Shown: in pieces, positions 1 through 64,000 of the stretch
Layout of the letters: each line of letters starts with the position of its first letter
Numbering within the stretch: position 1 is the first letter of the stretch
Assembly (NCBI RefSeq): GCF_024138715.1
Contig: NZ_CP092074.1
Coordinates: 1,302,001 to 1,366,000, forward strand
Source: Emticicia sp. 21SJ11W-3
Lineage (GTDB): Bacteria; Bacteroidota; Bacteroidia; Cytophagales; Spirosomataceae
Reading direction: 5' to 3'
DNA: 64,000 bases
Made by a program: the position numbers and the translations under genes
The notes under the pieces: model-generated
What the model saw: the letters and a program-made list of their open reading frames with translations, nothing else
Database searches by the model: none
Told to the model about the DNA's origin: nothing

Positions 1-1036
1 CCTCTTTGTCGTTTTGTTTTTCGAGAATCATAATAAAATTACCATCGGGCTCTCTTAACACGGCACTTTCGGGTAATGTTCTGGCATTTCTGGTGCCGGT
101 TAATACCCTGGCGTTAATAAACATGCCCGGTATAAGCCTTTGCTCCTGTTGTTCATTGTTCAGGTGCACATGCACATTTATTGCTTTTGAGTCTGTTTCA
201 AAGGTCTGGCCTACCAAAAAAACGGTTCCTTCAACTTTATCGCCCAGTCGCGTGTCATCAATCAATACTTTTTGCCCTTTCTGTATCTTAAAAGCATCTT
301 TTTCAAGAATTTTCAGCTCAACGTGTAAATGCTCTTTGCTGATAATCTCAAACAGTACATCATTCGGGGCTACAGATTTGCCGGTATTGATATTTGTGGC
401 TTTAATGTATCCGCTAATAGGGGCAATAACATTTAATGTTGCAGATATATCGCCTTTTTTAAGTGCAGCAATATTAGTGCCTAATACCCGAAGCTTGGCC
501 TCAAGCGATTTCACAAGCGCCTGGTTACCTTTAAAGTCTGACTCTGCCTGCTGCAATTTCTTTTTTACGCCAATGTCTTCAGCATTCAGGCTTTGCTGGC
601 GCTCCAGTTCTTTTTCAAGAAAACCGGTATGAGCTGCTGCCTGAAAGTAATCCTGCTGCATCTGAATAAATTCAATAGATTCAATTGTAGCCAGTACAGT
701 ACCCTTGGTAACAAATCTGCCTGGAAGCGCATTATTAGAAGAGATATTTTTTACAAATCCATTAATGGGCAGGCTGATAGAGGCCATGTTTTCTGGTGGC
801 ACATCGGCCACCCCATTGGCTTTAATTTCTTCATTCAGAGGCATCTCTTTAAAGTTCCCCATGCCCAAATGCAGGTTTTTGAATTGTTCAGCCGATACCC
901 TTATAAGCCCGGTGGGGGCATTGGTTTGTGCCGAATCGGCAGTAGAGGTATTTGCCTTTTTATTTGCATCAGTGTTCTTTGTGCAGGCCTGTAGGCATGC
1001 AAGGCCTATCAGTGACAGAAAAAAATATGTTTTCAT
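1..1036 (-). CDS. RND efflux periplasmic adaptor subunit (partial)
   Basis: This is the membrane-fusion (HlyD/CusB-like) subunit that links the inner-membrane pump to the outer-membrane channel in a tripartite efflux system. Translation of the minus strand from ATG at 1036 gives a lipoprotein-type signal (MKTYFFLSLIGLACLQAC), a first beta/lipoyl half, a helical hairpin rich in Gln/Glu/Leu (about residues 130-190), and a second lipoyl half containing APISGYI. A beta-barrel segment with a PGMF motif follows. About 345 codons are visible and the C-terminus lies beyond the window. It starts 13 bases after the TolC-like gene stops, so it is the third gene of the efflux operon. No His-rich metal-binding tail is visible in the part present. 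The family call is firm; the transported metal is not known. Confidence 0.88.
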   Translation of the reverse strand, partial: MKTYFFLSLIGLACLQACTKNTDANKKANTSTADSAQTNAPTGLIRVSAEQFKNLHLGMGNFKEMPLNEEIKANGVADVPPENMASISLPINGFVKNISSNNALPGRFVTKGTVLATIESIEFIQMQQDYFQAAAHTGFLEKELERQQSLNAEDIGVKKKLQQAESDFKGNQALVKSLEAKLRVLGTNIAALKKGDISATLNVIAPISGYIKATNINTGKSVAPNDVLFEIISKEHLHVELKILEKDAFKIQKGQKVLIDDTRLGDKVEGTVFLVGQTFETDSKAINVHVHLNNEQQEQRLIPGMFINARVLTGTRNARTLPESAVLREPDGNFIMILEKQNDKE

Positions 1037-1048
1037 TGTATGTGCCGT

Positions 1049-2260
1049 TTAGTCTATACCCAGTAGTGTTTCTATCTGAATGATAGTGTGATTAAAATTT
1101 AGAACTGTTAGAAGGTAGTCGTCTTTAATTTGCCATGCCTGCTGATTGTTTTGCACCAGCTCAACATAATCAATTTCTCCGCTCTGATAGCTTCTCATGG
1201 CATTTTTCATGAGCACGTTGGCCTGTGGTAAAGCGTATTTTTCATAATAGGCAAGCGAACTGCGGTGTTTCTCATAATTGAGCCTTAAAACATGAAGCTG
1301 GCCTGTTATCTGGTTTTCGGCCTGCCGCAGATGCGATTCCGCTATTTTTTCGTTCACCTGTGCCGCTTCTATTCTTGCTTTCTGCGCTTTGGTGAAAATC
1401 GGTATGCCTATACCGCCGGACACCACCATCTGGTTAAGCTGATGCTCAATACTCTGATTGATGATTCCCAAACGAAAGTCAGGTTTTAATCGCTGTTTTT
1501 CAAGGTTAGTCTGCATTTTGCTTACCTCGGTTTGTTGTTCCACAACTGCCAATAGAGGGTTACTCAAGCTGTTGAAAGACCGGCTGATTACGGTGGTATC
1601 TCTCTTCAGAGGCAAAGAAAAATCAAGCGAAAAATCATCCTTGCTGTTCAATACTATTTTAAAAGCCTGATAAGCAGCCGATTCGTCTTTGTCCAGTATC
1701 CTTAGCCGGTTATTGATGTCCTGTAGCCTTACCTCTGCGCTTATTTTTTCAAGGGCATTGCTTTCGCCGGCTTTATACCGGGCCTGGGCCATTTGCATGG
1801 CGCTACGGTATACGCTATCCTGCTGGGTAAGCGCCTGTCTTAATTGCTGATAATAATACAACTGATAGTATAGCTGTTTCAGAGAACCTACAATTTCAGA
1901 TTTGCGCAGAATCTGGTTTTTCTGGCTGGCAACTACATGGCTTTGCTGCAAATCTGCCTGTGCCTGATACAATTTCGGATGTGCAAATTGTTGCACCAGG
2001 CCCAAGGTGTAGTCGTTGGTATAAGGTGTTTGTGTTCTACCCAGCTGCACATCTATATTGGTTTTAGGTAGTTCTCTGGCTGTTTTAACCAGCAATTGTT
2101 GGCCTTCGGTTTCAAGACTGCTTATTTTAAGCAGGTAATTGTTTTTGGCGGCTATATCAATACTTTGTTGCAATGATAGCGTTTGCCCTCTGGCGGCTTG
2201 TAAAAAAGCCAGCACCACACAAAGTATAAGGCCTGAATGTTTCAGTGTTTGCGTTTTCAT
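1049..2260 (-). CDS. TolC family outer-membrane efflux protein (CzcC-like)
   Basis: This is the outer-membrane channel of the efflux complex, 403 aa, the usual length for CzcC/CusC-type proteins. It has an N-terminal signal peptide of about 25 residues ending near ARG-QTLSLQQSI. Long amphipathic helices rich in Gln, Ala and Leu follow, with two TolC repeats, including the typical NYEKHRSSLAYYEK and YQSGEIDYVELVQ segments. Its ATG overlaps the stop of the pump gene by 4 bases (2257-2260), which indicates translational coupling within the operon. No lipobox is seen, unlike many proteobacterial CusC proteins. The family assignment is sound; substrate specificity is inferred only from the adjacent heavy-metal-type pump. 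Confidence 0.9.
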   Translation of the reverse strand: MKTQTLKHSGLILCVVLAFLQAARGQTLSLQQSIDIAAKNNYLLKISSLETEGQQLLVKTARELPKTNIDVQLGRTQTPYTNDYTLGLVQQFAHPKLYQAQADLQQSHVVASQKNQILRKSEIVGSLKQLYYQLYYYQQLRQALTQQDSVYRSAMQMAQARYKAGESNALEKISAEVRLQDINNRLRILDKDESAAYQAFKIVLNSKDDFSLDFSLPLKRDTTVISRSFNSLSNPLLAVVEQQTEVSKMQTNLEKQRLKPDFRLGIINQSIEHQLNQMVVSGGIGIPIFTKAQKARIEAAQVNEKIAESHLRQAENQITGQLHVLRLNYEKHRSSLAYYEKYALPQANVLMKNAMRSYQSGEIDYVELVQNNQQAWQIKDDYLLTVLNFNHTIIQIETLLGID

Positions 2261-5200
2261 TGAACTTTCTTTTTTGAAAATAAGGTATAAATAACGGGTA
2301 GTACCACAAGTGTAAGAAGGGTTGCCGAAATAAGGCCACCTATAACCACTGTAGCCAGGGGTTTTTGAACCTCTGCTCCGGCCGAATGCGAAATGGCCAT
2401 TGGTAAAAAGCCCAGCGATGCAACAGAGGCTGTCATGATTACCGGACGGAACCTGTCTCTGACACCCTGAAAAGTTCTCTGATAGATGTCATCTATTCCT
2501 TCACTTTCCAGATGATTCAGGTGGCTCAGCAATACAATGCCGTTAAGAACAGCCACCCCAAACAGTGCAATAAAACCAACCCCTGCCGATATACTGAAGG
2601 GCATATCGCGCACCCATAATGCTACTATGCCTCCAATGGCAGAAAGCGGAATAGCGGTGAAAATCATCGAGGCTTCTCTGAAAGATCTGAAAGTAAAATA
2701 TAGCAGCATGAATATCAGCAACAAGGCTACAGGTACAGCTATACTCAGGCGGTCTTTTGCTTTTTGGAGGTTTTCAAAAGCACCACCATAAACGTAGTAA
2801 TAACCAGCCGGTAGCTTCACCTGTGCATCAAGTTTCTGGCGGATTTCGTTAACCAGGCTTTCTACATCCCGGTTTTGCGGGCTTATACCAATGGTTATGC
2901 GGCGTCTGGTGTTTTCATGTGATATTTGCGCCGGAGCCGAAATATACGAGATGTCGGCCACCTCTTCAAAGTTAACGTAAGAGCCATTGGACAGTTTTAC
3001 ATACAATGCTTTTACGCCGTCAATATCATTTCTGTAGGTAGAGTCAAGCCTCAGAACCATATCAAACCTTTTTTCATCTTCAAACACCGTTCCGGCTTTT
3101 TCTCCGGCAAAAGCAGTTTTAAGAACCAGGTTCAGGTCTTCAATATTCAATCCGTATTGAGCCAGTTTTTCTCTTTTATATACTACTGATATCTGTGGTA
3201 AACCCACCAGACGTTCAATTTTTATGCTTGCCACGCCGTCAATTTTTTCAATTACTGCGGCACAGGCACTAGCACGCTCAGCCAGTTTTTCAAGGTCGTT
3301 TCCGAATATCTTTACCACTATTTCAGAACGTGAGCCGGCAATCATTTCGTTAAAGCGCATCTGAATAGGCTGGGTAAACTCCAGGCTCATGCCCGGTACC
3401 TCGCGGGTAATTACATCGGCCATTTTTTCAAATATTTCTTCTTTGGTTTTGGCTGATACCCATTCTGATTTGTCTTTCATCGATATCATCAGGTCTGACA
3501 TCTCAACTGGCATTGGGTCTGTTGGTACTTCTGATGCACCTATACGGCCAACAATTTGCTGTATTTCCGGGAAATGCTTCTTCAATGCTTTTTGAGCCCT
3601 GGTGGTGGCGTCTACAGTTGCAGAAAGTGATGTGCCGGGCGGAGTCTGAAAATCAATAGCTATATCTCCTTCTTCAAGTGTGGGTATAAATTCTCCCCCG
3701 AGTGTTGAGAAAATCCAGATACTAAAGCCAAATAGCCCGAATGCAATGCCTATTACCAGTTTTTTTCTCTGTAAAGCCCATTTGAACAAGGGCTGGTAAG
3801 CATTGAAAACTGAATTAACGATGGTGTCTGAAATTTTGAAGTGTTTGTTGCCTTCATTTTTAAGAAGCAATGCCGAAACTGCCGGTACGTAGGTAAGTGA
3901 AAGCACCAGTGCCGACACAATGGCAAGGCTCACTGTAATAGCCATTGGTTTAAACATTTTGCCTTCAACACCAGACAAGGTAAGCAGCGGCAGGTAAACA
4001 GTGAGGATGATGATAACTCCGAAGATGGCCGAATTAAGGATTTTTGAAGTTGCCTTAAATACCAGATTATCCATTTCCGGCTGATTCAGTTTTGTTTTCT
4101 GAGGTACCATACTCCGGTCTTGCAGGTAATGCAGTATGCCTTCCACCACAATTATTGACCCGTCAATTATCAGCCCGAAGTCAATAGCACCCAGGCTCAT
4201 CAGATTGGCAGAAATGCCGAAGGTGTTCATCAGGCTCAGCGTTACAAGCATTGATAGCGGTATAACAGAGGCCACCAGCAAGCCTGCTCTGATACTACCC
4301 ATAAGCAGCACCAGCACAAATACCACAATAAGCCCCCCTTCAATAAGATTGGTTTCTACTGTATGTATGGCCTTGTCAATCAGTTTGGTACGGTCTATAA
4401 ATGCATTAATCACCAGGCCTTCGGGCAAAGTTTTCTGAATACGGGCTATCCGCTCTTTTACACCCTTAATGGTTTTTTCAGAGTCGGCACCTTTCAGCAT
4501 CAGCACTACTGCACCAACTGTTTCTCCTTTTCCGTTCTGGGTCATGGCGCCAAAGCGGTTGGCATGGCCAAATTGTACGGTGGCTACCTCCTTTACCAGC
4601 AACGGCACATTGCCTGCTGTTTTTATCACAATGTTTTCTATATCGCTCAGGGTTTTGGTGGTTCCTTCACCTCTGATAAAATACGCCTGGTTGTTTTTTT
4701 CTATATAGCTGCCGCCAGTGTTGGCATTGTTCCTGCTCAGGGCGTCAAACAATTCAGAAAGGCTGGTGTTATTGGCACGGAGGCGCTCTGGGTTTGCGCT
4801 TATTTCATATTGTTTGACGTATCCGCCAAAACTGCTGATTTCTATAACTCCTTTTACACCTGCTAACTGCCGTTTTACTATCCAGTCCTGAATAGTCCGT
4901 AAGTCTGTCAGTGAATAGCGCTCTTCGTATCCTTTACGGGGTACAATGGTGTACTGGTAAATTTCGCCAAGGCCTGTGGTTATCGGAGCAAGCTCGGGCT
5001 TGCCAAATTGCGTTGGTATTTTGTCTTCAGTGGCTTTTAGCTGCTCGGCAACCAGTTGCCTGGCTTGCAGCATTTGTATTGATTCGTCGAACACGATGGT
5101 AATAACCGAAAGCCCAAGGCGCGAGGTAGACCGAATTTCTTCTACTCCCTGCAGGTTGGCCATTTGTTGCTCAATTGGTGAAGTAATGTATTGCTCCACT

Positions 5201-5379
5201 TCCTGTGCTGCCAGGGTAGGTGTTTGAGATAAAATTACCACCTGATTATTGGTAACATCAGGTATGGCATCTATGGGCAATTGGGTGAGGGAGTATCCGC
5301 CCCAGCCAATCAGACCCAATACCATCATACCGATGATAATTTTATTTTTGATACTAAATTTTATGATGGCATCAAACAT
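2257..5379 (-). CDS. Heavy-metal RND efflux pump (CzcA/CusA family)
   Basis: This inner-membrane proton-driven pump exports metal cations into the adaptor-channel conduit. At 1040 aa it has the full length of the HME-RND family. It begins with an FSIKNKIIIGMMVLG transmembrane helix. The TM4 proton-relay signature of heavy-metal pumps is present as Asp400, Asp406 and Glu413 (AIDFGLIID...VVE). The TDPMPVEMSDLM segment resembles CzcA-type Zn/Co/Ni pumps more than the CusA Cu/Ag type, but metal choice cannot be settled by eye. A second set of helices (LLIFMLLYFTFRSF...) ends the protein. It is the first pump gene of the operon, preceded by a small leader protein 110 bases upstream. Confidence 0.93.
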   Translation of the reverse strand: MFDAIIKFSIKNKIIIGMMVLGLIGWGGYSLTQLPIDAIPDVTNNQVVILSQTPTLAAQEVEQYITSPIEQQMANLQGVEEIRSTSRLGLSVITIVFDESIQMLQARQLVAEQLKATEDKIPTQFGKPELAPITTGLGEIYQYTIVPRKGYEERYSLTDLRTIQDWIVKRQLAGVKGVIEISSFGGYVKQYEISANPERLRANNTSLSELFDALSRNNANTGGSYIEKNNQAYFIRGEGTTKTLSDIENIVIKTAGNVPLLVKEVATVQFGHANRFGAMTQNGKGETVGAVVLMLKGADSEKTIKGVKERIARIQKTLPEGLVINAFIDRTKLIDKAIHTVETNLIEGGLIVVFVLVLLMGSIRAGLLVASVIPLSMLVTLSLMNTFGISANLMSLGAIDFGLIIDGSIIVVEGILHYLQDRSMVPQKTKLNQPEMDNLVFKATSKILNSAIFGVIIILTVYLPLLTLSGVEGKMFKPMAITVSLAIVSALVLSLTYVPAVSALLLKNEGNKHFKISDTIVNSVFNAYQPLFKWALQRKKLVIGIAFGLFGFSIWIFSTLGGEFIPTLEEGDIAIDFQTPPGTSLSATVDATTRAQKALKKHFPEIQQIVGRIGASEVPTDPMPVEMSDLMISMKDKSEWVSAKTKEEIFEKMADVITREVPGMSLEFTQPIQMRFNEMIAGSRSEIVVKIFGNDLEKLAERASACAAVIEKIDGVASIKIERLVGLPQISVVYKREKLAQYGLNIEDLNLVLKTAFAGEKAGTVFEDEKRFDMVLRLDSTYRNDIDGVKALYVKLSNGSYVNFEEVADISYISAPAQISHENTRRRITIGISPQNRDVESLVNEIRQKLDAQVKLPAGYYYVYGGAFENLQKAKDRLSIAVPVALLLIFMLLYFTFRSFREASMIFTAIPLSAIGGIVALWVRDMPFSISAGVGFIALFGVAVLNGIVLLSHLNHLESEGIDDIYQRTFQGVRDRFRPVIMTASVASLGFLPMAISHSAGAEVQKPLATVVIGGLISATLLTLVVLPVIYTLFSKKKVQ

Positions 5380-5489
5380 GATGTTAATGAGAAAATGTGA
5401 GGTAGAATATTTAATATTGATATAACAGAATAAGCCTAGCGGAATCAGTGCATCACTGACCCGGATAGCCGTTTAAATGAGAGAGAAGA

Positions 5490-5927
5490 TTAGGCCCTGG
5501 GAGGGTTGAGTAAGTTTAACTCGACAGAAAAGAAGTAATGATTAAGCCAGTTGAAATGGTCTTCTTTACTGATAAATGAGAGTACTGCCGTACCGCTAAA
5601 GGATAATAGCGACGGTAAAAGATACATATAGCTTACACCGTTAATATCAAAAGAGGGTAAGCTCGGATGTTTTGTTTTGGCGTGTTCTGAGTTGGCTGAG
5701 TAATGCATAACAAGAAAAACCCAGAGATTAAAGTCTTTGGGTGCATCTCTTTTATGCTGGTAGTAGTGTGTTACAAGTTCTGAAAGCTTAATTGACTGGC
5801 TCCAGTTTACTTTCGGAACAAGGCTACCTAATGAGATGGTAATAAACAGTATGACAGCAATGAAACGCCGCAAATATTTATAGATGTTTTGTACAAATAT
5901 AATAGTATATCTATACAATTGGTTCAT
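5490..5927 (-). CDS. Small conserved leader protein of the metal-efflux operon
   Basis: This is a protein of about 145 aa with one hydrophobic N-terminal segment (FIAVILFITISLGSLV), a His/Tyr-rich middle (LVTHYYQHKRDAP, VMHYSANSEH) and a C-terminus ending NPPRA. Short proteins with a signal anchor, an ELLVEHYQHH-like motif, a His-rich stretch and a terminal PPR are, to my recollection, frequent directly upstream of CzcA-type operons in Bacteroidota. This one fits in position and form. It may bind metal in the periplasm, but that is inference. The ATG at 5927 is chosen over a TTG at 5939; a later start is possible, because a promoter-like TATATTTG (minus strand, 5894-5901) lies inside the N-terminal coding part. 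Confidence 0.6.
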   Translation of the reverse strand: MNQLYRYTIIFVQNIYKYLRRFIAVILFITISLGSLVPKVNWSQSIKLSELVTHYYQHKRDAPKDFNLWVFLVMHYSANSEHAKTKHPSLPSFDINGVSYMYLLPSLLSFSGTAVLSFISKEDHFNWLNHYFFSVELNLLNPPRA

Positions 5928-5993
5928 TAAAATAGACAAATGCGGCGTTTTGGCAGAATTTTTCAGTAATTCATAATCATTATAAATAATTAT

Positions 5994-6986
5994 TTATTTC
6001 AGGGTCTGTTTTTCTACACCTTCGTTGGTTATTACAATCGGTTTTATAAGGCCTTTTTTATCAAAAAACATTTGGTCAATGCAGGTTACCCTTGAATTAC
6101 CATCGGTTTCAGTTAATGGCCTGCGGTGGTAAACTATGTACCAGTCTTTGCTGCCTTCAGCATGGATGACCGAATGATGACCCGCACCTGTGGCTATGGC
6201 AGGGTTTTGTTGTAGTATTTTACCTATGCGCTTAAATGGCCCGAAGGGGGTATCGGCAATGGCATAGGCAACACTGTAGTTGGGGCCAGTCCAGCCGCCT
6301 TCCGACCACATAAAGTAATATTTGCCATCTTTTTTAAACATAAATGGTCCTTCAACATAGTTTTCCGGGGTAATCTCTTTAAATATACTTCCGTCTTCAT
6401 AAGGTATAAAACCCGTAAAATCTTTTTTCAGATGAGCAATGTTGCAGTGTCTCCAGCCGCCATAAATAAGGTAGTATTCGTCATTGTCTTTAAATACAAA
6501 CTGGTCGATAGGTTGGGCTCCATTATGAAATTTGTCTATCAGTGGTTTGCCCAGGTAATCTCTGAATGGCCCTTCAGGTTTATTGGCAACAGCTATGCCT
6601 ATGCCACCCAATTCTTTGTCGCTCTGAATATCATTGGCACCAAAGAAGAGATAATACTTTTTATCTTTTTCAATAATAGATGGCGCCCACATGGCACGTT
6701 TTGCCCATTTTATAGATGCGGTGTCTAATATGCGTTCATGTTTGGTCCAGGTTACGAGATCCGGAGAAGAAAAGGCATCAAAAAATACCTGTTTGCCATA
6801 AGGAGCCGAGTAGGTGGGGTATATCCAATACTTTTTGCCGAAAATGGTACCTTCGGGGTCGGCGTACCATCCTTGAAAAACGGGGTTTCCGGCTGTTTTT
6901 TTGTTTTGAGCAAAGATACAACTAACAGCCAAGGCTATTAGCAGTGTGGTTAACAGAAAACGAACCGGGCTTTTTAGCTTTAACAT
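5994..6986 (-). CDS. Glycoside hydrolase family 43 protein (exported)
   Basis: This is a five-bladed beta-propeller glycosidase acting on arabinose-, xylose- or galactose-containing polysaccharides outside the cytoplasm. The ATG at 6986 gives a 330-aa protein with a clean signal (MLKLKSPVRFLLTTLLIALAVSC), so it is preferred to the upstream ATG at 7109. Cys23 could also make it a lipoprotein. GH43 landmarks are the catalytic-base Asp43 in WYADPEG, the Asp in PIDQFVFKDNDEYY, and the acid Glu in YVEGPFMFKKDGKYYF. A late HHSVIH segment typical of family 43 is also present. No SusC/SusD pair is nearby, so this is not part of a classical polysaccharide-utilisation locus. The exact substrate is not readable. 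Confidence 0.85.
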   Translation of the reverse strand: MLKLKSPVRFLLTTLLIALAVSCIFAQNKKTAGNPVFQGWYADPEGTIFGKKYWIYPTYSAPYGKQVFFDAFSSPDLVTWTKHERILDTASIKWAKRAMWAPSIIEKDKKYYLFFGANDIQSDKELGGIGIAVANKPEGPFRDYLGKPLIDKFHNGAQPIDQFVFKDNDEYYLIYGGWRHCNIAHLKKDFTGFIPYEDGSIFKEITPENYVEGPFMFKKDGKYYFMWSEGGWTGPNYSVAYAIADTPFGPFKRIGKILQQNPAIATGAGHHSVIHAEGSKDWYIVYHRRPLTETDGNSRVTCIDQMFFDKKGLIKPIVITNEGVEKQTLK

Positions 6987-7296
6987 AGGTTTTGATAGAA
7001 AATAAGGTTGAAATTTTTTGAGTTGTAAATATAAGCCACAAATGTTTATTTTCTGAAGGAACAACCAATTAAGCCAGGTAGTCGTCATGGCTTTTAAACG
7101 ATGTAACATCGGTATTTAAGGTAATGAAGTTAAATATGGCAGCAGAACCAGGTTTTAATTGAAGCCTTGTTTTAAAAAAATGCATTCGTTAAAGGCAATG
7201 CCCTTCAATAAAAGTTGATATATTTGTATAAGATTATCTTCAATTACCCCGTTGTTACTAAAATCCAGAAGCATTCTGTCTATTTAAATCAGCATC
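6987..7296. other. Divergent intergenic region
   Basis: This 310-base AT-rich gap separates the GH43 gene (minus) from the PQQ sugar dehydrogenase gene (plus). It holds upstream in-frame ATGs of the GH43 frame (7109) that lack a signal peptide at their N-terminus, and one TAnnTTTG-type promoter element for the plus-strand gene. No RNA gene or repeat is seen. Confidence 0.5.
7219..7226 (+). promoter_or_regulatory. Possible -7 promoter element
   Basis: TATATTTG fits the Bacteroidota TAnnTTTG -7 element and lies about 70 bases upstream of the PQQ sugar dehydrogenase start. No good TTTG -33 element is found 19-21 bases upstream, so the call is weak. Confidence 0.35.
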
Positions 7297-9618
7297 ATGA
7301 CAAGAAAAATTCCATATCTGTTTTTTGCTTTCTTCTTATGTATCAGCTCTCTATGTTTTGCTCAGCCTCCCGGATTTATCGATGAAAAAATCTCTGATAA
7401 CTGGACAATACCCGTTGGGCTGACTTTCGATAAATTGGGTAGAATGTATGTTTGGGAAAAAGCAGGGAAAATATATATGGTCGAAAAGGGAGTAAAGAAT
7501 CCGGTTCCTGTTTTAGATATCAGTGAAGAAGTACTTAATTTCAATGATCATGGGCTCAATGGAGTTGTTCTGGACCCTGATTTCCTTAACAACGGCCATA
7601 TTTATCTGCTTTATACTGCCAGAAGGCATCATGTTTTATACTATGGCACGCCCGAGTATAATCCTGGCATTGAAGAAAATTTTAAAACATCTATCGGCAG
7701 GGTTACCAGATATACGCTCAAAAAAGATGATGACTTTAAAAGTACTGATTACAATAGCCGGAAAGTACTGATTGGAGAGAGTATATCAACAGGTATTCCT
7801 ATTCTGACAGATAATCATGGTGTTGGTTCTTTGGTTTTCGGGAAAGATGGTACCTTGCTTGTGTCGGTGGGCGATGCATCTATTACCAGCGAGCCACCAT
7901 CTGATGACAGTAAAAGTCCATGGTTTCTTGAAGCTATTGAAGTAGGCATTATTACTCCTGAGCTAAACGTAAATGCTTTTAAAAGCCAGATTATTAATTG
8001 CTTTAACGGTAAATTGCTTAGAATTGACCCAGTAACCGGCGATGGACTGGCCTCTAACCCTTTCTATGAGGCAGCAAACCCCAGAGCGGCGAAATCTAGA
8101 GTCTGGGCTTATGGTTTGCGTAATCCGTTCCGGTTTGTGGTGCAACCAAATACTGGTAGCACGAATCCGGCAGATGGTAATCCGGGTACTTTATTTGTAG
8201 GTGATGTAGGCTGGGACCACCGGGAAGAAATTAATATAGTAACTAAAGGTGGGCAGAATTTTGGCTGGCCCATGTATGAAGGTATTAGCTATGTAAATCA
8301 GTCATATTCAGACTCGGCTTACAGGCCTGTGAATCCGGTAATGCCGATTGTTGAGTGGCGAGGGCCTTTGGCGCAAAGTACAGTTAATGGCGAAACTTAT
8401 GGCGTTGGGTCTCTTCAGTTTAAAGGGAATCCTTTTACGGGGATTGCTTCAATAGGTGGTATTTTTGATACATCAGATGCTTTTCCGGAAAATTACAGGA
8501 ATCTGTATTTTCAGGGTGACTACCAAGGCTGGGTAAAAGCATTCAGGCTTAACGGTAACAACAATGCAGTTGAGGTAATTGATATCACAGACGGTGTTTT
8601 TCCGACTTGCTTTGCCCAGAACCCACTTGATGGCAGTATTTATTATGTCAGCTATGATTATCCGGATAAAAATGAGGTTAGAAGAATTTACTTTGACCCT
8701 CAGGCAAACCTGAGACCAATTGTAGTTGCTGAGATGTCGACCAATTACGGTAAAACACCCCTATTTGTTAAGTTTAAAGCCAGCGATTCAAAAGACCCTG
8801 AGGGTGGACCCTTAAAATTTCATTGGGATTTTGGAGACGGGATTACTTCTGATGAGCCTGACCCATACAATGTGTATATTCATACGGACGACCAAATTAA
8901 AGAAGCAACCGTAACACTTACTGTTACAGATAACGTGGGTAAGTCAGACACCAAAACGTTTGTGGTCTATCTGAATAATACCCCACCGAAAATATTAAAA
9001 ACAAGCATTGATTCGCTCGATAGTTTTTCAAATGTAGCAGACTACAAAGTAAAACTTTCGGCATCTGTTGTTGATGATGAACATACTGATTTATCGTATC
9101 AATGGATAGTTGTGTTGCACCATGACCAGCACACCCATTTTGTAACCAGTTTTAAAAAACCGGAGGGAGAGGTTGTTTTGGGTCGCGTGCCATGCGATAA
9201 CCAGGAGTATTACTACAGAATAAGTCTTGTGGTAACTGACCCAACAGGTTTAAGTGGTACTTTCAACAAAGGCGTAATTCCGATTTGTCCAAAAGACCCT
9301 GACCCGGATCCTGACCCCGACCCTAATCCGGATCCCGACCCAGATCCTGACCCTGACCCGGAAGAAATTATCCTGGGGGTTTATCCAAATCCTACCCCAA
9401 ACACGATTTCTTTGCTGGCCAATAAAGATTTTGAAAATCAATTTGTAAAAATAAACCTGGTTGATAGCAGAGGCCAGTCAATAAGCAAAAAAGAGGGCTA
9501 TTGGGTAAACTTGAAAGAAGACGTGAATAAGGCTTTGTCGAGCCAGAGTATAGGAATCTATTTTCTTACTATAAATTACGGCGACAAAACCAGGGTTTTC
9601 AGAATTTATAAAGAATAG
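7297..9618 (+). CDS. Secreted PQQ-dependent sugar dehydrogenase with PKD and T9SS domains
   Basis: This is a 773-aa multidomain exported protein. It has a signal peptide (residues 1-22, ending SLCFA) and a glucose/sorbosone-dehydrogenase beta-propeller (about 30-450) with VWAYGLRNPFRF, GDVGWDHREEINIV and GQNFGWPMYEG, typical of the soluble PQQ sugar dehydrogenase fold. A PKD domain follows (about 470-565; FHWDFGDG), then another Ig-like segment. An acidic Asp-Pro linker (667-688) leads to a type IX secretion sorting domain (GVYPNPTPN... to the end). It probably oxidises aldose sugars at the cell surface or in the medium. It is monocistronic, flanked by its own promoter region and a strong terminator. 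Cofactor and substrate are inferred from the family. Confidence 0.88.
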   Translation: MTRKIPYLFFAFFLCISSLCFAQPPGFIDEKISDNWTIPVGLTFDKLGRMYVWEKAGKIYMVEKGVKNPVPVLDISEEVLNFNDHGLNGVVLDPDFLNNGHIYLLYTARRHHVLYYGTPEYNPGIEENFKTSIGRVTRYTLKKDDDFKSTDYNSRKVLIGESISTGIPILTDNHGVGSLVFGKDGTLLVSVGDASITSEPPSDDSKSPWFLEAIEVGIITPELNVNAFKSQIINCFNGKLLRIDPVTGDGLASNPFYEAANPRAAKSRVWAYGLRNPFRFVVQPNTGSTNPADGNPGTLFVGDVGWDHREEINIVTKGGQNFGWPMYEGISYVNQSYSDSAYRPVNPVMPIVEWRGPLAQSTVNGETYGVGSLQFKGNPFTGIASIGGIFDTSDAFPENYRNLYFQGDYQGWVKAFRLNGNNNAVEVIDITDGVFPTCFAQNPLDGSIYYVSYDYPDKNEVRRIYFDPQANLRPIVVAEMSTNYGKTPLFVKFKASDSKDPEGGPLKFHWDFGDGITSDEPDPYNVYIHTDDQIKEATVTLTVTDNVGKSDTKTFVVYLNNTPPKILKTSIDSLDSFSNVADYKVKLSASVVDDEHTDLSYQWIVVLHHDQHTHFVTSFKKPEGEVVLGRVPCDNQEYYYRISLVVTDPTGLSGTFNKGVIPICPKDPDPDPDPDPNPDPDPDPDPDPEEIILGVYPNPTPNTISLLANKDFENQFVKINLVDSRGQSISKKEGYWVNLKEDVNKALSSQSIGIYFLTINYGDKTRVFRIYKE
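9295..9360 (+). repeat. Asp-Pro dipeptide repeat linker
   Basis: Twenty-two codons encode eleven X-Pro pairs (ten DP, one NP) joining the Ig-like part to the T9SS sorting domain. Synonymous codons vary (gac/gat, cct/ccc/ccg/cca), so the protein repeat looks selected rather than recently slipped. Confidence 0.9.
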
Positions 9619-9624
9619 CCACAA

Positions 9625-9658
9625 AAAAGCCGGATGATTATAGATTCATCCGGCTTTT
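9625..9658. terminator. Bidirectional intrinsic terminator
   Basis: This is a perfect 13-bp stem (AAAAGCCGGATGA / TCATCCGGCTTTT) with an 8-base loop. It sits between the convergent PQQ dehydrogenase and Gfo/Idh genes and has A/T tracts on both sides, so it can end transcription in both directions. Confidence 0.88.
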
Positions 9659-9680
9659 GAATATAAAAAGAAAGCCAATT

Positions 9681-10751
9681 TTAAAGATAAACTACCTGCC
9701 CCGTTTTTACAGATTCATCGCAGGCAAAAGCAATTTTCAAGCTATTTACGGCATCCTGAATGTGGTCTGTCAGGTCTAGATCATCCTGTATAGCTTTCAG
9801 AAAATATCTTTGTTCTCTGTTGCAAAGTTCCTGATGGTCAGGCTCGTCAGTCAGGTTTATCCATTCATCATCTTGTAAAAACTGATTTTTTACGTCAATG
9901 TCGGCATGATGAAAACGTAACGACTCCGTTTTGGTGTGAGAATCGACATTGTCTGACTTGCCGGTGCCGCCTGCTTCTTTCGCTACAATTGAAACACAGC
10001 CTTTAGGGCCTATAACGTCTTTAACAAAAAATGCGGTTTCGCTCATCATGGGTCCCCAGCCTGCTTCATACCAGCCTACTGAGCCATCTTCAAATCTGAT
10101 TTGCAACTGGCCGTAGTTATAATTATCCTGCGGAATATCATCTGTCAATCTGGCGCCAATTGCTGTTACCTGTAAGGGTTTAGAGCGGGTCATCTGGCAC
10201 ATTACGTCTATATAATGCACGCCGCAATCTACAATAGGGCTAAGGCTTTTCATCAGGTTGCGGTGCACATCCCACATATTGCCGTGGCTCTGCTGGTTAA
10301 GATTCATCCGCATTACCAGAGGCTTACCAAGCTGATGCGACAACTCTACGAATTTTTCCCATGACGGGTGATGACGCAAAATATAACCTACAACCAATTT
10401 TTTGCCATACTTATTGGCTGCGGCAGCCACTCTTTCTGCACCTTCTACGGTGTCGGCCACCGGCTTTTCTATAAATACATGGGCACCACTTTCAAAGGCT
10501 TTGATGGCAAACGCCTCGTGGGTGTCGGGGTAAGTAGAAATACAAACGGCATCAGGCTTGGTTTTGGCCAATGCTTCGTCGTAATCTGAGAACAAAGGAT
10601 AACCACCCCCAAGGCGCTCATTTAATACTTCTTTACTTTTACCGGTTGAAACAATACCGCAAATTTCAAATCCGCCAATGGTTTTGTAGGCAATAGCATG
10701 CGATGCCCCCATATTACCACAGCCAACTACTAATACTCTGATCTGGCTCAT
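9681..10751 (-). CDS. Gfo/Idh/MocA family oxidoreductase
   Basis: This is a cytoplasmic NAD(P)-dependent oxidoreductase of 356 aa, the usual family length. The N-terminal Rossmann fold starts with RVLVVGCGNMGASHA. The conserved EKPVADT motif (about residue 95) carries the Lys of the catalytic/cofactor region. The C-terminal half has the mixed sheet with DCGVHYIDVMCQM, where the histidine is the usual catalytic residue. There is no signal peptide, in contrast to the Tat-exported relative at 42.5-43.9 kb. Members oxidise or reduce sugars, inositols or related polyols; the substrate here is unknown. It is monocistronic. A TAAATTTG-like element on the minus strand (10824-10831) could be its -7 box. 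Confidence 0.88.
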   Translation of the reverse strand: MSQIRVLVVGCGNMGASHAIAYKTIGGFEICGIVSTGKSKEVLNERLGGGYPLFSDYDEALAKTKPDAVCISTYPDTHEAFAIKAFESGAHVFIEKPVADTVEGAERVAAAANKYGKKLVVGYILRHHPSWEKFVELSHQLGKPLVMRMNLNQQSHGNMWDVHRNLMKSLSPIVDCGVHYIDVMCQMTRSKPLQVTAIGARLTDDIPQDNYNYGQLQIRFEDGSVGWYEAGWGPMMSETAFFVKDVIGPKGCVSIVAKEAGGTGKSDNVDSHTKTESLRFHHADIDVKNQFLQDDEWINLTDEPDHQELCNREQRYFLKAIQDDLDLTDHIQDAVNSLKIAFACDESVKTGQVVYL

Positions 10752-11027
10752 AAGTTTTGTTTTACTAAATTAGGGTTGCTCAATTAACAACGGAAAAACT
10801 ATATTTTTTACCTTGATAAATTACAAATTTATAATCTTAAACGTTCCCAAGCCGGCTGTGGAGCTCCATAATGCAGTGAAGAGAATGATGTTATGTTTTC
10901 AACATATCTTGAAAATACAATATATATTATTTTTACAATTTAGGTGATACATTTAAAATAAATTCTATTTATCGAAATATTTGTATTTTCTTGAAACTGT
11001 GAAAGTTTCTGACTGTATAGCTACTGA
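10752..11027. other. AT-rich intergenic region
   Basis: This is a 276-base gap between two minus-strand genes. The only signal seen is TAAATTTG on the minus strand (10824-10831), with a TTG about 16 bases further upstream, as a weak promoter candidate for the Gfo/Idh gene. No terminator hairpin, repeat or RNA gene was recognised. Confidence 0.4.
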
Positions 11028-12221
11028 CTAACGGGTACTTAATTCATCAAGAGCCAGCCATGCCATTAAACCCGGGCCAATCTCAAGGGCTGTTTCATCA
11101 ATATCAAAAGTAGGGGTATGCACACCAGAAATTATGCCTTTGGCCTCATTTCTGGTTCCCAGTCGGTAAAAGCATGAGTCAACCACCTGAGAGTAAAACG
11201 CAAAGTCTTCACCCGCCATCCATAAATCAAGGTCAATTACGTTTTCTTTGCCCATGTAAGCAGTAGCAGCTGTTTTCATGCGGCGGGTCAATTCAGGATG
11301 GTTTTTCAGAAAAGGGTAACCTCTTACAATTTCAAAATCACAGATACCGCCCATGGCTTCTGTAATGCCCTCTGCCATTTTTTTCATGCGTCGCAGCCCG
11401 TCTTCTCTCCATTCTTCATCCATACATCTGAAAGTCCCCTGAATGGTAACCTCATTAGGAATCACATTAGTAACGCCATCGGCAATGAATCTCCCAAAAG
11501 AAAGTACCGAAGGGTTGGCCGGTTTTTTATTGCGGGAAATTATCTGTTGAAGTGAAACAATTACATGCGAGGCAATCAGTACGGGGTCAATTAATTGGTC
11601 GGGCATGGCGCCGTGTCCGCCTTTGCCTTTAATGGTCAGGTAGAGTTCATCGGTACTGGCCATGTACATCCCTTCCCGGAATCCGATTTTACCAACAGGC
11701 ACATTAGGCGCCACATGTTGCCCCAGCATACTGGCAGGAGCCGGATTTTCAAGTACGCCTTCTTTTATCATAATGGATGCCCCACCAGGGGCTTTTTCTT
11801 CCGCCGGCTGAAAAACCAGCTTGATGGTTCCTTCAAATTCATCTTTCAGTTGGCTCAGAATACGTGCTGTGCCTAACAAAGAAGACGTATGTACATCATG
11901 CCCGCAAGCGTGCATAACGCCCTCATTAACCGATTTATAGGGCACATCGTTTTTCTCAAAAATGGGTAAGGCATCCATATCGGCTCTCAGACCCACCACT
12001 TTGCTTTCAGGATTGCGCCCTTCAATAAGCGCTACTACACCTGTATCAGCAATGCCTTCCTGTGGAGACAGGCCAAGGTCTTTCAGCTTTTGTGCAACAA
12101 ATCTGGCTGTATTGTATTCCTGAAACGAAAGCTCGGGATTAGTATGCAGATAACGGCGATTGGCAATAGTTTCAGCGGCATATTCTTTGGCCAGCTGTTT
12201 TATTTTTGAGTCGAGAGACAT
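11028..12221 (-). CDS. M20 family amidohydrolase/peptidase
   Basis: This is a zinc-dependent amidohydrolase of the IAA-amino-acid hydrolase / N-acyl-amino-acid deacylase group, about 397 aa. Metal and catalytic motifs are visible: GLRADMDALPI, MHACGHDVHTS (metal Cys/His), the catalytic Glu pair in QPAEEKAPGGA, and a late AGEDFAFY segment with a metal ligand. A dimerisation domain lies in the middle (about 190-300). The ATG at 12221 (MSLDSKIKQ) is preferred to a TTG at 12242. There is no signal peptide, so it acts in the cytoplasm, probably deacylating or de-amidating conjugated amino acids. It is a single gene, separated from the flotillin operon by a terminator. Confidence 0.9.
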   Translation of the reverse strand: MSLDSKIKQLAKEYAAETIANRRYLHTNPELSFQEYNTARFVAQKLKDLGLSPQEGIADTGVVALIEGRNPESKVVGLRADMDALPIFEKNDVPYKSVNEGVMHACGHDVHTSSLLGTARILSQLKDEFEGTIKLVFQPAEEKAPGGASIMIKEGVLENPAPASMLGQHVAPNVPVGKIGFREGMYMASTDELYLTIKGKGGHGAMPDQLIDPVLIASHVIVSLQQIISRNKKPANPSVLSFGRFIADGVTNVIPNEVTIQGTFRCMDEEWREDGLRRMKKMAEGITEAMGGICDFEIVRGYPFLKNHPELTRRMKTAATAYMGKENVIDLDLWMAGEDFAFYSQVVDSCFYRLGTRNEAKGIISGVHTPTFDIDETALEIGPGLMAWLALDELSTR

Positions 12222-12340
12222 AGGCGTAACAGTAGTTAACAAACAAAGCAGTATTTATCTGCCTGTAATTCAAACTTATATTCAGGCCGCTAAGATACGC
12301 ATGTATCGTGGCTTTATTGAGTAATTAAACAAAAAATAGT

Positions 12341-12379
12341 GCTACCCGGTAGCTGGCACTATAAATTAAACCGGGTAGC
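12341..12379. terminator. Intrinsic terminator downstream of flotillin
   Basis: A perfect 10-bp stem (GCTACCCGGT / ACCGGGTAGC) with a 19-base loop is flanked by A-rich and T-rich runs. It lies just after the minus-strand flotillin stop and ends that operon. Confidence 0.8.
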
Positions 12380-12384
12380 TTTTT

Positions 12385-13899
12385 TTATTTTTCGGTTTTA
12401 GGTTCTTCTGTTTTTTCTGCGGGCAAATCTTCCCCTTTCAGGTAATTGGGCAGATTCAGCCCGGCCATATTGAAAAGGTCGTTTAGCGGGGGTACTGTTT
12501 TCATCATGCCAGATACAAAATTAGCAGTAGATGAGTTGCCGTTTTCAGAGGTACCATTGCCAGAGTCCCACACTGTAATTTTATCAATTTTAATGTTTTT
12601 GACAGCCTCTACCTGTGTTTTAACTAATTCAGGTAGTTTTTCAATCAGCAATAGCTGGAACGCCTTGGTTGGGTCGCCGCCGGCAGCAGCTACTACCTCT
12701 TTATAACCTTCGGCCTGCTTGGTTAGTATTTCATATAAACCTTTTGCTTCGGCTTCCATTTTGGCATAAATGGCATCAGCCTCACCTTTGGCATTTTCTC
12801 TGATGCGTTCTGCTTCGGCCTGGGCTTCTATAATGGCTCTCTGCTTGGCAATTTCAGCAGGCACCACAATATTGGCAATTTGGGTAGAGCGTTCTCTTTC
12901 CGAGCGAGCCAACTCTGCTTTTTGCTCGGCTACATAGGCTTCTTCCAATGCTTTGGCCTGTTGCACTTTTTCGGCCGAAATGGCCAGACGAAGCGCTTCT
13001 GCCTCTTTTTCTCTTCTTTGTGCCTCAGAATTGGCAATTGAAATGCGGGCTTCGTTTTCGCCCTGCACGGCAACGGCATTGGCCTCTGCCGTTTTTACAC
13101 GGGTGTCGCGGCTGGCTTCAGCCTTACCAATGGCTTCATCTTTACCTGCCGATGCGATGCTGATTTCTCTGTCTTTCTGGGTTATTGCAATTTTAACGTC
13201 TCGGTCGCGGTGAGTTTCGGCAATCTGTGTATCTCTTTCACGGTCGGCCATGGCTTTACCGGTTTCCCCGATTTTCTCTTGTTCAGCCACACTTATCTTT
13301 GCTTCATTAATGGCCTTTGCTGCTGCCTCTTTACCCAATGCTTCAATATAGCCAGACTCATCTTTAATGTCTGTTACGTTAACGTTTATTAGCTTCAAAC
13401 CGATTTTTTTCAGTTCTGTATCAACGTTTTTCGATATGTTATCCAGAAACTTGTCACGGTCTGAATTGATTTCCTCAATGGTCATTGTGGCAATTACCAA
13501 ACGCAACTGACCAAACAGGATGTCTTTAGACAGCTCCTGAATCTGGTCGGCGCTCAGGCCTAATAGTCTTTCAGCGGCGTTATTCATACTATCGGCCTCG
13601 GTTGAAATAGCAATAGTAAACCGGCAGGGTACATCTACCCTGATATTCTGGCGGCTCAGCGCATTGGTCAGGTTGGCCTCAATTGAGATGGGTTTCAAAT
13701 CAAGAAAGGCAAAGTCCTGAAACACCGGCCAGATAAATTCGCCCCCTCCGTGAATACATTTAGCCGAGCTGCCGCCTGTTCTACCATAAATCACCAGAAT
13801 TTTATCAGAGGGGCATCTTTTGTATCTTGAAATAAGAGCCGTGATTGTTACAAATAGCACAAACACCGCCACAACAATAATTAAAAGTGGAGAAGTCAT
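12385..13899 (-). CDS. Flotillin family (SPFH) membrane protein
   Basis: This is a flotillin-like scaffold of membrane microdomains, 504 aa. An N-terminal membrane anchor (LLIIVVAVFVLFVTITALIS) is followed by the SPFH/PHB domain (about 25-190). A long Ala/Glu-rich coiled coil (about 195-390) contains many AEA/EAEAER-type repeats, and the C-terminus is Gly/Ser/Asn-rich. It is the downstream partner of the OB-fold membrane protein 23 bases upstream, the same order as yuaF-floT in Bacillus. Such pairs organise membrane protein complexes and fluidity. The family call is very secure; a specific cellular role is not inferable. Confidence 0.93.
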   Translation of the reverse strand: MTSPLLIIVVAVFVLFVTITALISRYKRCPSDKILVIYGRTGGSSAKCIHGGGEFIWPVFQDFAFLDLKPISIEANLTNALSRQNIRVDVPCRFTIAISTEADSMNNAAERLLGLSADQIQELSKDILFGQLRLVIATMTIEEINSDRDKFLDNISKNVDTELKKIGLKLINVNVTDIKDESGYIEALGKEAAAKAINEAKISVAEQEKIGETGKAMADRERDTQIAETHRDRDVKIAITQKDREISIASAGKDEAIGKAEASRDTRVKTAEANAVAVQGENEARISIANSEAQRREKEAEALRLAISAEKVQQAKALEEAYVAEQKAELARSERERSTQIANIVVPAEIAKQRAIIEAQAEAERIRENAKGEADAIYAKMEAEAKGLYEILTKQAEGYKEVVAAAGGDPTKAFQLLLIEKLPELVKTQVEAVKNIKIDKITVWDSGNGTSENGNSSTANFVSGMMKTVPPLNDLFNMAGLNLPNYLKGEDLPAEKTEEPKTEK

Positions 13900-13922
13900 T
13901 TTTAAAAGAAGTGTTTAAATGA

Positions 13923-14486
13923 TTAAATTTTTTCTACAATTAAGGTGTTGTTTTCAACGCCGATGATTCTGACAGACTCGCCGGTTTTGATTCTTTCTTG
14001 AGTAGTTATGGCGTCCAGTTCAAAAAAAGCGCCTTTTACGCTTATCTGTACTTTGCCTTTACCATTCTTTTGACCAGGGATGCTCAAATAAACCGAGCCG
14101 ACCTGATTGATAGTGCTTGCAATACGGAAGGTATTGTTTTGAGATAGTTTTCTTATCTGCAAAATGATAAAGAAAAAAAGGGCAACAAAACCGGCCCCAA
14201 CTAAAATGGCAAGGGCAATTAGCAAAAGAGGGTTGGCTATCAGTTGGTAAAATGAAATGCCTGTCCAACTGAATCCTAAAAGAAAATTGATAAGGTTCCG
14301 GAACGAAAAAAGCTGGAAGGGTTCATCGGTACCACTCATGTCTCCATCAAAATCAGCATCAAGGCCGTCGGCCGCATCAACTCCTGCAAACGTCAGGATG
14401 GTCTGAATCAGAAAGATAACACTAGTCGGCACAGCCACATACCAGAAGGAACGGAGCAGAGGCTCTAAGTTGTTTAAAAAATCCAT
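13923..14486 (-). CDS. NfeD/YuaF-like OB-fold membrane protein
   Basis: This 187-aa protein has several hydrophobic segments (SVIFLIQTILTFAGV, FLLGFSWTGISFYQLI, LLIALAILVGAGFVALFFFIIL) and a C-terminal soluble beta domain (about 130-187; GKGKVQISVKGAFFELDA, TGESVRIIGVENNTLIVEK) of OB-fold/NfeD type. An acidic loop (DAADGLDADFDGDMSGTD) sits between the first two helices. It is the first gene of a two-gene operon with flotillin. In such pairs the NfeD-like protein is membrane-bound and its OB-fold domain faces the SPFH scaffold. No serine-protease domain is present, so it is the short form. Confidence 0.85.
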   Translation of the reverse strand: MDFLNNLEPLLRSFWYVAVPTSVIFLIQTILTFAGVDAADGLDADFDGDMSGTDEPFQLFSFRNLINFLLGFSWTGISFYQLIANPLLLIALAILVGAGFVALFFFIILQIRKLSQNNTFRIASTINQVGSVYLSIPGQKNGKGKVQISVKGAFFELDAITTQERIKTGESVRIIGVENNTLIVEKI

Positions 14487-14705
14487 AGGGTTTAATGAAG
14501 TTTATGTCAAAAGCCAAAAGTTTAATACCCCAAAATAATGAAATTATCGGGTAAACGTGCCAGGTGATTTTGACAAGAGGGCGAAATGAATTAGAAACCG
14601 GTTTGAAAATGGTGTGTTTTACTATTTTACCAGCAGCATTGTGGAGTAAAAGCAGGCAAATGTGATGGTTTTTATGATGTTTAATTTTTTATTAAAAATG
14701 TATCA

Positions 14706-15965
14706 TCAGGTTTTTCGTTTCTTCTTTTTGGCCGAAGGAAACAATACGTTGTTGAGAATAAGTCTGTAGCCGGGTGAATGCGGAAAAAGATTCAGGTCGG
14801 TAGGAATGCGGTGAAAACCCCGCCGACCCTCGGGGTCATGGCCACCGTAGAAAACCCATTGGCCAAGACCGAGTTCACCATAAATATAGCGGTCAGACTC
14901 CCTTCCTTCGCCCATCACCAGTACATTGGGTTTAACAGTCTTTTTATTAAACGAAGAAGTTTGTCCCATAAACTCCCTGATCAGATGCTCATGGTTCTGG
15001 CAAAGCATGGCCGGGATGACATCCCACTTGGCTGAGAATTCGAACAAATTGAAATAAGAAGTTATTTCGTCGTCAAAGCGGCCAGACCATACGTTGATGT
15101 CTGAAAAAGACATAGAACCATAATAGCCCTCGTTATCGTTAAGCGACAGGTTGAAGTTATGAAAGGCCAGTGTTTTGTCGAAATCCAGTTTCGACTGCGC
15201 TTGGGCGTCTATGTCGTCGCCATCAAACCGGCTACTTACGATATCGGTATTTTCGGCAGATAGCGCAATGTCAAGCGTTTCAGCCCCCGAACACATAGCA
15301 AACAGGTATCCTCCGCCCATACAAAACATCTTTATCATTTTGGCGACATCCAGTTTCAGGCTCGAAATCTTTCTGTAATTAAGCCTGCGGGCAATGTCTT
15401 CCTGTGCTTTCATATCGGCAGGCGACATCCGACGCATGTTTTTGCCGAACTGGCCTGTAAAATCTTCATGATGCAAATGCAGCCAGTCATACTTGGCTAA
15501 ATCTCCTCTGATAATCTCTTCATCATAAATAACCTCAAACGGAATCTCGGCATATTTTAATGCCAGTAAAACGGCGTCGGTATCTTCAAAATTTGAAAGG
15601 CTTATTTTAACGGGCGAGTAAACAGCAATTTTGGCGGCTTTATATAGTCGCACCATTTCCATGTTTACGTCGGGGTCTGAAATTTCTCTTTTGATGGTTT
15701 GTACCCTGGCAGACGATAGCACCTCAAAAGCTACCCCTCTGACCAGGCATTCTTTCTGCAGCGTAGGCGTGTAATCGAACAAAAAGCTACCACCTCTGTA
15801 ATTTATAAGCCAGTCCAGTTCAAGGTTGGCTTGTAAATGCTGGTAGGCAATACCATAGGCTTTCAGATGGTTCGATTGACTGTCGTCCATCGGTATCAGT
15901 ATTGAGTTGGCAAAAGATTGCCAGGCGTTCAATAATAAGCATAGAACCAGTAATTTCTTTGCCAT
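14706..15965 (-). CDS. Exported GATase-like protein (Bacteroidota family often labelled asparagine synthetase B)
   Basis: This 419-aa protein has a signal peptide (MAKKLLVLCLLLNAWQSFA). It belongs to a Bacteroidota family that I recall being labelled asparagine synthetase B. It shows no Cys-2 Ntn glutaminase or ATP-PPase motif, so that label looks unsupported. Visible instead are LIPMDDSQSNHLKAYG at the N-terminus, a nucleophile-elbow-like FAMCSGAETL with Cys225, and a conserved YGGHDPEG near the end giving His376 and Glu379. This is compatible with a class-I GATase or ThuA-like fold; that fold reading is inference. The C-terminus is very basic (AKKKKRKT). It is monocistronic, with 219 bases of featureless sequence before the flotillin operon. 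Confidence 0.65.
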   Translation of the reverse strand: MAKKLLVLCLLLNAWQSFANSILIPMDDSQSNHLKAYGIAYQHLQANLELDWLINYRGGSFLFDYTPTLQKECLVRGVAFEVLSSARVQTIKREISDPDVNMEMVRLYKAAKIAVYSPVKISLSNFEDTDAVLLALKYAEIPFEVIYDEEIIRGDLAKYDWLHLHHEDFTGQFGKNMRRMSPADMKAQEDIARRLNYRKISSLKLDVAKMIKMFCMGGGYLFAMCSGAETLDIALSAENTDIVSSRFDGDDIDAQAQSKLDFDKTLAFHNFNLSLNDNEGYYGSMSFSDINVWSGRFDDEITSYFNLFEFSAKWDVIPAMLCQNHEHLIREFMGQTSSFNKKTVKPNVLVMGEGRESDRYIYGELGLGQWVFYGGHDPEGRRGFHRIPTDLNLFPHSPGYRLILNNVLFPSAKKKKRKT

Positions 15966-16158
15966 TGCCCAGGTAAGTTTTTAATCAAATATACTAAGCA
16001 ATTTTAAAGATTCAGTATTTTTTGTCTTTTTATTTGCTGATAACCAATGCTTTAGTGCAAGTGTTAAAGGTTGGTGGATTTTACCAGAGAAAAAGAATAT
16101 TACCTGATAGTTTGTAGCGATTGGTTATGCGGGTAATAAAATTAACAACAATCGTGCA

Positions 16159-16566
16159 TTAAGAAGTAAAGTTTTGATTGGGTTCTATGAGGTCCCATAA
16201 ATTACCGTATAAATCCTCAAATACAGCTACTGTTCCGTACTCTTCTACTGACGGTTCTCTTATAAAACTGATTTGTTGGGCTGTCATATTTTCATAATCC
16301 CGCCAGAAGTTTTCTGTAAAAAGAAATAAAAAAACACGCCCGCCTGTCTGATTCCCGATTCTTGTTTCCTGCTCTTCTGATGATGCCTTAGCCAGCAATA
16401 AACTGCAACCCGAAGTGTTTCCGGGAGGGCTAACGATTACCCAGCGTTTGTTGTCGTTTAAGGGAGTGTCCTGAAGGAGCTTGAAATTCAATTTTTTTGT
16501 GTAAAATTCTATGGCTTCATCATAATCCTTTACAATTAAGGATATCCGGGCAATTTGCTGTTTCAT
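16159..16566 (-). CDS. VOC family (glyoxalase/bleomycin-resistance fold) protein
   Basis: This is a small cytoplasmic VOC-superfamily protein of about 135 aa. It shows the paired beta-alpha-beta-beta-beta halves: the first with IARISLIVKDYDEAIEFYTKKLNF, the second with FREPSVEEYGTVAVFEDLYGNLWDLIEP. The last Glu (LIEP) and an earlier metal position fit a metal-dependent member. The ATG at 16566 (MKQQIARI) is preferred over a TTG at 16587 because the beta strand begins immediately after it. It lies a few bases downstream of the ThuA-domain gene and is probably cotranscribed. No substrate can be given for this family from sequence. Confidence 0.85.
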   Translation of the reverse strand: MKQQIARISLIVKDYDEAIEFYTKKLNFKLLQDTPLNDNKRWVIVSPPGNTSGCSLLLAKASSEEQETRIGNQTGGRVFLFLFTENFWRDYENMTAQQISFIREPSVEEYGTVAVFEDLYGNLWDLIEPNQNFTS

Positions 16567-16591
16567 GGCTTTGGTGATTAATGTCAATTCT

Positions 16592-17446
16592 TTATTGTTT
16601 TTTAGCCCGTTTCACTTTTTTGCCATCACCCAGCCAAAGCAGGGCGTTCAGCAGAAGCTGGTTTTGAGTAGCGTTGTTGAAGGTAAAAGATAATTCTTTG
16701 TTGGTTTTGCCTTCGTAGTCAATGTCGTTATGCCCCATATTGGCATAAATCATTTTATAATTTTTGTTGGTCCAGACCACCGGATAATAGCCACTATGCC
16801 AAATCTCATGCTGTTTGGGGCCTGTGCCTAGCGGGAAACTGCCGGGGTCAATAGATAAGAGTATTTCAATATCAGGGTTCGCTTTTAAATCATTGCTCCA
16901 GCGATACCATTCATTGGGCGATGATTTGAAGGTTTCGGGCAGGTTTTTTGTAGCAGGATGGTCTTTTGTTTCAATTCTTAAAACCGCCGGGGTAGGTCGC
17001 CATGTATTACTCTTATATTCGCCGGAACCCAGAAACTGGTTATGGTACCAATCCCAGTCCTGATTAAAAGCTGAATTATTGAGCGCAAATGCTGAAAAGT
17101 GAAAACCCATCCAGGCACCACCGTTTTCCATATATTGTCTGAATGCCTCTCTTTGTGTGGGGTCTTCCGGGCGTGTATCCAGAAATATAACAACCTGATA
17201 CTTTTTTAAGAATCCGGTATTCAGATTGTTCCAGTCTTTGGTTGAATCATAAACAAAGTTATTTTCTTCTGCCATTTTCGGAAACCATCTGTTGGCTTCG
17301 CCAACAAAGCTAATATGAGCTTTATCGTTTTTGGCCGTGTAAAAAGCAATTACTTTAAATTGGGGTTTACGTTTTTGCGCATGGCCAACTAAGCAGACCA
17401 ACAACACAAGTAGTGTAACTAAGCAGACACGCGCGGTAGAAATCAT
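16592..17446 (-). CDS. ThuA domain-containing exported protein
   Basis: This is a 284-aa protein with a signal peptide (about 1-23, ending GHA) and a ThuA (trehalose-utilisation type, GATase-like fold) domain over the rest. Typical elements are FKVIAFYTAKNDKAHISF at the start and VIFLDTRPEDPTQREAFRQYMENGGAWMGFHF in the middle, with PVVWTNKNYKMIYANMGHND and NALLWLGDG near the end. Proteins of this family are common in Bacteroidota sugar-utilisation loci, but their biochemical role is poorly defined. It is the first gene of a probable pair with the VOC protein. Its C-terminus is basic (KKVKRAKKQ). Confidence 0.88.
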   Translation of the reverse strand: MISTARVCLVTLLVLLVCLVGHAQKRKPQFKVIAFYTAKNDKAHISFVGEANRWFPKMAEENNFVYDSTKDWNNLNTGFLKKYQVVIFLDTRPEDPTQREAFRQYMENGGAWMGFHFSAFALNNSAFNQDWDWYHNQFLGSGEYKSNTWRPTPAVLRIETKDHPATKNLPETFKSSPNEWYRWSNDLKANPDIEILLSIDPGSFPLGTGPKQHEIWHSGYYPVVWTNKNYKMIYANMGHNDIDYEGKTNKELSFTFNNATQNQLLLNALLWLGDGKKVKRAKKQ

Positions 17447-17485
17447 TCTATTTTATGGTTGAATTGTAAAATCTGGTTTTTGGCT

Positions 17486-17710
17486 CTATTTCTTGTCTTT
17501 TAGTTTATCGGCATGCTTTGGGTTCAGGGTGGCATAAATAGCCATGGCGTGCCCATGCCCCAGGTCAAAATCCGCTTTCAGCCATGCCACAATTTCACCG
17601 GCTTTAACATCAGGCCTTAATAAGCCTTTGGCTTCGGCCAGTTTTTTAAAATCTTCAGGGGTTTTTCCTGTTTTCTTTTGAATGTTATCAATATAAGCCT
17701 GAAACGACAT
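17486..17710 (-). CDS. DUF4287 domain-containing small protein
   Basis: This 74-aa cytoplasmic protein matches the DUF4287 pattern throughout: SFQAYIDNIQKKTGKTPEDFKKLAEAKG, then GEIVAWLKADFDLGHGHAMAIYA. In many bacteria this domain sits next to DUF5655 or stands alone, and its function is unknown. It lies 39 bases upstream of the ThuA gene on the same strand and could share a transcript. No catalytic residues are evident beyond the conserved GHGHA. Confidence 0.85.
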   Translation of the reverse strand: MSFQAYIDNIQKKTGKTPEDFKKLAEAKGLLRPDVKAGEIVAWLKADFDLGHGHAMAIYATLNPKHADKLKDKK

Positions 17711-17841
17711 GGCAGTAAAGATTTAATTCTGAAAAGAGTTTTTTCTCAATACTATAATTTATTAAGGTAAAATGCAAGAGGTGCGTTCTGGTAATGCTTC
17801 TGGAAAAATGATGCAAGATATTTAAGCAAGCGTGAAACAAA

Positions 17842-18300
17842 CTAATATTTAAAGTCTGACACAGGATTCACCAGCAATTTGCTGAGTTGTTCATGGTGGA
17901 TTTTACTGTGGTCAATACAAATTTGTATAAGATTGAATCTGGGTATATAAAAATCTAAAACACCCGGTATGTAAACATGAACCATTTCATTCATACGGGA
18001 TTCATTGAGCGACCAAACGTATGCCGAAAATTGATTGGATAATTGTGCCCAGCTGTTTAATATTTCTTCAGATAAAAACTGACTATCATGCCGGTAGGGG
18101 TGAGGTACGCACCGGATACAGGCAAACCAGGCAGATTCTACCTGCCATATCTGACAGAGTTTATCCTTCAATGCAGGATTGATAGACTTAGGTTTTAGGT
18201 TTTGGATTATTTTTCTGCTGCATTGAACATGGTAATGCACGCTTTCTTGCAGATACTGATACTTATTAGCACGAATGTTGGTGTTGGTTTCCGGAAGCAT
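17842..18300 (-). CDS. DinB-superfamily-like hypothetical protein
   Basis: This 152-aa helical protein is probably a divergent DinB/YfiT-like four-helix bundle. Support comes from a histidine in the first helix (ESVHYHVQCSRKII) and a final helix with HSKIHHEQLSKLL, resembling the third DinB metal motif. A low-complexity similarity to damage-inducible bundle proteins is the only functional hint. It stands between the DoxX terminator and the DUF4287 gene. The assignment is tentative; if the His triad is not conserved in homologues it should be called simply hypothetical. Confidence 0.55.
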   Translation of the reverse strand: MLPETNTNIRANKYQYLQESVHYHVQCSRKIIQNLKPKSINPALKDKLCQIWQVESAWFACIRCVPHPYRHDSQFLSEEILNSWAQLSNQFSAYVWSLNESRMNEMVHVYIPGVLDFYIPRFNLIQICIDHSKIHHEQLSKLLVNPVSDFKY

Positions 18301-18329
18301 AAGTCAATTGGTTTATGCTTCAAAACAAA

Positions 18330-18365
18330 TCAGCTGCACTGACAACCGTATGTCAGTGCAGCTGA
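18330..18365. terminator. Strong intrinsic terminator after doxX-like gene
   Basis: A perfect 15-bp stem (TCAGCTGCACTGACA and its complement) has a 6-base loop ACCGTA, with T-rich sequence on the plus side and A-rich sequence on the other. It lies between two minus-strand genes, so it ends the DoxX transcript and isolates the DinB-like gene. Confidence 0.88.
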
Positions 18366-18399
18366 AGATTTTTTAAACTTTTACATAAGGCCTAAAAAT

Positions 18400-18801
18400 T
18401 TATTGTTTTTTTGAGGCGCTGTCAACCGCGTAACTGTTATGGTTGAGATAAGAAAGCAATAGGGCAAAAAAGAAAGTATGTATCATTTGAGACGGGATAC
18501 CGCCCCAATCTTCTATCATGCAGGAACCAAAAATAAGTATTACCATCGTGATACCCCCAACCAGTAAAGCCTGTCTGGTAAACAGACCAATAATGATTAA
18601 TACGCCTATAACGAGTTCAATTATGGGCAGCGCATAGCTGAACGGCTTAACCAGTGCGGCTGGCAGCAAGGAGTTTTCATATTTCCCAAGCATCCATTCG
18701 CTGAATTTGGCCAGTTTAAAAACCCGCACAAAACCGTGGCCAAACATGCTCATGCCTACCGCCAGGCGAAGAAGCAAAAATGTTGAAGAATTGTTAATCA
18801 T
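18400..18801 (-). CDS. DoxX family membrane protein
   Basis: This is a 133-aa integral membrane protein with four predicted helices, the standard DoxX layout: RLAVGMSMFGHGFVRVFKL, PLPIIELVIGVLIIIGLF, LLVGGITMVILIFGS and FFALLLSYLNHN. The GHG motif in helix one and the LPxxExxxG motif in helix two are family marks. DoxX proteins have been linked to oxidative-stress complexes and to quinone chemistry, but the role here is open. The NADP-dependent quinone-oxidoreductase-like gene is 45 bases upstream on the same strand, so the two are probably cotranscribed. Confidence 0.85.
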   Translation of the reverse strand: MINNSSTFLLLRLAVGMSMFGHGFVRVFKLAKFSEWMLGKYENSLLPAALVKPFSYALPIIELVIGVLIIIGLFTRQALLVGGITMVILIFGSCMIEDWGGIPSQMIHTFFFALLLSYLNHNSYAVDSASKKQ

Positions 18802-18846
18802 GGTTGTTAATAGATTATTGATTTATTGCTGATACAATCAGAATTG

Positions 18847-19788
18847 TCAGGGTATTATAACAATTTTTCCCTTGGTTGAGCCAGTCTCTATCTGCTGATG
18901 GGCTTTGCCTATTTGGCCAAAGGTATAAACACCCGACACGTGGGCTTTTAATGTTCCGCTTTCAAGAAGAGAGGCTATTTGTTGCATATCTTCTCCGTTC
19001 GACTGCACCAGGAAGAAGAAACCGTTAATGCCTTTCTCTTTTGCTTTTTCAACTATGCCTTCTGAGGTGTTTGAGGGTAATGTAATCACTGTTCCGCCTT
19101 TTTTTACTACTTCAAATGAGCGTTCAATATTATTACCACCAACGGTATCCAGCACAATATCAAAATCATTTATTACTTCTTCAAATGGTTGGGCTTTGTA
19201 ATCGAAGTATTCATCAGCACCCAGACTTAACACAAATTCTTTATTGACCGCTGAAGCAGTGCCTATTACGTAAGCGCCCAAGTGCTTTGCTAGTTGAACC
19301 GCAAAATGCCCGACACCACCTGCAGCGGCATGTATCAACACACGGTCATTAGGTTTTATTTTACTGTGCGTATGTAGTGCCTGCCAGGCTGTCAATGCTG
19401 CCAGAGTAGCAGCTGCCGCTTCTTCATGGGTAATATTGCCTGGTTTCAGTGCCAGATGTGCTGCAGGAGCGGCCACGTACTCGGCATAAGCCTTACCATG
19501 CCCGGGGAAATTGACCATGCCAAAAACTTCATCGCCCACTTTAAAGGTTGTTACTTCTGAGCCCGTCCGGGTTACCACACCGGAGATATCCCAACCCAAT
19601 ATAACCGGACTCTCAGTTTTCAGCCTGCCGGCCATGGCTTTGCCTGAGCGTGTCTTTGCATCTACCGGATTAATACTAACGGCTTGTACTTCTACCAATA
19701 CTTCCTGCTCGTTAATAGTCGGCAGGGGCATGTCTTCTATCGAAAAGTTTTCAACGCCGCCAAATTCTTTTAATACTATTGCTTTCAT
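18847..19788 (-). CDS. NADP-dependent zeta-crystallin-type oxidoreductase (MDR family)
   Basis: This 313-aa medium-chain reductase is of the quinone oxidoreductase group. The N-terminal GroES-like domain contains GWDISGVVTRTGSEV and FKVGDEVFGM. The Rossmann domain has the nucleotide motif VLIHAAAGGVGHFAVQLAKHLGA (about residues 145-167) and LDTVGG. Structural-zinc cysteines are absent, as expected for this subgroup. It reduces quinones or enones with NADPH. Its position directly upstream of the DoxX gene suggests a small redox operon. Start at ATG 19788. Confidence 0.9.
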   Translation of the reverse strand: MKAIVLKEFGGVENFSIEDMPLPTINEQEVLVEVQAVSINPVDAKTRSGKAMAGRLKTESPVILGWDISGVVTRTGSEVTTFKVGDEVFGMVNFPGHGKAYAEYVAAPAAHLALKPGNITHEEAAAATLAALTAWQALHTHSKIKPNDRVLIHAAAGGVGHFAVQLAKHLGAYVIGTASAVNKEFVLSLGADEYFDYKAQPFEEVINDFDIVLDTVGGNNIERSFEVVKKGGTVITLPSNTSEGIVEKAKEKGINGFFFLVQSNGEDMQQIASLLESGTLKAHVSGVYTFGQIGKAHQQIETGSTKGKIVIIP

Positions 19789-19912
19789 TTATAGGTAATG
19801 GTTTACTTTAAGAAACAGAAATTGAGAAGGATGAATTTATCTGGTAAAGATTTTAGGCCTTCGTCAGAATAGCGAACGCTATTTATTTCGTTTGGGTTTT
19901 ATACTGCCGCAA

Positions 19913-20500
19913 TTATCTTTTCTTTTTCAGCCAGCGATTAATGCGATGGGTTGCCCAGGCCGAACCAGCTCCGATAACTGCCCCGACTAATACATCGGTA
20001 GGGTAATGCACTCCCAGATGCAAGCGCGAATAAGCAACAGTACCAGCCCATGCATACGCCGGCACTATTACATACCACTTAGGTACGGCAAGGCTTAAAG
20101 AGGTAGCTGCCGAAAACGCAGCGGTAGTATGGCCCGATGGGAAAGACGGGTCAGTTTCTAAAACGTAGGGGTTAATAAAAGGATATTTCTCGTAAGGGCG
20201 CGGTCGGTCAATTACTTTCTTCAAAATAAAGGTTGTTCCTAAAGATACCGCCAGTGCTGCACCAGAGGCCAACCCCTCTCTTTGCAGACTTTTATCCTTA
20301 GTGATTAGCCCTACACCGAGCAAACCAATCGGAACGGCCGCACTGACAGGGTAGGTAGATTTGCTGAAATTTTCAAAGGCAGCATCTAGCCTGTGATTTC
20401 TGTTCGATTGAATGTTTTTTAGAACGTTGATGTCAAAATTCTGCGCCGAAACATCAAAATGCAAGAGTAAGACCATCAAAAGGCAGGCAGGTAGCTTCAT
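19913..20500 (-). CDS. PAP2 family phosphatase (exported/membrane)
   Basis: This 195-aa type-2 phosphatidic-acid-phosphatase-like protein has a signal peptide (residues 1-19, ending VSA). The full catalytic signature is present: KKVIDRPRP (KX6RP), PSFPSGH with the acid/base histidine, and SRLHLGVHYPTD (SRX5HX3D). Hydrophobic segments surround the motifs. It probably dephosphorylates undecaprenyl diphosphate or another lipid phosphate at the periplasmic face. It lies 11 bases after the acyl-CoA thioesterase gene and may be cotranscribed with it. It is a distinct, much shorter branch of the fold also used by the haloperoxidase-like protein at 51.8 kb. Confidence 0.9.
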   Translation of the reverse strand: MKLPACLLMVLLLHFDVSAQNFDINVLKNIQSNRNHRLDAAFENFSKSTYPVSAAVPIGLLGVGLITKDKSLQREGLASGAALAVSLGTTFILKKVIDRPRPYEKYPFINPYVLETDPSFPSGHTTAAFSAATSLSLAVPKWYVIVPAYAWAGTVAYSRLHLGVHYPTDVLVGAVIGAGSAWATHRINRWLKKKR

Positions 20501-20511
20501 ACAACGTTTAA

Positions 20512-21069
20512 TTATAAGCTTAAAATGGCTCTTTCGTTTTCTAATAAATGCATATTTTCATCCAGATGTTGCGCTGATATCCGGTTATCAAACTCGTCTT
20601 TATACCTTTCTTTCAGTTGTTTGCGTTTAATGGCCTCCAGGCATCGGCGCAGGTCTTCTCTGGTTTCAATTATAAGCTCCGGAACAAGCGTTGGTTTCCC
20701 TTCATCATCTTTTGCCACCATAGTAAAATAAGACGTATTGGTATGTTTTTGCTCTCCTGTTTTTACATTTTCACTAACTACCCTTATGCCAATCAGCAAT
20801 GAGCTTTTGCCTACATAATTAACCGAAGCATGTAAAGATAGAAGCTCGCCAACCTCTATGGGCTGCAGGAAAGTAACACCATCAACAGACACCGTAACCA
20901 CATAGGCGCCTGCATGCTTAGAGGCACAGGCATAAGCTACTTTATCCATTAATGACAATAGAATACCACCGTGAATCTTCCCTCCGAAATTGGCATAAGA
21001 CGGAATCATAAGCTCAGTAATGGTAGTGCGTGAATAAGAAACGGGTTTTGGTTTTAACTCTGAATTCAT
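20512..21069 (-). CDS. Acyl-CoA thioesterase (hotdog fold, YciA/BACH type)
   Basis: This is a 185-aa cytoplasmic thioesterase that hydrolyses acyl-CoA. The hotdog core contains ELMIPSYANFGGKIHGGILLSLMDKVAYACASKHAG, in which the Asn, Gly-Gly and Asp around the active-site helix match the hexameric BACH/YciA family. YVVTVSVDGVTFLQPIEVGELL and SSLLIGIRVVSENVKTGE follow. The C-terminal 40 residues form a charged helix (EAIKRKQLKERYKDEF). It is the first gene of a likely pair with the PAP2 phosphatase. Its upstream region contains a 9-bp inverted repeat (21121-21146). Confidence 0.9.
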   Translation of the reverse strand: MNSELKPKPVSYSRTTITELMIPSYANFGGKIHGGILLSLMDKVAYACASKHAGAYVVTVSVDGVTFLQPIEVGELLSLHASVNYVGKSSLLIGIRVVSENVKTGEQKHTNTSYFTMVAKDDEGKPTLVPELIIETREDLRRCLEAIKRKQLKERYKDEFDNRISAQHLDENMHLLENERAILSL

Positions 21070-21120
21070 AAGTATCGGGTATGCAGTTGTAAATATATAG
21101 AAATTAACGTATCAAGGTAT

Positions 21121-21146
21121 TAATCTTTGTATTGTAGCAAAGATTA
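21121..21146. repeat. Perfect 9-bp inverted repeat upstream of thioesterase
   Basis: TAATCTTTG and CAAAGATTA are separated by 8 bases. The repeat lies 52-77 bases upstream of the minus-strand thioesterase start and has no T-run, so an operator is more likely than a terminator. Confidence 0.5.
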
Positions 21147-21306
21147 GACCTTGCTAATATTTTAAAAATTGTTTTAACTTTAAGCCATATTGTGCTTTTG
21201 AAGCTGATATAGTTCAAATATTTCTAAAAATAATTACAAGTTAGAATAATGTTTTGATTAAATTGCTTTTAACAGAATAATCATTAAATACTAATAACAA
21301 TTAAAA

Positions 21307-21339
21307 TTTGGGAGAAATAAATAAAACTGATTACTTTTG
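21307..21339 (+). promoter_or_regulatory. pfkA promoter (TTTG-N21-TACTTTTG)
   Basis: A -33 TTTG (21307-21310) and a -7 TACTTTTG (21332-21339) are separated by 21 bases, within the range for Bacteroidota housekeeping promoters. Transcription would start about 65 bases before the pfkA ATG. Confidence 0.7.
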
Positions 21340-21410
21340 CGCTGAAACAATACAACCCTATTGAACTATTAATATTTTAATTCTAAGCTAAAATAAAGTA
21401 CCTATTTAAG

Positions 21411-22385
21411 ATGAAACGAATTGCAGTTTTTACTTCTGGTGGAGATGCTCCGGGCATGAATGCTTGTATTAGAGCGGTGGTACGTGGAGCAATCTATCAT
21501 GGACTGGAGGTATTTGGTATCAGAAGAGGATATAGCGGAATGATTGCGGGAGACGTTTTTCCGATGACCTCGCAATCGGTAAGTAATATTGTTCAAAGAG
21601 GCGGAACCATTCTTAAATCTGCACGCAGTAAGGCATTTATGACACCCGAAGGTAGAAAAAAAGCCTACGAGAATCTGATGAATGCCGGTATAGAAGGGCT
21701 TGTAGCGATTGGTGGAAACGGAACATTTACAGGAGCTGAAGTTTTTTATAACGAATACGAAATACCAACCGTAGGTTGCCCGGGTACTATTGATAATGAC
21801 CTGTATGGCACCGACTACACAATCGGGTTTGATACTGCCGTAAATACTGCCCTTGAGGCCATAGATAAAATACGTGATACGGCTGACTCGCACGACCGCG
21901 TGTTCTTTATTGAAGTTATGGGGCGCGACTCTGGCTATATTGCCATTCAGTCGGGTATTGGTGGAGGAGCCGAAATTGTAATGGTACCAGAAACCCATAC
22001 GCCGCTTAAAAAAGTATTAAGCACTTTGAAAGACGGATGGACACGCTCTAAGTCTTCTTCAATAGTTGTAGTTGCTGAGGGTGACGAAGAAGGGCACGCC
22101 ACAGAAATTGCTGAAAAGATTAAGTCGCAGGTGGCTGATAAATTAGACATCAGAGTTACCACCCTGGGGCATATTCAGCGCGGTGGAACCCCAACTGCCT
22201 ACGATCGTATTCTGGCCAGCCGCCTGGGTGTGGGTGCAGTAGAAGGTCTAATAAAAGGTAACAAAAACGTAATGGCAGGTATAGTGAACAACGAACTGGT
22301 TTATACACCGTTTATTGACACTATCAAAAAACCAAAGCCTATCCATGATGATTTACTTAGAATGGTTCATATTTTAAGTATTTAA
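21411..22385 (+). CDS. pfkA: 6-phosphofructokinase
   Basis: This is ATP-dependent phosphofructokinase of glycolysis, 324 aa, the standard bacterial length. It shows FTSGGDAPGMNACIRAVVRGA at the N-terminus, the substrate/catalytic motif PGTIDNDLYGTDYTIGFDTA, and EVMGRDSGYIAI. Gly104 following the nucleotide motif predicts ATP rather than PPi use. At position 103, where the well-studied enzymes have Asp in GGDG, this protein has Asn (GGNGT). That may be lineage-normal and does not by itself imply loss of activity. It is the first gene of a two-gene operon with upp, 19 bases downstream. Confidence 0.95.
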   Translation: MKRIAVFTSGGDAPGMNACIRAVVRGAIYHGLEVFGIRRGYSGMIAGDVFPMTSQSVSNIVQRGGTILKSARSKAFMTPEGRKKAYENLMNAGIEGLVAIGGNGTFTGAEVFYNEYEIPTVGCPGTIDNDLYGTDYTIGFDTAVNTALEAIDKIRDTADSHDRVFFIEVMGRDSGYIAIQSGIGGGAEIVMVPETHTPLKKVLSTLKDGWTRSKSSSIVVVAEGDEEGHATEIAEKIKSQVADKLDIRVTTLGHIQRGGTPTAYDRILASRLGVGAVEGLIKGNKNVMAGIVNNELVYTPFIDTIKKPKPIHDDLLRMVHILSI

Positions 22386-22404
22386 TCATCTCAACTTAAT
22401 CATT

Positions 22405-23049
22405 ATGTTTGTTCTGACCGAAAACTACTCTGTTGCAAACCATTTCCTGGCAGAACTCCGTGACCAGCAGATTCAGAAAGATGCCCTGAGGTTCCGTAAA
22501 AATATGGAGCGGCTGGGTGAAATCTTTGCCTATGAAATCTCTAAGACACTGAGTTACCAGAATAAGGATGTAACTACTCCTCTGGGCGCAAAAATTACGC
22601 AGCAGATGTCGCAGCAGATAGTGCTGGTTACTATTCTCAGAGCAGGTTTGCCGCTTCATCAGGGCTTGCTTAATTTCTTTGATAAGGCCGAAAACGCATT
22701 TATAGGCGCATATCGTGGCAAGCATGATGAGAAGGAGTCGTTTGAAATAGAGATGGACTACATTACAAGCCCTGATATACAAGACAAAATACTGATTATC
22801 AGCGACCCTATGCTTGCAACCGGTAAGTCAATCGAGAAGGCCTACCATGCCATGCTAAGATACGGTATACCAGCCAAAACGCATATTGTATCTGCTATAG
22901 CCAGCAGAAGAGGTGTCCGTTTCATTAATGCCCGCCTGCCACAATGCCGTTTATGGATTGGTGATGTTGATGAGGAAATGAACAATAAATCTTATATTGT
23001 TCCTGGCTTGGGTGATGCCGGAGACCTGGCCTATGGCGGTAAAGTCTGA
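22405..23049 (+). CDS. upp: Uracil phosphoribosyltransferase
   Basis: This 214-aa cytoplasmic enzyme converts uracil and PRPP to UMP in pyrimidine salvage. It has TILRAGLPLHQGLLNFFD for substrate and phosphate binding, the PRPP loop ILIISDPMLATGKSIEKAYH, and the uracil-binding C-terminal GLGDAGDLAYGG. It follows pfkA by 19 bases on the same strand and is probably cotranscribed. Its stop lies 3 bases from the end of the convergent DUF4230 gene, leaving no room for a separate terminator. Confidence 0.94.
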   Translation: MFVLTENYSVANHFLAELRDQQIQKDALRFRKNMERLGEIFAYEISKTLSYQNKDVTTPLGAKITQQMSQQIVLVTILRAGLPLHQGLLNFFDKAENAFIGAYRGKHDEKESFEIEMDYITSPDIQDKILIISDPMLATGKSIEKAYHAMLRYGIPAKTHIVSAIASRRGVRFINARLPQCRLWIGDVDEEMNNKSYIVPGLGDAGDLAYGGKV

Positions 23050-23052
23050 TGC

Positions 23053-23652
23053 TTATTTTGGGGCGCTTAATGTTGCCGAAAGCCTGAATTGCAGCACAAC
23101 CTTTTTGCCCGATATGTTTTCAAGAATCGGTCTTAAAACTAAATCGGCATTTTTTCTGGTTTGTTCAAGAATACCCATTTCCAGTGCCGATTGCTGAATT
23201 TTGCTTTCTGCACTTTTATAGGCTTCATTTAGTAGTTGTTGCTCGTTCATAAACGCATACTGCGTATCATAAATCTTCGAATTTTTGTGGTCTATGCTAT
23301 AATGGCACAGCTCGGGGTCTGGCAAATGCACAATAAGCGTATCGTTTTTTGTAGCTACGTCTTCTGCCTTTACTTTGGTTAAATCAATACACCCTATTGC
23401 ATTGCCCTGTACAATCAGAATTGCCTTCGGGTTTGGCAAATAGCTTCGTTTTATTTCCTGCTCAACCACATCACGAAAAGTAAAATTAGCCAGTTCTATC
23501 TTGCCCAGCGTTGTCATTTCTTTCAAAACAATATTGTGAGTGGTGCTTGCCTCTTCTGTGCCAAACGGGTTAAAGGTCTTCAGTTTTTCCCACAGAAAAA
23601 TGGCTACAAAAGCAACAATCAGAATAATTAGTAGGTTTATGGGCCGTCGCAT
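23053..23652 (-). CDS. DUF4230 domain-containing protein
   Basis: This 199-aa protein has one N-terminal membrane anchor (LLIILIVAFVAIFLWEKL) and a periplasmic domain of DUF4230 type. The domain contains TLGKIELANFTFRDVVEQEIKR, ILIVQGNAIGCIDLTKVKAEDV, LIVHLPDPELCHYSIDHKNSKIYDT and a C-terminal helix pair. It lies downstream of the MCE gene with a 62-base gap, so it may belong to the amidase-MCE envelope gene group. Its biochemical role is unknown. Confidence 0.82.
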   Translation of the reverse strand: MRRPINLLIILIVAFVAIFLWEKLKTFNPFGTEEASTTHNIVLKEMTTLGKIELANFTFRDVVEQEIKRSYLPNPKAILIVQGNAIGCIDLTKVKAEDVATKNDTLIVHLPDPELCHYSIDHKNSKIYDTQYAFMNEQQLLNEAYKSAESKIQQSALEMGILEQTRKNADLVLRPILENISGKKVVLQFRLSATLSAPK

Positions 23653-23714
23653 AGGTTATGGCTTAAATCTGGCAATGCTTTCAAAAAGGCGGAAACCCCG
23701 CAAGGTAAGGTAAC

Positions 23715-24653
23715 TTACTTTTTGGGTTCTTTGTCTTTTTTGCCAAACAATGAAAAATGAACATAACGTTTCGGATTGGCCTTCAGGTCTGCTAAAAGAA
23801 CAGCCAGGTTGGCAGCAGTACGGTCAAGATTCACATAAAGCGAGTCGTTTGTAGCCAGTTTGCCTATGGTGCCTTTTCCATGGTTGATTTCGTTCAGTAT
23901 CTGGTGCATACTGGCAACAGAGCGGTTAAGTTGTGCCAGTGTTTCTCCCATCCTTATGGCATTTAATGAATCTGCAAAAGTGTTTGTCTTTTTCAGAATG
24001 GGTTTAATCTGGGTGTCCAGGCTTGTCGTAAGCGTATTCAGATTGGCCGTAAGCAAAGCAGCATTGGCTGTTACAGCAGATAGGTTCTGGGCGTTAGCAG
24101 CAACTACTGAATTTACACCCGTAGTGGTGGCATCAGCATTGCTGATAAGCGCTTTCAGAGCCACGCCCGTCTGATCAAATTGTTTAACAACCGTTGTGAG
24201 CGAAATAAGCAGCGAATCGGCATTTTTTAAGATTGGAGAGGCTTTTTCGCTCAGGCCACTCATCAAACCACCCTCAATTTCACTTTTCAGAACGCCCTCA
24301 TCTTTGATTGGATTTCCTGCCTGAATCAGCATTTTTATCATTTTACCTCCCAACAGCCCGTTATCAGCCAGAATGGCCACCGAGTTGTCGTTAAGCATTA
24401 TATCTCTCTTAATGGCAAGTAAAACTTTTACTCTGTTGCGGTCCTGCTCCGGTATTACTTCTACTACTCGCCCTATGGTAACACCATTATACATTACAGG
24501 GTTTGAGGTCTGCAGGCCTTCAACATTAGAGTAATAAGCATAGTACTCGTTTTCAGTGCTGAAAACGTCCAGGCCTTTCAAGAAATTAAAGCCCAGATAA
24601 AAAATAGCAAATGTTATAATACCCAGCAGTCCTACTTTTACTTCCTTTTTCAT
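23715..24653 (-). CDS. MlaD/MCE family lipid-transport protein
   Basis: This 312-aa protein is anchored by one N-terminal helix (VGLLGIITFAIFYLGFNFL). An MCE domain (about 35-120) holds YAYYSNVEGLQTSNPVMYNGVTIGRVVEV and ADNGLLGGKMIKMLI. A long helical, Ala/Thr/Leu-rich segment (about 150-290) follows, as in proteins that form hexameric rings and tunnels. It probably carries phospholipids between the inner and outer membrane. The matching ABC ATPase and permease genes are not in this window. The amidase gene lies 101 bases upstream on the same strand. Confidence 0.88.
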   Translation of the reverse strand: MKKEVKVGLLGIITFAIFYLGFNFLKGLDVFSTENEYYAYYSNVEGLQTSNPVMYNGVTIGRVVEVIPEQDRNRVKVLLAIKRDIMLNDNSVAILADNGLLGGKMIKMLIQAGNPIKDEGVLKSEIEGGLMSGLSEKASPILKNADSLLISLTTVVKQFDQTGVALKALISNADATTTGVNSVVAANAQNLSAVTANAALLTANLNTLTTSLDTQIKPILKKTNTFADSLNAIRMGETLAQLNRSVASMHQILNEINHGKGTIGKLATNDSLYVNLDRTAANLAVLLADLKANPKRYVHFSLFGKKDKEPKK

Positions 24654-24754
24654 AATAATACGTATATGGTGAATTTAATTATAAGCACAGACGCTGTCAT
24701 TTTGTTTAAACCTTAATGCCCGTACTTATGGTTCTATCGGTTAGTAATTTAAAC

Positions 24755-25513
24755 TTATTTTTCCACTTCTTCTTTATATGCTTTTATGGCTTTAACTATG
24801 GCACTGGCAATTTTGTTGTGTCCTTCCTCACTTTCCAGAATCTTTCTGTCAGTTGTATTCGTCAGATACCCGGTTTCAATATAAATTCCGGGCATGGTTG
24901 TTTCCCATAGCACCTGAAAACCCGCCTGTTTTACCCCTCTGCTTTTACGCCCGTTTTTTTGAAATTGTTTTTCAACCTTCGACGCCAGATTTAAGCTTTG
25001 TTTCATAAAGGCATTCTGGTAATTTGCCATTTTTATGTGTGCAAGTGGTGAATTCGGGTTGAAATCGTAGTTTTTCTCGTAATTATCTTCTAACAATATT
25101 ACGCCGTTTTCACGTTTGGCCAGTTCAAGATTTTCTTCTGTTTTATGAAGCCCCATTGTATAGGTTTCAGACCCATAAACAGCAGATGAATAGGGGTTGG
25201 CATTTACATGAATGCAAATAAATAAATCGGCTTTGCTGCGGTTGGCAATGGCGCCTCTTTCATGTAGTGGAATAAAAACGTCTTTTTTACGGGTATATAC
25301 CACCTTTATGCCCAGTTCTTCCTCAATTAGCCGGCCTGTTTTAAGCGTAATGCTTAGCGCAATATCTTTTTCTCTTAGTTTTCCGTGGCTGGTGCCGGGG
25401 TCTTTTCCGCCATGACCTGCATCAATTACGATAGTTCTTATTTTTCCCGTTTGCGCACCTGCCGAAACAGTTGCAACAATGGCAATAAACAAAGCTTTAA
25501 GAATTTTTAACAT
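24755..25513 (-). CDS. N-acetylmuramoyl-L-alanine amidase
   Basis: This exported zinc amidase (Amidase_3) of 252 aa splits peptide stems from peptidoglycan. It has a signal peptide (1-19, ending SAGA) and zinc ligands in IDAGHGGKDPG (His), the Glu in LREKDIALSI, and FICIHVNANPYS (His). The catalytic Glu is in GIYIETGYLTNTTDRKIL. No SPOR or LysM domain is present. It is divergent from lptD across a 188-base gap with back-to-back promoter elements. The group lptD, amidase and MCE gives this stretch an envelope-biogenesis character. Confidence 0.92.
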   Translation of the reverse strand: MLKILKALFIAIVATVSAGAQTGKIRTIVIDAGHGGKDPGTSHGKLREKDIALSITLKTGRLIEEELGIKVVYTRKKDVFIPLHERGAIANRSKADLFICIHVNANPYSSAVYGSETYTMGLHKTEENLELAKRENGVILLEDNYEKNYDFNPNSPLAHIKMANYQNAFMKQSLNLASKVEKQFQKNGRKSRGVKQAGFQVLWETTMPGIYIETGYLTNTTDRKILESEEGHNKIASAIVKAIKAYKEEVEK

Positions 25514-25606
25514 GATTTTCCGGGCAAACGTTCTGTCTAATGTTTTAATAAGCTAATTTTGTGCCACGTTACACCGTTATTCCAGTGATAGAACGTAATT
25601 TGATTA

Positions 25607-25623
25607 CAAAAATACTATTTTTG
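25607..25623. promoter_or_regulatory. Back-to-back -7 promoter elements (amidase / lptD)
   Basis: CAAAAATA-C-TATTTTTG is a 17-base perfect palindrome in which each arm is a TAnnTTTG -7 box, one for each divergent gene. Matching -33 TTTG boxes at 19-21 bases are not seen, so this is a candidate only. Confidence 0.5.
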
Positions 25624-25701
25624 AGGCGACAATAAATACAATCTTGTCTGAAAACATAAGAAAAACGCCCGGCGGTTAACAGTTTTTCGGTATAATTTTA
25701 A

Positions 25702-28668
25702 ATGAAATATAATCTCTTGAAGTTTCCACTTATACTCTGTTGCTTTTTGTTCAGTGTATCTGTCTTTGCGCAGTTTCCGACAATTGACCCGCTCAGGCGC
25801 GCCGGTACCGGAAATAGTGGCTTTGGACAGCCACTTCCGGAGACTCCCAGAAAAGCCCGTGCAGCAGGTAATAAGTTGTTTGCCGAAAAACAGGATACCG
25901 TAAAAGTAATTATTCCTGACTCACTGAAGAGTAAAGATAACAGCCTTCAGTCAATCGTAAAATATACTGCCCAGGATTCAACAGTAATGGAGGTAGACGG
26001 CCGTACGGTGCATCTCTACGGCCAGGCCAAGGTTACCTATGGCGATATTGCTTTGGAGGCCGACTACATCAGGCTTGACTGGGGAAAGAACGAGATTTTT
26101 GCACACGGCTCGCCGGATACCACCAAAAAGGGAGAGAAAGTAAAAGGAAAGCCTGTTTTTACGCAGGCCGGGGACACCTATAATACAGATACCATCAGGT
26201 ATAACTTTAAGTCAAGGAAGGCCATTATCAAGAATATTGTTACCAGGCAGGGTGAAGGTTTTGTGCAGGGAGAGCGGGTAAAGAAAGACCCCGAAGATAA
26301 CCTGTACCTGGTACACGCCAAGTACACTACCTGTAACCTGAAAGAACCGCATTTTCATATTGCAGCCAGAAAAATCAAGCTTGTCAATAAAAAACAGATA
26401 ATATCGGGGCCATTTAATTTTGTTTTAAGTGGTGTACCGCTGCCACTGGGCCTGCCCTTTGGGTTTTTTCCTGTTCCCAAAAAGAAAGAAATAGGTACTT
26501 CTGGCATTATTATGGGGTCTTACGGAGAAGAACCCCGTAACCGTGGTTTTTATTTCCGCGACTTCGGTTATTATTTCGCCATCAGCGAGAACATCGGCGC
26601 TAAAGTACTCGCTCAGATATACTCCAAAGGCAGCTTTGGGGTAGGGGTTCAGTCTAGCTACTCCAAACGTTATAAATACTCCGGCAATTTAAGTTTTCAG
26701 TACAATTACAACAAACCCGTTGCTGAGGTAATAGATCCTAAAACTACGCAGTCAAGCGCCAAAGACTTTAGTCTTAACTGGTCGCATTCACCCGCCAACA
26801 AAAGGCCAGACAGGAGTTTCTCGTCATCGGTAAACCTGCGTAGCAATGGTTTTAACCGAAACAATGTTAATACAGCCGATGTAAGCAATTATCTGAGCAG
26901 CACCTCCAATTCATCGGTTCAGTATAACCGTACCTTTGCTCAAAAGTTTGTAACCAGTACCGGGCTTAATATTTCTCAGAACTTTACAACAGGGCAGGTA
27001 GATGCCAATCTGAATTACAGTTTGGGTTTAAATCAGTTTAACCCATTCATACCCGAAAAGAAAATGGTTGGCCGCTGGTTTGAGTCTTTCAGGGTAGGTT
27101 TTAATGTCAATGGTGGGTATCAGGCCACCAACACTAAAGTAAATAGCATTACCAGTTATTCAGAATACAAAATTGTTCGTCAGTTGCCAGATGGTTCTTA
27201 TGAATCAATAGAAGCGAAGCCGCTTACAAACGAAGAAATTCGGTTGAGAGATGCCAATCCGCTGACGCTGACTCCGGCGGAAAGAGAAAAACAAAAGGCT
27301 ATTCAGGAAAGGCTGAATAATGTAAGGAAGATAAACAGCCTGAATGCGTTTCAGGACATCCTTTCAGACGGGCAGTTTCGTACCACCTATTCTATTCCTA
27401 TTGTATTGCCTAACTTCAAAATTGCGCGATACATCAACTTTACCCCCAGTGTGTCATTAAGGGGCGATATTTTCACTCAATCGCTCCGCTATCAGTATAT
27501 CGAAAGTCAGAATGCCGTTAAAATAGATACCATTAAGGGCTTTTTTCCAACCTATCAGACCTCTGTATCGGGTAGCATAAATACCCGTGTTTATGGTACT
27601 TATCAGTTCAGGGGAAAAGGGCGCCTGCAGGCTATCAGACATACCCTGGCACCGTCAATCAGCGTAAATTATGCCCCTGATTTCACCAAGAATCTGTTTG
27701 ATTACATGGTTGTGCGCATCGATCAGGACACCGTCAATGGTGTTATAAACCGCACCCGCCTCAATAAACTTTTACCAAGATACCCTACACTTGGGGCATC
27801 AGCGGGGGCATCAGGTAGTATTGGTTTTTCTCTTACTAACCAGCTGGAAGCCAAAGTGAGGTCCAGGTCAGATACTGCTGCTAAAGCATTTGAAAAAATT
27901 TCATTGCTTGATAACCTCGGTATCAGCGGAAGTTACAACCTCCTGGCCATTGGCGACTCCATGAATCTTTCTAATATCAATATTTCAGCCAATACCAATT
28001 TACTTAAGAACCTGATAAATATTAATGTATCTGGCAGCCTTGACCCGTACTATTACAGGCAGGAGGCTACCAGCGCTTTGCAGCTTCAGAACCCCGCCGG
28101 GCGTATTACAAGGTTTTATAAGATTTCGCAGGCTGATAAGTTCAGTCTGAGCAATCTGGCTACCTTGCGCAATGCCAACGTGGCCATTGCCACAAGATTA
28201 TCGCCGGCAACTTTTGATAAATCAAAAGAGAAACCCAAAGAAATGAGGTCAACAGACCCGGCCATGGAGGCAATGAAGAAATTTGTGGCAACCAATCCTG
28301 AACTTTATGTTGACTTCTCTATACCCTGGACCCTCAGTGTCAGTTATAACCTGAACTACATAAAACAGGGGCTGGCGAATCCGCAAATTACCCAGGCTGT
28401 AACAGTGCAGGGTGATTTAAGTCTTACGCCCAAATGGAAAATTGGTTTCAACACCGGATGGGATTTTCAGTTCAAAGCCGCTACATTAACCAACATCAGC
28501 CTGCATCGTGAACTGCACTGCTGGGACATGAGTTTTAACTGGACACCCATAGCTGGTAATAATATCCGTTCAAGTAACTATTCTTTTGACCTGCGCGTGC
28601 GAAGCACGCTGCTGCAGGAATTGAAACTTAGCCGCCGCCGCCAGACTTACGGATTAGGAGGATTTTAA
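25702..28668 (+). CDS. lptD: LPS-assembly protein LptD, Bacteroidota type
   Basis: This is the outer-membrane LPS translocon, 988 aa, longer than the E. coli protein, as is usual in Bacteroidota. It has a signal peptide (1-23, ending VFAQ). An OstA/LptA-like jellyroll (about 80-240) contains MEVDGRTVHLYGQAKVTYGD and ALEADYIRLDWGKNEIFA, followed by repeated beta strands with AYYFRDFGYYFAI-like segments. The rest is a large beta-barrel with many alternating hydrophobic strands. It inserts LPS into the outer leaflet. It is followed after 18 bases by the GlcNAc-kinase-like gene. No LptE-like gene is recognised nearby. Confidence 0.88.
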   Translation: MKYNLLKFPLILCCFLFSVSVFAQFPTIDPLRRAGTGNSGFGQPLPETPRKARAAGNKLFAEKQDTVKVIIPDSLKSKDNSLQSIVKYTAQDSTVMEVDGRTVHLYGQAKVTYGDIALEADYIRLDWGKNEIFAHGSPDTTKKGEKVKGKPVFTQAGDTYNTDTIRYNFKSRKAIIKNIVTRQGEGFVQGERVKKDPEDNLYLVHAKYTTCNLKEPHFHIAARKIKLVNKKQIISGPFNFVLSGVPLPLGLPFGFFPVPKKKEIGTSGIIMGSYGEEPRNRGFYFRDFGYYFAISENIGAKVLAQIYSKGSFGVGVQSSYSKRYKYSGNLSFQYNYNKPVAEVIDPKTTQSSAKDFSLNWSHSPANKRPDRSFSSSVNLRSNGFNRNNVNTADVSNYLSSTSNSSVQYNRTFAQKFVTSTGLNISQNFTTGQVDANLNYSLGLNQFNPFIPEKKMVGRWFESFRVGFNVNGGYQATNTKVNSITSYSEYKIVRQLPDGSYESIEAKPLTNEEIRLRDANPLTLTPAEREKQKAIQERLNNVRKINSLNAFQDILSDGQFRTTYSIPIVLPNFKIARYINFTPSVSLRGDIFTQSLRYQYIESQNAVKIDTIKGFFPTYQTSVSGSINTRVYGTYQFRGKGRLQAIRHTLAPSISVNYAPDFTKNLFDYMVVRIDQDTVNGVINRTRLNKLLPRYPTLGASAGASGSIGFSLTNQLEAKVRSRSDTAAKAFEKISLLDNLGISGSYNLLAIGDSMNLSNINISANTNLLKNLININVSGSLDPYYYRQEATSALQLQNPAGRITRFYKISQADKFSLSNLATLRNANVAIATRLSPATFDKSKEKPKEMRSTDPAMEAMKKFVATNPELYVDFSIPWTLSVSYNLNYIKQGLANPQITQAVTVQGDLSLTPKWKIGFNTGWDFQFKAATLTNISLHRELHCWDMSFNWTPIAGNNIRSSNYSFDLRVRSTLLQELKLSRRRQTYGLGGF

Positions 28669-28686
28669 CCTTTCAAAAGATAATAA

Positions 28687-29541
28687 ATGATACTCATTGC
28701 AGACAGTGGCTCAACCAAGACAGACTGGCGTATCTTAGATAAAGGCCAAGTAGTAGGGCAGGTGCGAACAGTTGGGTTTAATCCGTATTATCAAGACACC
28801 GCCACCATTGCTGCAGAGCTGAAAAGCGTCGTTTTACCACAAGTTTCAGGCAATATAACAGATATATACTATTACGGCACCGGAATAGCTAACGACGAAA
28901 AAGCCACCGTTGTGCGTTCGGCATTACAAGCGGTATTTACGACAGCCGGCCTTATTGAAGTTAATAGTGATGTGCTGGGTGCTGCCAGAGCCGCCTGCGG
29001 ACACAGCCCCGGTATAGCCTGTATTCTGGGGACGGGTTCAAATTCCTGCTATTTTGACGGAGAGAAAATAGATTTTCAGGTACCGCCGCTGGGTTTCTGG
29101 CTGGGCGATGAAGGCAGTGGAGGCCACCTGGGTAAGTTATTGATGCTAGCGTATCTGCACAAAGAAATGCCGGCAGATATCAGACAATTGTTTGAGGCGC
29201 AATATGGCGTAACAGACCGGCTTCAGGTGTTAGAGAATGCCTATCATCAACCTTTTCCTAACCGTTATTTTGCGGCTTTTGGTAAATTTCTGCATGATAA
29301 CATCCGCCATCAGTTTTGTGATAATCTTGTAAGGGTGTCTTTTAGTGCTTTTTTTGAAAAGTACATATTAAAATACCCGATGTGCCATGAGGCAGAACTC
29401 AATTTTGTAGGCTCGGTGGCCTTTTATTATGAGCAGCTATTACGTAAAGAAGCCCTGAAACTGAAATTACAGATAGGAAAAATACTGATGGCCCCAATAG
29501 ACGGATTGGTGACGTTTCATACTACTAAACTTTTAAGCTGA
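28687..29541 (+). CDS. BadF/BadG-type ATPase, N-acetylglucosamine kinase-like
   Basis: This is a 284-aa cytoplasmic ASKHA-fold kinase. The phosphate-1 motif is ILIADSGSTKTDWRI at the N-terminus. A second phosphate motif (CILGTGSNSCYFDG) and GFWLGDEGSGGHLGKLL follow. Members phosphorylate N-acetylglucosamine or glucosamine, often for cell-wall recycling. Its stop codon overlaps the start of the carotenoid gene by one base (29541), so the two are translationally coupled. The substrate is inferred from the family. Confidence 0.85.
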   Translation: MILIADSGSTKTDWRILDKGQVVGQVRTVGFNPYYQDTATIAAELKSVVLPQVSGNITDIYYYGTGIANDEKATVVRSALQAVFTTAGLIEVNSDVLGAARAACGHSPGIACILGTGSNSCYFDGEKIDFQVPPLGFWLGDEGSGGHLGKLLMLAYLHKEMPADIRQLFEAQYGVTDRLQVLENAYHQPFPNRYFAAFGKFLHDNIRHQFCDNLVRVSFSAFFEKYILKYPMCHEAELNFVGSVAFYYEQLLRKEALKLKLQIGKILMAPIDGLVTFHTTKLLS

Positions 29542-30167
29542 TGAGGAATCCGAGGCCATACCTGCTTTTGCTTGCCTCTATGTATCTGGCAGGCCTAATT
29601 GGGTTAAATATCCCACAGACAACCGAGCTTTTTCAGGCGCTTACACCATTTAATCTGGTGGTGTCGTTGGTTATACTTCTGGGTTTTAACCAGCAATTCA
29701 ATCGCCCGTTTTATATTTTTGCAGTAATTACTTTTCTTACCGGCTATTTTATTGAGGTAGCAGGTGTGCATACAGGCATCATTTTCGGTCATTACCAATA
29801 TGAAACCACACTCGGCTTCAAGATTATTGATGTTCCGCCATTGATAGGCGCCAACTGGCTGCTTTTAATTTATTGTATAGGTAGCTCAATTAGTCGTTTA
29901 TCTGTGCCTTTTATTGTAAAGGTTAGTTTAGGGGCATTGTCAATGACGCTACTTGATGTACTGATAGAGCCAGTAGCAATCCGTTTAAATATGTGGTCAT
30001 GGGACTCTCTTCAGCCGCCTTTACAGAATTACATAGCGTGGTTTATTGTTTCTGCTTTTTTATTCGCTTTGTTTTTCAGCCTTAAATTCAGAAAAGATAA
30101 TCCGATAGCCCTCTGGCTGCTCATTTTTCAGATATGTTTTTTCGGCATTCAAAATATAATTAGCTAA
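29541..30167 (+). CDS. Carotenoid biosynthesis protein (CruF-like membrane protein)
   Basis: This 208-aa polytopic membrane protein has about six helices and matches the CruF / DUF422 carotenoid hydratase family: FLTGYFIEVAGVHTGIIFGHYQYE, IDVPPLIGANWLLLIYC, SMTLLDVLIEPVAIRLNMWSWD and PPLQNYIAWFIVSAF. The conserved Glu, His, Asp and Trp positions of that family are present. Such enzymes hydrate the end of lycopene-type carotenoids, consistent with the pigmented habit of many Cytophagales. No other carotenoid genes lie in this window, and the coupling to a sugar kinase looks incidental. Confidence 0.85.
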   Translation: MRNPRPYLLLLASMYLAGLIGLNIPQTTELFQALTPFNLVVSLVILLGFNQQFNRPFYIFAVITFLTGYFIEVAGVHTGIIFGHYQYETTLGFKIIDVPPLIGANWLLLIYCIGSSISRLSVPFIVKVSLGALSMTLLDVLIEPVAIRLNMWSWDSLQPPLQNYIAWFIVSAFLFALFFSLKFRKDNPIALWLLIFQICFFGIQNIIS

Positions 30168-30178
30168 CTCCCTTACTT

Positions 30179-31006
30179 ATGACTATCGACGCGCATCAAC
30201 ATTTCTGGCATTACAATGCAAAATACTATGCCTGGATTGACGAATCTATGAAAGCTATTCAGCGTGATTTCCTGCCTGCTGATTTAGAACCCCTGCTAAA
30301 CAAAAATGGAATAGATGGCTGCGTACTGGTGCAGGTGAATCAGTCTGAACAGGAGAATATTGATTTTTTGAAATTTGCTGATTTATACTCTTTTATTAAA
30401 GGCGTGGTAGGTTGGATTGACTTACGGGCTGATAATCTGGCAGAAAGGCTGAAGTATTTCAGCCAGTTTCAGAAATTGAAAGGTTTCAGGCATATTGTGC
30501 AGGGAGAACCCGTCGGATTCATGCAGCAGGAATCGTTTATTGATGGTGTGAAAAAGTTAGTTCCTTTTGGCTATACTTACGACATTCTCATTTATCCGAA
30601 ACAACTGAAAGATGCGTTGCATATTGTAAGAGAATGCCCCGACAATAAATTTGTAATTGACCACATTGCCAAGCCCGACATTAAGAACAAGGAAGTATCG
30701 CGGTGGTCAAACTACATGAAAGAGATAGCCCGGCATGAGCAGGTTTACTGTAAAGTATCTGGTATGGTAACTGAGGCCGACTGGTATAACTGGAAGAAAG
30801 AAGACTTCTATATTTATCTGGATACGGTACTCGATTGCTTTGGTACAAATCGCCTCATGTATGGGTCAGACTGGCCGGTTTGTCTGGTTGCAGGTGCGTA
30901 TGAAGACCAGCTTTCTATTGTGCAGTCATATTTTGAAAAACTAACCCAGACAGAAAAGGATAAAATTTTTGGTGAAAACGCAGTTCGTTTTTATGGTCTT
31001 CAATAA
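30179..31006 (+). CDS. Amidohydrolase family 2 (L-fuconolactonase-like)
   Basis: This 275-aa cytoplasmic TIM-barrel hydrolase has IDAHQHFWHYN (metal HxH) at the N-terminus, FVIDHIAKPDI (metal His) in the middle and LMYGSDWPVCLVAG (metal Asp) near the C-terminus. Hydrolysis of a sugar lactone (fuconolactonase, rhamnonolactonase) or a related carboxylic ester fits the family. It follows the carotenoid gene by 11 bases, so it closes this plus-strand operon, but no fucose or rhamnose pathway genes are visible nearby. Confidence 0.85.
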   Translation: MTIDAHQHFWHYNAKYYAWIDESMKAIQRDFLPADLEPLLNKNGIDGCVLVQVNQSEQENIDFLKFADLYSFIKGVVGWIDLRADNLAERLKYFSQFQKLKGFRHIVQGEPVGFMQQESFIDGVKKLVPFGYTYDILIYPKQLKDALHIVRECPDNKFVIDHIAKPDIKNKEVSRWSNYMKEIARHEQVYCKVSGMVTEADWYNWKKEDFYIYLDTVLDCFGTNRLMYGSDWPVCLVAGAYEDQLSIVQSYFEKLTQTEKDKIFGENAVRFYGLQ

Positions 31007-31101
31007 AAAATGCTCGGTGTCCCGGTCGCCTGCCAAAAGACTTTTGTAGTTTTGGCTTTACCAAAAGAATTGCTTTTTTAACGGCAAATGAATATACCCC
31101 G

Positions 31102-31848
31102 ATGAAGATTTCAATAGTAACTGCGGCATTTAACTCTGCTGCAACCATTAAAGATACCATAGATAGTGTGCTGGCGCAGGATTACCCTGATATTGAGCAT
31201 TTGATAGTTGATGGGGCATCGAGCGATGGTACTGTTGATATTTTAAAGTCGTATGGAGATAAAATCAGATGGGTTTCTGAGAAAGACAAAGGCATTTATG
31301 ATGCCATGAACAAAGGCGTAAAGATGGCCACCGGTGAAGCCATCGGAATTGTTGGTTCTGATGATTTTTATCCTGACAGCCACGTGATATCAAAGGTAGC
31401 AAAGGCGTTTCAGGAATCTAAGGCAGATGCAGTTTATGGAGACCTTCACTACGTAAACAACAAAGATGTAACGAAAATTGAGAGAAACTGGGTCTCTGGC
31501 GAGTATAACAAAATCAGATTTCTCAATGGCTGGATGCCGCCGCATACTGCATTTTTTCTCAAGAAAAAGATTTATGATGCGTATGGCCTGTATAATCTGG
31601 ATTTGCAGAGTGCCGCCGACTACGAGTTGATGTTGAGGATGTTATACAAGTATAATGTATCGGCCTGTTACATTCCAGAGGTTTTAATGAAAATGCGTAT
31701 TGGTGGCAACAGCAACAGCTCTTTCAGAAAACGCCTTGCCGCCAACCGGGAAGACCGTTTGGCATGGACCATAAACGGCCTTGAGCCGCGCTGGTATACC
31801 CTATATGCCAAGCCTTTATCTAAGCTATTACAATGGGTGGTAAAGTAA
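31102..31848 (+). CDS. Glycosyltransferase family 2
   Basis: This is a 248-aa inverting glycosyltransferase with a GT-A fold. It has the N-terminal nucleotide-sugar motif SIVTAAFNSAATIKDTIDSVLAQDYP, IEHLIVDGASSDGT, the DxD-like IGIVGSDDFYPDS (about 85-97) for metal binding, and the acceptor motif SAADYELMLRML. No membrane segment is present apart from a mildly hydrophobic C-terminus. It probably adds a sugar to a surface glycan or lipid carrier. Its start is 95 bases past the previous gene, with a TAGTTTTG (31047-31054) that could be a -7 element, and it has its own terminator. Confidence 0.88.
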   Translation: MKISIVTAAFNSAATIKDTIDSVLAQDYPDIEHLIVDGASSDGTVDILKSYGDKIRWVSEKDKGIYDAMNKGVKMATGEAIGIVGSDDFYPDSHVISKVAKAFQESKADAVYGDLHYVNNKDVTKIERNWVSGEYNKIRFLNGWMPPHTAFFLKKKIYDAYGLYNLDLQSAADYELMLRMLYKYNVSACYIPEVLMKMRIGGNSNSSFRKRLAANREDRLAWTINGLEPRWYTLYAKPLSKLLQWVVK

Positions 31849-31881
31849 CAGTATTCTCTATCGAACCAATATCTGTTCTGT

Positions 31882-31927
31882 AAACTGATTCAGCCCGAGA
31901 ATCTTAGTACCCTTGCTGAATCAGTTT
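31882..31927. terminator. Bidirectional intrinsic terminator
   Basis: A perfect 13-bp stem (AAACTGATTCAGC / GCTGAATCAGTTT) with a 20-base loop ends in a T-run. It is placed between the convergent glycosyltransferase and GreA-like genes. Confidence 0.85.
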
Positions 31928-31970
31928 TTCAAAACATCAGGTATCAATGTTATAATGTTAGGCTGCCGGC

Positions 31971-32414
31971 TTATTCAATACTGATAATCTGCTCGGTTTT
32001 GCCTCTGAACGTAAACGTTTCTCCAATTTGTTTTCTCATAATTGCCTGCCCTATAGGCGATTGCGGAGAAATAACCATTATGCTTTTGCCATTTACATTT
32101 ATAGCGCCCGTGCCGATAGCCACATAAAAGGTACCCATTGAAGTTTCTGTGAGAGCTCCGGAATTGACAGCAGTGTGTGTAACATCCGGGTTGATTTTAT
32201 CCAGCAACTGTCTTTCCTGACGGGCCTGCTCAAACATGCGTCCATTCATTTCACGGTCCAGCTGGCCCATGGCTCGAGCTGTTTCGTATTTATCACCTGC
32301 CGAGCTTTTACTTTCTTCGTTTGCCGAATTTTTGGCCGCCTCCATGGCTTCCCAGGAGGTATTCATTCTTTTTTCAACCAGTTCTTTTACCTTTTCTAAA
32401 ATTGCTTCTTTCAT
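31971..32414 (-). CDS. GreA/GreB-like transcription elongation factor
   Basis: This 147-aa protein has an N-terminal charged coiled-coil hairpin (KVKELVEKRMNTSWEAMEAAKNSANEES... to QERQLLDK) and a C-terminal GreA/B domain (TFYVAIGTGAINVNGKSIMVISPQSPIGQAIMRKQIGETFTFRGK). It is shorter than canonical GreA (about 158 aa). The hairpin-tip acidic pair of GreA is replaced by SAGDKYETARAM, resembling Bacteroidota-specific Gre-like proteins. It may bind RNA polymerase without cleavage stimulation. It is immediately downstream (3 bases) of the ThiF/rhodanese gene and cotranscribed with it. Confidence 0.8.
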   Translation of the reverse strand: MKEAILEKVKELVEKRMNTSWEAMEAAKNSANEESKSSAGDKYETARAMGQLDREMNGRMFEQARQERQLLDKINPDVTHTAVNSGALTETSMGTFYVAIGTGAINVNGKSIMVISPQSPIGQAIMRKQIGETFTFRGKTEQIISIE

Positions 32415-32417
32415 TCT

Positions 32418-33524
32418 TTAGCTGCCGGGCGCTACAATGGCATTGATGCCTCCGGATAGGTTTATTAAATTGTTAAATCCGTATTTTTCTTTTAGTAAAC
32501 TGATGGCTTTTCTGCTTCTGATACCACTCTGGCAGTGTATAACCACCGTTTGGTCTAGTCTTATTTTGTCCAGGTGCTTTTCCAGCTCCGATAAAGGCAT
32601 TAGTTCGCCGTTGATATTAAACCTGTCATACTCATGTTTTTCACGTACATCTATCAACTGAAACAGGGGCTCATCAGCACAGGATTCAGTCAACCGCATA
32701 TATGCTTCATAACTTATCTCATCCAAAGGTTCTGATGTATCAGCTGGTACACCACAAAATGCTTCATAATCTATCAGTTTGTTTATTGCGGGTGTGCCGG
32801 GTATTTTCGGAATCCTCACCATCCTGCTTTGCATACTCAGGGTATCCATTATCAGTAATTTACCTGCCAGTGGCTCGCCGATACCTGTAATGGCCTTTAT
32901 AGCTTCAAGCGCTTGTATAGACCCAATAATACCCGGTAATACGCCTAAAACACCAGCTTCGGCGCAGTTAGGAGCCTGTTCAGGTGGGGGAGGAGACGGG
33001 AACAGGTCTCTGTAAGTAGCCGATTCATTATAATTAAACAGTGCTACGTGCCCTTCAAAGCGATTGATGGCACCGTAAACATAAGGTTTATTAAGCATTA
33101 CACAGGCATCATTGACCAGGTATCTTGTCTGAAAATTATCAGTACCATCTACCACAATATCATAATTGCTTATTATTTCAAGTGCATTTTCGGCCATAAG
33201 GCGGGTATGGTAGCCGATGAAATTAACAAGAGGATTAAGCATCTTTAACCTTTTAGTTGCCTCCTGCAGTTTGGGTTCCCCCACGGTGTCTGTAGTATAC
33301 ATAATCTGCCTTTGAAGGTTGCTAAGTGCTACGGTGTCGTCTTCAACTATACCAATGGTGCCTGTACCGGCGGCTGCCAGATACAAAAGTACCGGGCAGC
33401 CTAAGCCGCCGCATCCTACTACAAGCACACGGGCTTCTTTCAGTTTTTGCTGGCCGCTCAGGCCTAGTTCCGGCAAAATAATCTGCCTGTCGTATCGCCT
33501 TATTTCTTCAGAGGTTAGAGCCAT
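32418..33524 (-). CDS. ThiF/MoeB-type adenylyltransferase fused to rhodanese
   Basis: This 368-aa cytoplasmic protein has two domains. The E1-like adenylyltransferase (about 1-250) has VVGCGGLGCPVLLYLAAAG, LSNLQRQIMYTTDTVG (the Arg finger region), DGTDNFQTRYLVNDAC and APNCAEAGVLGVLPGIIGS. The rhodanese domain (about 270-365) carries the active cysteine in VIHCQSGIRSRKAI. Together they would adenylate a ubiquitin-like sulfur carrier (MoaD or ThiS) and supply persulfide sulfur, as MOCS3 does. The zinc-binding CxxC pairs of E. coli MoeB are not present: YRDLFP replaces YRCLFP, and only a single Cys appears in EAFCGV. No moa or thi genes adjoin it. Confidence 0.85.
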   Translation of the reverse strand: MALTSEEIRRYDRQIILPELGLSGQQKLKEARVLVVGCGGLGCPVLLYLAAAGTGTIGIVEDDTVALSNLQRQIMYTTDTVGEPKLQEATKRLKMLNPLVNFIGYHTRLMAENALEIISNYDIVVDGTDNFQTRYLVNDACVMLNKPYVYGAINRFEGHVALFNYNESATYRDLFPSPPPPEQAPNCAEAGVLGVLPGIIGSIQALEAIKAITGIGEPLAGKLLIMDTLSMQSRMVRIPKIPGTPAINKLIDYEAFCGVPADTSEPLDEISYEAYMRLTESCADEPLFQLIDVREKHEYDRFNINGELMPLSELEKHLDKIRLDQTVVIHCQSGIRSRKAISLLKEKYGFNNLINLSGGINAIVAPGS

Positions 33525-33655
33525 GTTAAAAAATCTTAAAAAAAACTGAAAACTTATATTTTGCAGAGTTTTTTTTTTCGAAATCTAATTTTTAAAGTAA
33601 AAGTACGTTTATTTGTTGTTCCTTAACAAATATTTCAAAAACAGTGTTTTTTAAA

Positions 33656-34405
33656 ATGAAGAAAATCATAGTTGCTCTCTCAGTTAGTATTTTTGCCACA
33701 CAATTGTCTTTTGCGCAAACCCCTAAAACCCCAGCTAAAAAACCGGCCACACCTACAGCCAGACCCGCCGCGGCACCTCCGGCAAAACCTGTGCAGGCCG
33801 AAGCAACAGTTATGCGCAATACCATTGATTCGCTAAGCTATGCAATCGGAATGAACATTGCCGCCAATCTTAAGCAACAAAATATTAAAGCCAATACAGC
33901 CATGCTTGCGCAAGCCATAGAAGATGTGCTCAACGGCACACCTACGGCCATTAACCCTAATGATGCCAACGCTTATATTCAGTCTTATTTTCAGAATCAG
34001 GCAATGAAAGAGGCAAGTGCCAATCTGAAAGCAGGAGAGGCATTTCTGGCCGCCAATAAAACAAGACCCGGTGTTGTAGAGTTACCTAGTGGTTTGCAGT
34101 ATCAGATTGTGAAGGAAGGAACAGGCGCCAAACCAACAGCCAACGATAAAGTAAAAGTACACTATAAAGGTATGCTGATTGATGGAACAACTTTTGATAG
34201 CTCTATAGACAGAGGCCAGCCTGCCGAGTTTGGTGTCGGGCAGGTAATTCCGGGCTGGGTAGAGGCTATTCAACTTATGTCGGTGGGTTCTAAATGGAAA
34301 TTGTTTATACCAGCCGAGCTGGCTTATGGTCAGCAGGGCCCTCCGAGTATCGGCCCGAATCAGGTTTTGGTGTTTGAGGTTGAGCTGCTTGATATCGTAA
34401 AATAA
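33656..34405 (+). CDS. FKBP-type peptidyl-prolyl isomerase (Mip/FkpA-like)
   Basis: This exported folding factor is about 249 aa. It has a signal peptide (MKKIIVALSVSIFATQLSFA) and a Pro/Ala/Lys-rich linker (TPKTPAKKPATPTARPAAAP). An FKBP_N dimerisation helix region (about 55-130; IDSLSYAIGMNIAANLKQQ) leads to a C-terminal FKBP domain (about 145-249; VHYKGMLIDGTTFDSSIDRG, VIPGWVEAIQLMSVGSKWKLFIP, LAYGQQGPPSIGPNQVLVFEVELL) with the conserved active-site aromatic and Asp residues. It helps fold periplasmic proteins. The ATG at 33656 is chosen over a GTG at 33644. Confidence 0.93.
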   Translation: MKKIIVALSVSIFATQLSFAQTPKTPAKKPATPTARPAAAPPAKPVQAEATVMRNTIDSLSYAIGMNIAANLKQQNIKANTAMLAQAIEDVLNGTPTAINPNDANAYIQSYFQNQAMKEASANLKAGEAFLAANKTRPGVVELPSGLQYQIVKEGTGAKPTANDKVKVHYKGMLIDGTTFDSSIDRGQPAEFGVGQVIPGWVEAIQLMSVGSKWKLFIPAELAYGQQGPPSIGPNQVLVFEVELLDIVK

Positions 34406-34418
34406 AGTGGTAGCAATT

Positions 34419-34433
34419 GTTCTGATTCAGAAC
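34419..34433. repeat. 15-bp perfect palindrome
   Basis: GTTCTGA-T-TCAGAAC begins 14 bases after the FKBP stop and lies 143 bases before the protease start. The one-base loop is too tight for a hairpin terminator, so a protein-binding site is more plausible. Confidence 0.45.
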
Positions 34434-34473
34434 GAATTTGCAACCTAATCTGGCAGATAGATGTTTTTCAGTT

Positions 34474-34500
34474 AAGCCGGCCTTTAGCGGTAGGCTTTTT
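34474..34500 (+). terminator. Probable terminator of the FKBP gene
   Basis: AAGCC ... GGCTT forms a short stem around a GC-rich loop, followed by a T-run. It is weaker than the other terminators in this window. Confidence 0.45.
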
Positions 34501-34575
34501 GTTTGGTATGATGTTAATTGGTAAATTGTTTAATTAAACTCTCCGTTTGGGGGTTGCTTTGTTATGTTAGAAATT

Positions 34576-36642
34576 ATGAAAAAAATTCTGGTACTCTTTA
34601 CCCTGACAGGGCTTTTCGGATGCTTCGAGAACAAGGCTCAGAACAAAGTATCTACTGCCCCTACTTACGGATACAATGAGTTGGTGCCAACCCGCACGCA
34701 AGAGCAGGTAGAGCAATTTGCCACGCAGTTTCTTAGTTATCATCATTACCAGAAATTTAAACTGGACGACAACTTCTCGTCTAAAGTCTGGGATAATTTT
34801 CTGAAAGATGTAGACGGCAGCCATGCCTATTTTACACAGGCTGATATTGCGTCATTTGAAAAATACAGATATGGTGTAGATGAAGATTTGCTGGAAGGAG
34901 ACCTTACCCCGGCTTTTGAAGTATTTAATCTGTTTAGAGCTAAATACAAAAAACGCCATGAAAAAATTATAACCCTGCTTGACAAACCTTTTGATTTTAC
35001 AACTGATGAAGCTTTTGATGCCGACAGAGAGAAAGCAAGCTGGGCGAAATCGGAAGAAGAGCTTGATGAAGTATGGCGTAAGATTGTAAAAAGTCAGGTG
35101 CTTGACCTGAAACTGAGTGGCAGTAAAGACAGCGCGATAGTGGCTACCTTGAAAGATCGCTATAATCGCTGGGAGTCTAGAATTGCCAAGTGGCGGTCTG
35201 AAGACGTGTTTCAAACTTTCATGAACGCCTTCTCTGAGACCATAGACCCCCACACCAATTATATGATACCCAGCACGGCGGCTCAGTTTAATATTGAAAT
35301 GAGCCAGTCGGTAGAAGGCATAGGTGCGTCTCTGAAAAATGAAGGCGACTACGTAACCATTGCCGAGGTAATACCGGGCGGGCCACTTTTTAAAGATGGC
35401 AGGGCATTGAAAAACGACCGGATACTGGCTGTTGCACAAGGCGAAAATGGCCCTTGGCAGGATATTGTGGGCTGGCTGACTGATGATGCCGTAAAACTGA
35501 TAAGAGGTACAAAAGGTACTGTAGTGCGCATTCGGCTGCTACCGGGCGATGCCCCCGCCGGGTCTGCCACAAAAGAGCTTAGACTGGTACGTGCAAAGGT
35601 AAAACTGGAAGAAGCCGTAGCCAAAGGAACGGTTGTGCCTTTCAAACAAAACGGCAAGGATTACAAACTGGGGGTAATTGAGATTCCGATGTTTTACCGC
35701 GACTTTGAGGATGCCCGCAAAGGCGGCGATTTTCAGAGTACAACCAAAGATGTGAAGCGTTTTCTGAATGAATTCAAGGCCAAAGGAGTAGAAGGGGTAG
35801 TAATTGATTTACGGAACAATGGAGGTGGCGCGCTAACGGAAGCCATTAACCTTACCGGACTATTTATTACCAAAGGTCCTGTGGTACAACGGCGCGACAA
35901 TAATGGTGCTATTGATGTTGAAAGCGACACAGACCCTGAACTGGTTTACAACGGCCCGCTGGTAATTTTGCAGAATCGTTTCAGTGCTTCGGCTTCTGAA
36001 ATATTTGCAGGCGCTATTCAGGACTACAAAAGGGGGCTGGTTGTAGGCGAAAAATCTTTCGGAAAAGGCACCGTTCAACAATTGGTTGACCTTGACCAGT
36101 TTCTGCTGTCGCCGCGTACAGCCTCAAATGATAAAAAGGCCTCTTCTAATGTTGGTTTCGACCAGAAGGAAAAATATGGTCAGCTGAAGTTAACTACTGA
36201 GAAGTTCTACCGTATTACGGGTAACAGCACCCAAAGAAAGGGTGTGTCGGCTGATATTAATCTGCCTTCACCTTTTGACCCTGACGAAATGGGAGAAAGT
36301 TCTCAGCCGGCCGCGCTGCCGTTTGACCAGATTAGTACCTCTGCTTATGAAAAAACCAATATAATTACGGATAAGGTTCTTGGCAAAATTCTGGAAAAAT
36401 ATGAACAAAGGCTGAGCTCAGACCCTGCCATGAAACAATTGGTTGAAGACCTTACTGAGTATCGCAAGACAAAAGATGTAACGGTTGTGTCTTTAAATGA
36501 AGCGAAACGTAAAGCAGAAAGAGATGAAAGCGAAAAACACAGAAGCGCAGTAAACAAGCTGAGCGCAGGTGAAAAGGATAGCAAAGATTTGATATTGACA
36601 GAATCTGAAAGAATATTATGTGATTTGATTTCTCTGAAATAA
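34576..36642 (+). CDS. prc: Carboxy-terminal processing (tail-specific) protease, S41 family
   Basis: This is a periplasmic lipoprotein protease of about 688 aa, the Prc length with an N-terminal helical region, PDZ, protease and C-terminal DUF3340 parts. The signal is MKKILVLFTLTGLFGC. The PDZ domain lies around 240-330 (GIGASLKNEGDYVTIAEVIPGGPLF). The catalytic dyad is seen as Ser in NRFSASASEIFAGAIQDY and Lys in GEKSFGKGTVQQL, with the family-typical spacing. It degrades or trims misfolded envelope proteins from their C-termini. The ATG at 34576 is preferred because it starts directly at the lipoprotein signal; an in-frame ATG at 34564 is possible. Confidence 0.92.
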   Translation: MKKILVLFTLTGLFGCFENKAQNKVSTAPTYGYNELVPTRTQEQVEQFATQFLSYHHYQKFKLDDNFSSKVWDNFLKDVDGSHAYFTQADIASFEKYRYGVDEDLLEGDLTPAFEVFNLFRAKYKKRHEKIITLLDKPFDFTTDEAFDADREKASWAKSEEELDEVWRKIVKSQVLDLKLSGSKDSAIVATLKDRYNRWESRIAKWRSEDVFQTFMNAFSETIDPHTNYMIPSTAAQFNIEMSQSVEGIGASLKNEGDYVTIAEVIPGGPLFKDGRALKNDRILAVAQGENGPWQDIVGWLTDDAVKLIRGTKGTVVRIRLLPGDAPAGSATKELRLVRAKVKLEEAVAKGTVVPFKQNGKDYKLGVIEIPMFYRDFEDARKGGDFQSTTKDVKRFLNEFKAKGVEGVVIDLRNNGGGALTEAINLTGLFITKGPVVQRRDNNGAIDVESDTDPELVYNGPLVILQNRFSASASEIFAGAIQDYKRGLVVGEKSFGKGTVQQLVDLDQFLLSPRTASNDKKASSNVGFDQKEKYGQLKLTTEKFYRITGNSTQRKGVSADINLPSPFDPDEMGESSQPAALPFDQISTSAYEKTNIITDKVLGKILEKYEQRLSSDPAMKQLVEDLTEYRKTKDVTVVSLNEAKRKAERDESEKHRSAVNKLSAGEKDSKDLILTESERILCDLISLK

Positions 36643-36655
36643 AACAAGAATAATA

Positions 36656-36694
36656 TCAAAAAAGCCGGTAGATTTTGTCTTCCGGCTTTTTTGA
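36656..36694. terminator. Bidirectional intrinsic terminator
   Basis: A perfect 13-bp stem (TCAAAAAAGCCGG / CCGGCTTTTTTGA) with a 13-base loop lies between the convergent protease gene and the small membrane-protein gene. A- and T-tracts on both arms allow termination in both directions. Confidence 0.88.
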
Positions 36695-36710
36695 TTACAA
36701 GTCATTTCTA

Positions 36711-37160
36711 TTACAAAAGATTATCTGACTTGGCTGAATCAGCAGGTGCGCTTTCTTGCTGCGGATGCGGAAAAGGCTCTTTCGTAGGTACCTCCTGGTT
36801 GTTCAGAAATTCAACATCAACAACAAAGTACTTGGTATCTCCATTCCATGGAAACTGAAAAAACTTTTCCTGATACTTTAAAGTAACACGTTCTCCGGTT
36901 TTTAAGGCCTTTTCTAACTTGGTTGTTACTGAATCCAGCTTGCAGGAGAAGTCCCAGTAGCGAGGGGTAAGCGTGCCAGTTTCGCCAGAGTATCCTCCTT
37001 CATTCAGCACACCCTCAAACGTTTTAAAAATATAGCCTCTTTCACTGATTTTTGAGATGGTTCCGGCTCTATCGCCTTTTGAATAATGCCCCACAGTGAG
37101 GTAATAGGCAAAGCCAATAACCAATAGCGCAAGTATAATAAGGGAAATTCTGAGTTTCAT
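36711..37160 (-). CDS. Conserved membrane-anchored hypothetical protein
   Basis: This 149-aa protein has one N-terminal membrane helix (ISLIILALLVIGFAYYLTVG), then a beta-rich domain with GDRAGTISKISERGYIFKTFEGVLNEGG, LKTGERVTLKYQEKFFQFPWNGDTKYFVVDVEFL and an acidic, disordered tail (QQESAPADSAKSDNLL). The pattern SxGxRxGxxxKxSxKGxIFKTxEG followed by WxGDTKYFV recurs in uncharacterised Bacteroidota proteins, as I recall. No enzymatic motif is visible. It is a single gene between a terminator and the sigma-factor operon. Confidence 0.7.
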   Translation of the reverse strand: MKLRISLIILALLVIGFAYYLTVGHYSKGDRAGTISKISERGYIFKTFEGVLNEGGYSGETGTLTPRYWDFSCKLDSVTTKLEKALKTGERVTLKYQEKFFQFPWNGDTKYFVVDVEFLNNQEVPTKEPFPHPQQESAPADSAKSDNLL

Positions 37161-37226
37161 TGTGTTATCGTTTGGATTATGTTTGCAAATGAAATGAATT
37201 TTGACAGAATTGCAAAAAATCCTTTA

Positions 37227-38705
37227 TTAAATGAAATTAACACGCAGATTAAGCCCGATATTGTATGGGCGTATCTTCAGATAATTGTTGGCGTCAGCCG
37301 ATTGTGAGAGACTGTAACGAAATGTGGGTTCTATCCATAAGGATTTGCCTCCTTTAATAGGATATGAAACACCCACCGAAGCATTGATGTAATATCCAAA
37401 ATCTTTATTGGTAAGTACATGTACCGCTTCTGCACCTGCAATGGCGTAAACGGCGTTTTTCTTACGGCTTACCAGATACGCGTTGTCAACCTTTAAGCCT
37501 ACCGTTTGCATAAATTGCTTTTGAGATACCTGTTCACCAATACCTACAAGTGTGTAGGTACCGTTATTACTGGTTTGTACTTCATATTCGCCGTTGTTCA
37601 ATTCATAGTTTGCCCATTGTTGCAAACCAGTGTAAGTGGCAGAAAGCCCGACAGCATATCTGTTCGACAACGGTTTCATAGCCCCTGCCCGCAACTGTAT
37701 CCCCAGCCTTTGGTTATCTATGGCATCCAAACGCCCAACCTGCTGTATATAAGTATTGGTTTGGGGCATTACAGTAAATGCCTGATAGGTTTGAAGCGGC
37801 ATCAGGCTTGCATTAAAGACAATGTCGCGGTGCACTCTCTGCGCTTTTTCCTGGTACGGTTTTTCTGTGTTATAAGCAATGGCATTAAACGGCTTACGAA
37901 CCGACTTCTGGCGATAACCTTTTGCCTGCAAAAGTTCTGCTTTAAACTCTGCCTGCGCTGATGTTTGCGCATTGGCCAGGGTTGCCTGCGGTTGCTTTGT
38001 ATCGATTAATGCTGGGGCAGGTAAGGTTTTGCTGGTGTTGGTTTTGTTTCCGGCAATCATTGCTTTATTATTAAGCATTGTCTTGTTCTTACCTGTTCGA
38101 CCACCCTGGGCAGGCTCTTTGCTAACGGCTAAAGGCATTTTTGAAGCATTGACCGTTAGATGTTTGCCAGGGTGTTTTTCTGCCTTATTTTCAGGTCTTG
38201 CAGAAACGGCAGCTGCATCAAAAACAGACTTCTTAACCGAAGAATTGTTTGCAACAGCAGCAGGGGTGTCATTACGGTTAAGCAACCACCATAAACTACC
38301 CAGCATGAGTACAACTCCTGCTGCCAGCCCTATCCTGAAGAAAAGCGGAATAATGCCTCTGCGGCGTTTTTGTGGTTGAATGGCCTCCTGAATTTTTAAC
38401 CAGCTGATGGCTTGGGGTTCAGGTTCATAGTTTTTGAACTTTTCAGCCAGCTCTACACCTGCACGTATTTTCTCCCATGATTCCTCTTGTGGCTCAGCTT
38501 CAAATTCATTCATTCTCCGTTGCAGGTCAATACCTGCTCGTATTTTCTCCCACGATTCGTCCTGAGGTTCAGCTTCGTAGTCCTGAAACATCCGGTTCAG
38601 ATTAATACGCGCACGAATCTTCTCCCATGATTCTTCCTGGGGTTCTGATTCAAAACTGCCGAATTTCTCTGTCAGCTTTCTTCTTATTTCGTCTTCTGAG
38701 AGCAT
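37227..38705 (-). CDS. Putative anti-sigma-type membrane protein with EPQxxSWxKI repeats and C-terminal barrel-like domain
   Basis: This 492-aa protein is encoded 35 bases downstream of an ECF sigma factor. The N-terminal cytoplasmic part (1-110) consists of four 25-residue repeats built on EPQxxSWxKI at residues 21, 46, 71 and 96. A basic stretch (KRRR) and a single membrane helix (about 118-142) follow. A disordered Lys/Ala/Thr-rich periplasmic linker leads to a C-terminal beta-rich domain (about 300-492; LGIQLRAGAMKPLSNRYAVGLSATYTGL, LWIEPTFRYSLS, ending RPYNIGLNLRVNFI) resembling an OmpA-like or porin barrel. Inference: the repeats may bind the sigma factor. No zinc-finger (ZAS) motif is present. 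Enzymatic activity is unlikely. Confidence 0.68.
   Translation of the reverse strand: MLSEDEIRRKLTEKFGSFESEPQEESWEKIRARINLNRMFQDYEAEPQDESWEKIRAGIDLQRRMNEFEAEPQEESWEKIRAGVELAEKFKNYEPEPQAISWLKIQEAIQPQKRRRGIIPLFFRIGLAAGVVLMLGSLWWLLNRNDTPAAVANNSSVKKSVFDAAAVSARPENKAEKHPGKHLTVNASKMPLAVSKEPAQGGRTGKNKTMLNNKAMIAGNKTNTSKTLPAPALIDTKQPQATLANAQTSAQAEFKAELLQAKGYRQKSVRKPFNAIAYNTEKPYQEKAQRVHRDIVFNASLMPLQTYQAFTVMPQTNTYIQQVGRLDAIDNQRLGIQLRAGAMKPLSNRYAVGLSATYTGLQQWANYELNNGEYEVQTSNNGTYTLVGIGEQVSQKQFMQTVGLKVDNAYLVSRKKNAVYAIAGAEAVHVLTNKDFGYYINASVGVSYPIKGGKSLWIEPTFRYSLSQSADANNYLKIRPYNIGLNLRVNFI
38379..38663 (-). repeat. Four tandem 25-codon repeats
   Basis: The DNA encoding residues 15-109 of the sigma-linked membrane protein carries four 75-base units with a fixed 25-residue period (core EPQxxSWxKI). 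The first three are the closest to one another; the fourth has diverged (EPQAISWLKI). Confidence 0.85.
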
Positions 38706-38740
38706 ATTTTATCCCCTTTAGGGATGTATTGAAAATTTTC

Positions 38741-39280
38741 TTAAATAGTAACACCCAACTCAATGAGCTTCTTCCTTAAATGCACTTTAGCCCTTGATAA
38801 CTGCGACTTTGATGTGCCTTCTGAAATGCCAAGAATTTTGGCTATTTCGTTATGTTCATAACCATCTATCAGATAAAGGTTTACCACCATTCTGTATCCG
38901 TCTGACAACTCGTTAATTACCGAAACTATCTCTTCGTGGCTCAATTGCGATATCGCACTTATATCGGCATTTCCGGTATCTTCAAGCACATGATAATCTA
39001 CAAACTGCCTTTCATTGCTATTTTGCCTGTAATGGTCAATGGCTGTTCTGATAACCAGCGACTTCACCCAATATTCAACCGATTCAGGTTTTTGCAAGTC
39101 ATGAATTTTATTGAAAACTTTAATAAAGGCTTCCTGAAATATATCTTCAGCTTCCATAACTGTGCGTGCATAACGACGACAAATACCCAGCAACCGACCT
39201 TTATATAAATTATAAAAGGCGGCTTGTGCTCTGGGATCGTTCCGTTGGCATCCAAGTACTAAATCAATTTCACCGGGCAT
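38741..39280 (-). CDS. ECF-type RNA polymerase sigma factor
   Basis: This 179-aa sigma-70 family factor has region 2 (about 15-85) with FYNLYKGRLLGICRRYARTVMEAEDIFQEAFIKVFNKIHDL. Region 4 (about 115-175) has ELSDGYRMVVNLYLIDGYEHNEIAKILGISEGTSKSQLSRAKVHLRKKL, which forms the -35-recognising helix-turn-helix. It directs RNA polymerase to a regulon that would answer an envelope signal. The gene directly downstream encodes the repeat-containing membrane protein and probably its regulator; no FecR-type anti-sigma is nearby. The PepSY-like lipoprotein gene lies 83 bases upstream on the same strand. Confidence 0.92.
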   Translation of the reverse strand: MPGEIDLVLGCQRNDPRAQAAFYNLYKGRLLGICRRYARTVMEAEDIFQEAFIKVFNKIHDLQKPESVEYWVKSLVIRTAIDHYRQNSNERQFVDYHVLEDTGNADISAISQLSHEEIVSVINELSDGYRMVVNLYLIDGYEHNEIAKILGISEGTSKSQLSRAKVHLRKKLIELGVTI

Positions 39281-39363
39281 TCTGAAAGGGATTGCAGTGT
39301 TCTTAGTAATTACGTTTTAAATAGGCTAGCATTATCTGCACCGATAATAACCGCAAAAGGTGG

Positions 39364-40794
39364 TCAGCCTTTTCTGGCAGCTACAAAATTGCTGTTGGCA
39401 TCAAAACTCAGAATATAAATGTCGATCCCGGTTTTAATAACCACTATATATGAAAACAATTGATTGTCTACAAAATTTATCATGCCTGTCTGGAAACTCC
39501 AGCCGGGATAATAAGAATTAATATAGGTTTTTATTTTTTCGGTAATGTTGTCTTCCTGCATCAGACGGGCAATACCTTTGCCGATGTTCACTTTCAGTAT
39601 GGTTTCAACAATGCTTATTATTTTACCTTTGTCGTCAAATGCATAATTCAGTACCTGGTCATCTCTGATAATGGCCACCCAGTATATTTTCTTATCCTTA
39701 TCGGTAATGAGCGAGGTTTGTATATAACTGAAATCCTGATGCCGGCTAATCAGAAAACTACTGATGGCTTCTGGCAGGTCTTTTGGCTGAATGGTTTTAA
39801 TTTCATATTTACCGCTCGATGCCCCCAACGGCCCGCATACCTGCCCACCTCGCATGAAATCACCTTTATCATTAAACTGCAACGAAAATTGTTTTTTGTC
39901 GGCCGTAACCAGAATAAAATACCCCTGCAATTGCCCGCTTTGCGAAAACTTTATTCCGTTTTCATAGGTCCAGCTCGTAAAGTTTTTGTTGAGGCCATCT
40001 TTAATTGTCTGAGGCAGTTCACTAAGCGACACCAGCTTGTACTCCAGCTTGTTAAAAGGTACGCCAATGCCCAGGTTGCCCGCCCTCAAAACATTGCCTT
40101 TTTCATCAAACAGATATTCAAAGCTGGTCATATCTTTAGAAACCACCACCGAATACAATTTGCCATTAGGCATGAGCGAAACCGCTGCTTTTACAAACGT
40201 ATAGCCTTCATGTTTGCTGCCCAGATAGGTTCTGATAATTGTAGGCAGGTCGGTTTCCTCAATAAAATATATTTTAGGGCCACCCTGGCCGTTTCCTTGC
40301 TGGGGTGGCCCTGGCCTGTCGTTAGCAGCCACCAAAACCAAAGTGCCGGTACTGTCAAAAACGATTGCAATTTCTTTACCGTCCGTAAGTTTTACAATTA
40401 CTTTATAACCAATAACTGAACCATTAGCCGGCGCCATTTGCTGGCAAATGTACTTGATTTCGGCACCCGGATAGTTGTTATTTATGTAGGTTCTGGCGTT
40501 TTCAGGTAATTGTACTGAATTGGTGATTTTGTAGGCTTCAGAGATTTTGCCTGAATTATTGACAACGGCCGACATCCGGTCTACTTTGAATTGAAAGCTG
40601 GACTCCCACAGCTTGCCTTTTTCAAGTGTAGAGAATTTTATCTGTGTTGCTTCCGGAAACTCCTGCTTAATGGCATTGACCGCTACCTGCGGCACAGCCT
40701 CATTGGCATTCAACGCCGGCTGAAGGTCCTTCACGCTGTCGCAGGCTGAGAAAACCCAGCTGGTCAGAAACAGATATATGTAAAGTTTTTTCAT
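39364..40794 (-). CDS. PepSY-like repeat lipoprotein
   Basis: This lipoprotein is about 476 aa. The signal is MKKLYIYLFLTSWVFSAC, with Cys18 as the lipid site. The mature part contains about five to six tandem PepSY-like units, each about 80 residues. They share the pattern of a helix with LP..I..(Y/F)l...yPg, followed by strands such as WESSFQFKVDRMSAVVNNSGKI, YSVVVSKDMTSFEYLFDEKGNVLRA and YWVAIIRDDQVLNYAFDDKGKII. A Pro/Gly-rich loop (RPGPPQQGNGQGGPK) interrupts the second and third units. Such domains are thought to bind and inhibit or stabilise partner proteins in the envelope. It could be a target or signal input of the neighbouring sigma operon (inference). ATG 40794 is preferred over GTG 40827. 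Confidence 0.75.
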   Translation of the reverse strand: MKKLYIYLFLTSWVFSACDSVKDLQPALNANEAVPQVAVNAIKQEFPEATQIKFSTLEKGKLWESSFQFKVDRMSAVVNNSGKISEAYKITNSVQLPENARTYINNNYPGAEIKYICQQMAPANGSVIGYKVIVKLTDGKEIAIVFDSTGTLVLVAANDRPGPPQQGNGQGGPKIYFIEETDLPTIIRTYLGSKHEGYTFVKAAVSLMPNGKLYSVVVSKDMTSFEYLFDEKGNVLRAGNLGIGVPFNKLEYKLVSLSELPQTIKDGLNKNFTSWTYENGIKFSQSGQLQGYFILVTADKKQFSLQFNDKGDFMRGGQVCGPLGASSGKYEIKTIQPKDLPEAISSFLISRHQDFSYIQTSLITDKDKKIYWVAIIRDDQVLNYAFDDKGKIISIVETILKVNIGKGIARLMQEDNITEKIKTYINSYYPGWSFQTGMINFVDNQLFSYIVVIKTGIDIYILSFDANSNFVAARKG

Positions 40795-40873
40795 TAGATG
40801 CGTTGATAACCTATTACTTTTGGCCACTACCTTTAAAGACGCAAACGGGCTGATTTCGGTTGCATGAATAATG

Positions 40874-41098
40874 TCAGAAGAACTTCTTTATGAGATAGAT
40901 GATGAAATTCAGTATCAAACTGAGCAGAATCATAGTTACAACGGGGAAATACACCCGGGTATTGCCATTCTCATACCTGATGTCGCCCGGCAATCGCCCC
41001 AACCAATGCAGCTTATCGGCAAAGAAATAGACGATAATGCCGATGAGAATTAGGGTACCACCGATGATGATTATGTATTTGCCTGTGGTTTGGTTCAT
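40874..41098 (-). CDS. DUF2905 family small membrane protein
   Basis: This 74-aa protein has two membrane helices (YIIIIGGTLILIGIIVYFF and FPVVTMILLSLILNFIIYLI) separated by the diagnostic LGRLPGDIRYENGNTRVYFP loop. That loop defines the DUF2905 family, whose function is unknown. It lies just downstream (10 bases) of the small hypothetical exported protein on the same strand and could share a transcript with it. Confidence 0.88.
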   Translation of the reverse strand: MNQTTGKYIIIIGGTLILIGIIVYFFADKLHWLGRLPGDIRYENGNTRVYFPVVTMILLSLILNFIIYLIKKFF

Positions 41099-41108
41099 GG
41101 AAGGGAAT

Positions 41109-41564
41109 TTATTTACAATATTGAGAATATAAGTCGCTCAGCCTACGTTTTTCATTGCTAGATAAACTACTGAATATTTTGCAAAAATACTTTGTATGTT
41201 TCCCAATAAGAAAATCTAGCCTATCAAAATAACCTTCTGCATATTCTCCATCAACAAAGTTTGTTAATCCAACATATGCCCTGAAAGCTTTCTGGCTAAC
41301 ACTTGCTCTTTTTCCTATATATATCTCAATATTGCTGAAAATTACGTTCCATTTTTTTTCCTTATTGGGGGAAGTCAATGAATAGTATACGCTAAACTCA
41401 TTTTCGGTTTTAGGAATCAATCTGACTAATTCTTCATCTGTTAATTTCTTTTGACTGTTGAATTTTTCTAACAAAGCATATAGCTCTGTTTTGTAGTCAA
41501 TGTTAGCATGCAATTGAGGTGCAATTGCAAAATATACTAGCAAAAGTGTCAGGTATTTAATCAT
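41109..41564 (-). CDS. Hypothetical exported protein
   Basis: This 151-aa protein has an N-terminal signal peptide (MIKYLTLLLVYFAIAPQLHA). The mature part is mostly helical and charged (ALLEKFNSQKKLTDEELVRLIPKTENEF, FCKIFSSLSSNEKRRLSDLYSQYC). Two cysteines near the C-terminus (FCK, YCK) could form a disulfide. I recognise no family. The DNA is visibly more AT-rich than neighbouring genes, which may indicate recent acquisition or simply low constraint. Confidence 0.55.
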   Translation of the reverse strand: MIKYLTLLLVYFAIAPQLHANIDYKTELYALLEKFNSQKKLTDEELVRLIPKTENEFSVYYSLTSPNKEKKWNVIFSNIEIYIGKRASVSQKAFRAYVGLTNFVDGEYAEGYFDRLDFLIGKHTKYFCKIFSSLSSNEKRRLSDLYSQYCK

Positions 41565-41705
41565 TTTCTTTCTTATAAGATAAGTTATATCAATATTGAT
41601 TTATAATTATTCCAATACGATTCCGGAAACTTAAGTGAATTTATTTTTACAATTAGAATGTTATTAAGTTACCAAACTTTCCTGTGTTTTACCGCTTATC
41701 CTCCC

Positions 41706-41713
41706 TATTTTTG
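41706..41713 (+). promoter_or_regulatory. Promoter -7 element for the NUDIX gene
   Basis: TATTTTTG fits the TAnnTTTG -7 box and is preceded at 19 bases by TGTG, an imperfect -33 box. Transcription would start shortly before the NUDIX ATG at 41736, giving a very short leader. Confidence 0.45.
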
Positions 41714-41735
41714 CAAAAAATAAAATTACCCAAAA

Positions 41736-42413
41736 ATGACAAACGAAAAACTCGAAGATGCACACAAATTTAAGATTTGGAAGAATAATCTGATAGAAAA
41801 CGGATTGAAAATCAACGGGATAGACCAACACTACACCAGATACCGTTACAACGGCGAAATTCTCTTTTCTCTGCTGATGCTAGACGCCGAGACCCCCGAG
41901 GGTGATAAAATGCCACCCATCTGTTTTCTGAAAGGGGAAGTAGTTTGCATTCTGGTTTGTCTGATAGATAAAGACACCAAAGAAAAATATCTGCTGCTGG
42001 TAAAGCAACGTCGCATTGCCGAGGGAGGTTTCACTTATGAACACCCGGCTGGTATGGTTGATGGCAGCAAAACCCCTCTGGAAATTTCAGTGCAGGAGGT
42101 AAAAGAAGAAACAGGACTGGATGTAACGGCAGACCAGTTGATTAACGTAACACCTCAAAAGCGGGTTTTCCCGAGCACAGGTACCAGCGATGAAGCCATG
42201 TACCTGTATTATTGCGAACTGGAAATGTCGGCCGATGAAATAGCTGACCTGAACGAAAAAGAAATGGGTACTGATTACGAGTTTGAGCGTATCACCACCC
42301 ATATCTTGCCGTTTATAGAGGGGCATAGGCTGATAAACAATAGCAATGGCTTGTTGCTTAATTATCTGTATCTTTCAAAAGTGAAAGATTTTGAGTTAAT
42401 GGCTCAATTGTAA
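41736..42413 (+). CDS. NUDIX hydrolase
   Basis: This 225-aa NUDIX protein is of the ADP-ribose/ADP-sugar pyrophosphatase type. The Nudix box is at residues 106-128 (GMVDGSKTPLEISVQEVKEETGL). The EExG core and catalytic Glu pair are kept. The first Glu of the box is replaced by Lys, and the Arg of REUxEE by Gln; this variant may be normal for the subfamily. It probably hydrolyses a nucleoside diphosphate linked to another moiety, in the cytoplasm. It is a single gene ended by a strong terminator shared with the convergent Gfo/Idh gene. Confidence 0.85.
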   Translation: MTNEKLEDAHKFKIWKNNLIENGLKINGIDQHYTRYRYNGEILFSLLMLDAETPEGDKMPPICFLKGEVVCILVCLIDKDTKEKYLLLVKQRRIAEGGFTYEHPAGMVDGSKTPLEISVQEVKEETGLDVTADQLINVTPQKRVFPSTGTSDEAMYLYYCELEMSADEIADLNEKEMGTDYEFERITTHILPFIEGHRLINNSNGLLLNYLYLSKVKDFELMAQL

Positions 42414-42419
42414 TAAACA

Positions 42420-42448
42420 GAAAAACCTGCCTTTTGGGCAGGTTTTTC
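42420..42448. terminator. Bidirectional intrinsic terminator
   Basis: A perfect 12-bp stem (GAAAAACCTGCC / GGCAGGTTTTTC) with a 5-base loop is flanked by A- and T-runs. It sits between the convergent NUDIX and Gfo/Idh genes. Confidence 0.9.
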
Positions 42449-42472
42449 TTCTATAAAAAGGAAACGCAAATC

Positions 42473-43936
42473 TTAAACTAATTTCCAGCCTTCGCGGTAT
42501 TGGCGTTGTACAAACTGGTTGGCCTCATCGAAGTTGGTAATCTTCATATTAGTGCCATCCCACAACAGTTTTTTACGACCATCGTAGTTGAAACCATTTT
42601 TGCCGTTAGATTTACGCAGGTTATAGCTGCGGATAGCCAGGTTACCCATCAATACTGTTTCAGTTAATGGGCCTGAGTAATCAAACGACGAAGAAAGACC
42701 TTTATGCTCTTTGCTGTTAAAGCCGGCTTTGCAAGCCTCAGCCCATGATGCCTGGTGGCCATGTTCAGGAAGCGGTTTAACGCTAGGGTCTTCTTTAGGA
42801 GTAATATCTATTTTCTCACCGGTTTTCAGATAAATCTTCGGTGTGTTTCCGTAGGTTCCGCAGGTCATAACACCTTTGGTACCAATCATTAATACACCGT
42901 TGCTGCTGTCGGCTTCTGCCAATGGTTCGTTGGCAGGAATCCACTCTGGGTGGAACGGACGGATACCACCGTCTGTCCAGTACATAGTAACAGGCGAGTT
43001 ATTGCGCTTGGTAGCAGGGAATTTAATCTGAACACTTGATGACGGAGGGCAGCCTTCAGGGTTATATTCAGGGCTCCAGTCTTTCAGAAACACCTGTCCT
43101 ACGCTACATTCTACTTCAGTTGGGTAGCCCAAACCTAAAACTCTGAACGCAGGGTCAATCAGGTGGCATCCCATATCGCCCAATGCACCGGTTCCAAAAT
43201 TCCACCATCCGCGCCATTTGAATGGGTGATAAAGCGGGTGATAGTCAACCCATGAAGCAGTACCAACCCACAAATCCCAATCCTGCGGAGTCATTGAATC
43301 AATCAGAGCAGGTTTATCTGTTGGCACGGGGTTACCTTGTGGCCATACGGGGCGGTTTGTCCAGATGTGTACATCTTTCACCACTCCAATTGTGCCTTTA
43401 TCAAGCCATTGCATCATGGCTTTTTGAGTAGGGTTAGAGGCACCTTGGTTACCCATTTGCGTAACCACTTTGTATTTTCTTGCGGCCTCGGTCAACTTAC
43501 GGGCTTCATAAATATCGTGTGTCAAAGGCTTTTGCACGTATACGTGCTTGCCCATAGACATGGCAGCCATAGCTGCTACGGCATGCTGGTGGTCTGGAGT
43601 AGAGATAGTAACTGCATCAATGTCTCCTTTCATTTGTTCCAGCATTACTCTGAAATCCTTGTAACGTTTAGCATTCGGAAACTTATCAAGGCTGCCTTTA
43701 CAACGAGCCATGTCTACATCACAAATAGCCACTACATTGTTCACACCGTTGTTGTAGGCATTAGCAATGTCTGAGCCACCTTTTCCGCCTGCACCAATGG
43801 CAGCAATATTTAGCTTATCGCTGGGTGCAATAAAACCTTTACCTAATACATGACGTGGCACAATAAAGAATCCACTGGCGGCAATAGCACCGCTTTTAAT
43901 AAAATCCCTTCTGTTCGTTGTCTTTTTGTTTTGCAT
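42473..43936 (-). CDS. Tat-exported Gfo/Idh/MocA oxidoreductase
   Basis: This 487-aa protein has a twin-arginine signal (TNRRDFIKSGAIAASGFF, about residues 7-24), so the folded enzyme would be exported with its cofactor. The Rossmann domain contains LNIAAIGAGGKGGSDIANA and the EKP-equivalent VQKPLTHDIYEA. The C-terminal domain has GDMGCHLIDPAF with the likely catalytic His and the Bacteroidota-type WDLWVGTA motif. Tat-exported Gfo/Idh proteins act on sugars in the periplasm. A good promoter lies about 100 bases upstream on the minus strand. The substrate is unknown. Confidence 0.9.
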   Translation of the reverse strand: MQNKKTTNRRDFIKSGAIAASGFFIVPRHVLGKGFIAPSDKLNIAAIGAGGKGGSDIANAYNNGVNNVVAICDVDMARCKGSLDKFPNAKRYKDFRVMLEQMKGDIDAVTISTPDHQHAVAAMAAMSMGKHVYVQKPLTHDIYEARKLTEAARKYKVVTQMGNQGASNPTQKAMMQWLDKGTIGVVKDVHIWTNRPVWPQGNPVPTDKPALIDSMTPQDWDLWVGTASWVDYHPLYHPFKWRGWWNFGTGALGDMGCHLIDPAFRVLGLGYPTEVECSVGQVFLKDWSPEYNPEGCPPSSSVQIKFPATKRNNSPVTMYWTDGGIRPFHPEWIPANEPLAEADSSNGVLMIGTKGVMTCGTYGNTPKIYLKTGEKIDITPKEDPSVKPLPEHGHQASWAEACKAGFNSKEHKGLSSSFDYSGPLTETVLMGNLAIRSYNLRKSNGKNGFNYDGRKKLLWDGTNMKITNFDEANQFVQRQYREGWKLV

Positions 43937-44037
43937 TATTGAAGAGTTGAATAGTGAAAATTAGATTTAAACCGGCACAAAATCATACTTAAATTCTGTA
44001 ACCCACAAATTTTGTATAATACGCTTGATTGGTACTT

Positions 44038-44070
44038 CAAACTTACAAAAAAATCTTTTTTCCTGGCAAA
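44038..44070 (-). promoter_or_regulatory. Promoter of the Tat-exported Gfo/Idh gene
   Basis: Read on the minus strand: -33 TTTG (44070-44067), a 21-base spacer, then -7 TAAGTTTG (44045-44038). This is a good Bacteroidota match, giving a leader of roughly 95 bases. Confidence 0.65.
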
Positions 44071-44316
44071 TTTTGTAAGATTTACATAAAAAATATTGAT
44101 TAATTTCTTTTTGAACCCTTTCAGGTTTTAAGAAACGTTTTATTCCTAATATATTACTTAACACCGTCTTGAAAATACTATTGCGGAACGTAAGAAATTT
44201 AATCTTTAATTACCTGTGTACGCTAGTGCGTTAAATAAACCGATACAGCATTTAAAAAAAGCGCCGATAAGGTTGGTAATACACACCGACCGCTGGTCAT
44301 AAAATTTATAACGTGG

Positions 44317-44347
44317 TTTGTTTTAGTCTGAATGAAAACTAAATTTG
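44317..44347 (+). promoter_or_regulatory. hslU promoter (TTTG-N19-TAAATTTG)
   Basis: TTTG at 44317-44320 and TAAATTTG at 44340-44347 with a 19-base spacer form an essentially perfect Bacteroidota promoter. It lies about 55 bases upstream of the hslU ATG. Confidence 0.75.
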
Positions 44348-44402
44348 CAGCTATGCCGTTAAGTATAACAGCAAACATATTAAATAAAAAGCTTTTTAAT
44401 AA

Positions 44403-45797
44403 ATGGCGAAAGTAATAGGTAACCTGACACCACAACAAATAGTAGAGGAGCTAGATAAATACATTATTGGCCAGAAAGACGCAAAGCGTAATGTGGCCAT
44501 TGCTTTAAGAAACCGCTGGCGCCGCATGAATGCCAGTCAGGAAATGCAGGCCGAGATAATTCCGAATAATATTCTGATGATAGGCAGCACCGGGGTAGGT
44601 AAAACCGAAATAGCCCGCCGCTTAGCTAAAATTGCGGAGGCTCCGTTTACTAAAGTGGAGGCGTCAAAGTTTACAGAGGTGGGGTATGTCGGGCGTGACT
44701 GCGAAAGCATGGTAAGAGACCTGGTAGAGCAATCGGTAAATATGGTACGGGCTGCAAAAAAAGAAGAAGTAAAAACGAAGGCATTGGATACTGTTGAAGA
44801 CACCTTGCTGGATATTCTGATACCGCCTGTAAAGGATAAAAAAGACGTTGGGTTTTCGATGGAAACAAAAAAGCAGGAGGTTGAGGATAACTCAGAAAAT
44901 CTGCTGAATGAGAAAACACGTGAGGCGTTCAGAGAAAAATTAAGAAACGGAGACCTGGACCACCGCAAAATAGAAATTGATGTGCAAACCAACGGAATGC
45001 CCAATATTGGCGTGATGGGAGGGCCTATCGATGATGTGTCGATGATGAATCTGCAGGATATGATAGGCGGTATGATGCCCAAAAAAGGTAAAAAACGCAA
45101 AGTAACCATTGCAGAAGCCAGAAAAATATTATTGGACGAAGAGGCTGCCAAACTGATAGATATGGATGAGGTAAAAGACGAAGCCATCTGGAAAGCTGAA
45201 AACCTGGGAATAATTTTTATAGATGAAATTGATAAAATTGCTTCATCGAGCGGTAAGTCGGGCGGGCCGGATGTAAGCCGTGAAGGTGTACAGCGAGACC
45301 TGCTGCCGATAGTGGAAGGAAGCACCGTGAACACCAAACATGGCTCTGTTAAGACAGATCATATATTGTTTATAGCCGCGGGGGCTTTTCATGTGGCAAA
45401 GCCTTCAGATTTGATTCCGGAATTACAGGGGCGTTTCCCGATCAGAGTTGAGCTGGAAAGCCTGACAGAAGAAAACTTTTTTCAGATTTTGCAAACACCT
45501 AAAAATGCTTTGACGCGCCAGTATGAAGCCATGCTGGAAGCCGAGGACGTTAGCCTGAGTTTTGATACCGAGGCACTGCGAGAAATTGCCCGTATTGCCT
45601 TTTATGCCAATAGTGAGGTTGAAAACATTGGCGCCAGAAGGCTACAAACCGTAATGAGCCATTTGCTGAATGAGATTATGTTTGATGTACCCGATAAAAT
45701 TGGCGCTAATGCCCGGATTGTTATCACTAAAGATATGGTGAACGACAGGCTGGCAGGTCTGGTTAAAAACAAAGATTTAAGCCAGTTTATATTGTAA
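44403..45797 (+). CDS. hslU: ATP-dependent protease ATPase subunit HslU
   Basis: This 464-aa AAA+ unfoldase feeds proteins to the HslV peptidase. It has LTPQQIVEELDKYIIGQKDAKRNVAIALRNRWRR at the N-terminus, Walker A GSTGVGKTEIARR, the substrate-gripping pore loop GYVGRDCESM, Walker B IIFIDEIDKIA, and a C-terminal sensor-2/domain-2 region with NIGARRLQTVMSHLLNEI. The C-terminus ends LSQFIL, the type that inserts into HslV. No hslV gene is in this window, which is not unusual outside proteobacteria. It is monocistronic, with its own promoter and terminator. Confidence 0.95.
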   Translation: MAKVIGNLTPQQIVEELDKYIIGQKDAKRNVAIALRNRWRRMNASQEMQAEIIPNNILMIGSTGVGKTEIARRLAKIAEAPFTKVEASKFTEVGYVGRDCESMVRDLVEQSVNMVRAAKKEEVKTKALDTVEDTLLDILIPPVKDKKDVGFSMETKKQEVEDNSENLLNEKTREAFREKLRNGDLDHRKIEIDVQTNGMPNIGVMGGPIDDVSMMNLQDMIGGMMPKKGKKRKVTIAEARKILLDEEAAKLIDMDEVKDEAIWKAENLGIIFIDEIDKIASSSGKSGGPDVSREGVQRDLLPIVEGSTVNTKHGSVKTDHILFIAAGAFHVAKPSDLIPELQGRFPIRVELESLTEENFFQILQTPKNALTRQYEAMLEAEDVSLSFDTEALREIARIAFYANSEVENIGARRLQTVMSHLLNEIMFDVPDKIGANARIVITKDMVNDRLAGLVKNKDLSQFIL

Positions 45798-45810
45798 AAC
45801 TTTGGAATAT

Positions 45811-45856
45811 AAATCAAAAAGCCACTGTCTGAAGAAAGATAGTGGCTTTTTGATTT
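45811..45856. terminator. Bidirectional intrinsic terminator
   Basis: A perfect 16-bp stem (AAATCAAAAAGCCACT and its complement) with a 14-base loop is the longest stem in this window. It ends both hslU and the convergent lipoprotein gene. Confidence 0.9.
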
Positions 45857-45864
45857 ATAAATGG

Positions 45865-46761
45865 TTATTTTTTCTTTGGGTAATAATACAAATAAGAGAT
45901 GGCGTTCTGGCCGTCTGGCCTTTCGCTGTTGGTAAAATAGCCTTTCCCGTTTTTATCAAAGCAGAAACCTTCTCCCTGCGGCTCCTGCACGTAAGGCAGT
46001 AATTTGTCGCGAGTTCTGGCAAGCGCCTGAGGTATGGTTTCTCCATCTTTACGGTACCAGTAAAAAAGTGTAAAGTAGTTTCTGATAACAATTTCTTTAC
46101 CGTCTGATGATATCCCGCCGCTGGTAACATAGGTAATGGGTAAAGTCTGTAAAAACTCTGCCGTTTGATTTTCTGTAACAGACTGAGGATATTTAAGCCT
46201 GTACAGCCGTACATTAAACTCTCTTTTCGAAACTATATAAATGTCTTTGGTCTGAGGGTCTATCAGCATACATTCGGCGTCACGGCTACCGTCAGGATAT
46301 TGAAAGGCTATGCGGTCAAAACTGGTAACGGGTTGTAATGATTGCGGCTCAACGAACCGATAAATGTAATACTGGTTATTATAAACCGCATCATTGTCTC
46401 CAATTTCGGCCAGGTATAGGTAGGTTTTGCCAGCCTCAGGGCCGGGGCCAATAGATATGTCTTCCCAGTCGCGGTTAGGGAAAGGCATTTTTACCGACCC
46501 TTTGTATTGCCCCTCATGTGCAAACAAATAAATATTATTGGGGTTATCGCCATCTTCCTGCACCCAGACGTTCCCCGGCATACTGCGGCTGTCGCATACA
46601 CCAGAAGCTTCATTGGCTATATCTTCCGGCAATCTGGCCATTACCGGCACCGTTTCATATTCAGGAATTACCTCTGTTACGGGGGTTGGGTCTGGTTTTT
46701 TAAACCAGTCGCAAGAACTTATAAATAACGAAACTAATACGTAAATCAGTGTTTTTCTCAT
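45865..46761 (-). CDS. Putative beta-propeller lipoprotein
   Basis: This lipoprotein is about 298 aa (signal MRKTLIYVLVSLFISSC, Cys17). The rest has the repeating strand-turn pattern of a beta-propeller: ASGVCDSRSMPGNVWVQEDGDNPNNIYLF, WEDISIGPGPEAGKTYLYLAEIGDN, DAECMLIDPQTKDIYIVSKRE and GEGFCFDKNGKGYFTNSE. The motif W-E-D-I followed by AEIGDN suggests a calcium- or sugar-binding propeller rather than a known enzyme. It is a single gene facing hslU. The ATG at 46761 is chosen over a TTG at 46782 because it starts at the lipoprotein signal. I can name no substrate. Confidence 0.65.
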   Translation of the reverse strand: MRKTLIYVLVSLFISSCDWFKKPDPTPVTEVIPEYETVPVMARLPEDIANEASGVCDSRSMPGNVWVQEDGDNPNNIYLFAHEGQYKGSVKMPFPNRDWEDISIGPGPEAGKTYLYLAEIGDNDAVYNNQYYIYRFVEPQSLQPVTSFDRIAFQYPDGSRDAECMLIDPQTKDIYIVSKREFNVRLYRLKYPQSVTENQTAEFLQTLPITYVTSGGISSDGKEIVIRNYFTLFYWYRKDGETIPQALARTRDKLLPYVQEPQGEGFCFDKNGKGYFTNSERPDGQNAISYLYYYPKKK

Positions 46762-46879
46762 TCGGTTACCGGCAACATTCAATGCAAAGAAAACGATTAT
46801 GCCACTAAGTTATCAGGTTTAATAAATATTTAATGGCTTAGCCACGCCACCGGTGCACAAATTATTATTCTACGGACAA

Positions 46880-47287
46880 TTAAAAATCAATTTTCTGGTT
46901 TCTGGCTGCTTTTTTGTCTGAATCAATTTTTTTTGTCTTCAACCTTTTTTCTACTGCAGCCAGCGAGGGTTTTGTGGCTCGTCTTTTCTTGGCTTCATGC
47001 AGAGATTTTTCAAGTAATTTGTAAAACTTCTGCACCACCAGTTCTTTGTTTTGCAACTGGCTTCTTTTTTCCTGCGAGCTAATCAACAAAACGGTTTCTT
47101 GTACCAGTTGGCTTTGAAGCTTTTCATATAGCCTTTGTTTTTGGGTATCTGTCAGTAGGGCAGAGGTAGCAATGTTGAATCTAAGCTCTACTTTTGTTTC
47201 CACCTTATTTACATTCTGTCCGCCCGGGCCGCCACTTCTGGCAGTAGCGAACTCAAATTCAGGCGAAAAATCTATATCTTTTATCAT
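46880..47287 (-). CDS. arfB: Peptidyl-tRNA hydrolase ArfB (ribosome rescue)
   Basis: This 135-aa class-I release-factor homologue rescues ribosomes stalled on broken mRNA. It has the catalytic GGQ in ATARSGGPGGQNVNKVETKVELRF and the basic C-terminal tail (SLHEAKKRRATKPSLAAVEKRLKTKKIDSDKKAARNQK) that enters the empty mRNA channel. It lacks the stop-codon-recognition domain, as expected for ArfB/YaeJ. It lies 19 bases downstream of dnaG on the same strand and is probably cotranscribed. Confidence 0.93.
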   Translation of the reverse strand: MIKDIDFSPEFEFATARSGGPGGQNVNKVETKVELRFNIATSALLTDTQKQRLYEKLQSQLVQETVLLISSQEKRSQLQNKELVVQKFYKLLEKSLHEAKKRRATKPSLAAVEKRLKTKKIDSDKKAARNQKIDF

Positions 47288-47306
47288 GGTTTTATATTCT
47301 GTATAA

Positions 47307-49280
47307 TTAGCCCTGCACCACCGTGCCCAAAAGTGCAGCCAATTTTTTAATGATTCCTTTCAGTTCCATCATTTTTACCAGTATTTGCTCTTGCGTTTCA
47401 AAAGATTCCGTTTCAATGAGTTCCTTACTTAGTTTTTCCATCTCTATTTCAAAGCGGCTTTTTTTTAACCTCAGCACGTTGGTGTAAACCATTTCGTCTA
47501 GTTTATCACTTTCTAATGGAACGTATATTTCAAATTTCTCCCAGTTTTCGCTCAGCTGATGTGGAGACGAAAGCCAGTTAATGCTTAAGGTCTGAATTTC
47601 AATATCCTGATGGCTGGTAAAGTAAGAAGTGTCCGGAATTTCGCCTCTTTGATGAAACTCCCGGCATATATCCAGTATTTTCTGGTAAGATGCCGTTTCA
47701 AAAGTTATATCCTGAATTTCATTAAAAATATAGTCGGTAAGAGTAAAGTCTATGTTTTCTGCAACGTTTTTCTCCAAAACATGGGTGCCGTAACATACCA
47801 GCAGCCTTACACATTCTTCTTCATGATAAGACAAGGCACTCCGTTTCACGGTTCTGGCTGTCTCTTCCATACCCGGCACAAAGGTATCAGGCTCGGGCGC
47901 TACAAATGCGTTGATATCACCCAGTGGATTGGTCCTCTGCTGCCTTTGTCTGTCGCGGTCGGTATCCTGCCTCTTTTTCTGAAATATTTTATTGCCTTCA
48001 GTAATCAGGATGTGCTCATCAATACTAAGCAAAGAGGCCACCTCTTTATAAAATACCGAACGTTTGATGGAGTCCGGAATCTTAGAGATGGTTTCTACCA
48101 GGTCTTTTATCAGTTCAGCACGCTTAAGGGCGTCTGTGCCCAAGTCTTTCAATGAAATCTCGGTCTTGAACCTGATAAAATCCTTCTGGGTATGCTTTAC
48201 GTATTCTTTAAAAGCCTGGCTGCCAACTTTCTGAACAAAACTGTCGGGGTCGTCTCCATCCGGAAACACCACTGCCTTCACATTCAGGCCTTCTTCCAGA
48301 ATAATGTCTATTCCTCTTAATGATGCTTTAATACCGGCGGCGTCGCCGTCATACAAAACGGTTATGTTTTCGGTAAATCTTCTGATTAGCTGAATCTGCT
48401 CTTTGGTAAGCGAAGTGCCGGACGAAGCCACTACGTTTTCTATACCTGCCTGATTTAACGAAACAACGTCGGTATAACCTTCTACCAGATAACAGTTTTC
48501 TTCCTGCCTGATAGGATTCTTGGCCTGCGCTATACCATATACTATATTACTTTTATGATATACAGCCGTTTCGGGCGAATTAAGATACTTGGGGGCGTTG
48601 GGGTCTTTTTTCAGAATCCTGGCACCAAATGCAATAGGTTTGCCTGCTACATTATGAATCGGGAAAATTACCCGTCCTCTGAAACGGTCTATCGGTTCGC
48701 GCCCTTCTTTCAGTATAGTCAGGCCGGCTTTTTCAAGTATATCCAGTGTGAAACCGTTCTTAAGCGCATGTTTGGTAAAAACATCCCGTCCGTCAGAACT
48801 ATAGCCCAGGTCAAATTTCCTGATGGTCTGGTGGTTAAACCCCCGTTCTTTAAAATAGCTCAGCCCGATGCTCTCGCCCTCAGGGGTTTGCCAAAGTTGG
48901 TCCTGATAAAATTTATTGGCAAAATCCAGGGCTATAAAAAGGCTTTCCTTTTCGTTCTGAACCTGCTGTTCTTCGCTGGTATATTCCTGCTCGGCTACTT
49001 CTATACCATATTTTTTAGCCAGGTGTCTCAGTGCCTCGGGGTATCCTATACCTTCAATGTCCATCACAAACCTTACAGAATCACCGGCCTTGCCACAACC
49101 AAAGCATTTATAAATGCCTTTTGATGGCGACACCGAGAATGATGGCGTTTTTTCATTATGAAAAGGGCAGCAGGCTATCATGTTTGCTCCCCGCTTTTTG
49201 AGAGAAACATAATCGCCCACAACCTCAACTATATCGGCGGCCTGAATAATCTGCTGTACGGTATCCTGATCTATTCGCAT
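47307..49280 (-). CDS. dnaG: DNA primase
   Basis: This is the replication primase, 657 aa. The N-terminal zinc domain (CCPFHNEKTPSFSVSP...YKCFGCGKAGD) binds template. The TOPRIM catalytic core (about 255-340) has VEGYTDVVSLNQAG, VLYDGDAAGIKASLRGIDIILEEG and DGDDPDSFV. The C-terminal part differs from the E. coli helicase-binding domain but has the expected helical content (about 480-650). It makes RNA primers for DnaB-dependent replication. Upstream it diverges from the TRIC-type channel gene across only 72 bases. Confidence 0.94.
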   Translation of the reverse strand: MRIDQDTVQQIIQAADIVEVVGDYVSLKKRGANMIACCPFHNEKTPSFSVSPSKGIYKCFGCGKAGDSVRFVMDIEGIGYPEALRHLAKKYGIEVAEQEYTSEEQQVQNEKESLFIALDFANKFYQDQLWQTPEGESIGLSYFKERGFNHQTIRKFDLGYSSDGRDVFTKHALKNGFTLDILEKAGLTILKEGREPIDRFRGRVIFPIHNVAGKPIAFGARILKKDPNAPKYLNSPETAVYHKSNIVYGIAQAKNPIRQEENCYLVEGYTDVVSLNQAGIENVVASSGTSLTKEQIQLIRRFTENITVLYDGDAAGIKASLRGIDIILEEGLNVKAVVFPDGDDPDSFVQKVGSQAFKEYVKHTQKDFIRFKTEISLKDLGTDALKRAELIKDLVETISKIPDSIKRSVFYKEVASLLSIDEHILITEGNKIFQKKRQDTDRDRQRQQRTNPLGDINAFVAPEPDTFVPGMEETARTVKRSALSYHEEECVRLLVCYGTHVLEKNVAENIDFTLTDYIFNEIQDITFETASYQKILDICREFHQRGEIPDTSYFTSHQDIEIQTLSINWLSSPHQLSENWEKFEIYVPLESDKLDEMVYTNVLRLKKSRFEIEMEKLSKELIETESFETQEQILVKMMELKGIIKKLAALLGTVVQG

Positions 49281-49352
49281 GTACCAAATTTACTGTAAAA
49301 ACATAAAAATGACGTTTTTACTACTATTTTTGTTGCAAAACTACTAAAACTA

Positions 49353-49964
49353 ATGGAATTTTTTACATTTATAAATATTGGTGGCACCATTGCTTTTGCG
49401 GCTTCAGGCACTATGGCGGCTATGCGCAAAGACCTAGACATCTTCGGCCTGGTTGTTATCGCCTTTGTTACTTCTGTTGGCGGTGGTACCATACGTGATA
49501 TGCTCATTGGGCATCTGCCTGTGCGCTGGATTCTGGATTCTACAATAATAATACTGATTGTGATGGTAGCAATGGTTACGGTTATTTTCAGACACAGGAT
49601 TGTGCATCTTGATAAAACCCTTACCTTGTTCGATTCCCTCGGGCTTGGTTTTTTTGCGCTCAGGGGCATCCAGGAAGGTATATCCGCAGGGCTTAATGTC
49701 CCTTCCTGTATTATTCTGGGTACCATAACTGCCTGTTTTGGTGGTGTAATAAGAGATATTTTCCTTAATGAAATACCTGCGCTTTTCAGAACAGGCCAGT
49801 TGTATGCTACCGTTTGTATCATAGGAGGCAGTTTCTACTTTGCCCTTCGCAAGTTAAACCTGTCTGTTGAAGTAATAGATATCATAACCGTTTTATGTAT
49901 TTTTGGAATTCGTACACTGGCTATCAGCAAAAATATATCGTTGCCAAAAATCAATAAAATGTAA
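49353..49964 (+). CDS. Trimeric intracellular cation channel (TRIC/UPF0126) family protein
   Basis: This 203-aa polytopic membrane protein has seven helices and the two family motifs: NIGGTIAFAASGTMAAMRKDLDIFGLVVIAFVTSVGGGTIRD and LGLGFFALRGIQEGISAGL. GTITACFGGVIRDIFLNEIPALF repeats the first motif, reflecting the internal three-helix duplication of the family. It would conduct monovalent cations or transport small solutes. It begins the long plus-strand run of the 49-64 kb region but may not belong functionally to the haloperoxidase-type locus. Confidence 0.9.
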   Translation: MEFFTFINIGGTIAFAASGTMAAMRKDLDIFGLVVIAFVTSVGGGTIRDMLIGHLPVRWILDSTIIILIVMVAMVTVIFRHRIVHLDKTLTLFDSLGLGFFALRGIQEGISAGLNVPSCIILGTITACFGGVIRDIFLNEIPALFRTGQLYATVCIIGGSFYFALRKLNLSVEVIDIITVLCIFGIRTLAISKNISLPKINKM

Positions 49965-49990
49965 AAAGTTGTTGGAAAATTTCAATTTAA

Positions 49991-50566
49991 TTGATTTATT
50001 TGTTGCATGAACCAAAATTACTACTGAAAAAAGTCGCTTCCATATCGCTTCTTGCATTGCTGGTGTGTAATATGCTGGGCTCTACGTTTGTCATGCTTTT
50101 AGACAAATGGCAGGAGGAACGCGTAGTACACGCAAATGTGACTTTTCAGGAAAAAGGAGAGTTTCTGGTTATGAAAGTGCCAATGGCCATTCCGTATATG
50201 GCCAGTTGGAGCGAGTCTGAAGAGACAGACGGTCTCATTATCTTCAAAGGCGATTTTTTCCGTACTTATCAGCGCAAATTTGAAAGTGATACCCTTTACA
50301 CTTATTGCAAGAAAGAAAATGCAAGCCGCGAGAACGTTTTCAGTTTGCTGCAACAGGTAAAAAAACAGGTAAACGATGAGCCCACCGGCTCTGGTAAAAA
50401 GGCGCTCAATTTTTTTAAGAATCTCACTAAAGATTATACTCAGTTCGGTAGTAGCACAATTGCCTACTTCTGGGTTGAAGACCTCCCGTTAAAAATCTAC
50501 ACTTATCAGGAGTTTATTCCTGCTTCAACGTTATTTGTTAATTCTCCACCTCCCGATTTAGCTTAA
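49991..50566 (+). CDS. Hypothetical membrane-anchored protein, related to the gene at the window end
   Basis: This protein is up to 191 aa, starting with an anchor (LLKKVASISLLALLVCNMLG). A domain with EFLVMKVPMAIPYMASWSESEE, GLIIFKGDFFRTYQRKFESDTLYTYCKKE and a C-terminus PPPDLA follows. The pattern VKVPLAIPY...VDGxIxxxGxxYxxxKRKxxxDTL belongs, to my recollection, to uncharacterised Bacteroidota proteins frequently found beside TonB-receptor genes. There is no in-frame ATG before the anchor. The listed start is a TTG at 49991; CTG at 50024 matches the beginning of the related gene near 63.8 kb. Function unknown. Confidence 0.6.
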   Translation: MIYLLHEPKLLLKKVASISLLALLVCNMLGSTFVMLLDKWQEERVVHANVTFQEKGEFLVMKVPMAIPYMASWSESEETDGLIIFKGDFFRTYQRKFESDTLYTYCKKENASRENVFSLLQQVKKQVNDEPTGSGKKALNFFKNLTKDYTQFGSSTIAYFWVEDLPLKIYTYQEFIPASTLFVNSPPPDLA

Positions 50567-50821
50567 TACAGTCTTTTCTACAAATTTTATGCCTTGCCGC
50601 CTTGGTTTATGCCCAAAGCGCAATGTATGAATGCATCCGCTCAAATCTATACTTCTTATGTGGTAAGTTGTGCCAATGCCCGGCACTAAACATAGACCTT
50701 TGTTCATGAACGCCCTCTTTGGCCGTTCTTAATAATCTGTCTGTGCGTTTAGGTTGGGGTACGGTATTGACTTGCACATGGGTTACATGACTGTTTTTAA
50801 CTAAAAACTTACTATTCTAAA
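50567..50821. other. Upstream region of the haloperoxidase-type locus
   Basis: This 255-base gap precedes the first barrel gene. A forward reading frame (50542-50709, no ATG before its hydrophobic part) encodes a signal-peptide-like LCLAALVYAQS followed by a cysteine-rich tail, possibly a gene remnant. No strong promoter match was found. Confidence 0.4.
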
Positions 50822-51742
50822 ATGAAATTATTTTACAAGTTTTTACTTGTGCTGGTAGGTGGTGCGGTTTTCAATGCGCAAGCCCAAATGCCTCATGACG
50901 CCATTTATATGAACAAAAAATCTATTTGTATAGCTACAACCTATTCAAATAGCCAGTGGAGCGAATATTGGGAGAATAAATTAAAACGCGAAAATTTCAA
51001 TATAGGTACGCACACTACACAAAGTGTTATGCCTATGATAGCCTACGGTATTACCAAAAAACTGAATGTTCTTGCCGGCTTACCTTATGTGTGGACAAAA
51101 ACCAGCGCAGGTAATCTGATGGGGCAGCAGGGTTTTCAGGATGTATCGGTATGGTTAAAATACAATATGGTGCAATCGGCAAACGGCCTTTCCTTGCATG
51201 GAGTATTGGGCGGCTCGTTACCGGTAAGCAACTATGTACCAGATTTTCTCCCGATGTCAATTGGCCTTAAATCCAAAACAGCTACTGCACGTTTAATTGC
51301 TCACTACAAGCATACTTCTGGTTTTTATATTACCGCACACGGAAGCTACGTTTTCCGCAGTAATATAAAGGTAGACAGAGATGCCTATTACGCTTACGAC
51401 AAAGTTTATAACACCAATGAAATAAGCATGCCTAACGCTACTGATGTAGCCGCCCGGATGGGTTACTACAAAAAAGGGATTCAGGCCGAATTATTCATTG
51501 ACAAAAACACTTGCGTAGGCGGAGATTACATCCGTAGAAACGATATGCCTTTTCCGACGAATAACATGAAATCATCGGGCGTAGGTTTCTATGGTAAGTT
51601 TCAGCCAAAAAATGTAGGGTTCAATGTAATGATCAGAAGAGTAATAGATGGCGAAAACATGGGCCAGGCTACTACAATATCAGCCGGTTTCCTGTATCAG
51701 ATAAATTTCAAGAGTAAGTCTGAACAGGTAACAAAAAAATAA
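50822..51742 (+). CDS. Outer-membrane beta-barrel protein (transporter-like)
   Basis: This 306-aa exported protein has a signal peptide (1-22, ending NAQAQ). The rest alternates polar and hydrophobic residues in short strands separated by Gly/Asn turns (MPMIAYGITKKLNVLAGLPYVWT, GVLGGSLPVSNYV, FYITAHGSYVFRSNI, TISAGFLYQINF), the pattern of a 12-14-strand barrel. It resembles the MetA-pathway phenol-degradation transporter family in outline. It begins a run of ten closely spaced plus-strand genes. Two cysteines (SICIA and NTCVGG) are notable. Passage of a hydrophobic or aromatic solute is inference only. Confidence 0.7.
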   Translation: MKLFYKFLLVLVGGAVFNAQAQMPHDAIYMNKKSICIATTYSNSQWSEYWENKLKRENFNIGTHTTQSVMPMIAYGITKKLNVLAGLPYVWTKTSAGNLMGQQGFQDVSVWLKYNMVQSANGLSLHGVLGGSLPVSNYVPDFLPMSIGLKSKTATARLIAHYKHTSGFYITAHGSYVFRSNIKVDRDAYYAYDKVYNTNEISMPNATDVAARMGYYKKGIQAELFIDKNTCVGGDYIRRNDMPFPTNNMKSSGVGFYGKFQPKNVGFNVMIRRVIDGENMGQATTISAGFLYQINFKSKSEQVTKK

Positions 51743-51816
51743 AATTTGCAGAAAAGATTTCTAACAGAAAATTTGCTTCCCCGGGCAGTTCGCTCAATTG
51801 AATACGGGGCCGTAAT

Positions 51817-53355
51817 ATGAAAAAAATACATGTACCATTTTTAGTAATAGTAATATTGAGTCTGGTTGTTTCGTCTTGCAATAAAGATTTGGAAGAATCA
51901 TTGAAAGAGGCCTATATCCCGGCAAAATTAGATGAAAAAGGAGGAACCTGGAAAACTTATGTACTCGCCAGCGCTGATGAATTTCCGGTGGCAGAGCCAA
52001 AAGCGGCAGGTTCGGCAGAGTACCAGGCAGAAATAGCAAAACTGAAAACCACGGTTTCGACCATTACCCCGGAAAACAAAAAAGCAGTAGCTTACTGGGG
52101 TGCAGGTGCCGTGTATCGCTGGAACGAAATAGCTCGTGAGCTGGCAGCCAGATATAACCTTCCGCCTGCTTCAAATGCAGAGGGCAAGTATCCGGTTCCT
52201 GATGCTGCCAACCCATTGGCAGACCCTAAGTTTCCGTTTGCCAATCCGCCATATACAGCCCGTGCACTAGCTTATTTAAGTGTAGCGCAGTATGACGCAC
52301 TGGTGGCCGCGTGGAACTACAAGTTTAAGTATAACCGCAAGGCTCCTTCAAAAACAGATGCTACTGTTTCTGCTTTGTTGCCGGTTTCTGATTTACCGTC
52401 TTACCCGTCTGAAGATGCAGTTGTGGCTGCGGCCTCATATACCATATTGGTGGCGATGTTCCCCGGCGAGGTGCCTTTGTTGGATGCCAAGCTAGCCGAA
52501 GCCAAAAATGCCCGTATCTGGGGTGGTATGAACGTTGATTCTGATATTTCGGCAGGCGATGCCCTGGGCAAAGCCGTAGCTGCCAAAGTAATGGGTCGCG
52601 CAAAAACAGACGGCATGGGTGCCGCCAATAATCAGACAGTCAATGCTGCTGCAATTGCCAATGCCAAAGCACAAGGCTTGAAGTCGGAGTGGTTAAGCCA
52701 GGAGATTCCTGCCCGCCCGCCAATGTTGCCTAACTATGGTACCGTACAGACCTGGAATTTTGATAAAACAGCTATGCTGGCCATGCGCCCAAGCCCTCCG
52801 CCAGCATTAGATAGTGACGAGTTTAAAAAAGACCTTGACGAGCTTAAGGCCATTGATAAAAATCAGACGCGTGAGCAGGCCCGTATTGCCAATTACTGGT
52901 CAGACGGTGCCGGCAGCTACACGCCTCCTGGTCACTGGCATCGTGCCGCTGCTAATCTCTGTTTCCAGAATAAGTTCAGTGAGTTGGCAACAGCCCGCAC
53001 GCTGGCATTGCTGGGTACTGCCGAGATGGATGCAGGTATTGCTTGCTGGGACGCCAAGAACTATTATTATTATCCGCGCCCTCAGCAATTCGGTATCAAA
53101 ACCTCTGTTGGTTTGCCCAATTTTCAGTCTTATACCTCGGGACACTCTACTTTTTCAGGTGCCGCCGCCACAGTATTGGGCTCTATCTTCCCGACGGAGG
53201 CTGAAAAGTTGAATGCGATGGCTCAGGAAGCATCCAATTCAAGGGTTTATGGACTGATTCATTATCGTTTCGACTGTGTTAAAGGTCTTGAACACGGTAA
53301 AAAAATTGGTCAGTATGCCATTGCCCGTGGAAAGGCCGATGGTTCTGGTTTATAA
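51817..53355 (+). CDS. Vanadium haloperoxidase-like PAP2-fold lipoprotein
   Basis: This 512-aa protein has a lipobox (LVVSSC, Cys21), so it is tethered to the envelope. The helical body ends in the complete PAP2/vanadium-haloperoxidase signature: Lys414-X6-Arg421-Pro (KNYYYYPRP), Ser441-Gly-His443 (YTSGHS), and Ser475-Arg476-X5-His482-X3-Asp486 (SRVYGLIHYRFD). In haloperoxidases these residues hold vanadate; in phosphatases they hold phosphate. The length and the N-terminal extension suit the bacterial vanadium-haloperoxidase branch rather than lipid phosphatases. It would oxidise halide with peroxide, or hydrolyse a phosphoester; the sequence alone does not decide. It is flanked on both sides by barrel genes. 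Confidence 0.8.
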   Translation: MKKIHVPFLVIVILSLVVSSCNKDLEESLKEAYIPAKLDEKGGTWKTYVLASADEFPVAEPKAAGSAEYQAEIAKLKTTVSTITPENKKAVAYWGAGAVYRWNEIARELAARYNLPPASNAEGKYPVPDAANPLADPKFPFANPPYTARALAYLSVAQYDALVAAWNYKFKYNRKAPSKTDATVSALLPVSDLPSYPSEDAVVAAASYTILVAMFPGEVPLLDAKLAEAKNARIWGGMNVDSDISAGDALGKAVAAKVMGRAKTDGMGAANNQTVNAAAIANAKAQGLKSEWLSQEIPARPPMLPNYGTVQTWNFDKTAMLAMRPSPPPALDSDEFKKDLDELKAIDKNQTREQARIANYWSDGAGSYTPPGHWHRAAANLCFQNKFSELATARTLALLGTAEMDAGIACWDAKNYYYYPRPQQFGIKTSVGLPNFQSYTSGHSTFSGAAATVLGSIFPTEAEKLNAMAQEASNSRVYGLIHYRFDCVKGLEHGKKIGQYAIARGKADGSGL

Positions 53356-53404
53356 AAACTAATGGTTTAATCAGCTTGCTTAAATTTATTCAAACGTATT
53401 TTCA

Positions 53405-54475
53405 ATGAAAAAAATATATTATTTTTTCTCACTAGCCATGCTTTTGGGATCAATCAAGGGGTTCTCGCAAGGTTGTATTGCCGTACGCCACATGGCATCG
53501 GCAACGGGTAACCCCAACAGCCCGGCCTCAATGATGAAAGGCGGCCAGTTTCAGTTTACGGCTTCATACAGATATTTGCATTCTTTCCGCCATTTTGTTG
53601 GTACCCAAGAGCAAAAAGAACGTATAGAAAACGGTACTCAGGTTATTAACACTTCTCATGCTTTTGATTTTGGCCTGAGTTACGCTGTTAATCCGCGTCT
53701 GAGCTTTTCATTGAATTTGCCTTATCTTGACAACGACCGTTCTTCTCTTTATGAACACTACGGCAACTCAATTGAAGCTAACCCGGAGCAGAAACGTTTT
53801 CATACGTATTCTAAAGGGGTGGGCGATATGCGTGTATCTGCTACCTACTGGTTGTTCAATCCGCTTACCCATCTGAAAGGTAATCTGGCTATAGGGGTGG
53901 GAGTCAAAGCTCCAACCGGTGATGCCAACGTTCAGGGAGACTTCCATAAACTGGATAAAAACAAAAAAGAATACATACAGCGCAAAGCCCTTGACCAATC
54001 AATGCAATTGGGCGATAGCGGCTGGGGATACAGCATTGAAATGCAGGGTTATCAGTCGGTATTCAAAAATGCCTCTGTTTACTACAATGGTTTTTATATG
54101 TTCAGCCCTAAAACCGTTAATGCGGCTACCGGCTTTTCTGTACCTGACCAGTTTGCAGGTCGTGCGGGTTTAAGCTATTCGGTTGCACCTAAAAAGGGTA
54201 TTTCATTAGCGTTGGGTGGCAGGGTAGAAGGCTTGCCTGCTATAGACCGCATTGGCAATAGTGAAGGCAGCCGCAGACCCGGATACATTATCTCTGTTGA
54301 GCCAAGTGTCATTATTAATACGCATCACCATTCGTTTATTTTCGGTGTTCCTTATGCGGTTGTTCGTAACAGAATAAAATCATGGAGCGACATGCAAGAC
54401 CCAACCGGTAAAAAGCACGGCGATGCAGCATTTGCAGACTACCTGATTACGGCAACTTACGCTTACAGGTTCTGA
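53405..54475 (+). CDS. Second outer-membrane beta-barrel protein
   Basis: This 356-aa exported protein has a signal peptide (1-22, ending GFSQ), then Cys24 and strands running to a terminal aromatic (ATYAYRF), the usual end of an outer-membrane barrel. It includes FDFGLSYAVNPRLSFSLNLPYLDND, GVGDMRVSATYWLF and SFIFGVPYAVVRNRI. A phenol-transport-family likeness (LPYL...GDxRVSATYW) is seen, as for many OM transporters. It follows the haloperoxidase-like gene by 49 bases and is 2 bases from the first AhpD-like gene, so it is certainly cotranscribed with that one. Confidence 0.72.
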   Translation: MKKIYYFFSLAMLLGSIKGFSQGCIAVRHMASATGNPNSPASMMKGGQFQFTASYRYLHSFRHFVGTQEQKERIENGTQVINTSHAFDFGLSYAVNPRLSFSLNLPYLDNDRSSLYEHYGNSIEANPEQKRFHTYSKGVGDMRVSATYWLFNPLTHLKGNLAIGVGVKAPTGDANVQGDFHKLDKNKKEYIQRKALDQSMQLGDSGWGYSIEMQGYQSVFKNASVYYNGFYMFSPKTVNAATGFSVPDQFAGRAGLSYSVAPKKGISLALGGRVEGLPAIDRIGNSEGSRRPGYIISVEPSVIINTHHHSFIFGVPYAVVRNRIKSWSDMQDPTGKKHGDAAFADYLITATYAYRF

Positions 54476-54477
54476 TT

Positions 54478-55020
54478 ATGGCACACATCAAATTGTTGAA
54501 TGAGGAGCTTCCGGGTATTTCCGGGCTTCTCAATCATAATCCGCGTACGGCCATACCCTTGTTAAACCTGGCTGAAACCCTTTTGAGGGGGCCGTCAACC
54601 TTAACAAGAGGCGAACGCGAATTGATTGCTTCTTATGTTTCGCACCTGAACAATTGCCATTTTTGCCATACTTCGCACGGAGCAGCGGCGGCAGCTCATT
54701 TAGGTTGTGATTTGAATATAATAGATGATATCAAACAAAATTTTGCCGAAACTGCTATTTCTCCAAAGCTGAGAGACTTGCTTAACATTGCTGCACAAGT
54801 GCAAAAAGGCGGCAGGCATGTAACAGAAAAGGAGATTGAAGTAGCCAGAAATGAAGGAGCAACCGACGAAGAGATTCATGATTCGGTACTGATTGCGGCA
54901 GCATTTTGTATGTTTAATCGCTATGTAGATGGCTTAGGCACGTGGGCGCCGAAAGAAAACGAAGCCTACCGTGAAATGGGACAGAGAATGGCCTTTGCCG
55001 GTTATAATCGTCCTCGCTAA
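54478..55020 (+). CDS. AhpD/CMD-like peroxidase-related protein (copy 1)
   Basis: This 180-aa carboxymuconolactone-decarboxylase-family protein is of the alkylhydroperoxidase D type. The redox motif is intact: NNCHFCHTSHGAAA, a CxxC with the proton-relay His four residues after the second Cys, preceded by RELIASYVSHL. A second half (LRDLLNIAAQVQKGGRHVTEKEIEVARNEGATDEEIHDSVLIAAAFCMFNRYVDGLG) is typical of the peroxidase-related branch. There is no signal peptide, so it works in the cytoplasm, probably as a disulfide/peroxide redox protein. It starts 2 bases after the barrel gene. It is closely similar to copy 3 at 63.0 kb. Confidence 0.88.
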   Translation: MAHIKLLNEELPGISGLLNHNPRTAIPLLNLAETLLRGPSTLTRGERELIASYVSHLNNCHFCHTSHGAAAAAHLGCDLNIIDDIKQNFAETAISPKLRDLLNIAAQVQKGGRHVTEKEIEVARNEGATDEEIHDSVLIAAAFCMFNRYVDGLGTWAPKENEAYREMGQRMAFAGYNRPR

Positions 55021-55118
55021 GAAAACAGGTTTAACCTGTCTGTTTTTCCCTGATTATTTATTGTACCACATCTGGCATCGGCTGCAAACAGCCGGTAAGC
55101 CTTGTTATTGCCTAAATT

Positions 55119-55679
55119 ATGCCTCATATATCACTTCCTGACCATCTGCCCGGTATTACAGGGCTTTTAGAGTATAGCCAGGATACCGCAGCGCCTATTC
55201 GTGAACTGACACAAATTTTGTTAAGAGGAGACAGTTCGCTGACCCAGGGCGAAAGAGAGTTAATAGCCACCATAGTATCGCACAATAATGAATGCCGGTT
55301 TTGTACGGCTGCTCATACTGCCGCTGCCGATTTGCTATTGGGTGAAACCGAAACCTGCGAATTGGTAAAACATGATTTAGAGAATGCTCCGGTGAGCGAT
55401 AAAATGAAGGCCTTACTAACCATTGCCAGAATGGTGCAGAAAAGCGGGAAGAGCGTCACCCCTGAAGCTATAGCCAATGCTAAAGCAAAAGGCGCAACCG
55501 ACATGGAAATACATGATACTGTGCTTATAGCTGCACTTTTTTGTTTGTATAACCGCTATGTTGACGGCCTGGCCAGTATAACGCCAGGCGACCCCTCATT
55601 TTATCAGTACTTAGGTGAAAGAATAGTGAACCACGGCTACACGCGTTTGCCGCAGGGCTATGACCACCTGAAGAAATAA
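55119..55679 (+). CDS. AhpD/CMD-like peroxidase-related protein (copy 2)
   Basis: This 186-aa homologue of copies 1 and 3 carries the active motif NECRFCTAAHTAAA (CxxCxxxH intact) and the common C-terminal half with MEIHDTVLIAALFCLYNRYVDGLA. It is more divergent than the other two (LASITP where they read LGTWAP). A short palindrome (55025-55039) lies in the 98-base gap behind copy 1. It is cytoplasmic and probably redox-active by family. Its start is 98 bases after copy 1, still within the same run. Confidence 0.87.
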   Translation: MPHISLPDHLPGITGLLEYSQDTAAPIRELTQILLRGDSSLTQGERELIATIVSHNNECRFCTAAHTAAADLLLGETETCELVKHDLENAPVSDKMKALLTIARMVQKSGKSVTPEAIANAKAKGATDMEIHDTVLIAALFCLYNRYVDGLASITPGDPSFYQYLGERIVNHGYTRLPQGYDHLKK

Positions 55680-55729
55680 GAATGATGAGGATTAATTAAT
55701 CTAATCCTATATTTTAACCGAGCTTTAGA

Positions 55730-58495
55730 ATGAAAAATATTTTTACCTGTATAATCTCCTTATTGTTGTTTTCAGCAGGAGCTTTCGCCCAGAAAAGTGT
55801 CATCAAGGGCAAAGTGACTGATGCTGAAAATCAAAAACCTCTGATAGGTGTTTCGGTTTTTCTGAAAGGAAAAGTTTCAGGAACCATCACTAATGCCGAA
55901 GGAAATTTTGAACTGAATGCCTCTCTTCCGGCCACATTGGTAATTTCAATGGTGGGCTATGAGCGCCAGGAAATTGCGGTGGCCAGCGAAACCACATTGA
56001 GTATCTCATTGAAAACCGCGTCTGAAGACCTGAATCAGGTGGTTGTTTCTGCTTCCAGAATTGAAGAAAGCATTTTGAAGTCGCCGGTGAGTATTGAAAA
56101 GATGGACTCAAGAGGTATCCAACAATCTCCGGCAGCCAACTTCTACGATGCTTTGCTCAACATGAAATCGTTAGATATTGTTACCAGTGGCCTTACCTAC
56201 AAGCAAATCAACACCAGAGGGTTTAATACCACGGGTAACAGCCGCTTTTTGCAATTGGTAGACGGCGTTGATAACCAGTCAGCTGGGTTGGGTTTTGCCA
56301 TGGGTAATCTGCATGGCCCCAACGATATTGATATAGAAAGCGTTGAGCTGATTCCGGGAGCTGCCTCAGCTTTGTATGGCCCGATTGCATTCAACGGAAT
56401 GTTGCAGATGCGCACAAAAAATCCATTTGATTATCAGGGGCTAAGCGCGCAAACCAAAGTAGGCGTAAACCATTTGAATGACGGCACAGGCCTGGGGGCA
56501 AAACCATATTATGACCTGGCCGTGCGATATGCCAAAGCATTTAAAAACAAATTTGCTTTCAAGGCAAATGTCGCTTACCTCAGAGGCACCGACTGGTATG
56601 CGAATGATTATACAGATATAGACCCCAACACGCCTTTAGCTAACCGTGGGCCGAATAACCCGGGCAAAAATGCCTTGAATATTTACGGCGACGAGGTTGC
56701 ACAGACAATTGATAAAATAGGGCGGGTGTCAAGAACGGGTTATGAAGAAAAAGACCTGGCCCAGTATGGTGTATATAGCCTGAAGTTAAACGGAGCATTG
56801 CATTACCGTATTACAGATAATCTGGAAGCCATCTATCAGGCAAATTTTAGTCAGGGTATTGCACAGTACACCGGTAGCAGCCGTTTTGTAATTAATAATT
56901 TTTATCTGATGCAGCATCGCCTTGAATTGAAAGGCAGCAATTTTTATGTGAGAGCTTATTCAAATCAGGAAGATTCGCAGGATTCTTACAACAGCCGTTC
57001 TTTAGGGCAGCTCATTAACCGTATGTGGGTAAAAGACCTGAATGGTAACACGGTTGCTCCGGCTCAGGCTGATGCCACCTGGTTTCAGCGTTATTCGGCG
57101 GCTTATAACGGAAACGTCAATGGAGTTTCTGCGCAAAACCATTCTGCCGCCCGGGCATTTGCCGACCAGGGAAGGCTACTACCCGGAACTGCCGCATTTG
57201 ATGCTGCCAGAGACCAGCTGATTCATACCCAGGGCTTAAGCGGAGCAGGTATTTTCAGCCGTTGTGGTTTAAAACACATGGAAGGCATGTACGATTTCAG
57301 TGAATTACTGAAAGTAGTAAGCATTCAGGTAGGTGCCAACTACAGAAGATATTATCTGGATACTCAGGGAACCTTATTTGATGACAAAGGCAAGAACCTC
57401 ACAAACGACGAGTTTGGTGCGTTTATTCAGGCTTCAAAGTTATTGGTAAATAATAAACTGAAAATTACACTGTCAGGTCGTTACGACAAAAACGAGAACT
57501 TTGATGGCCGTATAACACCAAGGGCTTCGGCAGTATTTTCACCAAACGACAACAATCATTTCAGAGCTTCCTATCAGACAGGTTTCCGCAACCCGGTTAT
57601 CGGCGACCAGTATATTAAGCTGAACGTCGGGCCAATCATTATTCTGGGCGGTGCACCAGTTAATTCTGTTGGCATGAACGCCTATGAAAACTCTTTCACG
57701 GCGGCATCAGTAGGGGCTTTTGCCAGCGCGGCGGGTGCTCAGCTTGGGCAGGGTGTTCCATTCCCGACCGCTATTGCCAACAACAAAGACAAACTGGTGA
57801 AATCGAACGTGCCATACATCCAGCCAGAGAAAGTTCAGAGCTTTGAGGTGGGTTATAAAGGAGTTTTCAGTCAGAAAATACTGTTTGATATCAATTATTA
57901 CTACAGTCAATACAAAGACTTCATCATTAATACGGTGGTTATCCGCCCTGATAATAATGTGCTGTTACCAGACGGCTCTATTAACCCTGCTGCAGCAGGT
58001 GATATTCTGGGAGGCAAAACACAGGCGTTTCAACTTTATACCAATGCCGCCGATAAGGTGTCTATTCAAGGTGTAAGTGCAGGTTTGTCTTATTTGTTTC
58101 CTAAAAACTACCGCCTGAATACGAACGTAACCTGGATTGACTTCAACCTGATGGATGCTAACCCGAGTAATATTCCTGCCTTTAATACACCAACCTGGAA
58201 AACCAACGTGGTGTTCGGTAATCCAAAACTGACAGACAAATTCGGCTTTAACGTGGCATGGCACTGGCAAAGTGCTTTTGACTGGTACGGTACCTTTACG
58301 ACGATGTGTCCGGGCAAAATCAATGCTTATAGCTTGCTCGATGCGCAGGTGAGCTACAAACTGCCTGCCATCAAATCGGTTATCAAGCTGGGTGCTTCAA
58401 ATCTTACTAACCAATACATTGTGCAGGCTTATGGCTCTCCGGCCGTTGGCGGGTTGTATTATGTTAGTCTGAATTTTGATGAATTAATGCGATAA
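55730..58495 (+). CDS. TonB-dependent receptor with carboxypeptidase-regulatory-like domain
   Basis: This 921-aa outer-membrane gated channel has a signal peptide (1-20, ending AFAQ). A CarboxypepD_reg-like domain (about 22-105; VIKGKVTDAENQKPLIGVSVFLKG) is followed by the plug (about 125-230; GFNTTGNSRFLQLVDGVDNQS, IESVELIPGAASALYGPIAFNGMLQM) and a barrel to the end. It lacks a neighbouring SusD lipoprotein, so it is a stand-alone receptor rather than a glycan-uptake pair. TonB-driven import of a scarce small molecule is expected; siderophore, vitamin, metal and aromatic ligands all remain possible. It lies 50 bases after copy 2 of the AhpD-like gene. Confidence 0.9.
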   Translation: MKNIFTCIISLLLFSAGAFAQKSVIKGKVTDAENQKPLIGVSVFLKGKVSGTITNAEGNFELNASLPATLVISMVGYERQEIAVASETTLSISLKTASEDLNQVVVSASRIEESILKSPVSIEKMDSRGIQQSPAANFYDALLNMKSLDIVTSGLTYKQINTRGFNTTGNSRFLQLVDGVDNQSAGLGFAMGNLHGPNDIDIESVELIPGAASALYGPIAFNGMLQMRTKNPFDYQGLSAQTKVGVNHLNDGTGLGAKPYYDLAVRYAKAFKNKFAFKANVAYLRGTDWYANDYTDIDPNTPLANRGPNNPGKNALNIYGDEVAQTIDKIGRVSRTGYEEKDLAQYGVYSLKLNGALHYRITDNLEAIYQANFSQGIAQYTGSSRFVINNFYLMQHRLELKGSNFYVRAYSNQEDSQDSYNSRSLGQLINRMWVKDLNGNTVAPAQADATWFQRYSAAYNGNVNGVSAQNHSAARAFADQGRLLPGTAAFDAARDQLIHTQGLSGAGIFSRCGLKHMEGMYDFSELLKVVSIQVGANYRRYYLDTQGTLFDDKGKNLTNDEFGAFIQASKLLVNNKLKITLSGRYDKNENFDGRITPRASAVFSPNDNNHFRASYQTGFRNPVIGDQYIKLNVGPIIILGGAPVNSVGMNAYENSFTAASVGAFASAAGAQLGQGVPFPTAIANNKDKLVKSNVPYIQPEKVQSFEVGYKGVFSQKILFDINYYYSQYKDFIINTVVIRPDNNVLLPDGSINPAAAGDILGGKTQAFQLYTNAADKVSIQGVSAGLSYLFPKNYRLNTNVTWIDFNLMDANPSNIPAFNTPTWKTNVVFGNPKLTDKFGFNVAWHWQSAFDWYGTFTTMCPGKINAYSLLDAQVSYKLPAIKSVIKLGASNLTNQYIVQAYGSPAVGGLYYVSLNFDELMR

Positions 58496-58565
58496 AATTG
58501 ATAAAAGGGGTAAAAACAACTTTTGCTTAATTACCTCTTTATAGCAATACTTAAATTTTACCAAC

Positions 58566-60824
58566 ATGAAACTTTTTGAATTAGTATCAGGAAGAGCTAA
58601 ATATTGGATTTTGCTGGTATCGGGCTTGATGGTTTTTGCCTGCAGTAGTGATAAGAGTGAAGAAATGGTTAAAATACTGGCGAAGATTCATCAGGAAAGT
58701 TTTAAAAGAACGAATCCTTTTTCGCCAAAGGCAGAAATTGCCTTTTATGATTCGATGAGTACACTGGCTCAGGGGAATCCATACAAAAGCTTTATTACAG
58801 ATTTTTATAAGGCAAATGCCTATCTGAAAAACGGTGAAGAAACAAAAGCGGTAACCTTATTGGAAACCATATTGCCTATGGCTTTAACAAAGTTTCAGGG
58901 TAATGCCGAAAGAACCCTGACCAGCCTGGGAATTGCCAGTTTGCGACTGGCCGAACGCCAGAATTGTGTGAATAATCATACGGCAGAATCGTGCGTGATA
59001 CCCATAATTAATACAGGTATCCATAAAATAAAAGGCGGGTCTCGCAGAGCCATAGAGGTTTATGAGACAATTCTTTCAAGAAACCCTTCTGATTATGAAG
59101 CACAGTGGCTACTAAACATAGCCTACATGACCATAGGTGAATATCCGGCTAAAGTACCGGCTCAATATCTGATTCCTGATTTAGATAAAGACAAGTCAGG
59201 CTATGATTTGAATCCTTTTACTGATGTAGCTCCGGGCCTCAACCTGAATTTAAAAAACAAAGCAGGTGGAACTATCCTGGAGGATTTCGATAATGACGGA
59301 TATCTGGATATAGTAATTTCAGACCTGGGGCTTGATGGTTCAATGCATTATTTTAAAAACAATGCAAACAACACTTTTAGCGATGTGTCGGAGAAGTCGG
59401 GCCTGTCGAGATTTAAAGGTGGGCTGAACATTATGCAAACCGATTATAACAATGATGGATTCATCGACATTTTTGTTTTAAGAGGGGCCTGGATGCCCGA
59501 CCCGTTTGGTAAACAGCCTAATTCGTTATTAAAGAATAATGGAAATGGAACTTTTACTGATGTGACGATTGACAGCGGCTTGTATTCGTTGCACCCAACA
59601 CAGGCCGGGGTATGGAGAGATTTTAATAATGATGGCTGGCTGGATTTATTCATTGGCAACGAAACCGCCAATATGGGCGAAATGCACGGTTGCGAGCTGT
59701 ATATAAATAATAAAAACGGCACTTTTACCGATATAACCATTGACGCCGGCTGCGACCTGAATCTGTTTATTAAAGGCGTAACCGCAGGCGACTACGACAA
59801 TGATGGCTGGCAGGACATATTTATTTCAACCCATCAGGAAACCAAAGTGCTTTTAAAGAATAAAGGAGTGCAAAAGAATGGAAAACTAAAATTTGAAGAT
59901 GTTACGCAGGCTTCCGGTTTGAGTGAGCTAAGAAATTTTACGTTCCCGACCTGGTTCTGGGATTACGATAACGACGGCTGGCTTGATATATTCGTTTGCG
60001 GATACCAGGCCGACCACTCAATGGCTTATTCAGTAGCTACTGATGCGTTGGGCATACCTAACCGCGGAAGTAAAATGTATCTTTTCAAAAACAACCATGA
60101 TGGCACTTTCAGGGATGTATCGGTTGAAGCGGGCATCAGCCATAGCATATTTGCGATGGGGTCTAATTTCGGAGATATAGATAATGACGGATACCCGGAT
60201 ATGTATCTCGGTACCGGAAATCCTGATTACCAGTCGTTAGTTCCTAATAAGCTTTTCAGAAACATCGGAGGTAAAAAATTTGCTGATGCCACCATTTCAG
60301 CGCGTGTGGGTAATCTGCAAAAAGGGCACGGTGTGGGTATCTCTGATTTAGATAATGACGGCGACCAGGACATTTTTATTGAAGTGGGTGGGGCTTATCC
60401 CGGTGACTCCTACAATAATTCATTGTATCTGAACCCCGGTCAGAATAATAACCGCTGGATTAAACTCATACTGGAAGGCAAAAGAAGTAACCGTTTAGGA
60501 ATCGGTGCCAGAATAAAAGTTACGTTCAAAGAAAATGGAATAAGCAGGTCTGTTTATCAGGACCTGAGCTCAGGGGGAAGTTTTGGTTCATCATCTCTCA
60601 GAAGAGAGATAGGCATCGGAGAGGCCAACATAATTGATGAAATTTCGATCATCTGGCCGGGTTCTGGCACAAAGCAGGTTTTCAGAAATATAAAGCCAAA
60701 TCAACTGCTTAAAATTACCGAGGGAAACAATAAACCCAAAGAAATTAACATTAAAACCCTTAATTTTGGAGGAGATAATAAAAATATTCCCATTTGTATT
60801 ACACCTGCCGTTAAAGCCATTTAG
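58566..60824 (+). CDS. CRTAC1-type VCBS/FG-GAP repeat lipoprotein with ASPIC/UnbV domain
   Basis: This 752-aa protein has a lipobox (GLMVFAC, Cys26), an N-terminal helical TPR-like part (about 40-210), and seven FG-GAP/VCBS calcium loops of the form DxDNDGxxD (for example DFDNDGYLD, DYNNDGFID, DIDNDGYPD). A C-terminal ASPIC/UnbV domain (about 650-725; NRLGIGARIKVTF...QDLSSGGSFGSSS...IWPGSGTKQVF) follows. This is the CRTAC1 architecture. Such surface propellers bind partners or ligands and have no known enzyme activity. In Bacteroidota they are often seen near haloperoxidase-like genes, to my recollection. It is 70 bases downstream of the TonB receptor. Confidence 0.88.
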   Translation: MKLFELVSGRAKYWILLVSGLMVFACSSDKSEEMVKILAKIHQESFKRTNPFSPKAEIAFYDSMSTLAQGNPYKSFITDFYKANAYLKNGEETKAVTLLETILPMALTKFQGNAERTLTSLGIASLRLAERQNCVNNHTAESCVIPIINTGIHKIKGGSRRAIEVYETILSRNPSDYEAQWLLNIAYMTIGEYPAKVPAQYLIPDLDKDKSGYDLNPFTDVAPGLNLNLKNKAGGTILEDFDNDGYLDIVISDLGLDGSMHYFKNNANNTFSDVSEKSGLSRFKGGLNIMQTDYNNDGFIDIFVLRGAWMPDPFGKQPNSLLKNNGNGTFTDVTIDSGLYSLHPTQAGVWRDFNNDGWLDLFIGNETANMGEMHGCELYINNKNGTFTDITIDAGCDLNLFIKGVTAGDYDNDGWQDIFISTHQETKVLLKNKGVQKNGKLKFEDVTQASGLSELRNFTFPTWFWDYDNDGWLDIFVCGYQADHSMAYSVATDALGIPNRGSKMYLFKNNHDGTFRDVSVEAGISHSIFAMGSNFGDIDNDGYPDMYLGTGNPDYQSLVPNKLFRNIGGKKFADATISARVGNLQKGHGVGISDLDNDGDQDIFIEVGGAYPGDSYNNSLYLNPGQNNNRWIKLILEGKRSNRLGIGARIKVTFKENGISRSVYQDLSSGGSFGSSSLRREIGIGEANIIDEISIIWPGSGTKQVFRNIKPNQLLKITEGNNKPKEINIKTLNFGGDNKNIPICITPAVKAI

Positions 60825-60859
60825 CGCCTTAATGGCAGGATTCAAAGATTTAAAGACTG

Positions 60860-61714
60860 ATGAGTACTAAAAGTTTAATTCTGATTAATCCATTTTCGGG
60901 GCGGTATTCTTATGAAGAAAAACTTTTCTTCTGGTTGCGCTTTGGCGTTTTAGGCTGCTTTGTGGGGCATGGCTTCTGGGGGCTTGTATTAAAGAAAGGC
61001 TGGGTGCCATTTTTTAAGGTTTTCTTTATTGATGAACCCATAGCTTACAATTTTATGCCTGTCATTGGTACTATGGATATTCTGATTGGCTTGGTTGTGT
61101 TTTTTTATCCCAACAGAGCTTTGCTGTTATGGGCGTCTTTCTGGACATTATTTACGGCCATGCTGCGCCCTTCGGCCAGTATGGGTATGTCTGAGTTTTT
61201 TGAAAGAGCTGGTAATTATGGTATACCAATTTTGTTTTTGCTGTTGCATGGCTTGCCTGCTACTGCTAAACAATGGTTTGAGAAACTGAAGCCACTGGGC
61301 TCGGTATCCTATATGCAGGCAAGTGTAATTGAGTGGGTATCAAGGCTGAGTCTGTTTAGCTTATTGGCCGGGCATGGCGGGTTGGCGGTATTCATGAACC
61401 ACCCTACACTAATTAAGAACATGACAGGGGTAGGGTTGCCGATGACCGGAGTAAACCTGCATATTTTTGGTCTGGTAGAGATAGCGCTGGCGTTTCTGGT
61501 TTTGCTCAAGCCTCGCATACCTGGTCTGTTAATCTTTATTTGCTTATATAAATTGGGCTATGAGTTGCTTTTCCCGATTGTGGGTAACCCGATAGACATT
61601 TTTGAAACCATTGAACGAATGGGTGATTACGTTTTGCCCATTATACTTTTTGAGTATTATCGATCAAAATATTTTAACCAGAGCCGGCAACATACAATGG
61701 TGCCGAAAGCCTGA
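60860..61714 (+). CDS. Membrane protein with two tandem DoxX-like halves
   Basis: This 284-aa integral membrane protein is built from two DoxX-like four-helix halves. Half one: FVGHGFWGLVLKKGW, PVIGTMDILIGLVVFFYP, FFERAGNYGIPILFLLLHG. Half two: LLAGHGGLAVFMNHP, HIFGLVEIALAFLVLLKP, ETIERMGDYVLPIILFEY. The matching GHG, GxxDI/EIalG and ER.G.Y.lPI motifs in each half show an internal duplication. DoxX domains occur in quinone and oxidative-stress complexes; the role here is not known. It lies 35 bases after the CRTAC1-type gene and 27 before the MFS transporter. Confidence 0.75.
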   Translation: MSTKSLILINPFSGRYSYEEKLFFWLRFGVLGCFVGHGFWGLVLKKGWVPFFKVFFIDEPIAYNFMPVIGTMDILIGLVVFFYPNRALLLWASFWTLFTAMLRPSASMGMSEFFERAGNYGIPILFLLLHGLPATAKQWFEKLKPLGSVSYMQASVIEWVSRLSLFSLLAGHGGLAVFMNHPTLIKNMTGVGLPMTGVNLHIFGLVEIALAFLVLLKPRIPGLLIFICLYKLGYELLFPIVGNPIDIFETIERMGDYVLPIILFEYYRSKYFNQSRQHTMVPKA

Positions 61715-61741
61715 TTACTAACCCTAAAAACCTGAAAGAAA

Positions 61742-62983
61742 TTGGAAACTAACCCGGCACAGACAATTTTGTCTCCTAAAATAAGAGCAATGGCATTTAT
61801 TCTTTGCGTAATCAGCTATGCTTTCGGAGGTACGGTTTCAACGCTGATGTCGGTGTATTTACCGGTTGCGGTACCACAATTGCTTAACGGCACAATAACT
61901 GAGGCCCGGCTTGGTGAAGTTGGTGCCTACATTAGTGCAGTATCGTTATATGGCTGGATGATAGGCGGAATACTTTTTGGAATCATAAGCGATAAAATCG
62001 GTCGTAAAAAAGTTCTGGTTTTTGTTACAGCTCTTTATGGCGCCGCAACCCTTCTTACAGTTTTTGTGCCTAACTGGTATATGCTGCTGGTTTATCGTTT
62101 TCTTTCCGGCATGGGTGTGGGTGGGGTGTTATTGGTAACTACTATTTATATTTCAGAAATTTGGATTGAGAAAACGCGTCCGATTATGGTAGGTGTGCTG
62201 GCAGTTGCTTTTCCGTTGGGCATTGTGGCATCAGGAGGTTTAAACGTACTTTTTTCAGAGTGGCGTCAGGCTTTCTGGCTTGGGCTTATTCCTTTAATTA
62301 CAGTAGTGCTGATAGGATTATTGCTGCCTGAATCTCCCAAGTGGAAAAACATCCAGAATGGGCCCGCTACTTCAATTAATGATTTGTTTAATGAAGCTTA
62401 TCGCCCGAATCTGGTTACTGGTTCAGTTATTTTCGGGGCAGTGTTGATAGGCCTGTGGGGCATTTTCTCGTGGTTGCCTACCTGGGTGCAATCTTTGTTA
62501 CCTGCCGGGCAAGACGGCCAGAAAGAAAGAGGAATAACCATGATGCTGCTGGGTATGGGAGGTATTGTCGGTGGGGTGATGTCTGGCTTTCTGATACGCG
62601 CTTTTGGAAGCCGAAAAACGCTGATGCTTACCTTTGTGGGTTGTGTAGGGGCCTGTTGCCTGCTTTTTATAACCAATAAGGTATTCAGTACGATTGTTTA
62701 TGCCGAAGCCGGTTTGCTTGCTCTATGTTTTGGTATCAGTCAGGGTGCATTATCAAGTTATATTCCTGAGTTATTTCCTACCAGCATAAGGGCAACGGCA
62801 ACAGGTTTTTGTTTCAATGTGGGTCGTTTCTTTACTGCCACTGCTGTGTTTTTTGTAGGTAGTCTGGTTACCCTATTTGGTGGATTTGGAAACGCGCTGC
62901 TTGCCTTTTCAGTAACATTTGTAGTGGCCCTGCTGGCCGCATACCTAACCCGGGATAAGAAGTCGAACCTGATTAACTCATAA
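61742..62983 (+). CDS. MFS transporter
   Basis: This 413-aa major-facilitator permease has twelve helices. Motif A is clear in loop 2-3 (GGILFGIISDKIGRKKVLVF) and repeated in loop 8-9 (GGVMSGFLIRAFGSRKTLML). The YRFLSGMGVGGVLLVTTIYISEI segment recalls the sugar/aromatic-acid subfamilies (AAHS, sugar porter). It probably imports, with protons, the product made available by the upstream envelope proteins, but direction and substrate are inference. The likely start is TTG at 61742, with a purine-rich stretch upstream; the ATG at 61790 would remove the 16 residues before the first helix and remains possible. Confidence 0.88.
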   Translation: METNPAQTILSPKIRAMAFILCVISYAFGGTVSTLMSVYLPVAVPQLLNGTITEARLGEVGAYISAVSLYGWMIGGILFGIISDKIGRKKVLVFVTALYGAATLLTVFVPNWYMLLVYRFLSGMGVGGVLLVTTIYISEIWIEKTRPIMVGVLAVAFPLGIVASGGLNVLFSEWRQAFWLGLIPLITVVLIGLLLPESPKWKNIQNGPATSINDLFNEAYRPNLVTGSVIFGAVLIGLWGIFSWLPTWVQSLLPAGQDGQKERGITMMLLGMGGIVGGVMSGFLIRAFGSRKTLMLTFVGCVGACCLLFITNKVFSTIVYAEAGLLALCFGISQGALSSYIPELFPTSIRATATGFCFNVGRFFTATAVFFVGSLVTLFGGFGNALLAFSVTFVVALLAAYLTRDKKSNLINS

Positions 62984-62994
62984 TATTTGTAGCA

Positions 62995-63564
62995 ATGGCA
63001 CATATAAAATTACCTGAAGAAGATTTACTGCCCGGTATACGCGGGTTAATGGCTTTCAGGCCAGATACAGCCAAACCACTTAATGCTTTGGCTGAGGTGT
63101 TGCTAAGAGATGAAAACAATGGTTTGTCAAGGGGAGAACGCGAGGCCATTGCCACGTACGTATCTTACCTGAACGACTGCCTCTTTTGCCAGCATGTGCA
63201 TGGCGCTGCCGCGCAATGTTATCTGGAAGACGACGGCACGCTGATTGGCCAGATAAAGAGAAATTTCAATGAGGCACCCATTTCAGACAAACTGAAAGCG
63301 TTGCTGGCCATTGCAGGCAGCGTGCAGAAAGGAGGAAAAAACGTGACTACTGAACAGGTTGAAGCAGCCAGAGCCACAGGCGCAAGCGATAAAGAGATTC
63401 ATGACGCCGTTTTAATAGCCGCCTCATTCTGTATGTTTAATCGTTACGTTGACGGTCTGGGAACATGGGCACCCACCGACCCACAGGTATATATACCCAG
63501 AGGTATGCGCATAGCGGCTGAAGGTTATGCCAGCTTTGATGCCATGAAAAGCATAGGAAAATAG
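62995..63564 (+). CDS. AhpD/CMD-like peroxidase-related protein (copy 3)
   Basis: This 189-aa third paralogue starts 11 bases after the MFS gene. The active motif is NDCLFCQHVHGAAA (CxxCxxxH intact), and the C-terminal half (EIHDAVLIAASFCMFNRYVDGLGTWAP) matches copy 1 almost exactly in its last part. The N-terminus is four residues longer (LPEEDLLPGIRGLMAFRPDTAK). It is cytoplasmic. Its location at the far end of the run, separated from the other copies by four unrelated genes, argues that it belongs to the same transcription unit rather than being a chance neighbour. Confidence 0.88.
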   Translation: MAHIKLPEEDLLPGIRGLMAFRPDTAKPLNALAEVLLRDENNGLSRGEREAIATYVSYLNDCLFCQHVHGAAAQCYLEDDGTLIGQIKRNFNEAPISDKLKALLAIAGSVQKGGKNVTTEQVEAARATGASDKEIHDAVLIAASFCMFNRYVDGLGTWAPTDPQVYIPRGMRIAAEGYASFDAMKSIGK

Positions 63565-63609
63565 AAGATCGGTACTTTGTGGTTTTGTTTTTACATACGT
63601 AGTTTTCAT

Positions 63610-63638
63610 ACACTGTGCATTATTTTGGTGCACAGTGT
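63610..63638 (+). terminator. Probable terminator of the haloperoxidase-type operon
   Basis: ACACTGTGCA and TGCACAGTGT are separated by 9 bases and followed by a T-containing tract. It lies 46 bases after the third AhpD-like gene and is the first clear stem-loop after that gene. Confidence 0.65.
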
Positions 63639-63722
63639 TTAGCTTTAAACATTGGGTTTATACCCAGAACAACCATTGCCTGACAAAGAAATTAGTGTTT
63701 TGTTTTTAGTTAAATAATTTCA

Positions 63723-63751
63723 ACTCTGCACTTCTTTTAGAGGTGCAGAGT
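63723..63751. repeat. Second inverted repeat before the last gene
   Basis: ACTCTGCAC and GTGCAGAGT are separated by 11 bases. It lies 45 bases upstream of the putative TTG start of the last gene. It shares a TGCAC-type core with the preceding hairpin. Confidence 0.5.
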
Positions 63752-63795
63752 ATCTTACAAACTTTTAAAATACCTCTTTAGCTCAGATTCATATA

Positions 63796-64000
63796 TTGAA
63801 AAGAATAGCATCCATAGGCCTCTTAATGCTTTTGCTCAATCATTTGTTCGGGCTTACAATTGCCATGCTGTTTTTTGAAGATAATTATCAGACACATTCA
63901 AATACAATTATAGAAGACAAGTGGAAGGTAATAAAATTGCCGGCTTCAAACAAAACCATAAGTATTGACAATACCATAAAAGAAGGTTTAATAAGAAGTG
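63796..64000 (+). CDS. Hypothetical membrane-anchored protein, partial (paralogue of the 50.0-kb gene)
   Basis: The last reading frame runs off the window. From a TTG at 63796 it reads LKRIASIGLLMLLLNHLFG and continues with an anchor, then IIEDKWKVIKLPASNKTISIDN. This aligns with LKKVASISLLALLVCNMLG and VMKVPMAIPY of the protein at 49991-50566. No in-frame ATG exists between the upstream stop and the anchor, so TTG (or ATT/ATA) is the likely start. It is the same uncharacterised family. The gene probably leads into another TonB-receptor-type locus beyond the window, by analogy with its family (inference). Confidence 0.6.
   Translation, partial: MKRIASIGLLMLLLNHLFGLTIAMLFFEDNYQTHSNTIIEDKWKVIKLPASNKTISIDNTIKEGLIRS

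Follow-up and report, generated by a model that had tools for sequence, protein, structure and literature searches.

Nascent-chain regulation has been described mainly for Sec and YidC genes, and in some copper and TonB loci as well. In the accessible portions of PMC7897499 and PMC10987492, the arrest leaders of sec and yidC genes are recognised as small proteins with a targeting segment, a spacer of more than 40 aa and a C-terminal motif, and the LPPP tail of uA_LPPP is reported there as able to stall ribosomes in vitro. In the CruR-bfrG operon of Bordetella, as described in the available part of PMC9426467, the first gene before the TonB receptor encodes CruR, a DUF2946 protein with a C-terminal RAPP whose spacing is kept to 1-2 residues. 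Similarly, small secreted or membrane-targeted proteins with RAPP or RGPP tails lie upstream of TonB receptor genes according to the text at hand from PMC12992588. Literature searches returned no description of the ten-gene locus treated here, and among the matches listed no title or abstract names a leader of the SPPP type ahead of TonB or haloperoxidase genes.

The locus lies in a stretch of 64,000 nucleotides from Emticicia sp. 21SJ11W-3 (contig NZ_CP092074.1), analysed as a whole and called the window below. A first-pass annotation had described ten plus-strand genes at 50822-63564, and ORF calls confirm every one of them; the domain calls for A to J rest on Pfam/NCBIfam profile scans, compared below with the curated cut-offs. 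Both limits have to be moved. The gene at 49991-50566 had been missed and belongs to the unit, of which we judge it the most interesting part. Past J lie a second leader copy, a TonB receptor and a DUF3179 protein. The successive gaps between A and J measure 74, 49, 2, 98, 50, 70, 35, 27 and 11 bases, and no SusD-like gene was recognised among the ten. The features are as follows.

49991..50566, plus strand: leader c3, TTG start and 191 aa with some doubt over the N-terminus, hydrophobic N-terminal segment, C-terminal end SPPPDLA; candidate arrest-type regulatory leader without known family
50822..51742, plus strand: A, beta-barrel-like protein of the outer membrane and an obligate neighbour of B; PF13557 20.4 bits, below the cut-off of 22
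51817..53355, plus strand: B, vanadium-haloperoxidase-like lipoprotein of the PAP2 superfamily; PAP2/haloperoxidase 43.6 bits against a cut-off of 27.2
53405..54475, plus strand: C, second putative barrel; PF13557 23.7 bits against a cut-off of 22
54478..55020, plus strand: D, AhpD-like TIGR01926 protein with CxxC; heads the enzyme genes in standalone copies of module 2
55025..55039, plus strand: terminator-like hairpin in the D-E gap
55119..55679, plus strand: E, AhpD-like TIGR01926 protein with CxxC; the best conserved of D, E and J
55730..58495, plus strand: F, TonB-dependent receptor with CarboxypepD_reg domain
58566..60824, plus strand: G, CRTAC1-like protein with FG-GAP and UnbV_ASPIC and a lipoprotein-like start; accessory
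60860..61714, plus strand: H, double DoxX-like membrane protein; accessory; scores 23.8 bits where the cut-off is 25
61742..62983, plus strand: I, MFS transporter; core of module 2
62995..63564, plus strand: J, AhpD-like TIGR01926 protein with CxxC
63610..63638, plus strand: terminator-like hairpin 3' of J, 13 pairs
63796..64000, plus strand: second leader copy, TTG start, running past the window end, C-terminal end TPPPELT as read in L163; next come the genes of a TonB receptor and a DUF3179 protein

Read from sequence comparison, the ten genes form two conserved modules, one of A and B and the other of the AhpD-like proteins, the TonB receptor and the MFS transporter. We place the boundary at the 2-base gap between C and D because standalone copies of module 2 (leader-D-E-F-I) already include D; the D-E hairpin was dropped as a boundary on the same grounds. 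Among 150 genomes of the family, a relative of B is present in 129, of E in 63 and of I in 58. Neighbourhoods were counted in the 58 genomes with a strong E match (63 have any match), all of which also carry a B relative. E and I lie at most 8 kb apart in each of the 57 that have both, and the distance from E to B is at most 10 kb in 29/58, spread over 8 of 14 genera of this one family. In the other 29 module 2 is farther than 10 kb from B, although contig ends may hide a few, and four genera (g1, g5, g9 and g17) contain joined as well as separate arrangements. Of 80 named B loci, 77 have A directly ahead of B and 32 have C nearby, and the leader precedes module 2 in 17/20 stretches that were chosen around this module. 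The gene maps were drawn with a basic longest-ORF caller, which misses some genes, for instance B in L043.

CRTAC1, DoxX and extra haloperoxidase genes are repeated recruits to this arrangement. The first two are missing from many copies of the locus, which marks them as accessories: the close relatives G074 and G094 lack G, and elsewhere its position differs among genera (3' of F, 5' of F, or alone behind the leader). Haloperoxidase paralogues occur within module 2 in L097, L121, L122, L125 and L224. Outside the family, one locus reads leader-AhpD-F-I-AhpD-AhpD (L150) and a Saprospiraceae locus reads DUF3179-I-AhpD-AhpD-x-A-B (L250). In two distant genomes with weaker AhpD relatives (L272 and L273) none of the locus families adjoin, and the L271 stretch gave no match with the longest-ORF caller.

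These counts bear on whether the genes form a chance run of unrelated neighbours, a reading that the first-pass annotation had tied to homologues never being found together in other genomes. They are found together, in the 29 genomes and 8 genera just given. The separation of the modules in the remaining half speaks for a chance run, but their re-association across genera, the leader ahead of module 2 and the almost invariable A-B pair speak against it. We reject this explanation, whose probability is close to nil, and are highly confident that the locus is a functional unit that has been reassembled repeatedly. The proposal of one pathway thus holds as far as the genes belong together; a fixed ten-gene pathway does not, given that the two modules split and rejoin and that CRTAC1 and DoxX are often absent.

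Family assignments fit the envelope oxidation, uptake and thiol-redox functions originally suggested for the parts. For A and C the barrel assignment is weak: among four relatives scanned, the two of A gave no Pfam hit and those of C a single one, to PF13557 (Phenol_MetA_deg) at 23.2 bits. The AhpD-like proteins are clearer. TIGR01926 ('peroxidase-related enzyme') scores D, E and J at 83.5, 84.5 and 96.1 bits, all above the cut-off of 81.8, and they carry the CxxC motifs CHFC, CRFC and CLFC, as in that family. PF02627 covers both PcaC-type carboxymuconolactone decarboxylases and the AhpD-like kind, and the CxxC motif of D, E and J points to the thiol-redox kind. What sets them apart within TIGR01926 is that these loci have two to four such paralogues grouped around a single MFS transporter, and no AhpC-like gene was recognised among the ten. 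In G, FG-GAP repeats and UnbV_ASPIC exceed the Pfam cut-off, and a relative of H in L169 reaches 30.5 bits with the DoxX model. The MFS_1 model recognises I; its score with TIGR00895 (aromatic acid/H+ symporter) is 152.1 bits against the 418.55 needed.

The island might mainly take up iron, haem or a metallophore, with the haloperoxidase-like and AhpD-like proteins serving oxidant control or ligand release. Consistent with this, the leader also heads siderophore or FecA-like TonB receptors, F matches haemin receptor models below their cut-offs, and, in the part of PMC9331221 available to us, a DoxX gene belongs to the iron-responsive hfpR-DoxX-hfpY haem uptake operon of Flavobacterium. Like our locus, that operon combines a TonB receptor and a DoxX protein in a member of the Bacteroidota; it differs in that an HfpY-like gene was not recognised here and that the same part of the source mentions no haloperoxidase or AhpD-like gene. 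On the other side, neither a siderophore synthesis gene nor a haemophore was recognised among the ten, and the receptor matches of F lie far under every curated cut-off. We regard an iron or haem island as unlikely, at about one chance in four.

For B, the first-pass annotation had left two chemistries side by side, oxidation and dephosphorylation, and had called the protein haloperoxidase-like. The latter description agrees with its best solved relative, the vanadium-dependent haloperoxidase 4cit (E 9.6e-11), which we take to be the iodoperoxidase of Zobellia galactanivorans, and with conserved pocket residues. The likeness to 4cit consists of the active-site motifs including a Trp and a Phe and is confined to B residues 300-502; unlike 4cit, B is paired with the barrel gene A and often with the leader. 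The vanadate-site motifs K-X6-RP, SGH and SR-X5-H-X3-D are present in all 19 B orthologues. In a larger set of 37 rows, made of orthologues, distant copies and five paralogue rows, one to four rows deviate at several of these positions, some of them possibly misaligned. The Trp three residues before the Lys (K-3, W411), which presumably has a role in haloperoxidases, is found in 19/19 orthologues and 37/37 rows. The Phe seven residues before the active-site His (H-7, F436) occurs in 19/19 and 34/37, and we assume that the halide-acceptor Phe of fungal chloroperoxidase also sits at H-7. This Phe is described as a suspected halide acceptor in the accessible text of PMC10427571.

These residues also weigh on the competing idea that B is a phosphatase of the PAP2 superfamily. 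The locus would then act on a phosphorylated compound at the envelope, releasing phosphate or an organic moiety, and F and I would import the product. PAP2 is the sole Pfam match of B, acid phosphatases match it too (E 7.2e-6), and the vanadate-site motifs are common to both enzyme classes. However, the best solved match is a haloperoxidase, the Trp and Phe are replaced by Met and Gly in the best phosphatase alignment, and the companions of B are redox families. The phosphatase reading is thereby weakened to about one chance in five. The pocket residues lean towards the haloperoxidase, and B is probably an enzyme of that type. Its N-terminal lipoprotein region reads C-N-K-D-L-E-E, with the Lys in 28/37 rows and the following acidic pair not conserved; the surface-lipoprotein export signal of Capnocytophaga is C-X-K-(D/E)2, as given in the available portion of PMC5080379.

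The leader c3 belongs to an unnamed family with a median length of 183 aa, an N-terminal hydrophobic segment and a C-terminal S-P-P-P, for which profile scans found no match to any family model. In the sequences compared, the hydrophobic segment is present in 145/155 leaders. A PP pair lies within the last 15 residues of all 155 distinct leaders as against 114/3041 other ORFs, where the leaders include the 27 rows that built the profile and the other ORFs were not de-duplicated. The pair is also there when leaders are collected with a profile lacking the C-terminus (155/156, the exception being a name clash with the window's own SPPP-ending leader). Among 78 of the 155 leaders sharing less than 60% identity with each other, the linker from the conserved domain to SPPP measures 38 +/- 1.6 residues, about the length of the ribosome tunnel. 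In sequence, though, this linker is less conserved than any other segment measured, at 0.75 bits per column vs 1.46 for the domain.

With E no higher than 0.01, two leader copies are found in the own genome, one on either side of this locus. From 55 listed matches across the phylum, the 41 outside the own genome were taken (L163 and L182 being excluded); L171 was unreadable with the ORF caller, and 39 of the remaining 40 are followed directly by the gene of a TonB receptor or a locus relative, which places the leader away from a position directly before sec or yidC. Sixteen of these downstream genes were counted as TonB receptors, nine confirmed by Pfam and seven by weak own-profile matches and length. 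The leader also stands ahead of A-B loci whose next gene is no TonB receptor. In 22 of the 80 named B loci no leader was detected, some of their contigs being cut short, and among small ORFs with a PP end in the 3.5 kb ahead of A there were only three unlikely candidates; A and B can thus do without it.

With its small size, missing annotation, N-terminal targeting segment, spacer and C-terminal motif, the family agrees with the arrest leaders in the wide sense. It shares with the sec and yidC leaders, in so far as the accessible portions cited above describe them, size, targeting segment, long spacer and a conserved C-terminal motif, and differs from them in preceding uptake and oxidation genes. 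CruR, within the available part of its source, is likewise a small exported protein encoded first before a TonB receptor, with a di-proline near the stop, a conserved spacing between inner element and motif, and a long gap to the next gene; c3 departs from it in carrying SPPP instead of RAPP, in its greater length, in having no conserved Cys and in heading haloperoxidase and AhpD/MFS loci too. DUF2946 found no match among 27 leader members at E up to 1; the copper-responsive leaders of that kind are marked by CxxC as well as RAPP. The RAPP/RGPP-tailed proteins, as presented in the text at hand from PMC12992588, resemble c3 in secretion or membrane targeting, C-terminal proline motif and position upstream of TonB receptor genes, unlike it in that c3 has SPPP, lacks the class-defining Arg and also heads haloperoxidase loci.

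Several points count against arrest. The motif is SPPP and not RAPP-like, and EF-P usually resolves pauses at plain polyproline stretches. Furthermore, the inner domain has conserved residues, so that the leader may be an ordinary periplasmic protein: a membrane-anchored accessory of uptake loci that uses its C-terminal prolines to bind another protein, for example the receptor, the barrel or one of TonB type, with no ribosome pausing. Such an accessory would be expected next to a TonB receptor or locus gene, as is seen in nearly all copies read. Fixed spacing is also found within the domain, where well-conserved stretches vary even less (sd 0-0.4; the variable-stretch control used the 58 of 78 leaders having both anchors), so constant spacing by itself is not unusual, and the alignment may favour equal lengths. 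An accessory protein fits less well with prolines always at the very end, a linker near-constant in length yet little conserved in sequence, leaders before A-B loci without an adjoining receptor gene, and the close architectural likeness to CruR-type leaders in the material available on them.

Terminator-like hairpins, whose lack of enrichment suits the accessory protein, follow the leader in 20/122 gaps vs 76/437 controls (17/80 vs 54/209 for gaps of 60-200 bases), and intrinsic terminators in the leader gaps are thus unsupported. RNA structure behind the leader shows a modest excess (mean z -2.10 vs -1.41; 122 of 155 leaders with a same-strand gap of 15-300 bases, 200 of 437 control junctions). 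Within the region, neither terminator-like hairpins (13 vs 14.9 in shuffles) nor sigma-70-like promoters (26 vs 29.3) are in excess. The pattern TTTG-17..23-TAnnTTTG, which we take to be the Bacteroidota-type promoter, occurs six times in the window (4.28 expected), its sole locus match lying inside the MFS gene, and is uninformative. The D-E hairpin is probably the weak palindrome noted in the first annotation; by eye, a version of it is kept in two of three close relatives and lost in the third. The hairpin behind J is stronger, and a second inverted repeat before E was seen in four genomes only.

Taken as a regulatory nascent peptide, to which we give an even chance from its sequence features, c3 would be a membrane-targeted protein with a conserved domain ending about 38 residues before the S-P-P-P beside the stop codon. 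A ribosome pausing at these prolines would have the domain just clear of its exit tunnel; if the nascent chain then folded, was targeted to the membrane or bound a ligand, the pause would change and so set the expression of the genes behind. The accessory protein comes somewhat below an even chance. So does, and we propose it tentatively, the broader view that SPPP-tailed leaders are a new family of nascent-chain sensors in Bacteroidota that tune a polyproline pause, one leader type controlling TonB-receptor, haloperoxidase and AhpD/MFS loci outside Sec/YidC and without RAPP.

For the locus as a whole we envisage an envelope oxidation-and-uptake island of Spirosomataceae and relatives, with two co-selected modules under a regulatory leader, a picture that falls just short of an even chance. 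The lipoprotein B, paired with barrel A, would be a vanadate-binding enzyme that oxidises a halide, most likely iodide or bromide, with hydrogen peroxide at the cell surface or outer membrane. F and I might import a small molecule meeting or coming from this chemistry, and D, E and J, through their CxxC motifs, could reduce peroxide-type or disulfide products in the cytoplasm; G and H would be optional extras. The particular order of oxidation, import and reduction is rather doubtful.

If the leader does stall ribosomes, nascent-chain regulation would extend to a broad set of uptake and haloperoxidase loci in Bacteroidota with a non-RAPP motif, and the conserved leader domain would offer a handle for finding the signal. 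In this locus an enzyme of haloperoxidase type comes with a receptor, a transporter and thiol-redox partners of its own in one defined and portable set of genes, so that deletions can test directly what such bacterial enzymes do for the cell.

All ten genes listed in the first-pass annotation of the window, which covers 1302001-1366000 of one 5.18-Mb contig, were found as described. Its family calls hold overall, except that barrel A and the double DoxX-like protein H lie slightly under their Pfam cut-offs; the MFS transporter I scores far under the aromatic-acid symporter cut-off. The proposal that these genes belong together is borne out by gene order in other genomes, where the association recurs. 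Missed at first reading was a leader gene with an SPPP tail (c3), of which a second copy is present; in the ORF lists both have a TTG start:

49991-50566, plus strand: leader c3, ahead of A
63796-64000, plus strand: second leader copy, running off the end of the window

Gene order was read in 81 genome stretches, 40 stretches drawn by the leader profile and 80 named loci, and two units emerge. Module 1 runs leader-(C)-A-B or leader-A-B-C, where B is the haloperoxidase-like lipoprotein and C the second barrel; module 2 runs leader, D and/or E, the TonB-dependent receptor F, I and further AhpD-like genes, which number two to four in all. In the window the modules are fused, with a C-to-D gap of 2 bases and no separate leader for module 2; Runella-type loci retain both leaders (L053, L120, L200). 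The CRTAC1-like gene G changes place: F precedes it in the window and in L047, L058 and L125 and follows it in L118, L127 and L128, a leader precedes it in L038 and L161, and of three close relatives L057 and L059 lack it. Haloperoxidase paralogues occur within module 2 (L097, L121, L122, L125, L224), A-B-C has a DoxX pair protein nearby in L168 and L169, and a DUF3179 protein is the last gene of many copies; in L270 one follows an AhpD-like gene. Just past the window, the second leader is followed by a TonB receptor that groups with the FecA-like cluster (L163:4450-6660) and by a DUF3179 protein (L163:6719-7909), so the island extends beyond the window.

Immediately 5' of E, the arms of a second inverted repeat (55079-55094) co-vary, by eye and in few sequences, in three close relatives; the repeat may serve as an operator or form an RNA hairpin. 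Some Larkinella- and Runella-type genomes have a methionine-synthase-like protein inserted among the locus genes (L118:10276-11328, whose product matches Meth_synt_2, and L123:12657-13721). The pairing of haloperoxidase-like and CRTAC1-type proteins recurs away from the ten-gene locus: in the genome of the window a further haloperoxidase-like gene has as neighbours an FG-GAP/CRTAC1-type protein of very large size and a large TonB receptor (L264:9807-19857), a stretch in which a search found no leader. A possible parallel island occurs in another family (L156, L174), where the leader is followed by a divergent haloperoxidase, two proteins of CRTAC1 type and, farther on, a TonB-receptor-like gene.

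Conservation was evaluated by searching 150 same-family genomes with B, I and E. Relatives of B (E-value <=1e-20) were found in 129, of I (1e-40) in 58 and of E (1e-15) in 63. All 58 genomes with a strong gene E also carry a B relative. Both E and I are present in 57, and in every one of these they are no more than 8 kb apart. For E and B, 29 of the 58, representing 8 of 14 genera, have the two within 10 kb of each other, though these counts are phylogenetically non-independent and contig ends possibly hide a few joins. Inertia by itself can hardly account for the E/B pairing, since genera g1, g5, g9 and g17 each contain joined and separate forms. In a class-wide sample of 295 genomes, B was detected in 17 (E-value <=1e-80) and E in 22 (1e-30), and all six genomes with an E match of at least 63% identity carry B. 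The nearest named relatives of B belong to Emticicia strains (88-90% identity), and the same-family matches listed with them are mostly from Spirosomataceae genera; on that ground we take the host to be Emticicia or a close neighbour.

The top solved relative of B, over residues 300-502, is the vanadium-dependent haloperoxidase 4cit (E-value 9.6e-11), which we take to be the Zobellia enzyme; acid phosphatases rank below it (7.2e-6 and worse). Vanadate-site motifs are common to both groups, and they are visible in the alignments of B with either. In all 19 orthologues a Trp precedes the Lys of these motifs by three positions and a Phe precedes the active-site His by seven; both residues are present in the 4cit alignment, and Met and Gly replace them in the best alignment with a phosphatase. 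In a fungal chloroperoxidase a Phe is the suspected halide acceptor (PMC10427571). In a 37-row alignment comprising orthologues, more distant copies and five paralogue rows, one to four rows deviate at several of the active-site residues, with His, Arg or Lys replaced; such rows may represent inactive or repurposed copies, or misaligned paralogues. The lipobox Cys is likewise present in 19 of 19 orthologues, and the C-N-K-D-L-E-E start of B resembles the Capnocytophaga surface export signal C-X-K-(D/E)2 (PMC5080379) without matching it in full.

The leader family has no Pfam or NCBIfam model; scans of 27 members against both gave stray matches only, each in one or two members. Its profile matches 40 of 296 Bacteroidota genomes, and the two copies in the genome studied are both at this locus. 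From the 55 matches listed, 41 outside this genome were taken, and 40 were readable. Here the next gene encodes a TonB receptor in 16 cases (9 Pfam-confirmed), a barrel (A in 10, C in 2), a haloperoxidase paralogue (8), an AhpD-like protein (2), a CRTAC1-like protein (1) or a TauE-type protein (1). Among the 80 named loci, 55 have the leader no more than four genes ahead of B and 22 showed none; when 20 stretches were picked for module 2, 17 began with it.

The anatomy of the leader bears on whether it acts through ribosome arrest or is an ordinary working protein. PP occurs within the last 15 residues of all 155 distinct members versus 114 of 3041 other ORFs in the same stretches, and PPP in 129 versus 6; a profile lacking the C-terminal part recovers the same set, so the motif is no artefact of the search. 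Only 2-5 residues follow the prolines in 141 of 155, and the residue next to them is E or D in 95 of 155. An N-terminal hydrophobic segment is found in 145 of 155, and 4 of 155 have another downstream. Between Y149, a conserved Tyr at the domain end, and the prolines lies a linker of 37.9 +/- 1.6 residues in 78 non-redundant leaders; by class it measures 38.4 +/- 1.2 ahead of module 1 and 36.2 +/- 1.6 ahead of receptors. A ribosome conceals about that much of a nascent chain. The linker is the least conserved segment measured (bits per column: linker 0.75, domain 1.46, motif 3.32), and its steady length, like the universal prolines, speaks against an ordinary protein; a variable stretch of similar length behind the membrane segment shows an sd of 2.9 (58 members). 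Constant spacing alone is nevertheless not special, as well-conserved stretches inside the leader are steadier still (sd 0-0.4), and the inner domain is conserved enough for an ordinary protein. Plain polyproline pauses, moreover, are usually relieved by EF-P. RNA structure behind the leader is somewhat stronger (mean z -2.10 in 122 gaps) than in 200 other gaps (-1.41; Mann-Whitney p 1e-4, overstated because the sequences are related) and reaches z -4.95 behind the window leader, but terminator-like hairpins are not in excess there over other gaps, which again favours an ordinary protein.

Precedents with proline tails argue for arrest. CruR of Bordetella is exported, carries RAPP three residues from its end, heads a TonB-receptor operon, and requires the motif, with a 45-residue spacing to its CXXC site kept (PMC9426467); small proteins with RAPP/RGPP tails are enriched ahead of TonB-receptor genes (PMC12992588); and a candidate leader with an LPPP tail stalls ribosomes in vitro, proline-ended leaders ahead of sec genes being already reported in Bacteroidota (PMC10987492). 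The SPPP of c3 differs from the RAPP-type motifs, a point against the arrest reading. The leader is not CruR, as it has no DUF2946 match and no conserved Cys, and assignment as a Sec/YidC leader was also rejected. Weighing these sequence features and analogies, we give c3 a roughly even chance of being an arrest-type leader.

The AhpD-like proteins D, E and J, the presumed thiol-redox partners, each score above the TIGR01926 cut-off; a search of their genome (E-value <=1e-15) found these three as matches. A review table (PMC13188914) names families in which selenoproteins occur (CxxU and UxxC/T), and those of TIGR01926 and DUF3179 proteins are among them, a point in favour of redox chemistry.

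Among the papers listed by searches of open-licence literature, none described the ten-gene locus or an SPPP-tailed leader ahead of TonB-receptor or haloperoxidase genes. The gene combination and the leader family look new; haloperoxidases, uptake islands and arrest-type leaders are already known kinds. Sequence shows the component genes and their recurrence together, as well as the pocket residues of B and the leader anatomy. In the likeliest working of the locus, ribosomes would pause on the leader and the outcome would set expression; B, at the outer membrane, would use peroxide to oxidise a halide, F and I would import a small molecule, and D, E and J would reduce peroxide-type or disulfide products inside the cell.
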